This document shows, piece after piece, positions 1-64,000 of a stretch of 64,000 nucleotides of DNA (positions within the stretch are counted from its first letter, which is position 1; the number at the start of each line of letters is the position of its first letter). The notes beneath the pieces were generated by a model. That model saw nothing but the letters and a program-made list of their open reading frames with translations. It made no database searches and was not told the origin of the DNA. The position numbers and the translations under genes were made by a program. The stretch is from a bacterium (lineage in GTDB: Bacteria > Bdellovibrionota_C > UBA2361 > SZUA-149 > JAQTWB01). The stretch spans positions 1 through 64,000 of the forward strand of contig JAQTWB010000003.1 in the NCBI GenBank assembly GCA_028689495.1, in the 5' to 3' direction.

Positions 1-2
1 TT

Positions 3-488
3 CTCGAGAACAAGCGTCTATCTGACCAAGAAGCCAAAACAATTGATTTGAACCTTAAAGAAAAATCACCAGAAAAATATTCACTGGTTATTGAGCCGTT
101 TGCCTGGCTCAAGGCGTTTGCGCAAACGCAGCACTCAGAACCCGGGGAGATAAAAGACATCATTATTAAAGCACTCAGGACACGCGAATCTCGTCTGGCC
201 GCAGAAAGGAAATTACCACCACTAGGTGCAAAAGCACTTAAAAGACAGAATATTTTTCAGACGCACACGCCAAAAAAATTCGGGAAGAAGATGATTTGCC
301 TAGGGTCAGAAAAATCAACCAGGAAAATATTCATTCAATTCTTCAAGGATGGAGCAAGAAAAGCTCGATTGGCGGTTAAACAGATCCGCCTTGGTCTTGA
401 TGCAAAGCTTCCACCATCCTTCTTCCATCCCGGAGGATATTTGCTATCCAACATTCTGCCATTCTTTACGCCGCTCCCACTCGGGTAA
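3..488 (+). CDS. C-terminal part of a transposase-like protein (possibly REP-associated/Y1-type), truncated by left window edge
   Basis: Frame is open to the left edge (…LENKRLSDQEAKTIDL…). It ends with PPLGAKALKRQNIFQTHTPKKFGKKMICLGSEKSTRKIFI…PPSFFHPGGYLLSNIL, which resembles C-termini of transposase-annotated proteins. From memory, not searched. Confidence 0.4.
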   Translation, partial: LENKRLSDQEAKTIDLNLKEKSPEKYSLVIEPFAWLKAFAQTQHSEPGEIKDIIIKALRTRESRLAAERKLPPLGAKALKRQNIFQTHTPKKFGKKMICLGSEKSTRKIFIQFFKDGARKARLAVKQIRLGLDAKLPPSFFHPGGYLLSNILPFFTPLPLG

Positions 489-754
489 AGCACAACCGAC
501 TCTTCCATGAGCAACCCCGTCAATCCACCGTTGTGGAGACAAAAGAGCTGCAAGTAAAATCAGTCAAATCCAGATATCTGTGTATATCTTCCACCGCATT
601 TTTAATTCCGGCAGCTACAATTGACAATCAATCAAGGCAAAATCAAAGAAACAACATCCGTAGCAAGCGCAATCAGAGCATATCAGGCTCCGCGACCACA
701 GAAAGTTGCTCAAACGGCCCCCTGTAACCCGGTACCATCTTCCTTCTTCCTTCT

Positions 755-3208
755 TCACCCAACTGGCTTAACAACCAGGTTAACGAGCTTATCGGCGACA
801 ATAATCTCACGAACAATCTGATGCCCGACGAGATAAGTCTTAACCTTATCCCGCGCTATCGCAAGCTCCAGTAGCTTTTCCTTTGTTGTGCCAGGTTCAA
901 CTTCCATCGTATCCCGCAACTTGCCGTTCACCTGAATTGCAATCGTGACCTGTTCCTCGCGTGCCAGATTTTCATCAAATGTCGGCCAAGCTTCGTACGC
1001 CAGTGTATTGCTGCCACCTAGACGCTGCCAGAGCTCTTCGCCAAGATGTGGAGCAAATGGCGCAAGTAAAAGAACAAACCGTTTGGCCACCGAAAGTGGA
1101 ATAGCTGCCCCCTGAGCCTCGTTGACAAAAGTCATCAGTGCAGCCAGAGCAGTGTGAAACTTGAACCCCTCAATGTCTTCCGTAACTTTGCGAATCGTCC
1201 GATGGAGCGTTTTTTCTATCGCCGTCACCTCGTTACCATCAGCGACTACCCGCTCATGAATATTTCCATCCTGAGCAATCAACAAATTCCAGCAACGCCC
1301 AAGAAACTTGTGCACCCCGCCAACCGACTTGGTATTCCAAGGCTTAACCTGCTCAAGCGGCCCCATGAACATTTCGTATAAGCGCAAAGTATCAGCGCCA
1401 TAACGGGAAATAATGTCATCCGGATTAATCACATTGCCGCGCGACTTTGACATCTTCTGCCCGTCTTCGCCGAGAATCATTCCCTGATTGACAAGCTTCT
1501 GAAATGGCTCCGGAGTAGAGACATAACCGAGGTCATAAAGAACATGGTGCCAGAAACGGGAATATAACAAATGCAGCACCGCGTGCTCTGTGCCACCAAC
1601 ATAAAGGTCAACCGGCATCCAGTAATTTTCCGCCTCTTTACCCCACGGCTCTGCTTCATTCTTTGGATCGAGATAACGCAGATAATACCAGCAACTGCCC
1701 GCCCACTGCGGCATGGTGTTTGTCTCACGCAGCACAGCTTCGCCCGTTTCCGGATCAACTGTATTCAACCACTCGGTAGCCCGAGCCAGTGGCGGCTCTC
1801 CATCTTCAGTTGGCTGATAACGCTCAACCTCGGGCAACAAGACAGGTTGGGCTGAATCAGGAAGCAACTTAGGCCCTGACGCAGTGTGAATAATCGGAAA
1901 AGGTTCACCCCAATAACGTTGACGACTAAACAACCAATCCCGCAGTTTGTAATTCACCTCTTCTTTGCCAATCCCCCGTTCAACCAGCCAGGCAATCATC
2001 TTCGCCTTCGCTTCTTCAACGGCAAGCCCATCAAGAAAACCGGAATTCTGCAGAGTGCCATCTCCATCGTAAGCTTTTTCATTTATCTCGCCGCCGCTGA
2101 TGACCTGGCGAATCTCAAGCTCAAATTTCCTGGCAAAGTCATAATCGCGCTGGTCATGTGCCGGCACTGCCATGATCGCCCCTGTGCCGTATGTGATCAG
2201 CACATAATCAGCAATATAAACCGGTATCTTCTCTCCATTCACCGGATTAACTGCGTAGGCTCCAGTAAAGACACCTGTCTTTTTGTCCGCTTCTTCCTGC
2301 CGCAATCGATCACTCTTGTTCTTGGCCTCCGAGACATAAGCTTCAACCATCGAACGCTGGTCGGTAGAAGTAATCTGCGAAATAATTTCGTGCTCAGGAG
2401 CAAGAACACAATAAGTAGCGCCAAAAAGTGTATCGGGCCTTGTGGTAAAAACCTCAAAACTCAATCCCTCACAATCGGCGACAGAAAACTTCAACCTCGC
2501 ACCGGTGCTTTTACCAATCCAGTTGCGTTGCATTTCTTTAACGCCTTCCGGCCAATCCAGCCCTTCGAGACCATCGAGCAATCGCTCGGCGTAACTCGTA
2601 ATGCGAAGCACCCACTGACGCATCGGACGACGAATTACATCATGCCCACCTCGTTCCGACTTGCCATCGACAACTTCCTCGTTTGCCAGCACCGTGCCCA
2701 ATGCAGGACACCAGTTGACCGGAACATTGTCCATATAAGCGAGGCCTTTTTCATAGAGGCGGCTGAAGATCCACTGCGTCCACCGATAATAATCCGGACT
2801 TGCTGTCGAAACTTCACGATCCCAATCATAGGAAAAACCGAGCGCCTGAATCTGTCTGCGAAAATTATCGATATTTCGCTTTGTCGTAACCGCTGGATGT
2901 GTCCCCGTCTCCAAAGCATACTGTTCCGCCGGTAGACCAAATGCATCCCAGCCCATCGGATGAAGCACATTAAAGCCGCGCATACGCTTATAACGGCAGA
3001 CAATATCCGTAGCCGTGTAACCTTCGGGGTGTCCGACATGAAGCCCGGCGCCTGAAGGATAGGGAAACATGTCAAGGACGTAATATTTTGGCTTCTCTTT
3101 GTTGACCTCAGATTTAAAGGTCTTGTTCTCCTGCCAGTACCCCTGCCACTTGGGCTCAATGGCACCGGGTTCATATCGGTATGACTTTTCGGTTCGGGCT
3201 TCGCTCAC
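755..3208 (-). CDS. leuS: Leucyl-tRNA synthetase
   Basis: Full-length 817 aa with class I motifs ([24 protein letters not shown]). Confidence 0.97.
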
Positions 3209-3418
3209 GTATTACCTCTTGTCGAATTCTCTCGTCTTTTGTTTCCTACTTTTTTTATATCTTGTCGGGTTTTTGCCTGGAGGGCCCTCAAGGTGTAAAA
3301 CCTTGCCGGAATAAATACAACACAACACCCGCTTGACAGGTATAGGTCAGATACAACTGACAGATATAGCTGACAGGTATAACCGCAGACTGCACGACAA
3401 GCAAAAGACAGTTTTAAT

Positions 3419-4084
3419 ATGCCCAGACATAAACACCTTTTCCGCCCGAGAAGCTCCAAGACGAGAAATCCACTATCTCAAAATGTATTTTCTCTACGAT
3501 ACCAGGTGCTCCTCATCGCTTCGCTAATATCACTTCTTGGCGGTTGTGGTTATCAATTCCAAGGTAGCGGAACAAGCCTTCCCGACGACGTTCGCGCTAT
3601 TTATATCGCTCCGGTAAGAAACGACACTACCGAGCTAGGCCTGAGCAACCTGATGACCGAAGCACTTCGGCTGCGCTTTGAGCGTTATGGCATAGTCCAC
3701 ACAGTGGATTCGGCCAGAGACGCTGATGCAGTGCTGCAAACAAGAGTGCGCTATCTCGATTCCCAGGTAAGGAACGTAACCGGAGACACTGATATTGCTC
3801 TGGAGCTTGACCTGGTGATGATTGTCAGTTCAGAACTAAAACGCCGCGGGGGACAGTCCCTCTGGAAAAATTCTTATCTTGAAACGAGAAAACCGTTTGC
3901 CAGTGTACAGAACGTGGTTGTTACATCGAGCTCCGGATTCGCCAGCGGTGACGTCGGTAGCGCAAATCTGGGCAACCTCGGTGCCCGGGAGGTATCACGT
4001 GGCCAACAAGAGCAGGCAACTCAAGAACTGATCGAAGAAACTGCTCGGCGAGTTTACCTTGGCGCGGTGGCAGAAAAATTCTAA
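3419..4084 (+). CDS. lptE: LptE-like LPS assembly lipoprotein
   Basis: Lipobox LISLLGGC, GYQFQGSG…LP motif, size, and divergent adjacency to leuS. Confidence 0.75.
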   Translation: MPRHKHLFRPRSSKTRNPLSQNVFSLRYQVLLIASLISLLGGCGYQFQGSGTSLPDDVRAIYIAPVRNDTTELGLSNLMTEALRLRFERYGIVHTVDSARDADAVLQTRVRYLDSQVRNVTGDTDIALELDLVMIVSSELKRRGGQSLWKNSYLETRKPFASVQNVVVTSSSGFASGDVGSANLGNLGAREVSRGQQEQATQELIEETARRVYLGAVAEKF

Positions 4085-4088
4085 CAGA

Positions 4089-4454
4089 CTAGGAAAGCAG
4101 CACACTTATATAGTGCTTTAGATCTGAAACTTTAACCGGTTTGGGCATAAATCGCGAAGCGCCTAGTTGCAGCAGATAATCTATCTCTTCAAGTTTAATC
4201 ACGCCTGAAATAATAATTATCGGCAGATCTTTAAGAGCATCATTACCGCGAGCGATCTGAATAAGTGCTCTACCGTCAAGATTCGGCATCATCACATCAG
4301 TGATTAACATTGCGATATCGTGATTATCCGCCAGTATTCCCCAGGCTACTTCCCCATCCGAAGCCTGAATTGCCACGTGCCCCATACCTTCCACTATCTT
4401 CACCAGCATGCGCCGCGAGGTCAAATCATCCTCAGCTATCAATATTTTCGCCAT
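4089..4454 (-). CDS. Single-domain CheY-like response regulator
   Basis: MAKILIAEDDLTSRRML…LLITDVMMPNLDGRALI…PKPVKVSDL receiver signature. Confidence 0.9.
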   Translation of the reverse strand: MAKILIAEDDLTSRRMLVKIVEGMGHVAIQASDGEVAWGILADNHDIAMLITDVMMPNLDGRALIQIARGNDALKDLPIIIISGVIKLEEIDYLLQLGASRFMPKPVKVSDLKHYISVLLS

Positions 4455-4576
4455 GACCTTCAATCCTGCCTTTTATGCGAATGCATTTATACCGTTTCAA
4501 AAATGGTCTTAACTTTGAGCTGAAAAAATCAAAGATTTTTTACTCTTTTCATAATTGAGACGGCATTGGTTATCTT

Positions 4577-4601
4577 GTTCAAAATTTAAGAAATTTTGAA
4601 C
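4577..4601. repeat. AT-rich perfect hairpin gttcaaaattt-aag-aaattttgaac
   Basis: 11-bp inverted repeat with 3-nt loop, intergenic between the response regulator and tpx. Confidence 0.7.
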
Positions 4602-4797
4602 TATTACAAGCTTCCCTTTCTTTGATGACATAAATCACCGATAGACCCTGAAAATCTCCGAAAAAACAAAGCGCCATTCACAATAATTGAATTTTGCTTT
4701 CAAGAAGATATCTGGCATTCTCCCACCACTAACGGCAAACGCCCTTACCCTGTGGGCTTCAGCATAAATTGCAACTTCAAAACCAAAGGAATACCAA

Positions 4798-5313
4798 ATG
4801 GCCACATCAAATACCGGCATCACATTCAAAGGAAATCCTGCCACTCTAACCGGAACATCCGTTAGTGTTGGCAAACCGCTGCCACAGTTTAAAGTAACAG
4901 CCAATGACATGAGCGATCTGACCAATGAAAACTTCGCTGGCAAAGTGCTGATAATTTCAGTTGTCCCCAGCCTGGACACACCTATCTGCGATCTGCAAAC
5001 AAAGCATTTCAACCACGATGCCGCCGCAATGGGCGACACCGCAGCCGTTCTGACTGTAAGCCGTGACCTGCCCTTTGCACAGAAGCGCTGGTGTGCTGCC
5101 GCTGACGCGACAAATGTCATCACCGCCAGCGACTATCGCTATCGCACGTTTGGTGAAGCGTTTGGCGTGCTGCTTGATAACCTTCAACTTCTCGCCCGTG
5201 CTGTTGTTATCGCCGACAAATCCGGAGTTGTTCAATATGTGGAATACGTAGACGAAGTCACGAATGAGCCAAACTACGAAGCGGCACTAACTGCGGCCAA
5301 GTCGTTATTGTAA
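4798..5313 (+). CDS. tpx: Thiol peroxidase
   Basis: 171 aa; VVPSLDTPICDLQTKHFN and RDLPFAQKRWC are typical Tpx motifs; SD aaagga upstream. Confidence 0.95.
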   Translation: MATSNTGITFKGNPATLTGTSVSVGKPLPQFKVTANDMSDLTNENFAGKVLIISVVPSLDTPICDLQTKHFNHDAAAMGDTAAVLTVSRDLPFAQKRWCAAADATNVITASDYRYRTFGEAFGVLLDNLQLLARAVVIADKSGVVQYVEYVDEVTNEPNYEAALTAAKSLL

Positions 5314-5333
5314 ACAGGAACTACACCGTTACC

Positions 5334-5357
5334 GGGCGCCTCTCGAGGCGCCCCTAC
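5334..5357. repeat. REP-like palindrome family A: GGGCGCCTCTCGAGGCGCCCCTAC
   Basis: Identical 24-mer at 14585-14608 and a near-identical copy at 24659-24682; all intergenic. Confidence 0.8.
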
Positions 5358-5457
5358 GGAAAAATAATCAATCGGCAAAAAGCACCAATCTGAAGGGCAC
5401 CGCCGACCGATTATACAACAACCGTTTTCACACAATCTGAGTATTCCACCTCGCAGT

Positions 5458-8094
5458 CTACTCATTACCCGCTTTCGCCACCTGTCTGTCGTGGATACGA
5501 AAGGCCAGTGTTCCTTTTTCCGTATCAACCAGCACTTCCGACCCGGCGTGCACTTCTCCTGAGATAATCTTCCGCCCCAAAGCTGTCTCCACATGACGTT
5601 GGATATAACGCTTGAGTGGTCTTGCCCCATAGGCCGGGTCATAGGCACCTTCAACAATCAAGGACTTTGCGGCTTCGCTAATAGTCACAATTATCTCTTG
5701 CTCAGCAAGACGCTTCTGCAAGCGTGTGAACTGTATTGTCACAATTCGCGCTACCTCCGCTTTGGTCAGCGGTTTGAACAACACAATATCATCCACACGG
5801 TTCAAAAACTCCGGCCTGAAATGTGCACGGAGCTCCTTCATCGCCATATCCTTGGCCGATTCCTTTATCTCACCATCCGCTGTCACTCCTTCAAGCAAAT
5901 AAGGAGAACCAATATTAGAGGTCATGATGATCACGGTATTCTTGAAATCGACCATCCGCCCCTGGGAATCAGTAATCCGCCCATCGTCCAGGACCTGAAG
6001 CAACACATTAAAAACATCGTGGTGCGCCTTTTCAATTTCATCAAAAAGCACAACTGAGTAAGGTTTGCGTCGAATAGCTTCCGTCAACTGCCCTCCCTCC
6101 TCAAAGCCGATGTATCCCGGAGGGGCGCCAATCAGACGAGAGACGCTGTGTTTCTCCATGTATTCACTCATGTCGATACGGATCATGTTGTCTTCACTGT
6201 CGAACAACGACTCCGCCAATGTCCGAGCCAGCTCTGTCTTACCTACTCCAGTCGGCCCGAGAAAAATAAAAGAACCGATGGGTCGCCCCGGATCTTTAAT
6301 ACCTGCCCGGGCTCGCAATACAGCATCGGCAACAAGACCAACTGCCTCATCCTGACCAACAACTCTTTCGTGCAAAACGGTATCGAGTTTAAGCAATTTC
6401 TCGCGTTCACCTTCAAGCAGCCTCGAAACAGGAATTCCCGTCCAGCGAGCAACAATCTCGGCGATCTCATCAGCTGTCACCTCTTCGCGCAACAGGCGAC
6501 TGCCTTCTGCGCCCTTGGAAATTTCAGCCTCTTCCTTCTCAAGCTCCTGCTCAAGCTTCGGCAAAAGGCCGTGCTTTAATTCAGCCGCCTTGTTCAAATC
6601 GTATGCGAGCTCCGCTCGTTCAACATCGCGACGGGCTGTTTCAATCTTCTCCCGCAGATGCTGAACCTTGACGATTGCCGTCTTCTCATTCTCCCACTGC
6701 GCTTTCATCGACTTGACCACGTCCTGCCGTTCAGCAAGTTCTTTTTGCAGAACCTTCAACCGCTCCTGACTGGCTTTATCTTTTTCGTTTTTAAGAGCAG
6801 CCTCCTCAATTTCAAGCTGCATTACTTTACGAGTCGCTTCATCAAGCTCAGCCGGCATCGAATCAATCTCGGTGCGAATCATCGCACAAGCTTCGTCGAC
6901 AAGATCAATCGCCTTATCCGGGAGGAAACGGTCAGTGATATAACGATGTGACAATACCGCGGCGTCAACCAAGGCATTATCGTGAATTTTTACCCCATGA
7001 TGCACTTCAAAGCGTTCCTTCAGACCACGCAAAATGGAAATCGAATCCTCAACACTTGGCTGATCAACCAGCACCGGTTGAAACCTCCTTTCAAGAGCCG
7101 GATCTTTCTCGATGTATTTCCGATATTCATCAAGAGTCGTCGCACCAATACAGTGAAGCTCACCACGAGCGAGCATCGGCTTTAGCATATTGCCGGCGTC
7201 CATCGCCCCATCGGACTTTCCAGCGCCGACAATCGTATGAAGCTCATCGACAAACAAAAGAATCTGTCCATCAGACTCTTTTATTTCCTGCAAAACCGAT
7301 TTCAAACGCTCCTCAAATTCACCGCGGTATTTTGCACCGGCAATCAACGAACCCATATCAAGAGAAAAAAGTCGCTTGTCTTTTAACCCTTCCGGCACAT
7401 CACCTTTAACGATACGCTGGGCCAAGCCTTCAACAATCGCGGTCTTACCTACCCCCGGCTCTCCAATTAGCACCGGATTGTTTTTCGTTTTCCGGGAAAG
7501 GACCCTGACGACACGACGAATCTCTGTATCTCGCCCGATCACCGGATCGAGCTTACCACTCTCGGCATCAGCAACGAGATCCCGTCCGTATTTTTTTAAT
7601 GCTTCGTAGGTCTCTTCGGGATTGGCACTTCGAACCTTCTGATTGCCACGCACATCAGTCAGCACCTTGAGGAATTTGTCTTTGGTAATTTGAAATAAAT
7701 TAAATACTTTTGCCGCCGGTGTTTTTCCACCCTCCACAATAAAAGCAAGGACAAGGTGCTCCACCGAGATATATTCATCTCCAAGCCGCTTTGCTTCCTT
7801 TTCCGCAGCCAGAAGAATCTTGTTCAACCGCTGCGTGACATATACTTTGCCGGGCTCAACTCCGGGACCCGAGACAGAAGGGACGCGATTAAGTTCACCC
7901 TCAACGGCCTGCTGAAACGCCTCAGGTGAAATATCCATCTTCTGCAACAGACGAGGAAACAGGCCCTCCTGCTGCTGCACAAGTGCCAGTAGCAAGTGTT
8001 CACCATCAACTTCAACATGCCCTCTTTCAATGGCAATCGCTTGCGCCTGCTGCACTGCTTCGGCTGTTTTCTGTGTGAACTTGCTTGCGTCCAT
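5458..8094 (-). CDS. clpB: ATP-dependent chaperone ClpB
   Basis: 878 aa with two AAA modules ([29 protein letters not shown]), Clp_N domain and M-domain. Confidence 0.97.
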
Positions 8095-8152
8095 CTACTG
8101 TTTCCTCCAAATCAATTTTTTCACTCTAAATTAGCCAAGAGGAATGCTTAAA

Positions 8153-9139
8153 TCAGGAAGCGACTCGCGGATCGAACTTTGATACCTTCTGCAATTTTTC
8201 GTAAAGAGCCTTTTCCTCCTTGCTGACCTCTTTAGGCGTAACCACCACAAGCTCGACAAGCAAGTCACCGCGAGAAGAATCAGTAATCGGCAGGCCTTTA
8301 CCTTTAAGCCTCAACTTGCTCCCACCCTGTGCCCCTTCCGGAATCTTCAACTGCACATCCCCAGCCAAAGTCCCTACTTTCACCGTGGACCCAAGCACTG
8401 CTTCCCAGGGACTGATGCGAGCAGCGGTCAGCAAATTAGCACCGTCAATCCTAAAATTCCCATCGGAACGTATATGAACCCTGAGCAACAAATCTCCGTC
8501 CTTTCCACCACCACGGCCCTTCTCTCCCTGGCGAGGAAGACGAATCACACCACCGTCCTTAATTCCTGGTGGTATCTTCACACTATATGATTTGCGCTCT
8601 CGCACAGGCATTCCATTGGCGTCATGCCCAGTAACCTCAAATGAAAATTCTCTTTTACCTCCCCGATAAAGATCTGCGACGGATATCGTCACATCCGCTT
8701 TGCGGTCAGCACCATCAGAGGCGAACTGTTGCCCGAAACCCTGTCCATAACCCGCCGCACTCGCGTAAGAGGCAAACCCCCGACCGGCACCGCCGGCATT
8801 GCCAAAAAGCGCCTCAAAAAAATCGCTGAATCCATTGGAAGCTCCACCGCCGTACCCGCCGGCACCCATACCAGAAAATACATTCTCCCAGCCTGGAGGC
8901 GGACGAAAATCTTGACCGGCATTGAAATTCGGGCCGAGAGCATCATAGCGCTTGCGCTTTTCCGCATCGCTCAAGACCTCATAAGCCTCATTCAATGTTT
9001 TGAATTTTTCCTCAGCACCCTCTTCCTTGTTTAAATCAGGGTGGCATTTTCTCGCCAGACGACGAAAAGCTTTCTGAATCTCCTCGGATGTAGCATTGCG
9101 GGGGACACCCAGCGTCTGGTAATAGTCTTGAAATTTCAT
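8153..9139 (-). CDS. cbpA: CbpA-like DnaJ co-chaperone (J domain + C-terminal substrate domain, no zinc finger)
   Basis: J domain [31 protein letters not shown]-rich linker; no CxxCxGxG repeats. Confidence 0.88.
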
Positions 9140-9213
9140 TGAATTGCAGCTCCGTTTGCTTGACGGTAAGTGGAGAGTTCACTTGCACCTTCCTATAAGC
9201 ACGACACTTTTTA

Positions 9214-10449
9214 TTGTCAAAAAGGGTAACTGACGTGAAAGCCCGGCTATTCCAATCAACTCAAGCCGTGATTTCACGTGCTACGACGTATTCTGTTCCC
9301 ATCCAATGCGTTCCAACACTGATTGATGGTTCGACGAGCAATGCCGGACAAGGAATCATCCCTTATCCTGCCCAGGAGGATCTTCCTGAAAATGGAAAGT
9401 TACAACCCTTTTCTCTAATCTGCACCTGCCGTAATGAATCTGACAGCATAATCCTCTGGCTTGACTCAATCGCGTCTCAAACAATCCCCCCATCAGAACT
9501 TGTCATCTACGATGCAGCCTCTGATGATGGCACGGCAGAGACTATTGAGACGTATTTCAAGAATAAAATGCCCGCTGTCAGCCTTAACCTTATCAAGGGC
9601 GAGCGCTGCTCAATCGCCCAGGGCAGAAATCGGGCCATAGCTGTAGCTTCACACGAAAACCTCCTGCTGACGGATGCCGGATGCATAATTGATTCGCATT
9701 GGTGTGAATTCATGATGCGCGGATTCAATTATCAATTTAACAAGGCCACACCCTGCACCGAGATATATCCACGCACTGATCAGACAGAAATCGTCATGGG
9801 GTTTTATAATTTACAGGGGACAGACTCACTCGCCAGTGATCTGTTTCGCATTATCACTCCAGCTCTGACATCCATTAACCCTGCAACCTTCCTGCCCTCA
9901 GCACGATCGCTGGGACTAAAAAAATATATCTGGCAGGAAGTTGGGGGCTTCCCCGAGCACCTATATCGCGCCGGTGAAGATACGCTATTTGATTTGAAAA
10001 TTAAGGAACTAAACGCGGCGACGGTATTTGTCCCCCAGGCAGTTGTCTACTGGCACCCACCAACCAGACTTTACCAAGCCCTGCGCAGCATCTTTTCCTA
10101 CAGCTTCGGCGACGGTGAAACTATGCGCCTTGGAACAAAAGATTATCTACGCCACGTACGGGATACTGCGTTGATGCTAATACTGATACTTGTCATTGCT
10201 ACATCCTGTATCAAGACATTATCTGCCTATATACTGGTGACATCTTGTGGCCTGTTTCTTGCCTTTTCCTGGAGATACATAGCCTCAACTTTTTCCCTGG
10301 CACGTAAACGGGGTATCACCAGACAAAATGCTTTTGTCGCTCCGTTTTTTCTACGTCCGGTAATGGCGGCCGGATTTATTCTTGGCGTAACAAGAAAGAC
10401 ACTTAAAGGCATAAAATCAAAATCTGGTTTTGAGGCTGTAGTCGTATAA
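9214..10449 (+). CDS. Family 2 glycosyltransferase with C-terminal membrane segment
   Basis: FSLICTCRNESDSIILWLDSIASQTIPPSELVIYDAASDDGTAE; hydrophobic C-terminal helices; TTG start in the ORF track, alternative GTG at 9235. Confidence 0.8.
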   Translation: MSKRVTDVKARLFQSTQAVISRATTYSVPIQCVPTLIDGSTSNAGQGIIPYPAQEDLPENGKLQPFSLICTCRNESDSIILWLDSIASQTIPPSELVIYDAASDDGTAETIETYFKNKMPAVSLNLIKGERCSIAQGRNRAIAVASHENLLLTDAGCIIDSHWCEFMMRGFNYQFNKATPCTEIYPRTDQTEIVMGFYNLQGTDSLASDLFRIITPALTSINPATFLPSARSLGLKKYIWQEVGGFPEHLYRAGEDTLFDLKIKELNAATVFVPQAVVYWHPPTRLYQALRSIFSYSFGDGETMRLGTKDYLRHVRDTALMLILILVIATSCIKTLSAYILVTSCGLFLAFSWRYIASTFSLARKRGITRQNAFVAPFFLRPVMAAGFILGVTRKTLKGIKSKSGFEAVVV

Positions 10450-10544
10450 CCTTTGACAAATCCTCCTTGCGTAGACAAAACGTTAGAACATCCCGCCTAC
10501 GCAACCAGTACAAACAGTAAAATACAAAGCTGCCGAAACTTCTA

Positions 10545-11222
10545 TTACTCGAAATGAATGATTTTCATTTCTCCGGCAAGATCTATCACCATCAAACGAT
10601 CAACAAAGGTATCAATGTATTTTTCTTCAATGTAAGCGTATCCATCGACAGAATCGCCATTGACAGCAACAATATATTTCCAAGCCTCGTCGCCGCCTAG
10701 CTCCGTATCGATTTTTATCTGCTCAACATACCTCGCCAGCGTTCGTGTAGAATTTTCTCCCGGTTTTGGCCTCAACTGGACAATATAACCTGGGGGCAAC
10801 ACCTGTATCCAAACATTGTCTTTCCGCGGCATGCCGGGGAAAACAACCAAATCGGCCTTTGCCAGATTATTGCGCCCTACAGAAGAAAAAAAAGTCTCCC
10901 AACTTTTCTTGCTTTTCCTGACCCGGCACTGTTCGTCCAAATCATAGGCCACAACAACGGGTTGATAAGAATGCAACGCAATATCTTCATACCACCCCTG
11001 ACTAGCGGCTCTTCTGATTAGATCCTTAAACATATTACTCAAAAACGGTTGATGTAATATCCTTAACTCCTTGGCTTGAAGCTCCGCATGGGTTGAAACG
11101 AGATCATACTTCATCCACGACACAAAATACTGCGGCTTTTTACTGAGCAGGTTAATGAAAAAAACCTCTGACTCGCTCGTCGGTCCAAACTGCTCAACTC
11201 GCGCTTGATTAAAATCAAACAT
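10545..11222 (-). CDS. Conserved hypothetical protein
   Basis: Internal Met (MFDFNQARVEQFG) preceded by ggagg SD on the minus strand; no family recognised. Confidence 0.6.
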   Translation of the reverse strand: MFDFNQARVEQFGPTSESEVFFINLLSKKPQYFVSWMKYDLVSTHAELQAKELRILHQPFLSNMFKDLIRRAASQGWYEDIALHSYQPVVVAYDLDEQCRVRKSKKSWETFFSSVGRNNLAKADLVVFPGMPRKDNVWIQVLPPGYIVQLRPKPGENSTRTLARYVEQIKIDTELGGDEAWKYIVAVNGDSVDGYAYIEEKYIDTFVDRLMVIDLAGEMKIIHFE

Positions 11223-11240
11223 ATCTATCCTCCAAAAAAT

Positions 11241-11292
11241 GAAAACAAGACTGAGCCTGTCAGATATTACCAACAAGCCGAGTCTTGTTTTC
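11241..11292 (-). promoter_or_regulatory. Leader inverted repeat gaaaacaagact…agtcttgttttc, then T-run and SD
   Basis: Perfect 12-bp inverted repeat (11241-11252/11281-11292); on the minus strand it is followed by attttttggagg and the ATG at 11222. Confidence 0.6.
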
Positions 11293-11577
11293 ACCGGAGT
11301 TGAAAAACCCTAACGACTACCGCCCTCAGAACAGGCTGAGAGTGATGAGCCAGCGTCTACCGTAAAATAATTTAATGAGCGGGGATTTACCGGGCGTTTT
11401 ACAGCATCATTAGTCTTTTTACAATCTTAGCTGTGCTCGCACGCAATAATCCAACAGCTACAGCATCTTAATCCTGACTAACCGCAGTCCATGAACAGAC
11501 AAATTTCACCCCGCCGTACGAAGTATTGAACAATCCCCCGGTCAAACAAGCAGATAACGAAGGGCTGACAAAACAAG

Positions 11578-12141
11578 ATGCCAAACAATACTGAAGACTT
11601 ATTCGACGAGAAAGCCGTGATAAAACGCATCCTCGACGGGCGAAAGAACGACTACGCCCTGCTTATCAGGGCCCACCAGCAGCAGGTTTACGCGATGATC
11701 ATGAGAACAACCGGAAACCCCGACACCGCGCAGGAGTTAACACAGGAAAGCTTTATCCGCGCCTATAAAAGTCTGAAAACATTCCGCGGTCAGGCTGCTT
11801 TTTCAACCTGGGTGACACGCATCGCCATCAACTGCACCAACAGCTGGTATCAATCAAAAAGCTGTCAGCAACAACGCCAAAAAGTAGCTCTAGATGAAAT
11901 CGCAGAGCCGCTCGACAGCGGTACGGCAATAGACCCATTCAATGAAGAAAACATCATCCGTCTGCAACAGGGTTTGGCGGCGATGGATGAAAAATACCGT
12001 TCAGTGATGATGCTCTGCTCTCTGGAAGGGAAGTCCTACCAGCAAGCAGCGGACATACTTGACCTGCCCTACGGCACCGTCTGTTCAAGGATGAATGCCG
12101 CAATCAAATTCCTGCGCAAATTTTTCCGGGAGGATGTGTAA
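11578..12141 (+). CDS. ECF-type RNA polymerase sigma factor
   Basis: Sigma70 region 2 (TGNPDTAQELTQESFIRAYKSLKTFRGQAAFSTWVTRIAIN) and region 4 (YRSVMMLCSLEGKSYQQAADILDLPYGTVCSRM). Confidence 0.93.
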   Translation: MPNNTEDLFDEKAVIKRILDGRKNDYALLIRAHQQQVYAMIMRTTGNPDTAQELTQESFIRAYKSLKTFRGQAAFSTWVTRIAINCTNSWYQSKSCQQQRQKVALDEIAEPLDSGTAIDPFNEENIIRLQQGLAAMDEKYRSVMMLCSLEGKSYQQAADILDLPYGTVCSRMNAAIKFLRKFFREDV

Positions 12142-14558
12142 TGGACAAAAAAATCCACACATCGGAAATCGACTTGCTTGCTTTTCACGAAGGACGTCTC
12201 GACGCCAGCGCCGAAGAGCAGGTTAGAAAAATGCTGAGCAGCTCGGAGGCGCTTCGCAAAGAGTACGAGGATTTAAAAAATATCCTCGCTCTTTCGAAGA
12301 GACTCCAGGAACAGACTCCTGTTCTCAAAGCTGACCTCAGCGAAGTTGTAACCAGTGCGGTAGATGTTTACCGCACTGGCAGTAGTATCAATGACAAACT
12401 GTGGAGCAGTATCATGAAAAAACAGTTTAATCCGCTATATTTCCCCCGCTCATTGCAGCTTGCCCTGGGTGGAGCAAGCGTTTGCCTCCTTGCATTTTTG
12501 CTGACGACAAAGAAGGATTTCCCAAAACCATACGACAAACCGGCAAACGAGATCCGCAGCTTCAACCCCATTGAGGATGAAGAATATAAAAACGTAGAAC
12601 AGGCATACGAAGAAAAGCTGCAAGTCAGCAATACCGAAAAACAGGATTCCGATCATCAAGTAAAGGCCGAACAACAGGTTGGCACAAGTGTAGACTACTT
12701 TGCTCCAAGTGGGTCAATTGCTCCGGGTAGGTCAATTGCTCCGGGTGTTTCAGTTTCCCCCGGTGTCTCAGTTGATCGTTTAAAACAAAATCTCCAAAGG
12801 GAAGCAAACAAAGAGAAGATCGCGGATGCCCCTTTAAAAAGAGGTTCTACATTTGGCCTGGAAGGATCAATTACTCCAGCTCCGGCAGCAAGCAGAAAAT
12901 CCAGGGAACCATACGATTTTCGCCGCACCGATAAATCCTTCGACGGGACTGCTTACGCGTCGTCTTCGTACGAACAAGATATTTCTGGTGACGATGTGCG
13001 CTACCGCTCGCAAATCTATCCCCAGCCGACAACACCTCAACCAGGCAACGTCTACAACAGCATCGTTGAAAACCAGTTCAAGTTCGCGAAAAGCGAACCA
13101 CTGACCACTTTCAGCGTCGATGTCGACACAGCCGCCTATGCCAACGTCCGTCGCCACATAACTCAGGGGATGGTGCCGCCTGCCGACGCAGTGCGTATCG
13201 AGGAAATGATTAACTACTTCAGCTATAACTACCCTGAACCAGACAGTGAGCACCCGTTTTCTGTTGTAACAGAAGTCACTCGCTCTCCCTGGAACGAAGG
13301 TCATGCCCTGCTAAAAGTCGGCCTGCAAGGAAAACACCTCAACGAAAAGGAAATGCCGGCAAGTAACCTTGTCTTTCTTGTTGACGTCTCGGGTTCCATG
13401 TCTTCGGAAGACAAGCTCGGCTACCTCAAACATGGACTGCGTATGCTGACCGAACAACTGCGCCCGGAAGACACCGTCTCCATCGTGACCTACGCTGGAT
13501 ATGCTGGTGTGGCCCTGCCACCGACAAAAGGCAATGAGAAGGAAAAAATCATCGGCATGATTGAACGACTGCAAAGTGGCGGCAGCACCGCTGGAGCTGA
13601 GGGAATTCTCACCGCCTACAAACTGGCTCGCGAACAGTTCCTCAAAGAAGGCAATAACCGTGTTATCCTGGCAACTGATGGAGACTTCAACGTCGGCGTC
13701 AGCAATGACAACGAGCTTGTCAGCTTAATCGAGCGTGAACGCGAACACGGCATCTTCCTCAGCGTGCTCGGCTTCGGCGAAGGGAACTACATGGAAGGCA
13801 AAATGGAACAACTTGCCGACAAGGGAAATGGCAACTTCTCCTATATCGACAACCTGCTCGAAGCGAAAAAAGTGTTGGTCAGCGAAATGGCCGGCACTCT
13901 TTTCACGATTGCCAAGGATGTAAAAATTCAGATTGAATTTAATCCGGCAGTAGTCTCATCTTACAAGCTGCTCGGCTATGAAAACCGTGCACTGAAAAAC
14001 GAAGACTTCGCCAACGACAAAATAGATGCCGGAGAAATCGGCGCCGGACATTCAGTCACCGCACTTTATGAGCTGACACTTGTCGGTGAAGCGGAAACGT
14101 CTGCCCCCGTCGATGAACCACTTCGCTATGCTGCCCATAACGAGAAAATTACACAGAACATTACAACGACAAATGGCACCGAGCACATCAGTGAACTGGC
14201 TTATGTCAAACTGCGCTACAAACAACCGCAAGGCAACGAAAGCATTCTGCTCAGCCAAACCGTCGCCAATACTGTCAATGCTCTGTCAATCGCATCCGAA
14301 GATACGCGCTTTGCCGCGGCAGTCGCAGAATTCGGATTGCTCTTGCGCTCCTCGACATATAAAGGCAACGCTTCCTTTACTCAGGCGGCTGAACTCGCCC
14401 GCTCCTCACGTGGCAAAGACAATGCAGGGCATCGCGCCGAATTTGTTCAATTGGTGGAAAAAGCGGAGCTGCTTCAAAAAGGCAATTATCAGCCTGCCCC
14501 AGGAGTTGGTAATTACGAACGCCCGGCACCAGGCGTTGTCGGTGGAAGTTGGAGATAA
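12141..14558 (+). CDS. VWA-domain protein (YfbK/DUF3520-like) with N-terminal anti-sigma-like segment and TM helix
   Basis: LVFLVDVSGSMSSEDKLGYLKHGL MIDAS motif, C-terminal YfbK-like region, start overlaps the sigma factor stop codon (taATG). Confidence 0.88.
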   Translation: MDKKIHTSEIDLLAFHEGRLDASAEEQVRKMLSSSEALRKEYEDLKNILALSKRLQEQTPVLKADLSEVVTSAVDVYRTGSSINDKLWSSIMKKQFNPLYFPRSLQLALGGASVCLLAFLLTTKKDFPKPYDKPANEIRSFNPIEDEEYKNVEQAYEEKLQVSNTEKQDSDHQVKAEQQVGTSVDYFAPSGSIAPGRSIAPGVSVSPGVSVDRLKQNLQREANKEKIADAPLKRGSTFGLEGSITPAPAASRKSREPYDFRRTDKSFDGTAYASSSYEQDISGDDVRYRSQIYPQPTTPQPGNVYNSIVENQFKFAKSEPLTTFSVDVDTAAYANVRRHITQGMVPPADAVRIEEMINYFSYNYPEPDSEHPFSVVTEVTRSPWNEGHALLKVGLQGKHLNEKEMPASNLVFLVDVSGSMSSEDKLGYLKHGLRMLTEQLRPEDTVSIVTYAGYAGVALPPTKGNEKEKIIGMIERLQSGGSTAGAEGILTAYKLAREQFLKEGNNRVILATDGDFNVGVSNDNELVSLIEREREHGIFLSVLGFGEGNYMEGKMEQLADKGNGNFSYIDNLLEAKKVLVSEMAGTLFTIAKDVKIQIEFNPAVVSSYKLLGYENRALKNEDFANDKIDAGEIGAGHSVTALYELTLVGEAETSAPVDEPLRYAAHNEKITQNITTTNGTEHISELAYVKLRYKQPQGNESILLSQTVANTVNALSIASEDTRFAAAVAEFGLLLRSSTYKGNASFTQAAELARSSRGKDNAGHRAEFVQLVEKAELLQKGNYQPAPGVGNYERPAPGVVGGSWR

Positions 14559-14584
14559 AGAGAGTATTGCATGGCTCTAAGTTC

Positions 14585-14608
14585 GGGCGCCTCTCGAGGC
14601 GCCCCTAC
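14585..14608. repeat. REP-like palindrome family A
   Basis: GGGCGCCTCTCGAGGCGCCCCTAC, identical to 5334-5357. Confidence 0.8.
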
Positions 14609-14659
14609 ACGGCGCATAGACATCTCTCAAGATGCAATCTCGTTTCTGCGATAATCTGT

Positions 14660-14678
14660 GTGGGCGCGTCGCGCCCAC
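14660..14678. repeat. Palindrome GTGGGCGCG-T-CGCGCCCAC
   Basis: Perfect 9-bp inverted repeat about 50 bp from the family A copy, in the VWA/psd convergent spacer. Confidence 0.65.
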
Positions 14679-14698
14679 TGCGTATAACTCAACGAAGT

Positions 14699-15553
14699 TT
14701 ATCGACGCGACATGCTCTCGTCGGCCAAAGTCTCGCCTAAACGAATCTTCCTGGCATCGAATCCCGCAGAGGCAGCAAACAGTTCAGGGTTTTCCGAGAG
14801 CAGCACAACGGTAGAACCGAGGTTGAAAGTTGCAATCTTCTCACCTCGATTAAAAGCAAATGGTTGAGAGTATTTTCTGACCAAAATCTCTTTATTGCGG
14901 GAAAAAGAGCACTGTTGATTGCTGACGACATCATCAAATGCAACCGAGATCGAACCGACATTTGTTGCTCCGACACAAACCAGTGCCATGCGGCCGTAAG
15001 CGGATGTCAACTCAATCACAACTCTTTCGTTGCGGCAAAAAAGCTGCGGCACGCGATTTACTGACCAGCTGTTTACCGGCCAAAGCGCTCCGGGGATATA
15101 CCGCAATGCGACGACTTCACCGTTAACTGGTATGTGGATATGATGATAATCACCAGGTGCCAGATAAACTGTTGCATAAGAACCTGTTTCATACGGCGAT
15201 CCCTCTTCACCAATCAGCTCTGATACCTTGTAGGTCCAGCCTTTAATCTGGGGAATCTCCCGACCAGGGATACGACCGATGCCAACAAGACGACCATCAA
15301 CCGGCGACACAACCCCGCTAGACAAAGGACGAACCCCCACCCGCAAATCGCGAACAAAGAACTCAGCCAATGAAGAGAACTGCTCAAGTTGCCGGGCAGA
15401 TTCACTCAGGTTGGCGCCATATTTTTTTACATACCAACGCAGTAAAGGCTGCAATAAAATATCTGGGAAATGAATACCGGCAAAACGACCAAAGACAAGA
15501 CTCAAACAGTTGCCCGGGAAGATTCGAAGCAGTGTTAACCAGGGATCAAGCAT
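14699..15553 (-). CDS. psd: Phosphatidylserine decarboxylase proenzyme
   Basis: LAEFFVRDLR, SPVDGRL, YHHIHIPVNG and the terminal FNLGSTVVLL self-cleavage (LGST) motif; start overlaps the upstream PBP stop. Confidence 0.93.
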   Translation of the reverse strand: MLDPWLTLLRIFPGNCLSLVFGRFAGIHFPDILLQPLLRWYVKKYGANLSESARQLEQFSSLAEFFVRDLRVGVRPLSSGVVSPVDGRLVGIGRIPGREIPQIKGWTYKVSELIGEEGSPYETGSYATVYLAPGDYHHIHIPVNGEVVALRYIPGALWPVNSWSVNRVPQLFCRNERVVIELTSAYGRMALVCVGATNVGSISVAFDDVVSNQQCSFSRNKEILVRKYSQPFAFNRGEKIATFNLGSTVVLLSENPELFAASAGFDARKIRLGETLADESMSRR

Positions 15554-17273
15554 GCTTTTCGTTACGAAAATATTCTTCAAGCATCAATCGAGCCAGGCCA
15601 GAAGCGTTAATCTGTCGCTTGCCCTGATCGACGACAAGTGAGGCTACAACTACCTCCGGATTCTCCGCCGGCGCTGCTGCGACAAACCAAAAATAAACCC
15701 CCAAAGGATCCTTGCCCGTTAATGTACCTGTCTTGGCCGATATAACCTTGGGAAAACCCTTACCATTATGAAACTGACGGAACTCCCGCCGCCCGGTTCC
15801 AATCTTGGTCGTTTCCTCCATCATCTTCAACAAACGACCGGCTGTTTCCGCCGCGACCACTTTCTGTAATTGCTGTGTCTGAGCCTGATATAACAAAGCA
15901 CCGTTCACCTCAGACGCCAGAGTGTTAATAATATAGGGACGCATCATAACCCCCTTGTTGGCAATACTTCCAATAAGGGAGGCGGCATGAAGTGGATTCA
16001 AGGTCACTTCACCAAAGCCAGCAGCGGTCCGAGCGACACCATAATCGTCAGAAGGTATGACATAAGTGTCCTGCCTCGCTGGCACATCGAAATTAAGTTC
16101 ACGGCCAAATGCAAACGAACGGGCATAACGTTCCAGCAGTTGAGGTGAAAGATAATTAAGAGCGACCCGGGCGAATACCGGATTACACGATTTACCCAAC
16201 GCTGAGGCCAAAGTCATAGACCGGGTATCGAGCTTGGGTTGAGGATTATAATTCCGCTGGTTGAGCACATAATCCCCACCCCGATAGTGAATAGGAGTAT
16301 TGCCGTTAATCTTCGTGTTCTCCAACGCGGCAGAGGTGGTGACCAGCTTGAAAATTGAAGCTGCTGGTCCGCTGGCATTCAAAGCGAACTTCATATTATC
16401 AGGCCTACCGGAAGAATGACTGGCAATTGCCAGCAGCTTTCCACTACTCGGTTCAAGCAACACCACACCTCCAAAAGGGACGCGATACTGCTTAAGCAAC
16501 GCCTCCGCCTTATCCTGAAGGCCCGGATTAAGAGAAAGTCCAACCTTCATGCCGGAGTCAACAATCTGAAGGGCCCCACCAACTTCAATCGCCTTTTCCA
16601 GGTCAAGCTCTAAACTTGGTCGACCGGACGAATCAATAAACCTGGACAGGCTAACCGGATAATCTCCAGCTTCCTGAGCCTCTCCACTATTCTCGTCCGT
16701 GTCTTGAGCAGATAAAACTTCGAGACCCTGTAAATTTCCGTCCTGTATCCGGGCCTGAGCACCATCATCTTCGCCTACACCCAGAGCCATCGCCAGCGGT
16801 TGTGTCAGACCATATTGCTGGTTTTGCACGCCATCCATGCTCACAGCAGCTTGCTCTGTCCCGCTACCGGCCTTCCCCTTCATCCTTGCTATCTCAGGCA
16901 TATTGAGTGGCATCTTCATCTCTGGAGAGACAGCGGCCAGGGGATTACGCAAAATTTCTTCCTGACGGACTGATTCATGCTGAACGGCGCGGACAAATCC
17001 GGTCAGAGGAAACGTCAAAACTAGCACCAGCAGCACCACAGCAAACAATCGACGACGACGACGGCTTTTTTTCTCAATTGCACTATAGGCATACCGAGTG
17101 GAAACAGCCTGCCTTTTTAAGGAAACCCTTGTCTTTAAGGAAACCCTTGTTGCGGTATGCCCACGACGCACTCCAGACTCAGCATCACTTGCATTATGTA
17201 TCTTGGAAGAGTTTGACCGACATTTTAAAAGCCGGCGTTTTAAAAGATTGTGCAACATACTCAAGAGCAACAA
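15546..17273 (-). CDS. Penicillin-binding protein transpeptidase (membrane-anchored)
   Basis: SxxK motif (AASIFK), SCN (GKSCNPVF), KTGT (SAKTGTLTG), single N-terminal TM; N-terminal start uncertain. Confidence 0.85.
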   Translation of the reverse strand: MLLLSMLHNLLKRRLLKCRSNSSKIHNASDAESGVRRGHTATRVSLKTRVSLKRQAVSTRYAYSAIEKKSRRRRRLFAVVLLVLVLTFPLTGFVRAVQHESVRQEEILRNPLAAVSPEMKMPLNMPEIARMKGKAGSGTEQAAVSMDGVQNQQYGLTQPLAMALGVGEDDGAQARIQDGNLQGLEVLSAQDTDENSGEAQEAGDYPVSLSRFIDSSGRPSLELDLEKAIEVGGALQIVDSGMKVGLSLNPGLQDKAEALLKQYRVPFGGVVLLEPSSGKLLAIASHSSGRPDNMKFALNASGPAASIFKLVTTSAALENTKINGNTPIHYRGGDYVLNQRNYNPQPKLDTRSMTLASALGKSCNPVFARVALNYLSPQLLERYARSFAFGRELNFDVPARQDTYVIPSDDYGVARTAAGFGEVTLNPLHAASLIGSIANKGVMMRPYIINTLASEVNGALLYQAQTQQLQKVVAAETAGRLLKMMEETTKIGTGRREFRQFHNGKGFPKVISAKTGTLTGKDPLGVYFWFVAAAPAENPEVVVASLVVDQGKRQINASGLARLMLEEYFRNEKHA

Positions 17274-17565
17274 TTAAATGAAAGATCTATTACGCGTACC
17301 GACTCAAACTTCAAAACCGACTCACATGCAGTAGCGGACCGAAAATCAACCCTGACAAGATATGTAGCAGTTCAAACTCCAGACTACTTAAACTTTTAGA
17401 TGCTGGAAACTAACATAGGGATACAGTTCACGCCAGACTCGATATTTCACCGCAGACAATATTTGGGTGTGTTTTTATACTGTTCGCACTTTAATTTCCC
17501 CGATCCAGAACACCTTAATCCCGAGCAGTATATTTGGAGCTACGGAGCAGCGACCAGATAACCAG

Positions 17566-17627
17566 TATACCCCTCCCGCTCACGTTAGTGGCGGCTGCGT
17601 CGGGAAATTCATAGCGGGAGGGGTATA
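17566..17627. repeat. Long inverted repeat tatacccctcccgct…agcgggaggggtata
   Basis: Perfect 15-bp arms (17566-17580/17613-17627) with a 32-nt spacer in the region 3' of the murU-like gene. Confidence 0.8.
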
Positions 17628-17680
17628 AAACGCCAAAAATGCAAACGACGAGAGCAGATTGGCTTGAACGTTCCAGGCTT

Positions 17681-18421
17681 TTAATGTCGACTTTTCAAGT
17701 GCGCTTCAGCCGCATGAAGGCGATCCACAGTACCAACATCGCTCCAGAACCCGTCATAGGTTTGTCCTGCCAATACCCCGCCTCGTTCCAACACGCGGCG
17801 ATATGTGTCTCTTGTGATACTAAAAATCGCACCCTTCTCTGGCATGTCCGATAAAAGATCAAGCGACAAAAGCTGCACCCCGGTATAAAGATAGTCTTCG
17901 GCAAGGGCACCGGAAATATAATCGACACCAAGGAACGAACAGATCCTCCCGTCACCGTTTAACCGCAAAACGCCGAACTCTTCTGGTGTCTCATTCTCGC
18001 GTACCAGCAAAGTGGCCAAGGGAGCCAACGAACTTCCCCTATGCCCGGCTATTAGCTGTCCAAGATTAAGGTCAACATCAAACATCGCATCTGAATTAAT
18101 GGTCAGAAGTAAATCGCCTCGCAGCTGTTCAGCTATATTGCGGATCGCTCCACCTGTGTCGAGAATTGGATCTTCCCGAACAAAAATAACCTCCAACCCC
18201 CAGCGACTGCCATCGCCAACATACTCTTCAATCAACTCTGGCAGATAATGAAGGTTGATAAAGACGCGTCGAAATCCATTTCGAGCAATTAATGAGAGGT
18301 TCCAATCAATCAACGGCCGTTTGCAAAGCGGCACCAGTGGTTTAGGCAACGAATCAGTCAACGGCCGAAGACGTGTGCCGAAACCAGCGGCGAGAAGTAA
18401 AACATCAATATCTTCGCACAT
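17681..18421 (-). CDS. murU: Nucleotidyltransferase, MurU-like (N-acetylmuramate-1-phosphate uridylyltransferase)
   Basis: VLLLAAGFGTRLRPLTDSLPKPLVPLCKRPLI; ATG overlaps the stop of the upstream AmgK-like gene. Confidence 0.82.
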   Translation of the reverse strand: MCEDIDVLLLAAGFGTRLRPLTDSLPKPLVPLCKRPLIDWNLSLIARNGFRRVFINLHYLPELIEEYVGDGSRWGLEVIFVREDPILDTGGAIRNIAEQLRGDLLLTINSDAMFDVDLNLGQLIAGHRGSSLAPLATLLVRENETPEEFGVLRLNGDGRICSFLGVDYISGALAEDYLYTGVQLLSLDLLSDMPEKGAIFSITRDTYRRVLERGGVLAGQTYDGFWSDVGTVDRLHAAEAHLKSRH

Positions 18422-19503
18422 CAGAATTTCACCTCAAGCTGGGCTCCATTGGCAACCTCCTGGCTTTCACCGGCAAGAGCTGCGAGAAAATCACGATAGG
18501 GCACAGCACCAGCTTCTTTGGCAAGATGGTTCAGATTTCGCCCGATACGTCTCAAAGTTCCGGGAATCCACTTTTCGTAGTGCTTCAAACCTCTTTCCCG
18601 GGAAAGCTTGGAAAAACGTCCAACTACCTTAAGATCTCTTTGCAGAAGGCAAAGCAGATATTGCTTCTGCAAACTCTCCGCCTCCTCCTTGCCAATCACA
18701 CCAGACTGCTCAGCAAAAAAACGCCAAACCAGCCGAAGGTTCTGCTCACCTAATGCCGAATCCATATCGCGATCGTTCAACAAAGAAGCAATGTCGTAGC
18801 AGCGATTCCCCCATAGGGCGTCCTGAAAATCAATTACGCGAATCCTCAGTGCCGGATCGACATGAATATTGGAAGCATGAAAATCTCGATGCACCAGCAC
18901 CTGCGGATAGGTACTCAGCTCGCGCGCGAGAAAAATATAAAAACTGTTCGCTCTACACCTTTCAGCACGTTCAAGGCCAAGATAATATTCGGAAAACTCT
19001 TTCATCTCCCGCACATAAATATCTTCGCTGAAAGCCCGACTGTATGGGAAAACAGTATTATCAATTTCTTGCAACAAGAGTAGCTGGCGTACAGCGTCAT
19101 AGAAGTAATTAAGGACCTCATCCTCAACTTCACCTGGCCTGACAAGGGATGAAAGGGAAACATCCGCCAGATCTTCAAGAAACAGGACCCTTCCGTCGAG
19201 GGTCTCACCAAATAGTTGAGGTACGGCGACCTCACAAGCAGCAAAAACACCGCTCAGGGTTTGATAAGACTCACTTGAGGAGACCGGGTCGCCGACTTCT
19301 GCCGGTTTAAGCGAGTCAAAAACCATCGCAACTACCGTATAGCTGTGTAATCCCGAGGTCCCCGAGCGATAATAAATACGAAAGTAGCGACGCAAAGACG
19401 CATCTCCCGTCACCGCTTCAATCTTTTCAATTTCATAGGCGGGTTGCCAGGCCGTAAAAAGCTGCGCCAACCGTTCCTGGCTGATAGTTACTGCTTCACT
19501 CAT
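18421..19503 (-). CDS. amgK: Phosphotransferase, AmgK-like anomeric sugar kinase
   Basis: APH fold motifs LVHRDFHASNIHVD and VIDFQDALWG; translationally coupled to murU. Confidence 0.82.
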   Translation of the reverse strand: MSEAVTISQERLAQLFTAWQPAYEIEKIEAVTGDASLRRYFRIYYRSGTSGLHSYTVVAMVFDSLKPAEVGDPVSSSESYQTLSGVFAACEVAVPQLFGETLDGRVLFLEDLADVSLSSLVRPGEVEDEVLNYFYDAVRQLLLLQEIDNTVFPYSRAFSEDIYVREMKEFSEYYLGLERAERCRANSFYIFLARELSTYPQVLVHRDFHASNIHVDPALRIRVIDFQDALWGNRCYDIASLLNDRDMDSALGEQNLRLVWRFFAEQSGVIGKEEAESLQKQYLLCLLQRDLKVVGRFSKLSRERGLKHYEKWIPGTLRRIGRNLNHLAKEAGAVPYRDFLAALAGESQEVANGAQLEVKF

Positions 19504-19627
19504 GCACTTCTCACCTGTTGCACATTATTATCGGGGAAGCTATGCAAGTTCCTGGAGACGGACATCGCACAACCAACAGAAAAACTACCCTGATAGACTG
19601 CACCAGGGCTGCTTTGAAGGCAATCCA

Positions 19628-20326
19628 ATGACTGAAGAAACTGCGGGAACACTTTATGTAGTTGCCACGCCTATCGGCAACCTTGCCGACATCTCGCCCC
19701 GTGCCATCGATACACTGAAGCTTGTCGACACTATTCTCTGTGAAGATACACGCCACTCCAGTAAATTGCTGCAGCACTTTGCCATAACTACTCCCTTAAA
19801 AAGCTATCACGACCACAACGAACAGCAGCGAACCTCTGAGGTTATCGAATCCCTTGTTTCGGGCCGTCGCAGTCTTGCCCTGATCTCCGATGCAGGCACT
19901 CCGACAATCAGCGATCCTGGTTACCGTATTGTGCGAGCCTGCCGTCAGGCGGGTGTCAAGGTTATTACTATTCCCGGCCCTTCTGCCGCTATTGCCGCAC
20001 TGGCGATATCTGGTCTGCCAACAGACCGCTTTATCTTTGAGGGATTCGTGCCGCAGAAATCAGGTCGCCGGCTGAGCGCTCTAAGCGAAGCTCTGACCAG
20101 CGGCTATACGGTAATTTTTTACGAGTCACCGTTTCGTATCATAAAAACACTTGGGACCATCTGTGAGGTAAATCCACAAGCCAACGTTTTTGTCGGGCGA
20201 GAGCTAAGCAAAAAATTCGAAGAATCCTGGTTTGGCAGTGCTGAACAAGTCGCATCCGAACTTGACAAAAAAGGCAGCATCAAAGGCGAGTTCGTGTTGA
20301 TCGTAAACGGTCGAGAACTCGATTAA
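19628..20326 (+). CDS. rsmI: 16S rRNA (cytidine1402-2'-O)-methyltransferase
   Basis: GTLYVVATPIGNLADISPRAIDTLKLVDTILCEDTRHS; LISDAGTPTISDPGYRIV. Confidence 0.96.
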   Translation: MTEETAGTLYVVATPIGNLADISPRAIDTLKLVDTILCEDTRHSSKLLQHFAITTPLKSYHDHNEQQRTSEVIESLVSGRRSLALISDAGTPTISDPGYRIVRACRQAGVKVITIPGPSAAIAALAISGLPTDRFIFEGFVPQKSGRRLSALSEALTSGYTVIFYESPFRIIKTLGTICEVNPQANVFVGRELSKKFEESWFGSAEQVASELDKKGSIKGEFVLIVNGRELD

Positions 20327-20332
20327 CCTACC

Positions 20333-22504
20333 TCAACTGTCGAGTTTGACGCTCTCATAAAAGCTGATGCCAAGTGAAGCGCGAGCAACAATACCTGGGG
20401 CCGGTGCATACCGCATGCCATACTGACTTTCGTAGTGCATAAATTTCTCTACGAGCTGCTTGGCACCAATTGTTTCGGCATACTGAATCAGCCCACCGCG
20501 AAAAGGTGCAAACCCTGTACCCATGACACTGCCGAGATCTATCTGCCCGGCGGCATCTCGGCCAGGGGCTCCAGCCACACCTTCATCAAGCACACGCACG
20601 GCCTCGTTCAACATCGGCAGTACCAGCCTCTCACTGACCTCAGCACTGGAGACGTTACGACGAGAGGCGGTAATTCCAAGCAACATGGCCAGCTCATGAT
20701 TAACTTTATCTCCCGTCTGAGAGTAAACGTAGAAACCCTTGCCGGACTTACGGCCAAGAATCCCCTTGCTGGCCAGGGATTCAGCAAAGCGCGGTCCTTC
20801 CATGCGTTCGCCATAGGCTCCCGCAACAACACTGGCAACCTTCGCTGCGACATCAAGCCCGATCTCATCAAGCAACCTGAGCGGCCCCATTGGCATCCCG
20901 AAACTTGTCGCCGCCTTGTCAATCAGCTCCACCGGGACGCCTTCACCGAGCAGATGCGCCGCTTCCATCAGATACGGCGACAGGACACGATTAACAAGAA
21001 ATCCAGGAACATCTTCAACGACGATAGGGTATTTCCCCAGACGAGCACTTAAACCTGCCGTCAGAGCAATAGCTCGCTCTCCCGTCTGCGAAGCGCAAAT
21101 AATTTCGACGAGCGGCATTTTTTCTGCAGGATTAAAAAAGTGCATGCCAATTACCCGCTCAGATCGCGGGACAACACTGGCAATTTCTGTCACCGACAAC
21201 GACGAAGTATTGCTGCAGATAATCGCATCGCTGGCGACAACCGCTGCAATGTCACCAAGCACCTTCTTTTTCAGTTCGATATTTTCCGGGATTGCCTCAA
21301 TGACAAGGCCACAGTCAGCAAGGGCCGACAGATCCGCTGCCAGTTGCAATTTCTTCAGAGCGTCGGACTTGGCCGCATCCCCCATACCACGCTGGCGTGA
21401 AAGAGAGGTTTCAATATGCTTCTGAGCTCGCATGCGGACATCGCTGTTGATATCAACAAGCACCACAGGAATACCCTGCATCAAATGAACTGCCGCAATT
21501 CCTGCCCCCATTACCCCACCACCGACAACACCAACCCTGAGGCCTGCGAGCGAATCACCAGCGATCTTGCCCAGCTTGGACGCGGCTTCCGTAAGAAAAT
21601 AAACATGAACCAGAGATTTGCACTCGCGCGTGACAATCATCTCGCCCAGCATCCGTGCCTCAAGCGCCAGACCATCGCTGAGACTCATTCCCAGGCCGCG
21701 GGCACATACATCAATAGCCGCAAGCAGCGCTGGATAAAATCCATTAGTGCGTCCCAATATCTGCTGCCGCGCCTGACGGGCAACCAACATCCGCCCAAGA
21801 GATGTCTTGCTGAGCAAGGTATCCCTCAAAGACGATTGCGGTTTGCGCAGCTCCCTTTTACCTTGAATCAGCTGAATTGCTGTCTGCCGAAGCAGCACAA
21901 CAGAGTCAATGTCATCTTCAACCGGCACCAGCAGATCAACCATGCCTTTCTTCATGGCGACCGCAGCAGGCAGCACACTGCCTTTAAGAATGATATCAAG
22001 AGCGTTGCCCAGACCAAGCAGGCGCGGCAAACGCTGACAACCGCCAAATCCAGGAATTATGCCAAGCTTTGTCTCCGGTAGACCAATCTTTGTCCGTGAA
22101 GTATTGGCCGCAATGCGATAATCGCAGGCAAGCGCCATTTCGAAACCACCGCCGATACAAGGTCCGCAAATGGCGGCCACGGTTGGAATAGGCAGATCGT
22201 CAATCAATTGAAAAACGGTCTGCCCTTCTCGGGCCAAAGCCTCACCCTGAGGTACTGACTCCACTGAACGGATCACATTGATATCCGCCCCGGCGCAAAA
22301 ACAATTCTCGTTCGGCCCACAAATCACCAGGCCTTTAAGGTCTGAACGCCGTTGAACAGCCAGCACCGCTTCTTTCAGACCCGCCATGCGTTCAGCATCG
22401 AGGATAACTGTTTTTTCCTCAGGCCCGCCGAGAGAAAGAAACGCGATATCGCTTTCTACCGACAACCTGACAGCCTTTTCCATGTTGAACGATTCTTCCG
22501 TCAC
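20333..22504 (-). CDS. fadJ: Bifunctional enoyl-CoA hydratase/3-hydroxyacyl-CoA dehydrogenase (FadJ/FadB-like)
   Basis: Crotonase N-terminus (GADINVIRSVES; ACDYRIA), Rossmann GVVGGGVMGAGIA, HADH HFFNPAEKMPLVEI. Confidence 0.92.
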   Translation of the reverse strand: MTEESFNMEKAVRLSVESDIAFLSLGGPEEKTVILDAERMAGLKEAVLAVQRRSDLKGLVICGPNENCFCAGADINVIRSVESVPQGEALAREGQTVFQLIDDLPIPTVAAICGPCIGGGFEMALACDYRIAANTSRTKIGLPETKLGIIPGFGGCQRLPRLLGLGNALDIILKGSVLPAAVAMKKGMVDLLVPVEDDIDSVVLLRQTAIQLIQGKRELRKPQSSLRDTLLSKTSLGRMLVARQARQQILGRTNGFYPALLAAIDVCARGLGMSLSDGLALEARMLGEMIVTRECKSLVHVYFLTEAASKLGKIAGDSLAGLRVGVVGGGVMGAGIAAVHLMQGIPVVLVDINSDVRMRAQKHIETSLSRQRGMGDAAKSDALKKLQLAADLSALADCGLVIEAIPENIELKKKVLGDIAAVVASDAIICSNTSSLSVTEIASVVPRSERVIGMHFFNPAEKMPLVEIICASQTGERAIALTAGLSARLGKYPIVVEDVPGFLVNRVLSPYLMEAAHLLGEGVPVELIDKAATSFGMPMGPLRLLDEIGLDVAAKVASVVAGAYGERMEGPRFAESLASKGILGRKSGKGFYVYSQTGDKVNHELAMLLGITASRRNVSSAEVSERLVLPMLNEAVRVLDEGVAGAPGRDAAGQIDLGSVMGTGFAPFRGGLIQYAETIGAKQLVEKFMHYESQYGMRYAPAPGIVARASLGISFYESVKLDS

Positions 22505-22669
22505 CTGAACCTCTTAAACCGGCTTTGCTTACCATTTTTCTATCAAACTGTGCGGACCTCCTGTGCAGGTTTTCCGCCGGGCTAAGATACTGCCACTAAT
22601 GGAAATACAATGCCAGTCTGCAGTTCACCTAAAAACACCCGCAATCGCCTGAAGAATTGACGGACCCAG

Positions 22670-22708
22670 CCCGGATGTTGCACGACGGGCTTACGTGCAA
22701 CATTCGGG
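22670..22708. repeat. REP-like palindrome family C: cccggatgttgcac…gtgcaacattcggg
   Basis: 14-bp stem with one G·T pair and 11-nt loop; agcccggatgttgca recurs at 63555-63569. Confidence 0.75.
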
Positions 22709-22828
22709 TTAAGCGTAGTCGACCCCACCCATCAACAATCACACAATCCATACCATTTTCCCGATTGACAGATTCGCCCAGCCACAGAATAACAAACAAA
22801 TTAAGGCAGTAAACAAAAGGAGCACATT

Positions 22829-23038
22829 ATGGATGTATCTTCAAAGAAATTCACCGAACGAACAGGCTCATTGCGTGAAAAGATCGTTAAGGTCTTTGAA
22901 GACGATTGCCAGGCCCACGAAGATGAAAATGCGAAAAAACAGATTCGGGCTCTTCGTTCTTCGCCAATGGCAACACCTGACAACATCGACAGTAATAATC
23001 CGCTGGCTGGTATATTCTCCTCACGGGCGAATCGCTAA
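22829..23038 (+). CDS. Small hypothetical protein (69 aa)
   Basis: Good SD (aaaggag) 8 nt before ATG; highly charged; convergent with comM. Confidence 0.6.
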   Translation: MDVSSKKFTERTGSLREKIVKVFEDDCQAHEDENAKKQIRALRSSPMATPDNIDSNNPLAGIFSSRANR

Positions 23039-23054
23039 CCTCCCCGCGGCCACC

Positions 23055-24533
23055 TCATGTCATGCGATAAGCCAGAGCCTCGGCCATTTCCGAAAGGCCG
23101 ATTTCGTCAAGCCCCTCAAGGTCAGCTATTGTACGCGCTATGCGCAGGATGCGAACAAAGGCCCGGCCACTCAAAGACTGTTTGTGGCAAAACTGCTCAA
23201 GCATCGCGTTTGCCGCTGCATCAAGCGGCACATAACGACGACACTGTTTAAGACTGAGCACGGCGTTTAATATCTCGCTGTTTCCATATCGCGCCTTCTG
23301 CGCTTCACGTGCCCGACCGACACGGCTTCTCATCAGCTCAGTGGAATCTTCGATGTGACGACTATTCAAACGCTCTACCGAAACAGACGGCACCCAGACC
23401 TGAAGATCGATTCGATCGAGCAAGGGTTTGGAGATTCCTTTCATCACCTTCATATCTGCTGATTTTCTGGCAAACTGCGATTCATCTTTCGGATTCATCG
23501 CCGCCACCAGCTGAAAGTTTGCCGGGAACACCGCACTGCCTTTTGTGCGCACAATCCGCACCTGTTTTTCTTCAAGCGGACCCCGTAATCCTTCAATTGC
23601 CGACCGCGAGAACTCGGTTAGTTCATCAAGAAACAACACACCGCGATGCGCCAGAGATATCTCCCCCGGCGTGGGCACCGAACCTCCGCCGAGCAAACCA
23701 GCAGCGCTGATTGAATGATGCGGTGCACGAAAAGGCCGCTGACTCGGCAAAGTTACAACCGGGCTATCAAGAGCAATCGAACGCACCCTGGCAACTTCAA
23801 CAGATTCCGCCGAAGACAGTGCTGGCAAAATTGACGGCAGACGACTGGCAAGCAAACTTTTCCCCGAGCCCGGTGGCCCAACCAGCAGCACGTTATGTCC
23901 TCCCGCTGCGGCGATCTCCAACGCTCGTTTGGCCTGCTCGTTGCCAACGACATCGGCAAAGGTCAACATATCTTCCGAAGGCTCCTCCTCAACTTCGTCA
24001 ACAAGTTCTGTTCGCCATGGTTTCTCCCTCCGCAAAAACTGCACCAGCTGCCCAAGAGTTTTACAGCCAACTGTATTCGTCAGAGCTGCCTTACGACCAA
24101 GCACAGCATCCAACGGTGATGCCACACACATGGAAAAGCCATGACTGCGGCAAAGCTCAAGCGCCGATAACACTCCTTTGCCGCCACGTAATCTGCCATC
24201 AAGCGACAGTTCAGAAAAAAACATCAAATCGTCTACCGCAGACTGTGGGAGCTGACCGTTAGCTACAAGAATACTTACAGCAATCGCCAAATCGAAATTA
24301 GCTCCGACTTTTGGCAAAGCCGAAGGACCAAGATGCACGACAACTGCATATTCGGGAAAATGAAAGCCGCTGCTTTCAATCGCACAACGCACTCTCTCGC
24401 GCGCCTCCTTAACGACGCTATCCGGTAGTCCGGTTAACGAAAACTTTTTCACAAAACCGCTGACAAAGGTTTCCACTTCAACCAGATGTGCCTCGACGCC
24501 AATTATCGCCGCACTTGCAACCCTAGCTCCCAT
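23055..24533 (-). CDS. comM: YifB/ComM-family Mg-chelatase-like AAA+ ATPase
   Basis: VEVETFVSGFVKKFSLTGLPDSVVKEARERV; Walker A GPPGSGKSLLASRLPSILP; GVLFLDEL. Confidence 0.95.
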   Translation of the reverse strand: MGARVASAAIIGVEAHLVEVETFVSGFVKKFSLTGLPDSVVKEARERVRCAIESSGFHFPEYAVVVHLGPSALPKVGANFDLAIAVSILVANGQLPQSAVDDLMFFSELSLDGRLRGGKGVLSALELCRSHGFSMCVASPLDAVLGRKAALTNTVGCKTLGQLVQFLRREKPWRTELVDEVEEEPSEDMLTFADVVGNEQAKRALEIAAAGGHNVLLVGPPGSGKSLLASRLPSILPALSSAESVEVARVRSIALDSPVVTLPSQRPFRAPHHSISAAGLLGGGSVPTPGEISLAHRGVLFLDELTEFSRSAIEGLRGPLEEKQVRIVRTKGSAVFPANFQLVAAMNPKDESQFARKSADMKVMKGISKPLLDRIDLQVWVPSVSVERLNSRHIEDSTELMRSRVGRAREAQKARYGNSEILNAVLSLKQCRRYVPLDAAANAMLEQFCHKQSLSGRAFVRILRIARTIADLEGLDEIGLSEMAEALAYRMT

Positions 24534-24658
24534 AATAAATTATCCTGTCTATAAAATTGCACGTGGCCCGATAACCAGACTTAAATCTACGAGAACAATA
24601 GCCGCTTCCTGTAAAATTCCATCACCAGCAGCGCTGATTGAATTTGGTGGGTTTTGAC

Positions 24659-24682
24659 GGGCGCCTCCTGAGGCGCCCCTAC
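24659..24682. repeat. REP-like palindrome family A (variant)
   Basis: GGGCGCCTCCTGAGGCGCCCCTAC, differing from the other copies only in the loop. Confidence 0.8.
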
Positions 24683-24911
24683 ATCTGACCCAAGCCTCGC
24701 AACACTCCCATTACGGGCTTACCTTGTATTAACGTTCAGAAGACAAACAGATTGCAGCAATCATGGATGTATCAACAATACACCGCGTTACACTGGCCTG
24801 TTTCCTGCATAGACATCACAGAGGGAGCAGAAAGCGGCAAAATTAGGAAATTCCTGCCCGGTCCCTGCAAGACTTTCCACAATACCGAGTGGATTACCAA
24901 ACTTTTGGAGC

Positions 24912-25637
24912 ATGACCTTGAGTTCAGAAGCATCGCTAAATATTGAAAATGCCTGGCAGTCAGTCGCCCTTGAAGAGCGGATAGAACTGATTTCGGTTGC
25001 TCAAGCCCACGGCATAAAAGCGGCACTGGCCTGCATGCTCGTCACATTCAGTATCGCCTACGGTCGAGATGAAATATTCCTTCTGCCTTTTGGGTTGATG
25101 ATGGCGTTTTTACTGGTGCCCATTTATGCCAGCCGATGTTGGAGAAGCCGCAAACCACAGATCATAATGAGCTACCTTGCGGCCCGCTCGGTTGCCCGGC
25201 GCTACGGTTTTGTCTTCCGGATAAAAGACCTCGATATTTTATTGATTTTCAAGGGCACCATCACCCCAATTTATAAAGATGCCGAGGAACGAAGAGCCAG
25301 ACTTGAAATGCAGGATATTGACCTGGAATCTTCTCCAGGCTCAGAGAAAAAAGAATGCTGGATTGCCCTGCTTCGCGGCGCCGTAGTGGCCTTCTCAGAG
25401 GATGTGGGGGGCGCCAATCTGGAGTTCCTTACTCCGATCAACGAGAAAACCGCCGTAAGAAAAGCGTCTTCGGAAGAAGGCGGTGGTTTGATCGTCGATG
25501 GCTGCGGACGAGTAGAATTTGGTCGCGTCAGGTTCAGCAGCAGATATCAAGCCGCCCTTTATGTTTTCCTGAAAAAACTGGAAGTGCTGATTAAAAACGC
25601 TGAAGACGAAGCTCGCTTACCACCAGGTATCAGCTAA
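24912..25637 (+). CDS. Hypothetical membrane protein
   Basis: 241-aa ORF with two adjacent hydrophobic segments near the N-terminus; no family recognised. Confidence 0.6.
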   Translation: MTLSSEASLNIENAWQSVALEERIELISVAQAHGIKAALACMLVTFSIAYGRDEIFLLPFGLMMAFLLVPIYASRCWRSRKPQIIMSYLAARSVARRYGFVFRIKDLDILLIFKGTITPIYKDAEERRARLEMQDIDLESSPGSEKKECWIALLRGAVVAFSEDVGGANLEFLTPINEKTAVRKASSEEGGGLIVDGCGRVEFGRVRFSSRYQAALYVFLKKLEVLIKNAEDEARLPPGIS

Positions 25638-26638
25638 TTTCCGGGCTCACGCTCAAGCACAATATAAAGCTTATTCCCTTCCCGCAGCGGACGAGCGACA
25701 AAACCAGAGGAAAGAAAAACTGCCACCTCAAGATTTCCCTCAACCTCACGTGGCAACACAGACTGCACGCCTTCAATTCCATCCTGCGGGAAAAATGGCA
25801 GCCCGAGATGCCGTCCCGACAGTTTGGCAGCCGGGATTTTAAGAGTAACTAACCCCTCACTCCCGGTCTCCAGAACATAATCAGTGACCGCGAGAGAAAA
25901 TCCAAGTTGTAAAGCGGACGCGCCATCCGCGCCATGAAAAACAAAATCAAGTGCTTCCAGCGTCACATCACCTGATACCTCATCAACATTAGGCACACTT
26001 TTATTCTCGTCCGCACTATCGACCTCAGATGCAGGCTTGGTTCTACGTCCTGAAAGCTCATCAAGGGGGTTATACCCGGCAGAAACATCCTCGCGATACA
26101 CCCTGGCGGAAACAAGACGTGGCACCGCTGGAGGACCGGCAAGCACGGCACCATCGGCCTGATTAAAAGAAATCGAAACAATAAATTCAGACGAAAAACG
26201 ACTCGGCAGTTCTGACCACCCGGGGTTCTCTTTTTCGTTAAAGGTAAAAGTAAGACCGGCGCCATTGTCATCATTACGCGCCTGCACCATTCCCGATTCT
26301 CCAAGCAGTTCATCGACGCCAGTCCGGGTCAATTCAAGACCGGAAAAGAAAAAATCGAGTTGATGACGATTCTCTAGCAGCTCAACCTTTGGCTTCTGCA
26401 AAGCACCTGTCATGGAAACAAATTGCAATATATACGACGATTCACCGGACTCACTAGAACCTGCCGAGGTTTCAAAAAGAATCCGCAAAGGGGGGAATTC
26501 AAAACTCTGACTTTCTGCTTGAACCGGGCAAGGAACAGAAGAAAACAATATCAACAAAGCAGTAACCAGGAGTCCGAAAAACCAATCGAATCTTCGACTA
26601 GCACTTGACTGCCGACAATGACACTGTCTAAGCGACAT
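25634..26638 (-). CDS. Hypothetical secreted protein
   Basis: Signal peptide-like FDWFFGLLVTALLILFSSVPCPVQA; start overlaps the hpt 3' end, suggesting an operon. Confidence 0.65.
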   Translation of the reverse strand: MSLRQCHCRQSSASRRFDWFFGLLVTALLILFSSVPCPVQAESQSFEFPPLRILFETSAGSSESGESSYILQFVSMTGALQKPKVELLENRHQLDFFFSGLELTRTGVDELLGESGMVQARNDDNGAGLTFTFNEKENPGWSELPSRFSSEFIVSISFNQADGAVLAGPPAVPRLVSARVYREDVSAGYNPLDELSGRRTKPASEVDSADENKSVPNVDEVSGDVTLEALDFVFHGADGASALQLGFSLAVTDYVLETGSEGLVTLKIPAAKLSGRHLGLPFFPQDGIEGVQSVLPREVEGNLEVAVFLSSGFVARPLREGNKLYIVLEREPGN

Positions 26639-27212
26639 CGGGCCCCTGAATCTCAGACTTGATACGGTAGATTTCAGGAAGGTTGGAATAACGGTTCGCA
26701 TCGTCAAGCCCCAGACCAACCAGCCACTCTTCGCCGTGGTAATCAAAACAACTCCAGTCAGGTACAAACTGCGGTTTAGGGACAATACGCCGCACCAGCG
26801 AAACGGAACGAATCTCACCCGCACCAGCGTCTTTCAAAGTTTTACTGATAAGCGCCAATGTTTTGCCAGAGTCGCAAATCTCATCGACCATCAAAACCGA
26901 CCTGCCAGCGACGTTGCAGCAAATGAGTTCAATTCGGCTCTGTTCAAGTTCCTGATTGGATTCTTTGCAGTAGGCCTCACTGCGGCAGAACGCCGTTTCG
27001 ACACTAAAGGCCAACGAGCGCAATAAATCGGAGTAAAAAAAAACTCCGCCGCGCAAGACACAAACGGCAACTACCGGTAACCCGGTTGCCTGCTGCTGCT
27101 TGTTGCCCCAGCAAGTAATTTGTCTGCCGATACTTTCCACCTGCTCTTTTATCTGCAGGCGCGTATAAAGCTTTTCGTAACGTCGCGGAACCAGCCACTC
27201 AACTGAGGACAT
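26628..27212 (-). CDS. hpt: Hypoxanthine phosphoribosyltransferase-like
   Basis: PRPP loop VLMVDEICDSGKTL; VVAVCVLRGGVFFYSDLLR; DYHGEEWLVGLGLDDANRYSNLPEIY. Confidence 0.88.
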   Translation of the reverse strand: MSSVEWLVPRRYEKLYTRLQIKEQVESIGRQITCWGNKQQQATGLPVVAVCVLRGGVFFYSDLLRSLAFSVETAFCRSEAYCKESNQELEQSRIELICCNVAGRSVLMVDEICDSGKTLALISKTLKDAGAGEIRSVSLVRRIVPKPQFVPDWSCFDYHGEEWLVGLGLDDANRYSNLPEIYRIKSEIQGPDVA

Positions 27213-27217
27213 ATGGT

Positions 27218-27484
27218 TCAGCGACCACTGACGGCACTAAGTGGTGCCTGCCGCGGGTCGAGAATATCACGCCCCAAGGAAGAAGATGCCATGCGGTTTT
27301 CCCGATAAGCATCATAGTCAAGAACGCGGCCTTTCACTGAATAAAGATAAGCATCGATGTTGGCGAGGAAATAAGTCCCGACACTGCCAATAACAATCAC
27401 CGAAAAAAACCAAACCCAGGCAAAAGCCTGTCCGCACTTGGAATTTGCACAGTGCCCAGCTGAAGAATCTACTACTTCACTCAT
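27218..27484 (-). CDS. Small single-TM membrane protein
   Basis: WVWFFSVIVIGSVGTYFLA segment; immediately upstream of hpt on the same strand. Confidence 0.6.
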   Translation of the reverse strand: MSEVVDSSAGHCANSKCGQAFAWVWFFSVIVIGSVGTYFLANIDAYLYSVKGRVLDYDAYRENRMASSSLGRDILDPRQAPLSAVSGR

Positions 27485-27663
27485 CGTTGCTCTCCCTTAA
27501 AAAATCTATCTCTGGCCCTCTCCTGCAAAATTCACAAGAAGATTAAGTGGCCCAAGCGAGGGGAATGTAAGGCAAAGCAAGCCAGTAAAACAAGAGATTT
27601 GCAGTTAATTTTTGCCAGAATGCCACTTTTTCACTAAAAGCCGCCCCTGGAAAAAATATCCTG

Positions 27664-27810
27664 ATTTTGGGTTTATTCTGAGCAAAAAATTCGGTATTGT
27701 CGCCAGTCCGAGCAGGAAGATATATGACGATCTCCCTTCCTCCTCTGGTCGGCAGGGCGAATGCATCCTACCTGCCTGTAAATACTAGCTTTTTGCTCGC
27801 GACCCAAAAT
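27664..27810 (+). ncRNA. Candidate structured leader RNA upstream of the GCS2-like gene (strand inferred)
   Basis: Nested stems attttgggt/acccaaaat (27664-27672/27802-27810) and gagcaaaaa/tttttgctc (27680-27688/27790-27798), enclosing hairpins aggaag/cttcct (27714-27719/27736-27741) and ggcagg/cctgcc (27751-27756/27771-27776). Confidence 0.5.
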
Positions 27811-27900
27811 CTTGCCGGTGGAAAGCATCCCTCTTTGAAAACTTGCCTTGGGTAATAAACCTGCTTGGACCTTCGACTGGCGCATAGCCGCGACAGCCGG

Positions 27901-27937
27901 AGGTCTGAGAATCAGACTTTATTTTTTTGTTTTTTTG
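27901..27937 (+). promoter_or_regulatory. Terminator-like hairpin and T-tract directly before the SD of the GCS2-like gene (candidate attenuator)
   Basis: aggtctga-gaa-tcagactt stem (8 bp incl. one G·U) followed by tattttttttgttttttt-like T-tract, then ggaggtttttATG. Confidence 0.55.
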
Positions 27938-27946
27938 GAGGTTTTT

Positions 27947-29482
27947 ATGACTGGGTTACATAATGGGGACTATTTAGAGGAATGCCGGCAACAGCTGGAG
28001 AACCTGAGAATAGCCCTTAATGCTGGGCTGGACAGCAATGTCTGGAAAATGGGTGCAGAGGTAGAAATACCCCTGATCGATCAGGGGACAGGCGAAACTG
28101 CCTTATCGGCTTTCGACTTATCGCACAAAATTCACCAAGGTCAATTTTGCGACTGCGACAACTCTCCGGAATCTTTTCCCGGAAACCTCGAGCTTAACAT
28201 CAAGCCCCAGGTAATCGGAGCGGATTGTCTCAAAGAGATTGAACAGGAGATGATAAAAGCGCTAGTCGCCATCGGCTCTGCAAATATGACCACCGATATA
28301 AACGGCAACTTAGTCCGGGCCAAACCGATATTCACGGGAATCAGCCCTGGGTTGACGGCAGAAATGTTTGGTGTGCTAACCACGCCCAAACAGCGCTATG
28401 TGCAGCTCAACAACACGCTAGACGCGTTGTTGAATGCACGCGGCGAAAGTGGGCAACTGCTGCAGTTCGTCTATGGCGATGGACACATAGTGCAATTGCC
28501 ACGGATGAACCGCACCGATATCGGAATGGGTTCATCCATCCAACCGCACATCGGTTGTCCGGCGAAAGACTTCGCCTGGCTGATGAACATCAGTCGCGCA
28601 CTGATGGGCATCTTGCAAAGCGCCACCGTCGCTTCGCCGAGGATTCTGGGACATAAGGTGCCGGGATACCAGGAAGGACGGATCTGGCTCTGGGAAGAGC
28701 TCATCCAGATGGTGGACTTTGACCCGATGATGGGCCGCGGTGGCTATCTGAAGGAAGGTACGACCGATGGACTGTATGAGGCCATCAAAGCACAGTTTGA
28801 CAGCAACAGACCTCTGATACTCAACCCGGAGTTGACGGAAGAATGTAACTGTCATCATCCACTTTCGGCACTGTGTCATTATATGGGCACTGGATGGTTC
28901 CACATCCGCCCCTGTGTGGCATTTGTCGATGGAGAATATCAGCCTCATGTAGAATTGAGGAACTTCTCAACCGGCCCCTCAATTCCCGACATGATGTCGC
29001 TATTGAGTGTGTATCTGGGGCTTGTGCTGTTCTTCAAAGACAAGGGTATCTCAGCGGAATCTCTTTTGTCATACGACGAGGCACGGGATAATTTCTACCA
29101 TGCGGTAGAAAAAGGGCTTGATGCTGAACTCGCCTGGTGTGGAGAACGGTTTAAGGCTGACAAGTTGTTACTTGACGTCCTTCTGCCATACGCCCACCAG
29201 GGCTTGAAAGGTGCCGGTATCGATGATGGTTATGTCGGCCATCTCGAGCGTTCTGTGGGGAAAAAATTGACAGCCGCGAGTTTCATCGACGCTGTTTACG
29301 AACAGTTTACCAATGTTCCGGAAGATGTGGTCGGCAGAGGTCTGGCACTCTACATGAGTGACCGGCCATGCTCGCCAATCGCCGACTGGTGCGCAAGTGA
29401 CGTTGGCGGCTATATTGCCAGCATCACTTCTGAAGCTGTTCAAGACTGCGGCAACGCAACTCAGGAAGCGGCGTATTTTTAA
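27947..29482 (+). CDS. Glutamate-cysteine ligase family 2 (GCS2-like) carboxylate-amine ligase, paralog 1
   Basis: KMGAEVEIPLIDQGTG; PHVELRNFSTGPSIPDMMSLLSVYLGLV; strong SD ggagg; ORF track start 27848 rejected because of the SD placement. Confidence 0.75.
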   Translation: MTGLHNGDYLEECRQQLENLRIALNAGLDSNVWKMGAEVEIPLIDQGTGETALSAFDLSHKIHQGQFCDCDNSPESFPGNLELNIKPQVIGADCLKEIEQEMIKALVAIGSANMTTDINGNLVRAKPIFTGISPGLTAEMFGVLTTPKQRYVQLNNTLDALLNARGESGQLLQFVYGDGHIVQLPRMNRTDIGMGSSIQPHIGCPAKDFAWLMNISRALMGILQSATVASPRILGHKVPGYQEGRIWLWEELIQMVDFDPMMGRGGYLKEGTTDGLYEAIKAQFDSNRPLILNPELTEECNCHHPLSALCHYMGTGWFHIRPCVAFVDGEYQPHVELRNFSTGPSIPDMMSLLSVYLGLVLFFKDKGISAESLLSYDEARDNFYHAVEKGLDAELAWCGERFKADKLLLDVLLPYAHQGLKGAGIDDGYVGHLERSVGKKLTAASFIDAVYEQFTNVPEDVVGRGLALYMSDRPCSPIADWCASDVGGYIASITSEAVQDCGNATQEAAYF

Positions 29483-29503
29483 TTTTGACTTTCATGTTTG
29501 ACA

Positions 29504-29530
29504 AGGTCGCGTTTACGAGGAACGCGACCT
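29504..29530. repeat. Hairpin aggtcgcgtt-tacgagg-aacgcgacct
   Basis: Perfect 10-bp inverted repeat just after the paralog 1 stop codon. Confidence 0.7.
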
Positions 29531-29655
29531 CACTCAAAAACCATTTAAGGATTTTACCTGATTCTCAGCCTGCTTTAATTTTCTATAATTGCCCTATTGA
29601 CCTCGGTGAGAAAACCGTCGTCCGCGGCAATACATAACGGGTAGATGCCTTCCGT

Positions 29656-29710
29656 CTTTAACCACACGGCCATAGCGCGGTGTGGTTAAAGAGAACGCCA
29701 CAAACGTGGC
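29656..29710 (+). promoter_or_regulatory. Two consecutive hairpins in the 5' region of GCS2 paralog 2
   Basis: ctttaaccacac…gtgtggttaaag (12-bp arms, 29656-29667/29680-29691) and gccac-aaac-gtggc (29697-29710), the second abutting aggagg. Confidence 0.6.
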
Positions 29711-29721
29711 AGGAGGTTTTT

Positions 29722-31284
29722 ATGAATGCAGTACCCACTGTCGCTGCTGAGCCGATTACGGCAAACAGCGTCCCCCGTTTTGCTGACCTGCAAATGCAGA
29801 AAGCGAAATACCTGATGCCTTGTTTGAACAGCATGGAAGATGCTCTTCGCTCAGGGATGTTCATCAATCGCAAGACCCAAAAAATTGGCGCCGAACTGGA
29901 GGTGTTCCTGGTCGACAGAGAAACAGGTGCTCCAGCCAATCTGGCAGTTGAAGTTGTCCGTGAGCTGGTCGCCATCTCTAAACAGTTCCAGCACGAAGCC
30001 ACGCAAATACAGGTAGAATACAATGCCAGCGTATTCCGAATGCGCGAAGTGTGTTTCCAGAATCTGCGCGATGACATGCGTGATGCCCTGCAGCTAATCG
30101 ATAGCATCGCCGCAAAATATGGAGCAATCAGTGTCGCCTGCGGCACCTTGCCTTCATCAAGCTACGATGACTTGTTGGGCAAGCGGGTCCTTATGACACC
30201 GCTTTCCCGTTATCGAACGATGAGCAGCACTGTCCAGGAAAGCCGGCTTGCATTGTTTGACGGCAAGGAAGACCCGCGAATAGTTATCCCGCAACACTCG
30301 CGAGATGTGTTCGAAATGCCAAAAGGAGTACATTTGCCCTGGCTAATCGGCTTGTTTTCTTCTTACCAAATGCACCTGGAAATTCCCTATGACAAATTCG
30401 GCAGGATCTACAACTGGTTTGTCGCGCTTGCCGGAATCCATCTCGGAGCTACTACCGGCTCCGGTGTATTTTGTGAGCGTCTGGTTGCAAAGGAAATTCG
30501 CTCCTGGATGTGGCGCTTCCTGATGGGTAAACAACTGGCCGGCTTTCCGGAAAGTTACCTGGAGGAAGATAACCTAGCCTTTGCTCAGTACATGCGCCGG
30601 GCGGTAGAAAAACACCCTGTGCTGCTCGACTTGAGCGTCAAGGGCGAATACCCGGATTTCGATAACTACGGTCATTTGAATCTGCACAACGGCACTGTCT
30701 GGGAACCTCTTCGCGGAGTACTTGGACGTGAAGGTGACAAGTTGACAACTCGTATTGAAGTTCGCTGGCCAGCGAGTGGTCCAACTCCAGCGGACATGGT
30801 AGCACACACTGCCATGCTCTTTGCCGCCACTCTGGCTTTTGAAGGTGAAGCTCCAGCAAAGTTCGTTCCTTTTGGTGCAGCAAAAAAGCACTTCATGGAT
30901 GCGAGTTTTTCTGGTCTTGATTTCATCGCTCAATGGTCTGACGACTATTACAGTGTTCGTCACCTGCTGCTGAATATGATTATCCCCCGAGCTCGGGAAA
31001 TTCTTCAGGACTTTGGTATCGACCTGTCGATTCTTGAGCCGGTGAAAAACTCTGTCAGCAAAGGTGTTACGCCAGCAGACTGGATAGGTGAAGCTTTCAT
31101 CTTGCTTGTTAATGCCGGCTACACGCGGCAAATGGCGGGTCAGGTGTTAACGAAACGTATCAGTGAACCCGAACTAAAACTTCACCCTGAGGGCTTTGTC
31201 GCCTGGCCAAAACCAGCCGAAGCATTCAAAAAAGACATCAGGGCGATGCAAAAAAGCGGGGAGGTGCAAGTTGCCAACTATTAA
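29722..31284 (+). CDS. Glutamate-cysteine ligase family 2 (GCS2-like) carboxylate-amine ligase, paralog 2
   Basis: KIGAELEVFLVDRETGAP; LNLHNGTVWEPLRGVL…RIEVRWPASGPTPADM; strong SD aggagg. Confidence 0.8.
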   Translation: MNAVPTVAAEPITANSVPRFADLQMQKAKYLMPCLNSMEDALRSGMFINRKTQKIGAELEVFLVDRETGAPANLAVEVVRELVAISKQFQHEATQIQVEYNASVFRMREVCFQNLRDDMRDALQLIDSIAAKYGAISVACGTLPSSSYDDLLGKRVLMTPLSRYRTMSSTVQESRLALFDGKEDPRIVIPQHSRDVFEMPKGVHLPWLIGLFSSYQMHLEIPYDKFGRIYNWFVALAGIHLGATTGSGVFCERLVAKEIRSWMWRFLMGKQLAGFPESYLEEDNLAFAQYMRRAVEKHPVLLDLSVKGEYPDFDNYGHLNLHNGTVWEPLRGVLGREGDKLTTRIEVRWPASGPTPADMVAHTAMLFAATLAFEGEAPAKFVPFGAAKKHFMDASFSGLDFIAQWSDDYYSVRHLLLNMIIPRAREILQDFGIDLSILEPVKNSVSKGVTPADWIGEAFILLVNAGYTRQMAGQVLTKRISEPELKLHPEGFVAWPKPAEAFKKDIRAMQKSGEVQVANY

Positions 31285-31347
31285 ACGGCACTCGCCTCGG
31301 CGTTTCAGGCGAACAAAAATCCCAAACATCGAATCGGCAGACAAGGC

Positions 31348-31375
31348 GGCCAATTGTCAATATAGACAATTGGCC
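31348..31375. terminator. Hairpin ggccaattgtc-aatata-gacaattggcc 3' of GCS2 paralog 2
   Basis: Perfect 11-bp stem; no T-tract on either side, so terminator function is uncertain. Confidence 0.45.
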
Positions 31376-31425
31376 CCTCGCTTCGTTCTTTGCTGGGGGA
31401 AAATACTTGCTTTCATTCATCAACG

Positions 31426-31463
31426 AAAAAAGGCGGCAGATAACGCTCGCGTTACCTGCCGCC
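31426..31463 (-). terminator. Rho-independent terminator of the gcv operon
   Basis: Minus strand: ggcggcaggtaacg-cgag-cgttatctgccgcc then TTTTTT. Confidence 0.85.
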
Positions 31464-31528
31464 CATAGGAGCTTCATGCTTCTCAGGTTATAAAGAAGGT
31501 TTTCTTCTCTTTACCCCAATTACCGAAA

Positions 31529-33058
31529 TCACCTCTCCATCATCTGCCAATTCAACACCGGCTTTCTCGCCGCTGCAGTTTCATCCAGACGACCAACTGG
31601 CGATGAATAAGGTGCATCGTGAAAAATTTCCGGTGTCTCCTCAACTTCCCGGGCAATTTCCAGCATCGCATCACAGAAGGCATCAAGCGAGTCTTTCGAC
31701 TCTGACTCGGTCGGTTCAATCATCAAGGCATTCTTGACGTGCAGCGGAAAATACACGGTTGGAGGATGAAAGCCGTAATCAATCAACCGCTTGGCGACAT
31801 CTATAGTCGAAACATGGTGCACCTGCTGCTTTGAATCAGTAAATACCGCTTCATGCAGATGAGGCTGCTTCAGGCAAAGCTCATAATCCTTTTCCAACCG
31901 GGCCCTGACATAGTTGGCATTAAGAACTGCCTTTTCACTGACTTGTTGCAACCCTTTTCCACCGAGACGCAGAATAAACGCATAAGAACGAACAAACACA
32001 CCAAAATTGCCAACGAACTCCCGCATCAGACCGATGCTGTCGGTATCTACGACATCGCGATCAAGTCTATAATAAGGCTGTCCGTCTACCCCCTTGATTT
32101 TTTCAATTCGTGGATATGGCAAAAATGGTTTCAAGCGATCACTCACCGCCACAGGTCCGGCACCTGGCCCGCCCCCGCCATGCGGCTGGGAAAAAGTTTT
32201 GTGCAGGTTAATATGCAGGGCATCAACACCAAAATCGCCAGGACGAGCATGACCAAGAAGTGCGTTCAAATTCGCGCCGTCCATATAGACGTACCCGCCA
32301 GCGGCATGAATGATTTCAGCAATCTCCTCAATCCCTGTCTCAAAAAGCCCCAACGTGTTGGGATTGGTGATCATAATCCCACCGATGCTGTCATCCATCG
32401 CCTGGCGCACATCATCTGCCCTGAGAATTCCTTCCGGGCCCGAAGCGATCTGCTTTGTCTTGAGTCCGGCGACAGTGCATGTCGCGGGATTAGTGCCGTG
32501 AGCACTGTCCGGAATAAGAATCGTATCCCTTTTTGAACCGGCTTTCTCCAGCCCTTTGCGGATCATCATCACACCGGCAAGTTCTCCATGAGCGCCAGCC
32601 GCTGGCACAAGAGTCACCCCAGCAAGACCTGTGACAATTCGCAAGGCATCACCAAGCTCATACATCAACTGCAAAGCACCCTGCGCCAGGTGCTCGGGGG
32701 TTTCCGGGTGCAGATGAGCAAAACCCGGCAGACGAACCAACGACTCATGCACACGAGGGTTATATTTCATCGTGCATGACCCAAGTGGATAGCCATGAAC
32801 TTCAACACTGGCGTTAAGTCGCGAAAGCCTGGTGAAGTGCCTGACAACGTCCACTTCCGAAAGTTCCGGAAGCAAAATATCGTCGTCCCTTCTAAGCTCA
32901 GCCGGGATACCCGCAATGAGCTCGGCCACAGCCACCTTGGGCTCGGGCAAATTGACCCCAGAACGCCCGTGTCTTGACTTCTCAAACGACAGGGCCTCAC
33001 CACCACCCAATCTCATCCCGACCGATGGTTTGCTTTCTCTTTTTGTTGCTGGTCGCAC
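31529..33058 (-). CDS. gcvPB: Glycine dehydrogenase (decarboxylating) subunit 2
   Basis: PLP region GGGGPGAGPVAV, YPLGSCTMKYNPR; GTG start with SD aggag. Confidence 0.96.
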   Translation of the reverse strand: MRPATKRESKPSVGMRLGGGEALSFEKSRHGRSGVNLPEPKVAVAELIAGIPAELRRDDDILLPELSEVDVVRHFTRLSRLNASVEVHGYPLGSCTMKYNPRVHESLVRLPGFAHLHPETPEHLAQGALQLMYELGDALRIVTGLAGVTLVPAAGAHGELAGVMMIRKGLEKAGSKRDTILIPDSAHGTNPATCTVAGLKTKQIASGPEGILRADDVRQAMDDSIGGIMITNPNTLGLFETGIEEIAEIIHAAGGYVYMDGANLNALLGHARPGDFGVDALHINLHKTFSQPHGGGGPGAGPVAVSDRLKPFLPYPRIEKIKGVDGQPYYRLDRDVVDTDSIGLMREFVGNFGVFVRSYAFILRLGGKGLQQVSEKAVLNANYVRARLEKDYELCLKQPHLHEAVFTDSKQQVHHVSTIDVAKRLIDYGFHPPTVYFPLHVKNALMIEPTESESKDSLDAFCDAMLEIAREVEETPEIFHDAPYSSPVGRLDETAAARKPVLNWQMMER

Positions 33059-33091
33059 TTTAAATATCTCCTGACGAATATTTTTATTTAC

Positions 33092-34492
33092 CTAAACAGC
33101 CCGAACGATGGATCTGATCGCATTACCCAGTCGGTGGACAGAGTCTTCGGTATTCATTTCAGAAGCCGAGATCAGAAAACAATCGCGCAAACTTTCATCA
33201 GACGAATCGACAAGCGGTCCGACCATAATTCCGTGCCCCTCTTCTAGTCGTTCGAGCAAATGGGCGGCGCGATTACCCGCCTCACCCAGTGAACGACACT
33301 CGGCAGCAGAGACAACAAACTCGTTAAACACCGGCCCGGTAAAACGAAGCTCAACACCGACATCCAGCAGTTCTTCGCGCAACTGTCGCGCCCGATCGAG
33401 GTTCAAAAATGCAAGCTGCTTCAGGCCACTTTTGCCATATTGCGAAAGATAAATTGTCACACAAAGCGCAAGAAGCTGGTTATTCGTGCAAATATTGGAA
33501 GTGGCTTTGTCGCGCCTGATATGCTGCTCCCTCGTTGACAAAGTCAGCACGAAACCTCTCGTCCCTTCGCTATCAACGGTCTGCCCACAAAGACGACCCG
33601 GCATCTGGCGGATAAATGTCGAACGGGCCGCCATAAAACCGCACCAAGGTCCACTATATGACAGTGGCACACCAAAACTCTGCAAATCGCCAACAGCCAC
33701 ATCAGCACCAAGTGCACCCGGAGACTTATACAACGCCAGCGCAAGTGGCTCCGTTGTATAACTAATCAGTAGAGCCTTGCTTCCCGCCATTTTATCGCGA
33801 ACAGCAGCAATATCTTCAAAGACGCCAAAGGAATTCGGATACCCGACAACTATCGCCGCGACATTGGCCAGTTGTTCGGTGGAAAAAGAGCTGTAATCGA
33901 GCTGACCGCTATCCTGGGCGAAAGGCACTGTCTCAATCTGCAGTTCAGGAAACCACTGTAAGCCCCCTCTCACTACTTCACGCGCCCGACGCGGCAATGA
34001 CTCCGCCAGTAAAATTCGGTTAGCTCCCTTATTAACTCGAAGTGCGAGTTTAACAGCCTCCAACATCGACGTGGCCCCGTCATACAGACCGGCATTTGCC
34101 ACCTCCATTCCCATCAAGGACGAAACCATGCTCTGAAATTCAAAAATAGCCTGCAATGTCCCTTGAGCGATCTCCGGTTGATATGGAGTATAACTTGTCA
34201 GGAACTCACCGCGTTGAACGATTTGATCGACAACAGCTGGTATATAGTGGCGTCCCCCGGCAGCGGCAAGAAAACTGTCACTGCCTGAAGCCCTGTTTCG
34301 CCCCGCCAAAGCCGTAAAATATTCAACGATATCCTGCTCAGACATTGCCGTGGGCAAACCTTCCAGGTCGTTGGCCATCTCGCGAATATGCCGGGGAATA
34401 CCACGGAAAAGCTCTTCAACATTTTTTGCGCCAATCACATCGAGCATTTCTTGCTGCTCGTCAGCACAACAGGGAATATATGGGTGAGACAC
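33092..34492 (-). CDS. gcvPA: Glycine dehydrogenase (decarboxylating) subunit 1
   Basis: SHPYIPCCADEQQEMLDVIGAKNVEELF; FLTSYTPYQPEIAQGTLQAIFEFQ. Confidence 0.96.
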   Translation of the reverse strand: MSHPYIPCCADEQQEMLDVIGAKNVEELFRGIPRHIREMANDLEGLPTAMSEQDIVEYFTALAGRNRASGSDSFLAAAGGRHYIPAVVDQIVQRGEFLTSYTPYQPEIAQGTLQAIFEFQSMVSSLMGMEVANAGLYDGATSMLEAVKLALRVNKGANRILLAESLPRRAREVVRGGLQWFPELQIETVPFAQDSGQLDYSSFSTEQLANVAAIVVGYPNSFGVFEDIAAVRDKMAGSKALLISYTTEPLALALYKSPGALGADVAVGDLQSFGVPLSYSGPWCGFMAARSTFIRQMPGRLCGQTVDSEGTRGFVLTLSTREQHIRRDKATSNICTNNQLLALCVTIYLSQYGKSGLKQLAFLNLDRARQLREELLDVGVELRFTGPVFNEFVVSAAECRSLGEAGNRAAHLLERLEEGHGIMVGPLVDSSDESLRDCFLISASEMNTEDSVHRLGNAIRSIVRAV

Positions 34493-34551
34493 TTTCTTTT
34501 TGTTCCTTACTGTCTTTTGGACTTCATCAATTATAGGGAAGGGATTTGAAA

Positions 34552-34941
34552 CTACTTGGAGGATTCCGCGACAAAAGCCTTGTAATCATCAGCCGACATA
34601 AGCTTGTTGTAATCGGCATCATTATTTGCCCGCAACAGAACCAACCATCCGCCATCAAATGGAGCCGTATTAAGCAGTTCGGGAGCATCGGCCAACTGCT
34701 CGTTCACCGAGACTACTTCTCCATCAAACGGCGCATAAACATCACTGACTGCCTTTACTGATTCAACCGTCATAAACGACTGCCCTGCTTTCACGCTGCT
34801 GCCAGGCTGAGGCAAATCAACATAAACAACGTCTCCTAATTCAGATTGGGCATAATCGGAGATACCAACGCGAAAACCGTCCGTCTCCTTCTTCGCCCAC
34901 TCATGTTCCTGGCTGTAACGACAATCAGCTCTGGTTTCCAT
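34552..34941 (-). CDS. gcvH: Glycine cleavage system H protein
   Basis: YSQEHEWAKKE; lipoyl site ESVKAVSDVYAP. Confidence 0.96.
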   Translation of the reverse strand: METRADCRYSQEHEWAKKETDGFRVGISDYAQSELGDVVYVDLPQPGSSVKAGQSFMTVESVKAVSDVYAPFDGEVVSVNEQLADAPELLNTAPFDGGWLVLLRANNDADYNKLMSADDYKAFVAESSK

Positions 34942-35016
34942 TTTTACTCCATTCATTAATCGGGAAAGCCCCGAAAACATTAATACCCGAGAACAATTAT
35001 ACTGGTGAGATACTTG

Positions 35017-36156
35017 TTATTTCTTGCGACTATATAAAGGCAGCTGCTCGACGCGAATCGGCAAATCCCTTCCTCTGACCGAGGCTGTCAAAGACATTCC
35101 CGGCTCAGCACAATCAACATCAACCATCATCATCCCCACTGCCTTGCCAAGCGTTGGTGTCATAGTACCACTTGTAACAACCCCAACTTTCCTTCCGCCC
35201 GAATTAAAGATCTCTGCTCCATCGCGGACGATACCACGACCATCGACAGAAAAACCGATAAGCTTCTGCGACAGGCCCTTTTCCTGCTCCGCCAATAATG
35301 CCTCACGGCCAATAAAGTCTCCTTTGGCAAACTTGACTACCCAGCCTACCCCGCAGGACAGCGCATTCCAGTTATCGTTCAGCTCGTGTCCATAAAGCGG
35401 ATAGCTGGCCTCAAGTCGCAAGGTGTCTCGCGCACCAAGGCCAATCGGTTTGGCTCCCAAATCCTGCCCCGCGGCCAGCAGCGCCTTCCAGAAATCCGAA
35501 GCGGCAGATTCAGGCAAAAATACCTCGAATCCATCTTCTCCGGTATAACCGGTGCGAGCGACTATCGTCGCAACTTCAATCTGATTATTCGTCCAAACGA
35601 GGCAATGATGCGAAAAAGGCCTCCAGGCATCTATTGTCAAATCTTCACTGGCAAATAACCGGCTCATCAGAGTCTGAGCCTGTGGACCCTGAACTGCAAT
35701 CTGAGCATACTCAGCCGAGCGATTTTCAATCTTCACGTCATCAATGAGATGCTCAAGCATCCAGGCAAAGTCTTTGTCGGTATTCGAAGCGTTGACACAA
35801 ACAAGAAAATTATCTTTAGCCAGGCAATAGACAATAATGTCATCAACGACCCCACCCGTAGGGCGAACAAACAAAGAGTAATGAGCTCGGCCGGGAACAA
35901 GCTTGCTGACATCATTCGATGTCACATATTGCAAATATTCGAGAGCACGCTCTCCAGAAACGAATATCTCACCCATATGGCTGACATCGAATAACCCGAC
36001 ATGCTGGCGAACGCAGTTATGTTCCTCTATCACCCCACTGTACAGCACCGGCATCTCCCAACCGCCAAAAGGCACAAATTTGGCTCCAAGGTCAGCATGA
36101 GCCTGATAAAGTGGTGTTCGCCGCAAATCCGCGGACTCTTCTGCAACCGACATCAA
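35017..36156 (-). CDS. gcvT: Glycine cleavage system T protein (aminomethyltransferase)
   Basis: RRTPLYQAHADLGAKFVPFGGWEMPVLYSGVIEEH; RTGYTGEDGFEVFLP. Confidence 0.97.
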   Translation of the reverse strand: MMSVAEESADLRRTPLYQAHADLGAKFVPFGGWEMPVLYSGVIEEHNCVRQHVGLFDVSHMGEIFVSGERALEYLQYVTSNDVSKLVPGRAHYSLFVRPTGGVVDDIIVYCLAKDNFLVCVNASNTDKDFAWMLEHLIDDVKIENRSAEYAQIAVQGPQAQTLMSRLFASEDLTIDAWRPFSHHCLVWTNNQIEVATIVARTGYTGEDGFEVFLPESAASDFWKALLAAGQDLGAKPIGLGARDTLRLEASYPLYGHELNDNWNALSCGVGWVVKFAKGDFIGREALLAEQEKGLSQKLIGFSVDGRGIVRDGAEIFNSGGRKVGVVTSGTMTPTLGKAVGMMMVDVDCAEPGMSLTASVRGRDLPIRVEQLPLYSRKK

Positions 36157-36157
36157 C

Positions 36158-37039
36158 TTATTTCTCCTCTAGAATTTTTCTTTCCGCTTCAAGCACAGTA
36201 TTTGATAGCAACATCGCAATGGTCATCGGCCCCACGCCACCGGGCACTGGCGTAATCGCCGCAACCTGCTCAAGGACATCATCATAATCAACGTCCCCGA
36301 CAAGACGACCGTCATCAAGACGATTAATGCCGACATCAATAACAATTGATCCAGGTTTGACAAAATCACTCTTGATCATCTGCGGACGTCCGACCGCCGC
36401 GACAAGGATATCGGCCCTGCGACACTCAGCCGGCAAATCTTTGGTTCGGGAATGGCAGATGGTGACGGTACAATTTTCCTCCAGAAAAAGAAGGGCCGCC
36501 GGCTTACCGACAAGAATCGAACGCCCAACAACAGCAACATGCTTCCCTGCCAAATCATTGCTGCCGTACAGTTGCTCACTAGCGTGTTTTGCCAAAAGTA
36601 AACAACCAAGTGGTGTACATGGACGATGCGCCTTGGCTCCACGAAGCAACATCCCCTGATTGACCGGATGAAGGCCATCAACGTCTTTTTCAGGGGAGAT
36701 CGCCATCAAAGCAGAAAATTCATCAAGGCCCTTGGGCAACGGCAATTGCAGCAGTATGCCATCGACATCATGGCGCTTACCAAGAGCACGGAGCTCAGAC
36801 TCCAACTTTTCCTGCGCCACATCGGCAGGCAAAGCGATATCAATCGCCTCCATCCCACATTTTTTTGCTCTTCGGGACTTCGACTGCACATAGACACGAG
36901 AGGCAGGATTATCCCCGACTAGCACCACTGCCAGCACGGGTGGCCGACCCAAAGTTTCTTTCACCGCGGCCGACCTCTCATGGAGTTGGGCTTCAACAGA
37001 AGCAGCATAGTTTTTGCCATCAATAACTAATGCAGACAT
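36158..37039 (-). CDS. folD: Methylenetetrahydrofolate dehydrogenase/cyclohydrolase
   Basis: PPVLAVVLVGDNPASRVYVQSK; GLHPVNQG; TPVPGGVGPMTIAMLL. Start at MSALVIDGK (37039); the upstream in-frame extension is likely not translated. Confidence 0.96.
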   Translation of the reverse strand: MSALVIDGKNYAASVEAQLHERSAAVKETLGRPPVLAVVLVGDNPASRVYVQSKSRRAKKCGMEAIDIALPADVAQEKLESELRALGKRHDVDGILLQLPLPKGLDEFSALMAISPEKDVDGLHPVNQGMLLRGAKAHRPCTPLGCLLLAKHASEQLYGSNDLAGKHVAVVGRSILVGKPAALLFLEENCTVTICHSRTKDLPAECRRADILVAAVGRPQMIKSDFVKPGSIVIDVGINRLDDGRLVGDVDYDDVLEQVAAITPVPGGVGPMTIAMLLSNTVLEAERKILEEK

Positions 37040-37219
37040 GGCACTCCCGGGATAATCAATAGGTGGTTTTTGTCTGAGGACATCGCTCTTGAACAGGGTA
37101 TCGCTATACATCAGCCTTGCCTTGGCTGGCAAACCCAGCAAAAAAATTGCACGTAAACCCATCGCGAGGTCGCGCATTCCGGGAATCCTGCGGAAGAGTG
37201 CAGTGGGGCGTAGTGAGGC

Positions 37220-37283
37220 AGCGAGGCGGGAGCTCTGCTGCCAATATTTGAGGATTACCTGCCGCGCCGAGCTGGAGCTCGGC
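37220..37283 (-). repeat. REP-like composite palindrome family B (GAGCTGGAGCTC)
   Basis: gccgagct-gg-agctcggc (37266-37283) plus the half-element agctctgctgcc (37231-37242), both also found at 59321-59372. Confidence 0.65.
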
Positions 37284-37354
37284 ACGCCCACGGCGACAAG
37301 TTCAACTCTCACCTTTCAACTGCAGGTTTATGATCTTTTGTTAGCCGCCCACAC

Positions 37355-37380
37355 AATAAAAAAGAGCCCCGAAGGCTCTT
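37355..37380 (-). terminator. Rho-independent terminator downstream of minE
   Basis: Minus strand: aagagcc-ttcgg-ggctctt followed by ttttatt. Confidence 0.85.
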
Positions 37381-37450
37381 CTTTATTCAACGCGGAGAAC
37401 ATACTCCATAAGGCTAGTCGTGACACGAGCCTTATGGAAATCAGACTAGG

Positions 37451-37729
37451 TTAGGCAGCTTTCTTCGTCGGAGTCTTGCCAACTACCGGTGTATTAATCA
37501 TCAAGGCAGTGCTCGAGTCTGTTCTCTGCCACTCGATGTTCAAATCTTGGCCTTCAAGTTCAAAATACTTGGAAATAACTTCCATCAGGTCTTTCTTGAA
37601 GAGATCCATATCGGCTGAGCTAAGCCCACTCCTGTCCTGTACGAGCAGCATCTGCAGACGATTTTTTGCCGTCCTCTTGGAAAATCTTGGGCCGAAAAAT
37701 TTTGAGGTAAGTGACCTTAACACAACCAT
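37451..37729 (-). CDS. minE: Cell division topological specificity factor MinE
   Basis: AKNRLQMLLVQDRSGLSSADMDLFKKDLMEVISKYFELE. Confidence 0.92.
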   Translation of the reverse strand: MVVLRSLTSKFFGPRFSKRTAKNRLQMLLVQDRSGLSSADMDLFKKDLMEVISKYFELEGQDLNIEWQRTDSSTALMINTPVVGKTPTKKAA

Positions 37730-37817
37730 GCTCCTAATTTAGTCGTTATCTCTTGCACATTCACCAATCTGCCGATCCTCTGAAAGAATCATCTGAAGGG
37801 ATCGACAGGGAACGCCC

Positions 37818-38618
37818 TTAGGCTGAGGCCATTCCGAAGCGCCTGGACACTTTCGCCCAAAAACCTTCGCTGACTTGCAAATCTTCACCAGTAACGGATG
37901 CCCCAATCAACCTGTCAACGATCTTCAAGAAAGATTGGCCGGCTTTTGACTTGGGATTATAGACAACCGGATCTCCAGTGTTGGCAGAGACTACAACATC
38001 ATTGTCTTTAAGAACAAGACCTATCTGTTCAATCCCCAGGATATCAATAACATCCTGCGGTGAAAGCATGTCGCCGCGCTTGACCATATCTTTGTCGACT
38101 CGATTGATCAGCAACTGTGGTTCGATTCCACGAGCCGCAAGCAACCCGACAACACGGTCAGCATCACGAATTGCCGAAACCTCCGGAGTCGTCACCAGAA
38201 GCGCTTCATCAGCACCGGCACAGGCGTTACGAAAACCTTGCTCAATTCCCGCAGGTGAATCAATCAATACAAAATGAAATTCACGCTTGAAAGAATCAAC
38301 TACCTCTTTCATCTCCTCTTCATTGACCACATCCTTGTCATCAGTCTGAGAGGCAGGAAGAAGGTAAAGATTATTTGAACGCTTGGACTTGATAATTGCC
38401 TGCTGTGGTTTGCAGCGACCCTTAATGACATCAACCAGGTTAAAAACGATCCGGTTTTCCAACCCCATGATAACGTCAAGGTTGCGAAGTCCGATATCAC
38501 CATCAATTACCAACACTCTCTTTCCCTTCAGAGCCAGAGCAGCCCCGAGATTAGCCGTTGTTGTGGTTTTCCCTACTCCCCCTTTGCCGGAAGTAATAAC
38601 AATTGCACGACCTGTCAT
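37818..38618 (-). CDS. minD: Septum site-determining ATPase MinD
   Basis: IVITSGKGGVGKTTTTANLGAALA deviant Walker A; RNLDVIMGLENRIVFNLVDV. Confidence 0.97.
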   Translation of the reverse strand: MTGRAIVITSGKGGVGKTTTTANLGAALALKGKRVLVIDGDIGLRNLDVIMGLENRIVFNLVDVIKGRCKPQQAIIKSKRSNNLYLLPASQTDDKDVVNEEEMKEVVDSFKREFHFVLIDSPAGIEQGFRNACAGADEALLVTTPEVSAIRDADRVVGLLAARGIEPQLLINRVDKDMVKRGDMLSPQDVIDILGIEQIGLVLKDNDVVVSANTGDPVVYNPKSKAGQSFLKIVDRLIGASVTGEDLQVSEGFWAKVSRRFGMASA

Positions 38619-38690
38619 AATCTCACCCTGTTTAATACTGACCTTGCGATCCTCAACCCTGTAACCAAGAAGCCCTAACCAAAAAAAAGC

Positions 38691-39809
38691 TTAACAGCCC
38701 TGCCTGGACAATCTCTTCCTTTGCAGCGCCTTTGCTTCATAAGCCTCAACGACAATCCGACGATCTTCAATGTGCGCAATCTCAACACCTCGCACCAGAT
38801 CATCACTTCCACGGGAAATCACGCTGCCGATACGAAGCTGCATCGGTCTCATTTGCACAGCAATAATCACCCTGTCCTGATATTCATCGTCATAAGCCGA
38901 AGCATGAGCCGTGCCGCGCAAGCTGCCAAGCACGATGATATCCCCACCAGCAATCAAATCCGCCCCAGGATTGACATCCCCTACCACAACCAGACTGTAT
39001 GGCGTCTCTATCTTCTGCCCGGAACGAAGCGTGCCGAAAATCACCTTGGCATTGGCATCCTCTTCATAAAGCAGCTCGTCACCAAGATATTTGGCAAAGC
39101 TCTGTGCATATGCACGACCAACGCTGCTCGCACGATCCCTGCTATCAAGTGCGACACATGTCCCCGGGACACGGCTTGCTTTAACCACATCCGGCGTAGT
39201 TTCCTCAAGATAGTCATCTCCTGACAGGACCTCCAGATCATCTGTCGAGAGAGAGCCGGACATCGCACTATCGAAAAAACTCAGCATCGTCGGACGAATC
39301 TCACCACCTTCATCAAACTCATCAACAGCAAACAATGGCCGACCATTAGAAACCGGCTGAACATTCACCTTCCCTTCTGCCGTATCCTTGTTGCCGGAAG
39401 GCTGAGCCAAAAGATTAGCCGAAACATTTTCAGGCAACTCGTCTGCTTGAGACAGAGCGACACGACCAACAGGCTTTCTGCGCCTGGTAACCTCAATGCC
39501 AAAATTCTCTTTGAGAACCCTCTCCAGCTCCAACCCCTGCTCTTTATTCGGCATACGATCCAGCCATTCGATGGAGACCTTGCCTCCTTGAAAAAAATTC
39601 TTTCTCTCAAGCAAAAACTGGTTGAGCTCCTCGACGATCGCCCCCCAAGGACTTCGCCCATCAATACGGAGAATAAGGCCATCCTCTGTTCCGCGTGCGC
39701 TCACCACCCGGGAAGAACCCTCTGCGAAGAAGCTCTTCCTTGCCGATTCGTCTCCCGATATCGAAGGTCCGTCGTTCATGAATCTCAACTTTTTCTGAAT
39801 CTGTATCAT
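38691..39809 (-). CDS. minC: Septum site-determining protein MinC
   Basis: C-terminal VVGDVNPGADLIAGGDIIVLGSLRGTAHA; upstream of minD. Confidence 0.93.
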   Translation of the reverse strand: MIQIQKKLRFMNDGPSISGDESARKSFFAEGSSRVVSARGTEDGLILRIDGRSPWGAIVEELNQFLLERKNFFQGGKVSIEWLDRMPNKEQGLELERVLKENFGIEVTRRRKPVGRVALSQADELPENVSANLLAQPSGNKDTAEGKVNVQPVSNGRPLFAVDEFDEGGEIRPTMLSFFDSAMSGSLSTDDLEVLSGDDYLEETTPDVVKASRVPGTCVALDSRDRASSVGRAYAQSFAKYLGDELLYEEDANAKVIFGTLRSGQKIETPYSLVVVGDVNPGADLIAGGDIIVLGSLRGTAHASAYDDEYQDRVIIAVQMRPMQLRIGSVISRGSDDLVRGVEIAHIEDRRIVVEAYEAKALQRKRLSRQGC

Positions 39810-40071
39810 TGACAGGTCAGCCGGATAGCCTCCCTACACAAAGTGCTATATAACATGCCCCCCAGAACTTCAAGTAAGTTATAGCTATAGATTTTCAAAA
39901 TACTTTCAACACTTTTTCTTACTGAGAAAACCTTCTATGCCAAAGTAATCAGGAGAAAATTTCTTGCACTGCAACAGACAGTAAGGCAGGGTTCAAGCCG
40001 CCGGGGCACTCCCGGAAACCGGAGCGGACCTCAAGACCGAAGCCGCCCAAACCATTCGGAGTGAAAAACAA

Positions 40072-40659
40072 ATGAAAAAGTTATTCCTTCTTGTTCTCAC
40101 AATCCTCGCCATTTCAGTTCGGGGAGAAGATGTATATGGAGAAAACAACATGCTAAAAGCAACAATCGAAACCTCTAAGGGCACAATCGAAATCAACTTG
40201 TTCCCCGACAAAGTGCCGGTCACCATCGCCAACTTTGTTAATCTCGCCCAACGAGGCTACTACGATGGACTCAAGTTTCATCGCGTAATTCCTGATTTCA
40301 TGATTCAGGGCGGAGACCCGGTGGGCAACGGATCTGGTGGCCCCGGCTATCGCTTCGAAGACGAATTTGATCCTTCATTAAAGCACAACAAACCGGGCAT
40401 CCTTTCAATGGCCAATGCCGGACCAGGAACAAATGGCAGCCAGTTCTTTATCACCCACTTGCCGACACCTTGGCTTGACGGCAAACATTCGGTGTTCGGA
40501 GAGGTTACTTCTGGCCAGGACGTGGTGAATGCCATCGCACAAGGAGATACCATCAAGAGCATAACGATCAACGGTGACACTACTGCTTTGCTGGAAAAAG
40601 TTGGAGACAAGGTCGCTGCCTGGAATCAAGTGTTAGATAAAAACTTTCCTAGAAAGTAG
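40072..40659 (+). CDS. Peptidyl-prolyl cis-trans isomerase (cyclophilin), probably exported
   Basis: Signal-like N-terminus; [60 protein letters not shown]. Confidence 0.95.
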
Positions 40660-40669
40660 CGTTGATAAC

Positions 40670-40713
40670 CTGTCCGGGTTGATTGCCGGCCCGGGCAGAT
40701 AAAAATATTTTTA
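40670..40713 (+). terminator. Putative rho-independent terminator after the cyclophilin gene
   Basis: ctgtccggg…cccgggcag (one G·U) followed by ataaaaatattttt. Confidence 0.55.
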
Positions 40714-41139
40714 TAGAACCCAGCTCTTGACCTTTATGTTGATTAAATGCCACTATCTCCGAGTTGTTCACTGACAATTCATTTTTCAAGGTTTTCCCCG
40801 GTTAAGTTGTAAACAAACCTACACAAAGGTGCCCCGTGGGAAGCACAATAAAACACATTGCCGAATCATTCTCGGACTTTATAAACGCCACCATCTTACT
40901 TCCGCTCAAAGACCTTAGCGACATCGCTCATGAAAGCGGGCATACGACCAGCGACATGAGCACAACCAGCAAAAGTTCAGTTACTTATCTGGCAAAATCA
41001 ATCGTCTTGCAGAAAACTCTGGTAAGCGACAAAAACGCCATGCTCCATAGCCGCTACTATCTGCCACGTTGTTGAGGGTCTTTCCTGCAGCTGTTATAGG
41101 GAGTCAAAAACCCCCTACAAACCGCAGGATGGGCCACCC

Positions 41140-42363
41140 ATGGCAAGAAGCTTTGCAATACCAGACTTTTATCGCTCATCTTATATTCGCACGATCAAGC
41201 TGCATCGACAGGCGACAGACCCGCGCAAAAAAGATCTGACACCATCTTTGCTCGACTTTGGTCCACTGCGTTTTAAGATTGCCCGACACTTCGGCTTTTG
41301 CTTCGGTGTAGAAAACGCCATCGAAATCGCTTATCGGGCGATTGAAGAAAATCCCGGAAAAAAAATCTATCTGTTAAGTGAGATGATTCACAACCCCGAG
41401 GTCAACAACGATCTGCTTAGTCGGGGCGTGCGTTTTCTGATGGACACTTCGGGAGAGCGGCTAATAAATTTTTCTGAACTCGGACCTGAAGACATCGTCA
41501 TTGTTCCGGCCTTTGGCACAACAATAGAACTCTGCAACGAACTTGCCGAGCGCGGAATCGACCCCGACTTCTACGACACAACCTGTCCCTTTGTCGAAAA
41601 AGTCTGGAAGCGATCCTCCGACCTCGGGGAACAGCAATATGCGGTAATTATCCACGGCAAAAAAACACACGAAGAAACCCGCGCAACATTTTCACACAGT
41701 AAAGAAACTGCGCCAACGCTTGTTTTACGAGATATGCCGGAAGCAGAAATTCTTGCTGAATTCATTTCAGGCAAACGTCCAGCCAACGAATTCTCTGCGA
41801 TATTTGGCTCAGCGGTCACAACAAATTTTGACCCTGAGCTTCACCTCACGCGACTGGGAGTCGTAAACCAGACAACAATGCTTGCCAGCGAAACTGCAGC
41901 AATTGCCTTACGTATCAAGTCTGCCCTCGCCGAAAAATATGGCGAAGAAAATCTCCCCCAACATTTTGCCGATACCAGAGATACACTTTGCTATGCGACA
42001 CAGGAAAACCAAAGTGCCACAACTGCCTTGATGTCCTGTGGCGCCGATCTGGCAATCGTCGTCGGTGGCTATAACAGCTCCAACACTTCTCATCTGGTCG
42101 AACTTCTGGAACAGGCAATGCCGACCTATTACGTTTGTGGGGAACAGGAAATCATGAACGAAAAGACAATCCGTCACTTCTGTCTCGAAAAAAGAGAGAT
42201 AGTTGAAACTACAGACTGGCTATTAAAAACTCCTCTGACAATCGCCATCACCTCTGGTGCCAGCTGCCCGGATACAACAGTCGACAGGGTTATCAGAAAA
42301 GTAACATCCCTTGTCCCGGGTTGCTGTAGCGCCGAAGACGCATTGAAACCCTTTGTGGTGTGA
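41140..42363 (+). CDS. ispH: 4-hydroxy-3-methylbut-2-enyl diphosphate reductase, long (~400 aa) cyanobacterial/plant-like form
   Basis: HFGFCFGVENAIEIAYRA; SEMIHNPEVNNDL; DTTCPFVEKVWK; TRLGVVNQTTMLASET; GGYNSSNTSHLVEL; ITSGASCPDTTVDRVI. Confidence 0.93.
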   Translation: MARSFAIPDFYRSSYIRTIKLHRQATDPRKKDLTPSLLDFGPLRFKIARHFGFCFGVENAIEIAYRAIEENPGKKIYLLSEMIHNPEVNNDLLSRGVRFLMDTSGERLINFSELGPEDIVIVPAFGTTIELCNELAERGIDPDFYDTTCPFVEKVWKRSSDLGEQQYAVIIHGKKTHEETRATFSHSKETAPTLVLRDMPEAEILAEFISGKRPANEFSAIFGSAVTTNFDPELHLTRLGVVNQTTMLASETAAIALRIKSALAEKYGEENLPQHFADTRDTLCYATQENQSATTALMSCGADLAIVVGGYNSSNTSHLVELLEQAMPTYYVCGEQEIMNEKTIRHFCLEKREIVETTDWLLKTPLTIAITSGASCPDTTVDRVIRKVTSLVPGCCSAEDALKPFVV

Positions 42364-42404
42364 ATGTCGCGCCTGAGCGAGTCTCGGGGTGATGACGAGT
42401 GCTT

Positions 42405-42572
42405 AAGAGCCTGGAAGGCTCTTCTACGTTGCTCAAATTGCGGCGTTAACGTTAGACGGCCATCTTGGAGCGTGACTGGCGCTTGCTCAAGAGCCTGGAA
42501 GGCTCTTCTACGTTGTTCAAATTGCGGCGTTAACGTAGACGCGCCATCTTGGCGCGTGACTGCGCCGAAGAG
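42405..42572. repeat. Two tandem copies of an ~84-bp unit containing the hairpin aagagcc-tgga-aggctctt
   Basis: Copies start at 42405 and 42489; near-identical over aagagcctggaaggctcttctacgttg(c/t)tcaaattgcggcgttaacgt…gccatcttgg.gcgtgactg. Confidence 0.85.
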
Positions 42573-42579
42573 TGACGAC

Positions 42580-43542
42580 CTAGTGAAGTAATTTCTCCGC
42601 TCCTTGCGCAAGAAGACTCTTGGCAACGCCCGCCCCCAGCTCCTGACACTGAGCAATGGATTCACGGTCCGCCACAGCACCTTCAGCTCTGGCTTCAATC
42701 ATCACTTCACCATCAACGGAGAATACTTGGGCCCTAAGAGACAGACGTGCCTCAACAATTTCGGCGAAAACACCTACTGCACTGTTACAGTCAGCACCGA
42801 GAATACGCACAACCTCGCGTTCGGCAATAAAACACTGTTCAGTCGAAGTATCGACAAGAGACAAAAGTATCCGACGAACCGCATCATCTTCAATGCGAGA
42901 CTGCACTGCCAGTATTCCCTGATTAACTGCCGGCAAGCAAAGTTCGGCAGAGAGAAGCGACATATATTCAGGAAAAAGACCAAGGCGCTCGATGCCCGCG
43001 GCGGCAAGCACCGCAAAATCAACATCTCCCTCTAAAAGTTTTCGCAAACGGGTTGGCACATTCCCGCGAAGCGGTTGAATTTCAAGATCTGGCCTCTGAT
43101 ATAACAGCTGCGCCCGCCGCCGTTTGCTCGCCGTGCCCAGACGCGCCCCGGATGGCAATGTCTGCAACAATTCAAGACTGGGAGACGAGCTGGCTACGGC
43201 ACCAGCAGAAAGAGGCTTGCGGGAAAGAAGCACGTCCAAGGGATTTGCACGCGGCAGAACTGAAGTAATCCATGTTCCATCAACTATATCACCTGGCACG
43301 TCTTTAGCTGAATGAACGGCAATATCAATATCACTAGCAAGCAGAGCCTGCTCAAGTTCGTGAACCCACTCTTTTTTATCACTCACTCCAGCCTGCGTTG
43401 TCCCTTGCTTCAGACAACCAGTAGTTTTAACAATACGAATCTCAATTTGAACATCATGATTGTGACGAGCGATCTCCTGCTCGACCTTACGCGCCTGCCA
43501 TAGAGCAAGCTCACTGCCACGGGTGCCTATCCGCAATTTCAT
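42580..43542 (-). CDS. hemC: Hydroxymethylbilane synthase
   Basis: RIGTRGSELALWQARKVE; VHSAKDVPG; RREVVRILGADCNSAVGVFAEI region. Confidence 0.96.
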   Translation of the reverse strand: MKLRIGTRGSELALWQARKVEQEIARHNHDVQIEIRIVKTTGCLKQGTTQAGVSDKKEWVHELEQALLASDIDIAVHSAKDVPGDIVDGTWITSVLPRANPLDVLLSRKPLSAGAVASSSPSLELLQTLPSGARLGTASKRRRAQLLYQRPDLEIQPLRGNVPTRLRKLLEGDVDFAVLAAAGIERLGLFPEYMSLLSAELCLPAVNQGILAVQSRIEDDAVRRILLSLVDTSTEQCFIAEREVVRILGADCNSAVGVFAEIVEARLSLRAQVFSVDGEVMIEARAEGAVADRESIAQCQELGAGVAKSLLAQGAEKLLH

Positions 43543-44807
43543 TGCCGTTCCTTCTCGACCGCAACAAGATTCGAAATAATATGCCCCATCCGATCGCGCT
43601 TTGTTTCGAGATATTGAAGGTTTTCCTTATGCACACCACCGACATGCTCAAGACGCTCTTTCACCTCGATACCGTAATCTTCTAGCGAAGTGACCTTTTC
43701 AGGATTGTTGCTAAGCAACCGAATCCGGGAGAGACCGAGAGCCTGGAGAATCTGCGCAGCACCACGAAAACTTCGCATGTCGGCTGCAAAACCCAGTTTA
43801 AGATTTGCATCTACCGTATCATAACCTTGATCCTGCAAATCATAAGCACGAATCTTGTTACCGAGACCGATACCGCGACCTTCCTGAAAAAGATAAATCA
43901 GCACTCCTTCGCCTTCGGTCACAATTCTCTCCAGTGCCTCGCGGAACTGCCATCCGCAATCACAGCGCCGACTGCCAAAAATGTCTCCCGTCAGACATTC
44001 GGAATGAATGCGCACACACGCCCCATTTTCCGGATTCCCCGCAATAAATACCAGATGTTCGCTACCATCAAGGTCATCCTCATATACGCGCACCTCAATT
44101 TCTGGCGCGGCTCCACTCAAACCCTGCTCCAGCCCGGCGAGAAAGCCCTCGCCCAAAGCATCTTCGATTGTAACACTGCACCGTGCTACTTCGCGCATAA
44201 CCACTTCGCGATGCAGGCGATACTGAACTATTTCCTCGACAGAAGTGAGCGAAAGACCATGATTAATACAATACTGCTGCAACGCCTCGCCGCGCAGCAT
44301 TTCCCCGTCAGCGCCCATAATTTCGCAAATCACTCCGGCAGGGCGAAGACCGGCGAGTCGTGCCAAATCAACTGCCGCTTCTGTCTGTCCACGACGGCGC
44401 AAAACTCCACCTGGGACCGCCCGTAAAGGAAAGACAAACCCCGGAGAGACAAAGCTTTCAGCTCGCGCACCTTCCTTGACGGCCTCACGAATCGTCAGTG
44501 CCCGACTACTCGCCGAGACACCACTACCCACTACAGACCTGTGATCAATACTGACCGTAAAATTAGTACCGAACGGACTTTTGTTATCAGATACCTGCAT
44601 CGAAAGCCCTAGAGTTTCAACCATGGTTTCGTGAAGACTAAGACAAATTAGCCCTCGCCCCTCAGTCATCATAAAAGCCAAATCTTCTGCCGAAACATTT
44701 TCCGCAGCAATCGTCAGATCACCTTCATTTTCGCGATTGGCATCATCAACTACAACAACTGCTTTCCCCCGGCGAATATCATCAATCACTTCTTCAATCG
44801 GGGTCAT
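43539..44807 (-). CDS. ribBA: 3,4-dihydroxy-2-butanone-4-phosphate synthase / GTP cyclohydrolase II
   Basis: VVVVDDANRENEGDLTIAAE; HSECLTGDIFGSRRCDCGWQ. Confidence 0.96.
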   Translation of the reverse strand: MTPIEEVIDDIRRGKAVVVVDDANRENEGDLTIAAENVSAEDLAFMMTEGRGLICLSLHETMVETLGLSMQVSDNKSPFGTNFTVSIDHRSVVGSGVSASSRALTIREAVKEGARAESFVSPGFVFPLRAVPGGVLRRRGQTEAAVDLARLAGLRPAGVICEIMGADGEMLRGEALQQYCINHGLSLTSVEEIVQYRLHREVVMREVARCSVTIEDALGEGFLAGLEQGLSGAAPEIEVRVYEDDLDGSEHLVFIAGNPENGACVRIHSECLTGDIFGSRRCDCGWQFREALERIVTEGEGVLIYLFQEGRGIGLGNKIRAYDLQDQGYDTVDANLKLGFAADMRSFRGAAQILQALGLSRIRLLSNNPEKVTSLEDYGIEVKERLEHVGGVHKENLQYLETKRDRMGHIISNLVAVEKERQ

Positions 44808-44814
44808 GATTAGC

Positions 44815-45420
44815 TCATTCACCTGAACACCTCGCATTAAGTGCGTGAACAACATAACGAGCCAGGCTATCGATTTCGATATTTACCTGTTCGCCAACAA
44901 CAAGTGCTCCCAGGGTGGTTACCTCTGCTGTGTGGGGGATAATATAAACAGAAAAAGTTTCCGTATTAACCTCTCCAACGGTCAGACTGACACCATCAAT
45001 TGTAATTGAGCCTTTTGCCGCAATATATTGAAAAAAGCCCCGAGGAACCGCAAAAATAAGCTTTATGGTATTAGCTTCCTCAGCTCGAGAAATCAGATGA
45101 CTGACCGCATCGACATGCCCTTGAACAAAATGTCCATCAATCGTATCCCCGACTTTCAAGCTCCGTTCAACGTTGACTTTCATACCCAACTTTAACTGCC
45201 CCAGCCGTGTGCAGCGCAATGTCTCACTGGCGAGCTCGAACGAGGCTTCATCGCCCTCGTGCCTGACGACTGTGAGACAGACACCAGAAACACAAATCGA
45301 ATCACCAATCCGAATCGACTTGCCATCAAACAACGACGAACCCAGAGCCAAGCAAGCTCCCCGCGCATCAGAACAAAAACTGCGAACTTCCGCACTGGCC
45401 GCAACTATTCCACTAAACAC
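44815..45420 (-). CDS. ribE: Riboflavin synthase alpha chain
   Basis: MFSGIVAASAEV; DSICVSGVCLTVV; GHFVQGHVDAV; two lumazine-binding repeats. Confidence 0.95.
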   Translation of the reverse strand: MFSGIVAASAEVRSFCSDARGACLALGSSLFDGKSIRIGDSICVSGVCLTVVRHEGDEASFELASETLRCTRLGQLKLGMKVNVERSLKVGDTIDGHFVQGHVDAVSHLISRAEEANTIKLIFAVPRGFFQYIAAKGSITIDGVSLTVGEVNTETFSVYIIPHTAEVTTLGALVVGEQVNIEIDSLARYVVHALNARCSGE

Positions 45421-46516
45421 TTTCTATTCGCCTCCAGATATTAAGAATATCCCTGCCCATGACCCTGGCCCCGCACGGACGAAATCTTTTCAGCTCCAAA
45501 TTGACTCCCGCAAGGCTCTCGGCGTCACCATCGCCAAGACCGACCGCATCCTTTCCGGCAATCGAAGTACAGGAAAGAATCAGCAACTCATCGACCAGGC
45601 CACGCTGCAAAAGCGACAACGCAAGCTTTGGCCCCGCTTCGGCCATGACCAATCGTATATTGCTGTTGTACAAATCATCCAGTAGCGCCACAATTGAGCA
45701 TCCGTCAGCACATGCTTCAACCAGTCGCCGCTCAAAGTGTTTGACTCCATCTGCCGAGGCATCGAATGAACCATCAACGGTATAAAGCCTGACTGGTCCA
45801 CGACGGGCTCCAGAAAAAATCTGCAGATTTGCCAAGTCGAGCCGATTGCCTCCTGCGGCAATCGCCACCAAAGGCTCTGGCCCCAACACCTCCGGCACTG
45901 CAATCAACGGATCGTCAACTTCGACGGTTCGCCCACCAAGAAGCACCGCCCCCATCTGGGCCCGCAAACGCTGTACCCAGGCTTTGGCGACCGGACCACT
46001 TATACTCGAACGCTGCCCATGCTCCCGGGCCAAACAACCATCAAGCGTCAACGCCAACTTCAAAACAAGATATGGTCGCTTCTGTGAAAAACTGACCACC
46101 CAAGGATGATAAAAATTACGAGCTTCAACTGCAAGTACCCCTTCGATCACCGAAATACCTTGTTCTCGTAAAAACTCAATTCCTCCTCCAGCTTGCGGAT
46201 TTGGGTCACGCATCGCAACAACCACACGCTTAATACCGGCTTCAGCAATGAAATGTGAACAGGGTGGTGTTTTGCCCCAGTGATTGCAGGGCTCCAGTGT
46301 GACGTATAGATCTCCGCCAGAGGCCGCCGACCCCGCGGCACGAATCGCATTCACCTCAGCATGCGCTTCGCCGAATCGCTGATGAGCTCCGCCGTACAAA
46401 CGCCCGTTATTTCCGACAACAATTGCCCCGACCTGTGGGTTATGACCAACAAACGAATATCCGCCTCGAGCAAGAACGAAGGCTCGACGCATCAATGTTT
46501 CATCGTTATACCGCAT
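45413..46516 (-). CDS. ribD: Bifunctional diaminohydroxyphosphoribosylaminopyrimidine deaminase/reductase
   Basis: HAEVNAIRAA, LEPCNHWGKTPPC zinc deaminase motifs. Start at MRYNDETLMRRAF (46516). Confidence 0.94.
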   Translation of the reverse strand: MRYNDETLMRRAFVLARGGYSFVGHNPQVGAIVVGNNGRLYGGAHQRFGEAHAEVNAIRAAGSAASGGDLYVTLEPCNHWGKTPPCSHFIAEAGIKRVVVAMRDPNPQAGGGIEFLREQGISVIEGVLAVEARNFYHPWVVSFSQKRPYLVLKLALTLDGCLAREHGQRSSISGPVAKAWVQRLRAQMGAVLLGGRTVEVDDPLIAVPEVLGPEPLVAIAAGGNRLDLANLQIFSGARRGPVRLYTVDGSFDASADGVKHFERRLVEACADGCSIVALLDDLYNSNIRLVMAEAGPKLALSLLQRGLVDELLILSCTSIAGKDAVGLGDGDAESLAGVNLELKRFRPCGARVMGRDILNIWRRIESV

Positions 46517-47114
46517 CTGGGGGAAATTCCGGATCTGCCTCTTCGTCGTCCAGGTAAGGCTCGTCCACATACAGCTGGTCGACTTCGGTGACGTCAGCAT
46601 CGTCTTCAACCGCCGCCACTGCATAAAGCTGCTTGCGCATTGCGTCGGCTGACAAACGCGAAGAGTTGGTCATAAGGACTCGCAAAGCATCAATGAATTC
46701 ACTGACGTCAGAAAATTCACGATAGACAGAAGCAAAACGAACATAAGCCACCTGGTCAAGCTCTCGCAGGCGCTCAATTACCAATTCCCCAATACATCCA
46801 CTGGAAACTTCCTTGTCTCCGGTATCAAGCAACTTCATTTCAACATCGCGTACAAGATCTTCCATCTGCAAAACGCTGACCGGACGTTTCTCACAGGCTC
46901 GTTTCAGTCCGCTAAGCACCTTATAACGATCAAAAGACTCCCGCTGTCCGCCCTTCTTGATAACCATCGGCAGAGAATCTTCCAAACGCTCAAATGTCGT
47001 GAAGCGATACTGACACCCCTCACAGATACGCCGCCTGCGCACCGAACGACCCTCAAGCCCTTCGCGGGAATCAACAACTCTTGTTTTCTGTGATTCGCAT
47101 TTAGGACAACGCAT
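46506..47114 (-). CDS. nrdR: Transcriptional repressor NrdR with acidic C-terminal extension
   Basis: MRCPKCESQKTRVVDSREGLEGRSVRRRRICEGCQYRFTTFER zinc ribbon and ATP-cone. Confidence 0.95.
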   Translation of the reverse strand: MRCPKCESQKTRVVDSREGLEGRSVRRRRICEGCQYRFTTFERLEDSLPMVIKKGGQRESFDRYKVLSGLKRACEKRPVSVLQMEDLVRDVEMKLLDTGDKEVSSGCIGELVIERLRELDQVAYVRFASVYREFSDVSEFIDALRVLMTNSSRLSADAMRKQLYAVAAVEDDADVTEVDQLYVDEPYLDDEEADPEFPPDAV

Positions 47115-47192
47115 CAAAATTTCCTTGAGGTTATCTTTAGCCAGCAAGATTAGCGGCCCGGAAGATCCCGGGCCACTCTGACCAAATTACTC

Positions 47193-48503
47193 TTACCCTT
47201 CAGCCGACCAGTATGTTCCAGCCTTGTGCCGATATAGCGGGTAGCGGCTACACAAACTACGGACATCCGCCCGAGCCGCAGCAAGAGCTGCTTCATTATC
47301 ATGGTTAGTTATAGCTCTGACAATTACGTCAGCAACAATATCCATATCAGAGACCGTAAAACCACGCGAAGTAATTGCCGGCGTCCCGATTCGCACACCA
47401 CTGGTTCGTGCTGGCGGCTGAGGATCATCAGGAATGGTATTCTTGTTCACCGTGATCCCCGCCTTGCCCAATGCATCCTCAGCGATATCGCCTGTGATCC
47501 CCTGACTGCGCAAATCAATAATCATCACGTGAGAATCTGTTCCACCGGAAACAATATCGAAACCTCTCTTCTGAAGACCTGCGGCAAGCGCACGAGCGTT
47601 ATCAATAATTGAAGCCGCATATTCTTTGAATTCAGGTTGCAAGGCTTCGCGAAATGCCACAGCCTTTGCAGCGATCTGATGCATCAGCGGTCCGCCCTGA
47701 ATACCTGGAAAAACTATCTTGCTGATTTTCTTCATCGGGGCAGTGCGACCAATAATCAATCCACCGCGAGGACCACGCAAAGTCTTGTGAGTCGTTGTTG
47801 TTACAACATCTGCGTAATCAATCGGTGACTTGTAAACTCCACCGACAATCAGTCCCGCGTAGTGAGAGACATCAGCCATCAGATAGGCACCAGCTGCATC
47901 GGCCGCCTTGCGGAAGCCTTCAAAATCAATCTGTCGTGAATACGCTGTCGCACCGCAGATAATCATCTTCGGTTTATGTTCTTTCGCCAAAGCAACAATC
48001 TGATCTGTGTCATAAAGCTGTGTCTGCGGGTCAACACCATAACCGACAATGTTATAAAATTTACCCGAGAAGTTAACCTTGCTGCCGTGGGTTAAATGGC
48101 CGCCATGATCCAGCTTTGGTCCCATCACCGTGTCGCCAGGCTGCAGTAAGCCAAAATACACTGCCATGTTAGCATTGGAGCCAGAGTGCGGCTGAACATT
48201 GGCGACTTCTCCGCCAAACAGCTGCAAAGCTCGGTCACAGGCCAACTTTTCAATTTCATCGTAATATTCGCAGCCGCCATAATAGCGGCGCCCTGGATAG
48301 CCCTCACAATACTTGTCAGTGAGGATACTGCCTGCAGCCTCCAAAACGGCTTCGCTGACAATATTTTCCGAAGGAATCAGTTCCAGAGAATATTCCTTTC
48401 TCTCAATCTCCTGTTCGATGAGCTTGGCAATTTCTGGATCTGCTTCTCGCAATGGTTTTGTTGAAATCACTTTATTTTCTCCTGAGAAGGTCGGTAGCGA
48501 CAA
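47193..48503 (-). CDS. glyA: Serine hydroxymethyltransferase
   Basis: [37 protein letters not shown] lysine motif. Confidence 0.97.
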
Positions 48504-48673
48504 ATACTTTTAACCGATTGTCACAAGGTATGCCCGAACGGGCGTCTTTCTGGCGCGCATACTAACTTGGAAATCGCCAGAAAGCCACGATTGAAAGGCG
48601 TTCCACCCGTGAATTCAAGGGTGCAATGTCCGTTACCCATGAAATTTTGCGGCTGAGATGCTCTTGTGCCGGA

Positions 48674-48713
48674 AAGAAAAAAACCCCGGAAAGCTCTTGG
48701 CCTGCCAGGGTTT
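48674..48713 (-). terminator. Rho-independent terminator downstream of acpP
   Basis: Minus strand: aaaccctgg…ccggggtttttttc. Confidence 0.7.
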
Positions 48714-48775
48714 CCAGGAACCATGGGGGGAATCACTTCACCCCATTTTATCGTGCGGCTATGCCGCACAGGAAA

Positions 48776-49018
48776 TCAGGAAACGTTTTCCGCAATGTAG
48801 TTGATTGCAGCGCCTACTGTCTGAATCTTTTCTGCATCTTCATCAGAAATTTCGATGTCATACTCTTCTTCAAGAGCCATAATCAGCTCAACGATATCGA
48901 GAGAGTCAGCTCCCAGGTCGTCAATAAAAGAAGCTTCTTCTGTAACGTCTTCTGCCGCTACGCCGAGTTGTTCGATGATGATGCCCTTAACCTTTTCTAC
49001 GGTTTCTGCATTGGCCAT
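48776..49018 (-). CDS. acpP: Acyl carrier protein
   Basis: [25 protein letters not shown] with the 4'-phosphopantetheine serine. Confidence 0.97.
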
Positions 49019-49305
49019 CCTGATAATCCTCCAATTACACTATTACACTAAAATCTTTACTGAGTTCTCTGTGATCGCGACTGACAGCTTCCCGCGACCT
49101 GATCACAACCGGGCAGCAGGGCGGAACAATCACCAACTCCCTAAGGAGTCAGGTATCACCAGGCGAAAGCAATTCGCGAGTCATCACAATAACAATCACG
49201 GTAGATTGTCAATAGGATAACCAGCATATTGCACGAAACTTCCGCTCATTCCGGCTATTTCCATCACATAAAACAAGGTGAATTACAAAATACCCCACCC
49301 TAGCC

Positions 49306-50061
49306 CTACATCGCCATGCCGCCATTCACGCCAACAATCTGCCCCGTCATATAACGGGCATATGGGGAAGCAAGAAAAAGCACAACCCCGGCAATATCTT
49401 CAGGCTGACCAAGGCGACCAAGTGGCACCTTTTCCAACAGGGACCGGGTAGCGTCCTCACCCATTCCGGAAGTCATGTCAGTGGTAATATAACCCGGGGT
49501 CACAGCATTTACCGTCACTCCACGACTGCCGAGCTCGCGGGCCAAACTTTTTGTCAGGCCAAAAAGCCCGGACTTTGAAGCCGAATAAGCCACCTGTCCA
49601 GCATTCCCCGTCTCACCAATGACCGAACTGATATTGATGATTGCCCCACTGCGCTGCTTCATCATCTGCCGCGACACAGCCTTGCTGCAATAAAAGACTC
49701 CTGACAGGTTGATATCAATTGTTCTCTTCCAGTCGTCAACTTTGGTTCGCGCCAGCAGGCCATCAATTGCCACTCCTGCGTTATTGACCAGCACATCAAG
49801 TCGGCCATGACGGGCGACTATCCCCTTGATGCCTTCGTCCACCGCATCAGGATCAGAGACATCAAAACAAAGGGCTTCGGCACTACCTCCGCGGCCAATA
49901 ATCTCACTGACAAGAGCTTCCGACGCCGCTGCACTGCGCGAGTAATTAACAACCACATGAGCACCGGAAGCAGCGAACTGCGCGCAAATTGCACTGCCGA
50001 TTCCACGACCACCGCCCGTAACGAGCACTACCTGTTCAGACAAGGAAAATTCCAGCGACAT
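49306..50061 (-). CDS. fabG: 3-oxoacyl-ACP reductase
   Basis: SDR TGGGRGIG, YSASKSGLFGLTKSLA, C-terminal YMTGQIVGVNGGM. Confidence 0.93.
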   Translation of the reverse strand: MSLEFSLSEQVVLVTGGGRGIGSAICAQFAASGAHVVVNYSRSAAASEALVSEIIGRGGSAEALCFDVSDPDAVDEGIKGIVARHGRLDVLVNNAGVAIDGLLARTKVDDWKRTIDINLSGVFYCSKAVSRQMMKQRSGAIINISSVIGETGNAGQVAYSASKSGLFGLTKSLARELGSRGVTVNAVTPGYITTDMTSGMGEDATRSLLEKVPLGRLGQPEDIAGVVLFLASPYARYMTGQIVGVNGGMAM

Positions 50062-50144
50062 CCATCCCCCATTTAGTTGTTATAGCGATTGAAAATAACG
50101 AGAAACTGCATAGTGACGGCTCAAGCCTATTCCGACAAACATTG

Positions 50145-51263
50145 TCAGGCGCCGTTACCCCCGACAAGAAGAGAAACCTCCGAGCCTTCCTCAACCGATT
50201 CTTCAAGCCGACAGATCTCCGAAGAAATCTTCGTCGTCATCCCCTTGTCGATGAAATTTTTTGCGGCGGCGATCGCGCTCTTCACCGAACGGGCCCCGGA
50301 TGCGCCATGCAGCACAACCGCAAGATTCCTTAGCCCCAGAAGCGGCGCTCCGCCGTGTGCGGTATGATCGAACTTCTCGCGAAAGACCTTGCGGAACACG
50401 TCTCGTGAAAGCCCCATACCAATCTGATTTATCACCCCCTGGGTGGCTTCAAGACGAAGCTGGTCGGCAATCAGACGAACACAGCCTTCGAGAGACTTGA
50501 GAACAATATTGCCAATAAATCCGTCACAAACAATCACATCCACCTTGTCACTGGCGATATCGCGGCCCTCGACAAACCCGCAATAATTGATCATCGACAT
50601 ACTACCCATCTCAACAGCGGCAGCACGAATCACATCGTTACCTTTGACAGGCTCAGTGCCATTAGAAAGTAAGCCGACCCGCGGTTTTTCAACGCCAAAA
50701 AGAGTTGTGTAATAAATCGACCCCATCACAGCAAACTGTGTCAAGTTGTGGGCATGGCTGTCGACATTGGCACCAATATCAAGAAGAACATTTGGATTTC
50801 CGTCACCAACAACGGGAATGATTGAAGCAATCGCCGGCCGCTCTATCCCGGGAAGAAAACCATAAATCACACGCCCGGCCGCCATCATCGCCCCGGTATT
50901 CCCGGTGCTGATCATGGCCGAAGCACGACCTTCTTTGACCAGACGAAATGCCTTGCACATACTGGCATCGGGTTTGCGCCGCACGGCACGAGCCGGCGAT
51001 TCATCCATGCCGATAAACTCAGCGGAATGAACGATATCAAGCCCAAGTGACTGGGCTCCAAGTGATGATATAACTGATTTTAATTCGTCTTCGGGACCGA
51101 CGAGAACAGACTTGATTCCAAAATCTTTACAGGCCTGGACAGCGCCTTCAATGATTGGCCCATGTCCGTGATCCCCTCCAAGGGTATCAACGGCAATTCT
51201 GCAGTCACCCTCCCCCTTTACTGTCATAGTTGAGGATGGTTGTGTGCTGCTTGCCTGTGTCAT
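50145..51263 (-). CDS. plsX: Phosphate acyltransferase PlsX
   Basis: IAVDTLGGDHGHGPIIEGA; SAEFIGMDESPARAVRRKPDASM; GNTGAMMAAG. Start approximate. Confidence 0.93.
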   Translation of the reverse strand: MTQASSTQPSSTMTVKGEGDCRIAVDTLGGDHGHGPIIEGAVQACKDFGIKSVLVGPEDELKSVISSLGAQSLGLDIVHSAEFIGMDESPARAVRRKPDASMCKAFRLVKEGRASAMISTGNTGAMMAAGRVIYGFLPGIERPAIASIIPVVGDGNPNVLLDIGANVDSHAHNLTQFAVMGSIYYTTLFGVEKPRVGLLSNGTEPVKGNDVIRAAAVEMGSMSMINYCGFVEGRDIASDKVDVIVCDGFIGNIVLKSLEGCVRLIADQLRLEATQGVINQIGMGLSRDVFRKVFREKFDHTAHGGAPLLGLRNLAVVLHGASGARSVKSAIAAAKNFIDKGMTTKISSEICRLEESVEEGSEVSLLVGGNGA

Positions 51264-51326
51264 TTGTCTTGTGTCATTCCCTGCATGTGAGTGAAGTAGT
51301 GGAACACCTACCAATAGGCTACTACT

Positions 51327-51518
51327 TCACGCCTCCGCTTCGCCCTGAGCGCCGAGATACTGCTTCCCGCGGTACTGCCCACAATTCAGGCAAATCGAGT
51401 GAGGCCGAACAGTCTCACCACAATTCGGACAAGTAGGTGCATGAGAAGGAGCAAGTGAATGATGGGCTCTTCTCATGTTTCTTTTTGATTTTGAGGTCTT
51501 TCTCTTTGGCGCCTGCAT
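51327..51518 (-). CDS. rpmF: 50S ribosomal protein L32
   Basis: PKRKTSKSKRNMRRAHHSL…CPNCGETVRPHSICLNCGQYRGKQY. Confidence 0.96.
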   Translation of the reverse strand: MQAPKRKTSKSKRNMRRAHHSLAPSHAPTCPNCGETVRPHSICLNCGQYRGKQYLGAQGEAEA

Positions 51519-51773
51519 CTTCTTCTCTCCAGAAGGCTTAATCTCAGCTTCAGATTACCTGAAGCGATGTATCCGTTTTTATCACAAGCCCGCCATATAA
51601 CTTCGGACATAATCCGATCGATTACCTGATCGAAACTCGTTACTTCAATTTGAAATCAATTTGAAATTCACCCCACAGCGACCAACAAGTAACCACTGCG
51701 GGCAGCTGCTCTTAAACGATCTGCGGGACAAACTCAAGCCGTGGCCATGAAAAGTCCGCCACGGAGGTCCGCA

Positions 51774-52343
51774 TCAATGAATCTTCATCTGCTGCAATAT
51801 GCGAAAAGGAAAACGTCCGTCACTGCTACTATCAACCTCATCCGGATCTCCAGACAGTGAAAGCTCACACTCCGGCAAGCCAACATCTTCACAAGTAAGG
51901 GTAAAAGGCACTGAAAGCATTACAATTTCCTCAACTGTCTGAGAAGTGTCCACTGAATCCCCTTCGTAATATGACAGTGCGACATCGTCACATTCCACGT
52001 CCCCACGGCGTGAGCCATCAGCCCTGTGCGGCTTATACACCATATCTATCGGAATTGAGTAAAGACGATTAATATCCTTCAGGCATCGGGAGCAGCTGGT
52101 GCTCAGTTCAAAATTAATCCGGCCTTTAAGCACAACTGTCGTCCCTTCGGCATAAATCTTCAGATGCGCCTCAGCTCCAATCGGAAAAGAGAACTGCTGT
52201 CCGGCTACAGTGGGAACAGCCTTACCCTGCTCACCAGCGAGTGTGGTCCAAGGCGCATTCGCCCTCTCACTCAAGCGATCCTCAGCCAAAGTCAGATGGA
52301 AGTCGAGACCATCAACCGGAATGTTACCAACGCGAATAATCAT
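51774..52343 (-). CDS. DUF177/YceD family protein
   Basis: CSRCLKDI motif and position upstream of rpmF-plsX. Confidence 0.85.
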   Translation of the reverse strand: MIIRVGNIPVDGLDFHLTLAEDRLSERANAPWTTLAGEQGKAVPTVAGQQFSFPIGAEAHLKIYAEGTTVVLKGRINFELSTSCSRCLKDINRLYSIPIDMVYKPHRADGSRRGDVECDDVALSYYEGDSVDTSQTVEEIVMLSVPFTLTCEDVGLPECELSLSGDPDEVDSSSDGRFPFRILQQMKIH

Positions 52344-52769
52344 CAACAATTCTCTCGTGGAAAACAAGTTGAACATCGCAGCCGCAAACCTTTGCCGCCG
52401 CCCAACCGAAATTTCAGCAGCGGTCTACTATCAGGAAATTTCGCTCTATTCCAGTGCAGCGAAAATAAATCCTAGCCTGGTCGTATGGTCGCTGCTCTGA
52501 AGCTCCAAATATACTGCTGGAGATTAAGGTGTTCTGGATAGGGAGGATTAAAGTGCGAGCAATACATAGACCCTTCCCACTGCAACTGATTCACCCCGGC
52601 AATCGATACTGAAGCAGCATCAAGCCTTGCCAGCCGGCTGGGCTGATTGTAGGGTGGCGACCTCCATTCTTGAAACAGTGGCCGCAGCCGCGTTTGATGA
52701 GCTGCAACAAGACGCAAATAAGATGTTAAATTGGGCTGAATTGCCTTCGTATTAGTTTAGAGAGGATTT

Positions 52770-53234
52770 ATGGCAATAAACAAAGTATTTCTCCTCGGCA
52801 ATCTCGGTGCCGACCCCGAACTGCGCTACACAACTGGTCAGAACGCGGTCTGTCAATTGCGCATTGCAACAACTGAAAAAAGAAAAGGTGCCGACGGCAA
52901 CTGGTCCGATCACACTGAATGGCACCAGGTTGTTGTCTGGGGCAAACAGGCAGAAAACTGCAAGCAATACCTCGCCAAGGGTCGTCAGGCATTTATTGAA
53001 GGCCGATTACAAACAAGAAAGTGGCAGGACAAAGAAGGCAACAACCGTTACTCAACTGAAATCGTTGCCAGCAACGTGCAGTTTGTCGGTGGCCGCGGCG
53101 AATCTTCGTCACAAGGTAGTTACCAGGGCAACAACTCCATGCCTGACTTTGGCGGCGACACAATGGACGACCCATTTGCCTCAGTTAAGCCGGCAGAATC
53201 CATATCCCTGGACGACGACGATATCCCGTTCTGA
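52770..53234 (+). CDS. ssb: Single-stranded DNA-binding protein
   Basis: INKVFLLGNLGADPELRYT; C-terminal acidic tip DDDDIPF. Confidence 0.97.
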   Translation: MAINKVFLLGNLGADPELRYTTGQNAVCQLRIATTEKRKGADGNWSDHTEWHQVVVWGKQAENCKQYLAKGRQAFIEGRLQTRKWQDKEGNNRYSTEIVASNVQFVGGRGESSSQGSYQGNNSMPDFGGDTMDDPFASVKPAESISLDDDDIPF

Positions 53235-53260
53235 GCAACCAGAAACTAATACGGCAACAG

Positions 53261-54172
53261 ATGTCGGCAATTATTATTCACGGCGGCGCCGGCAACTGGC
53301 GAGAATCTCAACTTGCTGCGGCGCGCCGGGCGTTGCCAATCATCCTCCAAAGCTGCTGGACGATCCTGCAAAACGGCGCCTCTGCGGTTGACGTTGTTGT
53401 TGAAGCAGTCCGGCAGCTGGAAGATGCAACCTGTTTTAATGCCGGACACGGCAGCGTAGAAAATGACGAGCAGCAACCAGAGATGGATGCGATAGTCATC
53501 AACGGTCAGGACATCAGCTTTGGCGCAGTAGCCGGATTGTCGCGTATCGGCAACCCTGTGCTCCTTGCCAATACCGTAAGAACTTCTTCCCCGCATAGCT
53601 TCCTGATTGCCGCTGGAGCCGAGCGTTTTGCCATGGAACAAGGGTTTAACCTTTGTTCGCCAGAGGCACTACTCACCCCACAACAAAATGCGCTATCTAC
53701 TCCAGCCTCCGAAACAGAAAAACCAGAAACAGAAAAGCCTGACACAGAAAAATATGGCGTCTCCGATACCGTCGGCGCCTGCGTCCTCGACAACTTGGGA
53801 AATTTCGCGTCAGCCCTTTCAACCGGAGGCACCAGAGGTAAGAAAAAAGGACGGGTTGGCGACGTACCAGTCATCGGCTCCGGCGCCTATGCCTCGAACA
53901 AGCTCGGAGCAGTAGCTGCCACCGGCCGCGGCGAAGATATTATGCGATCGATTCTCGCCTATTCGGTCGCCCTGACACTTCCTGGCACGATATCAACAGA
54001 ACAAGCCTGCCAGCAAGGCATCGAGCAGCTTGAAAATATCTGCGGCAAAAGTGAAATCGGACTTATCTGCCTGAATATCAAAGGGAATATCGGCTGGCAC
54101 TTTAACACCAAGGCCATGCCCGGGGGACATATCTCCAGCTCTTCCCCTGCCCCTTCCATCTTTGGCTGTTGA
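53261..54172 (+). CDS. Isoaspartyl peptidase/L-asparaginase family (Ntn hydrolase)
   Basis: IIIHGGAGNW; FNAGHGSV; DTVGACVLDNLGNFASALSTGG (autoprocessing Thr); GDVPVIGSGAYA. Confidence 0.93.
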   Translation: MSAIIIHGGAGNWRESQLAAARRALPIILQSCWTILQNGASAVDVVVEAVRQLEDATCFNAGHGSVENDEQQPEMDAIVINGQDISFGAVAGLSRIGNPVLLANTVRTSSPHSFLIAAGAERFAMEQGFNLCSPEALLTPQQNALSTPASETEKPETEKPDTEKYGVSDTVGACVLDNLGNFASALSTGGTRGKKKGRVGDVPVIGSGAYASNKLGAVAATGRGEDIMRSILAYSVALTLPGTISTEQACQQGIEQLENICGKSEIGLICLNIKGNIGWHFNTKAMPGGHISSSSPAPSIFGC

Positions 54173-54721
54173 TATCTTTGACGGCTGATTATCTTCAACT
54201 ACGAACTATTCCACCCAGGCTCAGCTGCCCCGGTAAATTTCCGACCTTGCAAATAATATAATTCTGGTCTAAGGTGCCGCGCCATTAGCCCTGTAAACAG
54301 TCTCATACAGTCTGCATGTAGCGAAGAAGCACCAGCTTCACTCGTTCCTGCTTTTGGTTAACCCTAACTCAGTAGATGCGGCATTTTTGCATTCTACACG
54401 CTGGAAGTAATCCAGTGCGAAGTGACGGCCGAGACAGTTGCTCATGGAAAATTGCTGGCAAAATATCCAGCATGATTTACTCCGGACAAACTGACCGGCG
54501 CACATCAGGGTTGAACTTAGGTAATAAACGCACTTGAAATCTTCTGATCCGCAATCAGGCGAGTCAGCCACAAGTAAGTGCGTGCGAACAATCGCAACAG
54601 GAAGGCATGCCAGGCTCTGGTCCAATGTCCGTTTGCCCATGGAGTTCACCCAACAGTGTCTCCAAGCAACACGAAACAGATAACACCAGATCTCGACACC
54701 ATCCCGCTACATCAATAGAAC

Positions 54722-56956
54722 GTGGAGACCACTACTATGTCCGCTAACGCAATGTCTGCTAACACTCTTAAAGCAGAAGCAGTTGAAGTAACCGAAGAAG
54801 TAATCGAATTTGCCAACCTCGGATTATCCGAGGATATTTTGAGAGCAATCGCCGATTCCGGTTATACAACACCAACAGAAATTCAGCGCCAGATGATTCC
54901 GCATGTTCTCGCCGGCAGAGATGTTCTCGGCCAGGCACAGACAGGAACCGGCAAAACCGCCGCTTTCGCCCTGCCGCTTCTCGCCCGCCTGTCCGCCGAC
55001 AAGCGCGAACCGCAGGTATTGGTTCTCGCGCCAACCCGTGAGCTGGCCTTACAGGTCTCTGAATCTTTCAAACGTTACGCAACTCATATTCCCGGCTTCT
55101 CGGTCGCAGCGATCTACGGCGGGCAGGCATACCCGGCACAGCTTCGCGACCTGAAGCGCGGCGTGCAGGTTGTTGTCGGCACACCTGGCCGGATTATGGA
55201 CCACATGCGTCGCGGCACACTTTCACTCAATTCTCTTGACTACCTCGTTCTCGATGAAGCCGACGAAATGCTGCGCATGGGTTTTGCCGAAGACGTGGAA
55301 TGGATTGTCGATCAGATACCAGAAAGCACACACGGCGCTCTTTTCTCGGCAACCATGCCGACCGAAATCCGCCGCGTAGCCCAGAAGTTTCTTGAGTCAC
55401 CAGTTGAAATTTCTATCGGTGGTAAAACCAGCGCCGCAACAACTATCCGCCAGCGATTCTGGCAAGTAAGTGGACAACACAAGCTCGATGCCCTGACACG
55501 TATTCTCGAAGTTGAAGATACTGCTGGCGTCCTGATCTTTGTTCGCACCAAGACCGCTACCGCTGAAGTAGCCGACAACCTGCTCTCACGCGGATTTAAG
55601 GCGACAGCACTCAACGGCGACATCGCCCAAAACCAACGGGAAATGACAATCGAATCGCTACGCTCTGGCCGCATCGATATCGTTGTTGCTACCGACGTTG
55701 CCGCACGGGGAATCGACGTGGAGCGTATCAGCCACGTCATTAACTATGACGCGCCATACGACAGTGAATCCTACATTCACCGCATCGGCCGTACTGGTCG
55801 TGCCGGTCGCAGTGGAGAAGCGATTATCTTCATCGCGCCGAAAGAGGGCTATATCCTGAAACGCATTGAAAAAGTCATGCATAGCCGCATTGAGCCAATG
55901 ACTTTGCCAACCGTCAAGGAAGTCAATCAAAAACGTATCGGTCGATTGAAGGAAAAGATTCAAAAAGAACTTTCTTCCCCAAGATTCCAGAAAATGATGC
56001 CGGCATACATGGGCATCGTTCACGACCTGGTTCTTGATTCCGAACTGTCACTGGAAGAAGTCGCCGCCGCACTCATCACTTTAAGTGCCGGCAAAACTGA
56101 CTTCCTGCTCAATGAAGAACGACGTGCGGAGAGAGAAAGTCGTGAACCACGCCGCGAATACGAAGGCCGTGGCAATTCGCGGGACGGACGTGGCTCATCA
56201 AGAGAAGCACGCCCTTATCGCGAACGCCGTGACTCTGACTCGCGAGGCGAGAGACGCCCATACCGTGATCGAGGTGAATCAAGTGGTCGAGGAGATCGTT
56301 ACAGACCAGCTGAAAAAGGCCAATACAACAAGCCTCGCGACAACTCGGAACAGCGTGAATTCTCCCAGGCCGCAGCGACAGCACGGGCTGAGCGATTTGG
56401 CTCTGAAGAAAAGCGTGAATACACTCCGCGCAAACCCGCAGAAAGTCGACGAGATTACTCCGCCGGAGAAACTAGGGAAGGCAGCAAAGCACCTCGCAGT
56501 GACCGCTTCAACTCTGATGAAAAACGCGCTTATGCCCCTCGCGGAGAGCGCTTCAAATCAGAAGAGAAACGTCCTTATGCTCCGCGCAAAACAAGTGACA
56601 GTCGACGTGAGTTCTCCGCCGGAGATGCTGGAAAGGCACCGCGCAGTGACCGTTTCGGCTCTGATGAAAAGCGTCCATATACCCCTCGCGGAGAACGCTT
56701 CAAATCAGACGAAAAACGTCCATACGCACCGCGCAAAACAAGTGACAGTCGACGTGACTTTTCTGCTGCAGATGCCGGAAAGGCGCCGCGTGGCAAAAGC
56801 CCACAAGGTGAAAAATCAAGCTTTGCCCCGTGGAAAGACAACAAATCGGCAGGCAAAAAGTTTCATGGCTCTGCTTCAGGTGGGAAAAATCAGGAACGAA
56901 AATTTTCTGGACCAAAGAAAAGCTCACGTCAAGCCGGCCCAGGACGAAAGCGCTAA
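54722..56956 (+). CDS. DEAD-box RNA helicase (DeaD/CsdA-like) with long basic repetitive C-terminal tail
   Basis: AQTGTGKTAAFALP, PTRELALQV, LDEADEML, SAT, HRIGRTGRAGR; tail with repeated ERFKSDEKRPYAPRKTSDSRR units. Confidence 0.95.
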   Translation: METTTMSANAMSANTLKAEAVEVTEEVIEFANLGLSEDILRAIADSGYTTPTEIQRQMIPHVLAGRDVLGQAQTGTGKTAAFALPLLARLSADKREPQVLVLAPTRELALQVSESFKRYATHIPGFSVAAIYGGQAYPAQLRDLKRGVQVVVGTPGRIMDHMRRGTLSLNSLDYLVLDEADEMLRMGFAEDVEWIVDQIPESTHGALFSATMPTEIRRVAQKFLESPVEISIGGKTSAATTIRQRFWQVSGQHKLDALTRILEVEDTAGVLIFVRTKTATAEVADNLLSRGFKATALNGDIAQNQREMTIESLRSGRIDIVVATDVAARGIDVERISHVINYDAPYDSESYIHRIGRTGRAGRSGEAIIFIAPKEGYILKRIEKVMHSRIEPMTLPTVKEVNQKRIGRLKEKIQKELSSPRFQKMMPAYMGIVHDLVLDSELSLEEVAAALITLSAGKTDFLLNEERRAERESREPRREYEGRGNSRDGRGSSREARPYRERRDSDSRGERRPYRDRGESSGRGDRYRPAEKGQYNKPRDNSEQREFSQAAATARAERFGSEEKREYTPRKPAESRRDYSAGETREGSKAPRSDRFNSDEKRAYAPRGERFKSEEKRPYAPRKTSDSRREFSAGDAGKAPRSDRFGSDEKRPYTPRGERFKSDEKRPYAPRKTSDSRRDFSAADAGKAPRGKSPQGEKSSFAPWKDNKSAGKKFHGSASGGKNQERKFSGPKKSSRQAGPGRKR

Positions 56957-56961
56957 TTAAA

Positions 56962-57021
56962 CGGGTGACAACACCCGGGAGTATCGGTAAGAGTGTTTAC
57001 ATTACCTTCTCCGATACTCCC
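56962..57021. terminator. Two consecutive hairpins 3' of the helicase gene
   Basis: cgggtg-acaa-cacccg (56962-56977) and gggagtatcgg…ccgatactccc (56977-56987/57011-57021); no T-tract after the second. Confidence 0.5.
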
Positions 57022-57062
57022 CGCCTGACAAATCTCCGTTATGTGTAGAAATAACGTTGTTC

Positions 57063-57117
57063 CTGCCCATTGAGGAAACTCACTGGGCAGAAGCACTGCT
57101 TGTTTTTTTAACGGAGG
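57063..57117 (+). promoter_or_regulatory. Leader hairpin ctgccca…tgggcag, T-tract and strong SD
   Basis: 7-bp stem (57063-57069/57084-57090), aagcactgctt-gttttttta, then ggaggtttttATG at 57123. Confidence 0.45.
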
Positions 57118-57122
57118 TTTTT

Positions 57123-58262
57123 ATGAACACAACATTCAATCGCAATCCATACACAAACCCGCTGGTCGTCGGACTGGCGACTTTGGCAAATTTGCTTTCT
57201 GAAGCCAAACTCAGTCAGCAATCAATCGTCCTCATTCATAAACATGTAGACAAGGCCAGTCAGGTCAATAGTCGTGGGTTCCACCTCAACTTGATTCACG
57301 CCACGGAGCTGGCCACCCCCAGCGCAGGCCCGACTCTGTTACAATTCCTGTCTTACTTGTTCCCCGCTCCATACAGCGTCGGAAGTATTAAGCAGCGTCT
57401 CCAGGAAGAAACGGCCGATGTCGTGATGACACTAATTGAGGAGCACCTCAAGGATGAGAACTCGGCCAATGAAGAAAAAGGCCATATCGTCAATCTATTG
57501 ACCCTGCTTCCATTGTTTTCTCATGGATTAAGTTGTCAACGCCTGACACTCATCGCCGAGAAGGCGCAAACATCCACACCGGGATTACTCGCAGCTCTGC
57601 TTCTCGGAATTAACAATTCCATTCGCGAAGTCCGTGCTCACACAAGTGACAGACTGCCGAAAAGCAGAACTGAAGAAGCAGAAAAAATGCTGGAAATCAG
57701 CGAACGACTACTTAACCATCAAAGCTTTGCGGTTGCTCTCGCGGCAACCAAGCTACTTGGCACTTTGGGGGTTCCGGTAAAAACGCTGAAAGTAAAGCTG
57801 CGCGAGCAAGCACTATCTTTTACCCATGCCGGAGCCTGGTCGGACGATCGTCAGATGGAGCTGGCAATTGCCAGTCTGGAGAGCTACCGTCGTATCTGGT
57901 CTGATGACATTGAATTCATGGAGACAGTCTTCTCGACAGTTCCCTTTGCCAACGATCTCTGGCGCGAACAGGCTGGATATTTCCTTGGGGGGCTTCCCGC
58001 AGAGCATCCGTTACAACTGGATTTGTTAAATTCATTTCGCGAACTGCCAAACCAGCAGCTGATTGCAATTGTTGCCGCTCATTGCTGGTTGCGTTACCCA
58101 AATGGTTCAGAAAACAGAATCGCCGCTCTGGAATTTGGCGTAAAACATGGAAATCGCGAACTTGCGAATTACTCAACTGCCGCTCTTTGTTGTAGCGCAT
58201 TGCAAAAATCGCAAGAAGCAACCGATGCCTTGATCGACCTCGCCGAGGATGGACATAGTTAA
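57123..58262 (+). CDS. Hypothetical alpha-helical (HEAT/ARM-like?) protein
   Basis: Leu/Ala-rich helical composition and good SD; fold assignment is impression only. Confidence 0.6.
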   Translation: MNTTFNRNPYTNPLVVGLATLANLLSEAKLSQQSIVLIHKHVDKASQVNSRGFHLNLIHATELATPSAGPTLLQFLSYLFPAPYSVGSIKQRLQEETADVVMTLIEEHLKDENSANEEKGHIVNLLTLLPLFSHGLSCQRLTLIAEKAQTSTPGLLAALLLGINNSIREVRAHTSDRLPKSRTEEAEKMLEISERLLNHQSFAVALAATKLLGTLGVPVKTLKVKLREQALSFTHAGAWSDDRQMELAIASLESYRRIWSDDIEFMETVFSTVPFANDLWREQAGYFLGGLPAEHPLQLDLLNSFRELPNQQLIAIVAAHCWLRYPNGSENRIAALEFGVKHGNRELANYSTAALCCSALQKSQEATDALIDLAEDGHS

Positions 58263-58374
58263 GGTGCTTGATAAGGCAAACGAACAAGGGAGGAGGAGAG
58301 TATCCAAAATCCCTGTTCGTTGCCAATTACGGTTTTTTGCAGTGCTTCAGCTTGTCGGGTTAGCTGTCATAACG

Positions 58375-58410
58375 GCATCTCAGCGGGCATCTCAGCGGGC
58401 ATCTCAGCGC
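58375..58410. repeat. Three tandem copies of the 12-mer gcatctcagcgg(c)
   Basis: 58375-58386, 58387-58398, 58399-58410; last copy differs at the final base; overlaps the stop codon of the large minus-strand gene. Confidence 0.9.
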
Positions 58411-61400
58411 AGCCCGACAACGCTCTGAAAATCTACCACTTCTCCGCTCTCCCGGCTCCGCACAACGCTCGCCGATAAAACACCGGATAATGTCGATTCC
58501 AGCGTAAAGCTTCCGTAACTGTGACCAGTATCACCTCCGGTCGGAATCAGCACATCACGCCGCCCACGCGCCGGAATGAAAACATGTTCCACCTTTCCGC
58601 CGCCAAAATCTATCAAGGCATTTTGGTTCATCGCCGAATTGTTCGTCACCCGTAACCAGTTATACATATCGAGATAAGTATTGAACGTGCCGGAAAAAAC
58701 CCTGCCAAAACTTTCCCGAGCGGTGAGGTAATACGCCGTGGCAATGCCACCCGAATCATCGTCAAGATAACTCGCCGCACCGGCAATTACTTTGCCGGCC
58801 GGTGTAATTCTAACCGAGCCATAACTTCCCGCCGGCAGAACATCAATAGGAATAAAATGCTGCTGAGCGTAAGGTGACAAATGCGCTACCTCTGTTTTCA
58901 ACAAATCACCATTCATGTCATACCAGGTTAGCTGAACATCGTTATCCGTATTGCTGGCATTTGCCAGCTCCAACACATTCAATCCTTCACCGCCAGCGGA
59001 CAGCATGGTTACCGCCTCAGTGCCCTGAGTTGTTGGACTGGCAAAAGCAAAATTGTCGCCATATCGCGACAGTGTTGCAATGTAGGGAACCGAGTTGTCC
59101 TCCGGTGTGATACTGATTAATCCGACGCCGCCGGCAGCGGAAAACTCATGCCCAGCCTGAATGTCCCGTTTGCCGAACGGTGGGATACGGAGCGTGGCGG
59201 TGGTGATGCTGTCGCCAGTTTGCTCGCGCCAGGTAATTACGAAATTACGGCTTACGCTGCCGAGGTTAGCGACAGATAGCCAGTTAAAGGTTGCGGTAGA
59301 AATTGTCGTTACTGGGATGTCGAGCTCCAGCTCGGGGCCGAAAATTGCAGCAGAGCTGGAGCTCTGCTGCCCCAGGTGCGTATTCCACACACCTGTCGTC
59401 TCGCCACTCATCCCCGGCATCAGCTCCAGCGAATAAACGAAATCATAGTCGTCGCCCCAGGTGTCACCGGCCAAACGGTAATAAGTCATTCGCCCGTCGA
59501 CTTCAGCGCTACCTGCGTCAACTGTGACAAGTCCGTACGAATCCACCGAAAACCCCGGCAGGTCGTTGATAATCACATCGCGCTGATTACCAGCCGAGAT
59601 GCGAAGTTGTTTTGTGGCAACAACAACACCGTCGATATCATGCAGCGTAACATTAACCACAACTTCACTCGCACCCGGATTTATCAACTCCAGCACATTG
59701 ACCATATCGAGAAAGCCGTTCCAGTAAGTATAAAGTGGTGACGGTAAACGAGGATCTGTAATTTCCAGTATCGGCACAACAGTTATACCCGGCATAACAT
59801 TTACCGTTCCACCTGTAAGCTGCACTCCCCCCTTCTCGACTGCGATCGTACCGACCCCCGGAGAAAGTCCGCCAAAACTGTAACTGCCGTTACCGCCCGT
59901 CACGGCGATAAATGTCCCAGCAGTTGTCACCAGAGTCACTGTAGCACCCGCAACCGGTGTGCCATTCTGCTCAACCACACCGGCGATAATCCCCAAATCG
60001 AGCGAAGCGCCGAAATCAGCCGTAACATCAGCTGTCATCGTTCCGGTCGCAGATACCGGTGTAAAACTGTAACTGCTCAATGTCGGAGTCACTGTATAAC
60101 CCACGCCCCAGGGAATGCCGGATATCGTGTAGTTTCCGCCAACATCAGTTGTCGCACTGCCGTGGATACCGGCATCGAGCACGACATTGGCAAGCCCACT
60201 ACCAGAGTTATCGACATGACCTGAAATACTATGGGTGAAGTCGAAATAATCGACATATACGTCATAAGGAGCACCGGCTCCGTTCGTCCAGAAGTAAGGA
60301 ACCCGCCCCCACTGTTCAGTCATACTGACGTTCAAGCCGACATTTGTGCCTGCGCTGTAAAGCGTATCAGCCGCCACCTGCCAATCGACGTTTGTATACG
60401 GGGAAATACCCGTTTTGTTTTTTATTTCGTTGTTGCTCAGCCAAACGGCGTTTAACTCCTCCGTCGCCGTGATAGATATCCCAAGGCTGTTGATAGAGTT
60501 TCCACTGTCTAGTGTTACTGAAGTTTGCCATGCTGTAGTGTTATCGTCATAACGGCGGTAGATGAGATCATCGGCGGCGGCGTTGTAAAGCAGATGCAGG
60601 TCACCAGCAGAATCAATGGCAGGTGACAACTGTGAACTGACACCAAAATCTGCCGACACAGTTGGCGAATACCAGGCGAAATAACTAAGTGAATCTGCTC
60701 GATCCCCTGAAAAACTGAAATTTCCTCCTGCATAAACAGAGGTGTTACTGAGAGCGAGGCTTTCTACATAATTGTTAAGACCGGAGCCCAATGACTGCCA
60801 GGAACTTCCATCCCAACGGGCGATATAATCCGCCGCAGTATTGCCCCCGGCGTCTGTAAACCACCCACCGACATAGATGTCACTACCGCTAGTCGCGATG
60901 CTATACACTGTGCTGTTAACACCCGAACCAAGTGCCTGCCAGCTACTTCCATCCCAACGGGCGACATAATCCGCCGCAGTATTGCCCCCGGCGTCTGTGA
61001 AGCCTCCGCCAACATAAATATCGGTGCCCTCAATTGCGATATTATAAGCTACACCATTTAATCCCGAACCAAGTGCCTGCCAGTTACTACCATCCCAACG
61101 AGCGATTCTATCAGCTGCCGCGTTACCACCAGCATCAGTAAAAACACCACCAATGAGCACATCAGAACCAACGACAGCAATTGACCACACCCAGTTATTA
61201 ATTCCCGCTCCAACAGAACTCCAAGCGCTGCCATCCCAGCGAGCGATATAATCAGCTGAAGGATCACCACCGGCATTAATAAACGATCCTCCTACATAGA
61301 CAAGACCACTATCGGTCAGCAGGACACGTACAAAACTATTCAACCCCGAGCTGAGCGACTGCCAGCTACTTCCATCCCAGCGGGCGACATAGTCCGCCGC

Positions 61401-63395
61401 CGCATCTCCACCAGCATCGGTAAAATCTCCCCCCACATATACATCGTTACCTGCGACCGAAATCGCGTAAACATCGGCATTTAACCCCACTCCCAACGCC
61501 TGCCAACTGTTTCCATCCCAGCGAGCGATATAGTCAGCATCAACATTCCCACCGGCGTCGGTAAAGCTACCGCCAACATAAACACTACTGCCGGCGACAG
61601 CGATCTCACGGACCTGCCCGTTTAATCCGACCCCAATCGCATTCCAGCCAACTCCATCCCACCGAGCCATCAGATCGGCTGAGAAATCGCTCCCCGCATC
61701 GACAAAAATTCCACCCGCATAGACCTCCCCGCCACCAATAACAATTGACCTGACCTGAGAATTCAAACCAGCTCCAAGCGACTGCCAGGAACCTCCATCC
61801 CAACGAGCTATTCCATCTGCGCTCGGATTTCCACCGGCATCGGCAAATGAGCCTCCGGCATAGATGTCAGGACCAGAAACAACAATCGATCGAACCTGAC
61901 CGTTGGCGCCCGTGCCCAATGCATTCCAGCTGCCGCCATCCCAGCGAGCAATATAATCTGCCGCGGCATTCCCTCCGGCATTGGTAAATATGCCGCCGAC
62001 ATAAACATCACTGCCAGAAACAGCCACTGCGAATGCTGTGGCGCCAAGACCAGTCCCCAAGGCCTGCCACGTCGCTCCATCCCAATGAGCAACATAATCC
62101 GCCGCGGCGTTTCCTCCTCCATCGGTAAAGTTGCCTCCCACATAAACGTCACTGCCGGAGACAGCGATGGCATAAACCCAGCCGGTCAAACCGACACCGA
62201 ACGCATTCCAGTTACTACCATCCCAACGAGCGATTTTACTGGTAGACGCGACCCCACCAGCATCATTAAAAAAACCTCCTGCATAAACGTCACTACCGGA
62301 GACAACAATTGCATACACCGTGCTGTCCGTACCTGCGCCGAGTGCGTTCCAGGAGCTACCATCCCAGCGGGCGATACGGTCCGCCCCGTTATTGCCACCC
62401 GCGTTGATAAACCACCCACCAACATAAACATCGCTACCGGAGATTGCGATAGTCTGTACGGTATTGCTCAGACCATCGCCCAAAGCATGCCAGGAAAAAC
62501 CATCGTAGCGGTATATGCCTCCTGTAAACGAACCACCGACATAAATTCCATCCAGGCCGAGAGCAACAGCATTGACACTTGCACTCAGCCCCGTGGAAAC
62601 AGGGCTGGTCTCCATACCGAACCAGCTCATATCGCCACCGGTATTACGAGCTTGCCAACTGCTGCCATCAAACTCCCAGGCATCTAAGCTATTTGAGCTC
62701 TGGCCGGAGAGCAGATACATTTGGTCTGCACCCTTGGTAATCAATGAAACAGTAGTGCGATTGTGATCCGGTTTCCCCAAAGAGATTGTCGCATCAAATT
62801 GGCTCAAGTCGCCGGTAACGATATTCGTCGAACGAGCAAGAGCCACGACTTTGTCATCCGGTCCCTGCTTGCTCTCCGGCAGGTATTTGTCCCACACTGC
62901 CGTAACCCAAAGCCGGTTATTGCCATCAAGAGCGATACTCGGTGCACTGTAAACATCGTCGGCTGCCGTGCCATTGAGCGCAGTAACTTCAGCATCAAAA
63001 GCGATACTGCTACTCCCGACAACTCCTCGCCTTAGCACTATGTCGTAGGTATTTGCTGCCGCCGCGACGACAATATACGGCACGCCGGAAATTGTTTTGT
63101 AGCTGATAGCAAAATCTGAGGTGTTGTAACTCAACGTCCCGGCGCTCTGCCAGGCACCACTCTCAAGACTATCCGTATAGGCGAACTCAATTGCACTGCC
63201 GTTATAGTAGGCAACCCAGTGCCTGTGATTAACATCGTCAAAGAAGGTTTTTCGATTGCCGCCGGCACCGGCATCTGTCGCCGTGGCGGAAGTAGATGTA
63301 CCCACCACTGCCGGAGCAGCAGAAAGTAGTGCCGGTAGGCCAATCAGCAACAACGCCGTCATTGCGTAAGTAACTTGTTGTAATCGTTGGCGCAT
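58404..63395 (-). CDS. Large secreted repeat protein: ~13 propeller-like ~47-aa repeats, two carboxypeptidase-regulatory-like domains, C-terminal beta modules
   Basis: Signal peptide MRQRLQQVTYAMTALLLIGLPALLSAAPA with SD gagga; repeats of SDVYVGGxFTDAGGNxAADYIARWDGSSWQALGSGLN; SGHVDNSGSGLANVVLDAG…GNYTISGIPWG. Confidence 0.88.
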   Translation of the reverse strand: MRQRLQQVTYAMTALLLIGLPALLSAAPAVVGTSTSATATDAGAGGNRKTFFDDVNHRHWVAYYNGSAIEFAYTDSLESGAWQSAGTLSYNTSDFAISYKTISGVPYIVVAAAANTYDIVLRRGVVGSSSIAFDAEVTALNGTAADDVYSAPSIALDGNNRLWVTAVWDKYLPESKQGPDDKVVALARSTNIVTGDLSQFDATISLGKPDHNRTTVSLITKGADQMYLLSGQSSNSLDAWEFDGSSWQARNTGGDMSWFGMETSPVSTGLSASVNAVALGLDGIYVGGSFTGGIYRYDGFSWHALGDGLSNTVQTIAISGSDVYVGGWFINAGGNNGADRIARWDGSSWNALGAGTDSTVYAIVVSGSDVYAGGFFNDAGGVASTSKIARWDGSNWNAFGVGLTGWVYAIAVSGSDVYVGGNFTDGGGNAAADYVAHWDGATWQALGTGLGATAFAVAVSGSDVYVGGIFTNAGGNAAADYIARWDGGSWNALGTGANGQVRSIVVSGPDIYAGGSFADAGGNPSADGIARWDGGSWQSLGAGLNSQVRSIVIGGGEVYAGGIFVDAGSDFSADLMARWDGVGWNAIGVGLNGQVREIAVAGSSVYVGGSFTDAGGNVDADYIARWDGNSWQALGVGLNADVYAISVAGNDVYVGGDFTDAGGDAAADYVARWDGSSWQSLSSGLNSFVRVLLTDSGLVYVGGSFINAGGDPSADYIARWDGSAWSSVGAGINNWVWSIAVVGSDVLIGGVFTDAGGNAAADRIARWDGSNWQALGSGLNGVAYNIAIEGTDIYVGGGFTDAGGNTAADYVARWDGSSWQALGSGVNSTVYSIATSGSDIYVGGWFTDAGGNTAADYIARWDGSSWQSLGSGLNNYVESLALSNTSVYAGGNFSFSGDRADSLSYFAWYSPTVSADFGVSSQLSPAIDSAGDLHLLYNAAADDLIYRRYDDNTTAWQTSVTLDSGNSINSLGISITATEELNAVWLSNNEIKNKTGISPYTNVDWQVAADTLYSAGTNVGLNVSMTEQWGRVPYFWTNGAGAPYDVYVDYFDFTHSISGHVDNSGSGLANVVLDAGIHGSATTDVGGNYTISGIPWGVGYTVTPTLSSYSFTPVSATGTMTADVTADFGASLDLGIIAGVVEQNGTPVAGATVTLVTTAGTFIAVTGGNGSYSFGGLSPGVGTIAVEKGGVQLTGGTVNVMPGITVVPILEITDPRLPSPLYTYWNGFLDMVNVLELINPGASEVVVNVTLHDIDGVVVATKQLRISAGNQRDVIINDLPGFSVDSYGLVTVDAGSAEVDGRMTYYRLAGDTWGDDYDFVYSLELMPGMSGETTGVWNTHLGQQSSSSAAIFGPELELDIPVTTISTATFNWLSVANLGSVSRNFVITWREQTGDSITTATLRIPPFGKRDIQAGHEFSAAGGVGLISITPEDNSVPYIATLSRYGDNFAFASPTTQGTEAVTMLSAGGEGLNVLELANASNTDNDVQLTWYDMNGDLLKTEVAHLSPYAQQHFIPIDVLPAGSYGSVRITPAGKVIAGAASYLDDDSGGIATAYYLTARESFGRVFSGTFNTYLDMYNWLRVTNNSAMNQNALIDFGGGKVEHVFIPARGRRDVLIPTGGDTGHSYGSFTLESTLSGVLSASVVRSRESGEVVDFQSVVGLR
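59321..59372 (+). repeat. REP-like composite palindrome family B inside a coding region
   Basis: cgagct-cc-agctcg (59321-59334) and gcagcagagct-gg-agctctgctgc (59347-59370); shares segments with 37220-37283. Confidence 0.65.
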
Positions 63396-63747
63396 TGTTA
63401 ATTCCTCGCGTTTATCTTCAACAGAAGTCATCGGCCGAAGAATGAAGAAACATTAGAAAAGACTGAAAGGGCAAACATCACTCCTACAAACAGGGAACAG
63501 CCGAACTTGCCGTCATTGGGGCTCGGCACCCCCAGATACGCTTTTTCTTGGCTTAGCCCGGATGTTGCAAAAACATCGCGCTCTAGTGTAGGTATGCTTG
63601 GCACCACAGTGCTATTCCCCGTTCTTCCTAGTCGGTTAATATGTGTAATGTTTGTCAACCTGCCTTATGGAGAGTTTTCGCTCCAGAGGGCAGTAGATGG
63701 AATATTTGACGAGGTTTTTATACGCTCCGGGGTTTTTAAAACCTGGG

Positions 63748-63826
63748 GTTAAACAAAGTTGACTGAAGCAAAAGCCGAGGCCTTTGTTTCCGCCAACTTT
63801 GTTTAACTAAAGCCACTCAAGTGGCA
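63748..63826 (+). repeat. Inverted repeat ttaaacaaagttg…caactttgtttaa followed by hairpin gccact-ca-agtggc
   Basis: Perfect 13-bp arms upstream of the partial CDS at the right edge; second hairpin abuts aggagcaggag. Confidence 0.65.
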
Positions 63827-63836
63827 GGAGCAGGAG

Positions 63837-64000
63837 ATGATACAACAACCACACAACACAATCGGCGGTAATACCTGGCTCACTGACGAGGCCTGGTCGG
63901 TAATTTTTAACAGCCTGGACGAACAGAAAAAAAGCTCGAAGCAATTTAAGCACCATTACATCAGTCTGGGTAAAAACCACTACCAGCTGACTCGTACCAT
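63837..64000 (+). CDS. N-terminus of a hypothetical protein, truncated by the right window edge
   Basis: Open frame MIQQPHNTIGGNTWLTDEAWSVIFNSLDEQKKSSKQFKHHYISLGKNHYQLTRT… to the window end; SD caggag. Confidence 0.5.
   Translation, partial: MIQQPHNTIGGNTWLTDEAWSVIFNSLDEQKKSSKQFKHHYISLGKNHYQLTRT

Follow-up and report, generated by a model that had tools for sequence, protein, structure and literature searches.

The question raised by this locus is what two adjacent and strongly diverged genes for GCS-fold carboxylate-amine ligases might make. The window (the whole stretch of 64,000 nucleotides that was analysed) carries both on the plus strand, P0001 (511 aa) at 27947..29482 and P0002 (520 aa) at 29722..31284, each with an GGAGGTTTTTATG start and separated by an intergenic gap of 239 bp. 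The sequence-only reading had described them as clearly diverged GCS2 paralogs, quoting pairs of motifs that are indeed present in P0001/P0002 (GAEVEIPL/GAELEVFL and RNFSTGPS/RWPASGPT), and the divergence is borne out by an identity of 24% (E = 7e-22) in an alignment that covers most of their length. Both flanking genes lie on the opposite strand, a phosphoribosyltransferase-like ORF upstream (26628-27212) and a GcvPB-like ORF downstream (31529-33058), both named by eye; these immediate neighbours are housekeeping genes and are uninformative on function. No gshB-like ATP-grasp gene was read by eye in the ORF list of the window, in agreement with the earlier observation.

Judged by sequence, neither protein belongs to a characterised ligase family. 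P0001 has no match to any Pfam or NCBIfam model, PF04107 (GCS2) included, and P0002 gives a marginal PF04107 match of 20.6 bits against a cut-off of 21 (21.1 in a six-frame search with neighbouring frame pieces). The YbdK-family models TIGR02050 and PRK13517 are missed by a wide margin, as P0002 matches with its N-terminal part only (30.3 versus 176.4 and 34.7 versus 332, respectively) and P0001 not at all, and no glutamate-cysteine ligase family model reaches its cut-off for either protein. A single-sequence search for solved structures also returned nothing for P0001 or P0002. Profiles built from eleven and from 35 relatives, on the other hand, match the plant glutamate-cysteine ligase in the PDB (E = 3e-4 and E = 1e-5). 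The AlphaFold2 models are confident (pTM of 0.89 for P0001 and 0.84 for P0002), and the top Foldseek matches of both are YbdK (1r8g) and the plant glutamate-cysteine ligase (2gwc) at E ~1e-10, followed by lower matches to E. coli GshA, the yeast glutamate-cysteine ligase, PafA/Dop, and glutamine synthetase. Because the models are confident and match YbdK and the plant enzyme, the GCS-fold assignment of these predicted structures is firm. The description as GCS2 paralogs stands at the level of fold or superfamily only.

YbdK itself (PF04107/TIGR02050; E. coli YbdK, PDB 1r8g) shares with both proteins the fold, with TM scores by target of 0.75-0.78 against 1r8g (0.75-0.81 over the YbdK structures matched), a matching ExR strand motif, and the C-terminal helices, but P0001 and P0002 are ~140-150 residues longer and only 10-13% identical to it. 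The plant-type glutamate-cysteine ligases (PDB 2gwc and 6gmo) are the best PDB match of the family profile (TM by target 0.62-0.67) and have similar C-terminal helices, but identity is 15-16% and no glutathione synthetase was found in this genome. The active site appears to be well preserved. The GhExE metal/ATP signature, described for the carboxylate-amine/ammonia ligase superfamily (PMC2588565), and the conserved ExR strand are both present (G36/E38/E40 and E336/R338 in P0001; matching positions in P0002), with metal- and ATP-binding roles assigned from the superfamily. All 15 conserved positions that we checked, which include ExE, E82, QxH, R245, and ExR, are identical in P0001, P0002, and two CBS-fused members of this phylum, so we see no sign of the decay of one copy that had been named as a possible objection. 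These residues and the models predict that both proteins form an acyl phosphate from a carboxylate and then couple the acyl group to an amine.

The assembly (3.4 Mb, 94.5% complete, 5% contamination) contains three family members, P0001, P0002, and a third copy (G000:C186:53482-55014) that deviates at two of the checked positions (G to S and H to C). Clear family members occur in 6 of the 46 genomes of the phylum, namely this one, G013, G023 (record JALEGQ, bacterium CC_bin8), G024, G038, and G040 (JAGRAT, labelled Bdellovibrionales bacterium HKST-UBA25), while most have no copy; five family matches were found in G024, and there are more copies in G038 as well. The P0001-P0002 pair, whose conservation in relatives had been suggested as a check, was seen in none of the other genomes. 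A scan of the wider genome contigs with P0001 found nothing, though its exact-peptide seeding has little power for a query this divergent, and no viral relatives were found. Two much larger proteins, L077:9606-12302 (898 aa, G038) and L076:5712-8513 (933 aa, G024), contain remote GCS-like stretches (<=94.5 bits with profile A1) and have no Pfam match.

In a maximum-likelihood tree, which was built without characterised plant-type ligases, P0002 forms a clade with the third paralog and G013 (support 95/88), which P0001 joins weakly (82/63), and both fall outside the CBS-fused clade (97/92). All these members sit on very long branches (3.7-4.5 changes per column for P0001 and P0002), and the tree program warns that such joins are possibly false. 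As the tree makes P0001 and P0002 non-sisters, and as they are only 24% identical, a recent tandem duplication is ruled out as the origin of the pair.

Regarding pathways, no match to glutathione synthetase (PF02955) or to the E. coli-type GshA (PF04262) was found in the 94.5%-complete assembly, in searches for which the control genomes were positive; the canonical gshB elsewhere in the genome that would have pointed back to glutathione was thus not found. The ergothioneine route was also rejected, as EgtD (PF10017) had no match in the same assembly, where the controls worked. EgtA, the ergothioneine glutamate-cysteine ligase (TIGR03444), shows weak similarity to CBS-fused and Streptomyces relatives, but its model does not match P0001 or P0002. 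Since canonical gshB, E. coli-type gshA, and EgtD all appear to be missing from the assembly, a product other than glutathione is likely.

The gene context of the relatives is more informative than that of the pair. A CBS-fused form of the same ligase, represented in this phylum by L084 (JALEGQ, CC_bin8) and L085 (JAGRAT, HKST-UBA25), was found at ~50 loci and is widespread in Gemmatimonadota, Planctomycetota, Myxococcota, and others. Its ligase domain can be aligned end to end with P0001 and P0002 and has the same catalytic positions, but our two proteins have no CBS domains and no adjacent AstE/AspA gene. An AstE/AspA-type amidohydrolase, searched with PF24827 (PF04952 covers only a 76-position part of the family in the Pfam release used and gave a false negative), is the next gene downstream of the CBS-fused ligase in 24 of the 46 loci with enough sequence; 19 of these were identified by a strict script criterion and five (L095, L098, L107, L109, and L115), where the ligase and AstE/AspA matches overlap by ~20 bases, were counted by hand. 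Within the phylum, PF24827 occurs in each of the six genomes that have clear family members, compared with 8 of the remaining 40 (Fisher p = 3e-4, in a test that ignores relatedness, four of the six positive genomes being of one family), and in two of them it lies within ~3 kb of a family gene (G038:C421 and G024:C66). The present genome has a single AstE/AspA gene (G000:C211:58272-59243), which stands alone with no ligase gene nearby and keeps the GGLHGNE and DLHS motifs, typical of zinc binding in the family. A literature search found no paper on a link between the CBS-ligase and AstE. The new carboxylate-amine ligase families described by Iyer et al. 2008 (PMC2588565) belong to the same superfamily, and one of them also adjoins predicted amide-cleaving enzymes, but the neighbours there are glutamine amidotransferase-like peptidases or gamma-glutamyl cyclotransferases and not AstE/AspA. 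Another possible amide-cleaving partner, an M20-type peptidase, is encoded directly downstream of a family ligase in G024 (L073:7175-8284).

We propose that P0001, P0002, and the third copy are solitary ATP-dependent ligases of an uncharacterised and fast-evolving GCS-fold clade and that they make a gamma-glutamyl-type amide other than glutathione, a reading from sequence and models that we consider evenly balanced between right and wrong. Glutamate is the usual donor in the carboxylate-amine ligase superfamily, and the carboxylate that these ligases most likely phosphorylate is probably its gamma-carboxylate; coupling to an amine would give a gamma-glutamyl-type amide that does not lead to glutathione. 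The acceptor amine is probably not the same for the three copies. Such a product is the most likely because there are several diverged copies, no glutathione pathway, and a link to AstE/AspA. In relatives, the neighbouring genes suggest an amide cleavable by an AstE/AspA-type hydrolase. The partner step in these relatives is apparently hydrolysis by this kind of zinc amidohydrolase, so the product is possibly a reversibly made pool compound or tag, and the one AstE/AspA enzyme encoded here may use it as a substrate. A wider version, possible but doubtful, would be a new metabolic module of GCS-fold ligases that lack cysteine specificity and form gamma-glutamyl-type amides, and of a cognate AstE/AspA zinc amidohydrolase that dismantles them; in many lineages CBS domains would sense adenylates, and this phylum would have several solitary paralogs under separate control. 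Taken alone, the pair is a modest finding, and it is the AstE/AspA link that makes the product idea testable. If true, this would define, within a ligase fold that has been studied well, an uncharacterised branch that occurs in many uncultured phyla and has a testable partner enzyme, and annotations as "glutamate-cysteine ligase family" in glutathione-less genomes could conceal another metabolite.

The main rival is that at least one of the two proteins is a true glutamate-cysteine ligase and that gamma-glutamylcysteine is the low-molecular-weight thiol of the cell without gshB, as reported for haloarchaea. The fold is common to the plant enzyme and YbdK, the catalytic positions are intact, and, with no gshB or E. 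coli-type gshA in the assembly, any gamma-glutamylcysteine would have to derive from these genes. We consider it unlikely, however, as no family model for such a ligase is matched at cut-off, most genomes of the phylum do without any copy, and a set of three copies here, with more copies in G024 and G038, is easier to reconcile with a range of products than with a single thiol. The unusual low-molecular-weight thiol suggested by the sequence-only reading is possible, with nothing pointing to cysteine, while its more general idea of gamma-glutamyl-type ligases with a non-glutathione product is reasonable, given the intact residues and a gshB not found in the assembly.

The other part of that reading, a hetero-oligomer or co-evolved pair, fared worse. 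An obligate hetero-oligomer, in which one chain is catalytic and the other regulatory or the active site is shared, would suit two adjacent same-strand genes of similar length in a superfamily whose ligases are often dimeric, and heterodimers have been proposed for paired PafA genes (PMC2588565). Nevertheless, adjacency says little here because the paralogs are non-sisters and the pair was found in no other genome among the 46 of the phylum; a third copy lies elsewhere, both chains retain the checked catalytic positions, and each gene, 239 bp from the other, apparently has its own leader, so that we found nothing in its favour and regard it as very unlikely. It is also conceivable that ligase activity has been lost and that the proteins are regulators, sensors, or hydrolases, much as Dop is a deamidase/depupylase related to the ligase PafA. 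The very long branches could also be compatible with relaxed constraint or a non-enzymatic role, Dop and PafA are among the weaker Foldseek matches, and the CBS-fused relatives suggest nucleotide sensing within the clade. Yet both proteins retain ExE, ExR, and the remaining positions that we checked, with deviation only in the third copy, which makes this loss quite unlikely. Solitary ligases for a gamma-glutamyl-type amide remain our preferred reading.

The separate leaders also relate to the earlier claim of individually structured 5' regions. The P0001 leader contains a predicted stem-loop followed by a T-run (27864..27909, plus strand; fold of 27780-27960, z = -2.85) and a long Shine-Dalgarno sequence with the start, GGAGGTTTTTATG, at 27937..27949 (plus strand). 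On the same strand, P0002 has a GGGTAGA motif (29639..29645), common to the third paralog and other long-SD genes, a predicted stem-loop (29656..29691; fold of 29560-29740, z = -4.22), a second small stem-loop in the same fold directly before the Shine-Dalgarno sequence (29697..29710), and again a long Shine-Dalgarno sequence with its start, GGAGGTTTTTATG (29712..29724). Upstream of P0002, a promoter-like site TTCTCA-16-TATAAT (29562..29589, plus strand) is a consensus match only, in a region where the number of such sites is not above shuffles. The structure in both leaders is real compared with shuffles, but it is not specific to P0001 and P0002, as it belongs to a genome-wide class of long-SD genes. 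The start GAGGTTTTTATG occurs 29 times in the genome versus 0 for the reversed pattern, and the window has GGAGGTTTTTATG starts at 27938-27949, 29713-29724, and 57114-57125, the first two being those of P0001 and P0002. Throughout this genome (G000), genes with the GGAGGTTTTTATG start have strong hairpins of variable sequence upstream and often CCGGGTAGA 50-150 nt upstream, and long-SD leaders, taken as a class, show more structure than the leaders of the remaining genes (mean z of -2.45 versus -0.88, p = 8e-4).

GGGTAG is found before P0002 and the third paralog, P0001 having only GGGTAA. It is the top of 4096 hexamers in long-SD leaders (7/20 versus 5/342, p = 3e-7 uncorrected for the 4096 hexamers, on data overlapping the set in which it was discovered), and among variant long-SD starts, which form a partly independent set, it recurs in 4 of 17 leaders. 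A promoter role for GGGTAG was rejected, as 27 aligned sites have no positionally fixed -35-like element; so was sequestration of the Shine-Dalgarno sequence by the leaders, which is not above shuffles (0.82 versus 0.80, p = 0.40). Hairpins of the attC or REP type were set aside by eye, since hairpin sequences differ from gene to gene. At gathering score, neither the window nor a set of 20 loci gave an Rfam match, and the GGGTAG-leader architecture matched about once per genome in the other genomes of the phylum, for the true and the reversed pattern alike. Similar-looking single leaders were seen in G004 (L139) and G013 (L145), but no enrichment was seen outside this genome.

A different leader element, with two hairpins, CUCACC(variable)GGUGAGG-NUGGUGAAAC-AAGGUUUU, before a long Shine-Dalgarno sequence, is common to eight genes whose membrane-protein-like products are only ~20% identical. 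Six copies are in L186 (G000:C127), at 7479-7545 (minus strand), 10909-10966, 13754-13809, 15288-15344, 16921-16985, and 18579-18641, and the others are at L027:1419-1480 and L017:1526-1594 (minus strand). Two-sided changes occur at 6 of 19 predicted pairs, and from its sequence we consider it a candidate cis-regulatory RNA; it has no Rfam family match, and a search of ~0.84 Mb of this genome with its covariance model gave no additional strong copy. The leaders of P0001 and P0002 were rejected as members of this element (R1), as neither the window nor the third paralog gave a match. Last, L174 carries near-copies of a small protein beginning MRVLDHLLK (2632-3141 and 4688-5197), and a third, cut copy lies at the start of the contig stretch G000:C214:20001-40000; these copies are interleaved with other genes in what looks, by eye only, like a defence-type cluster.
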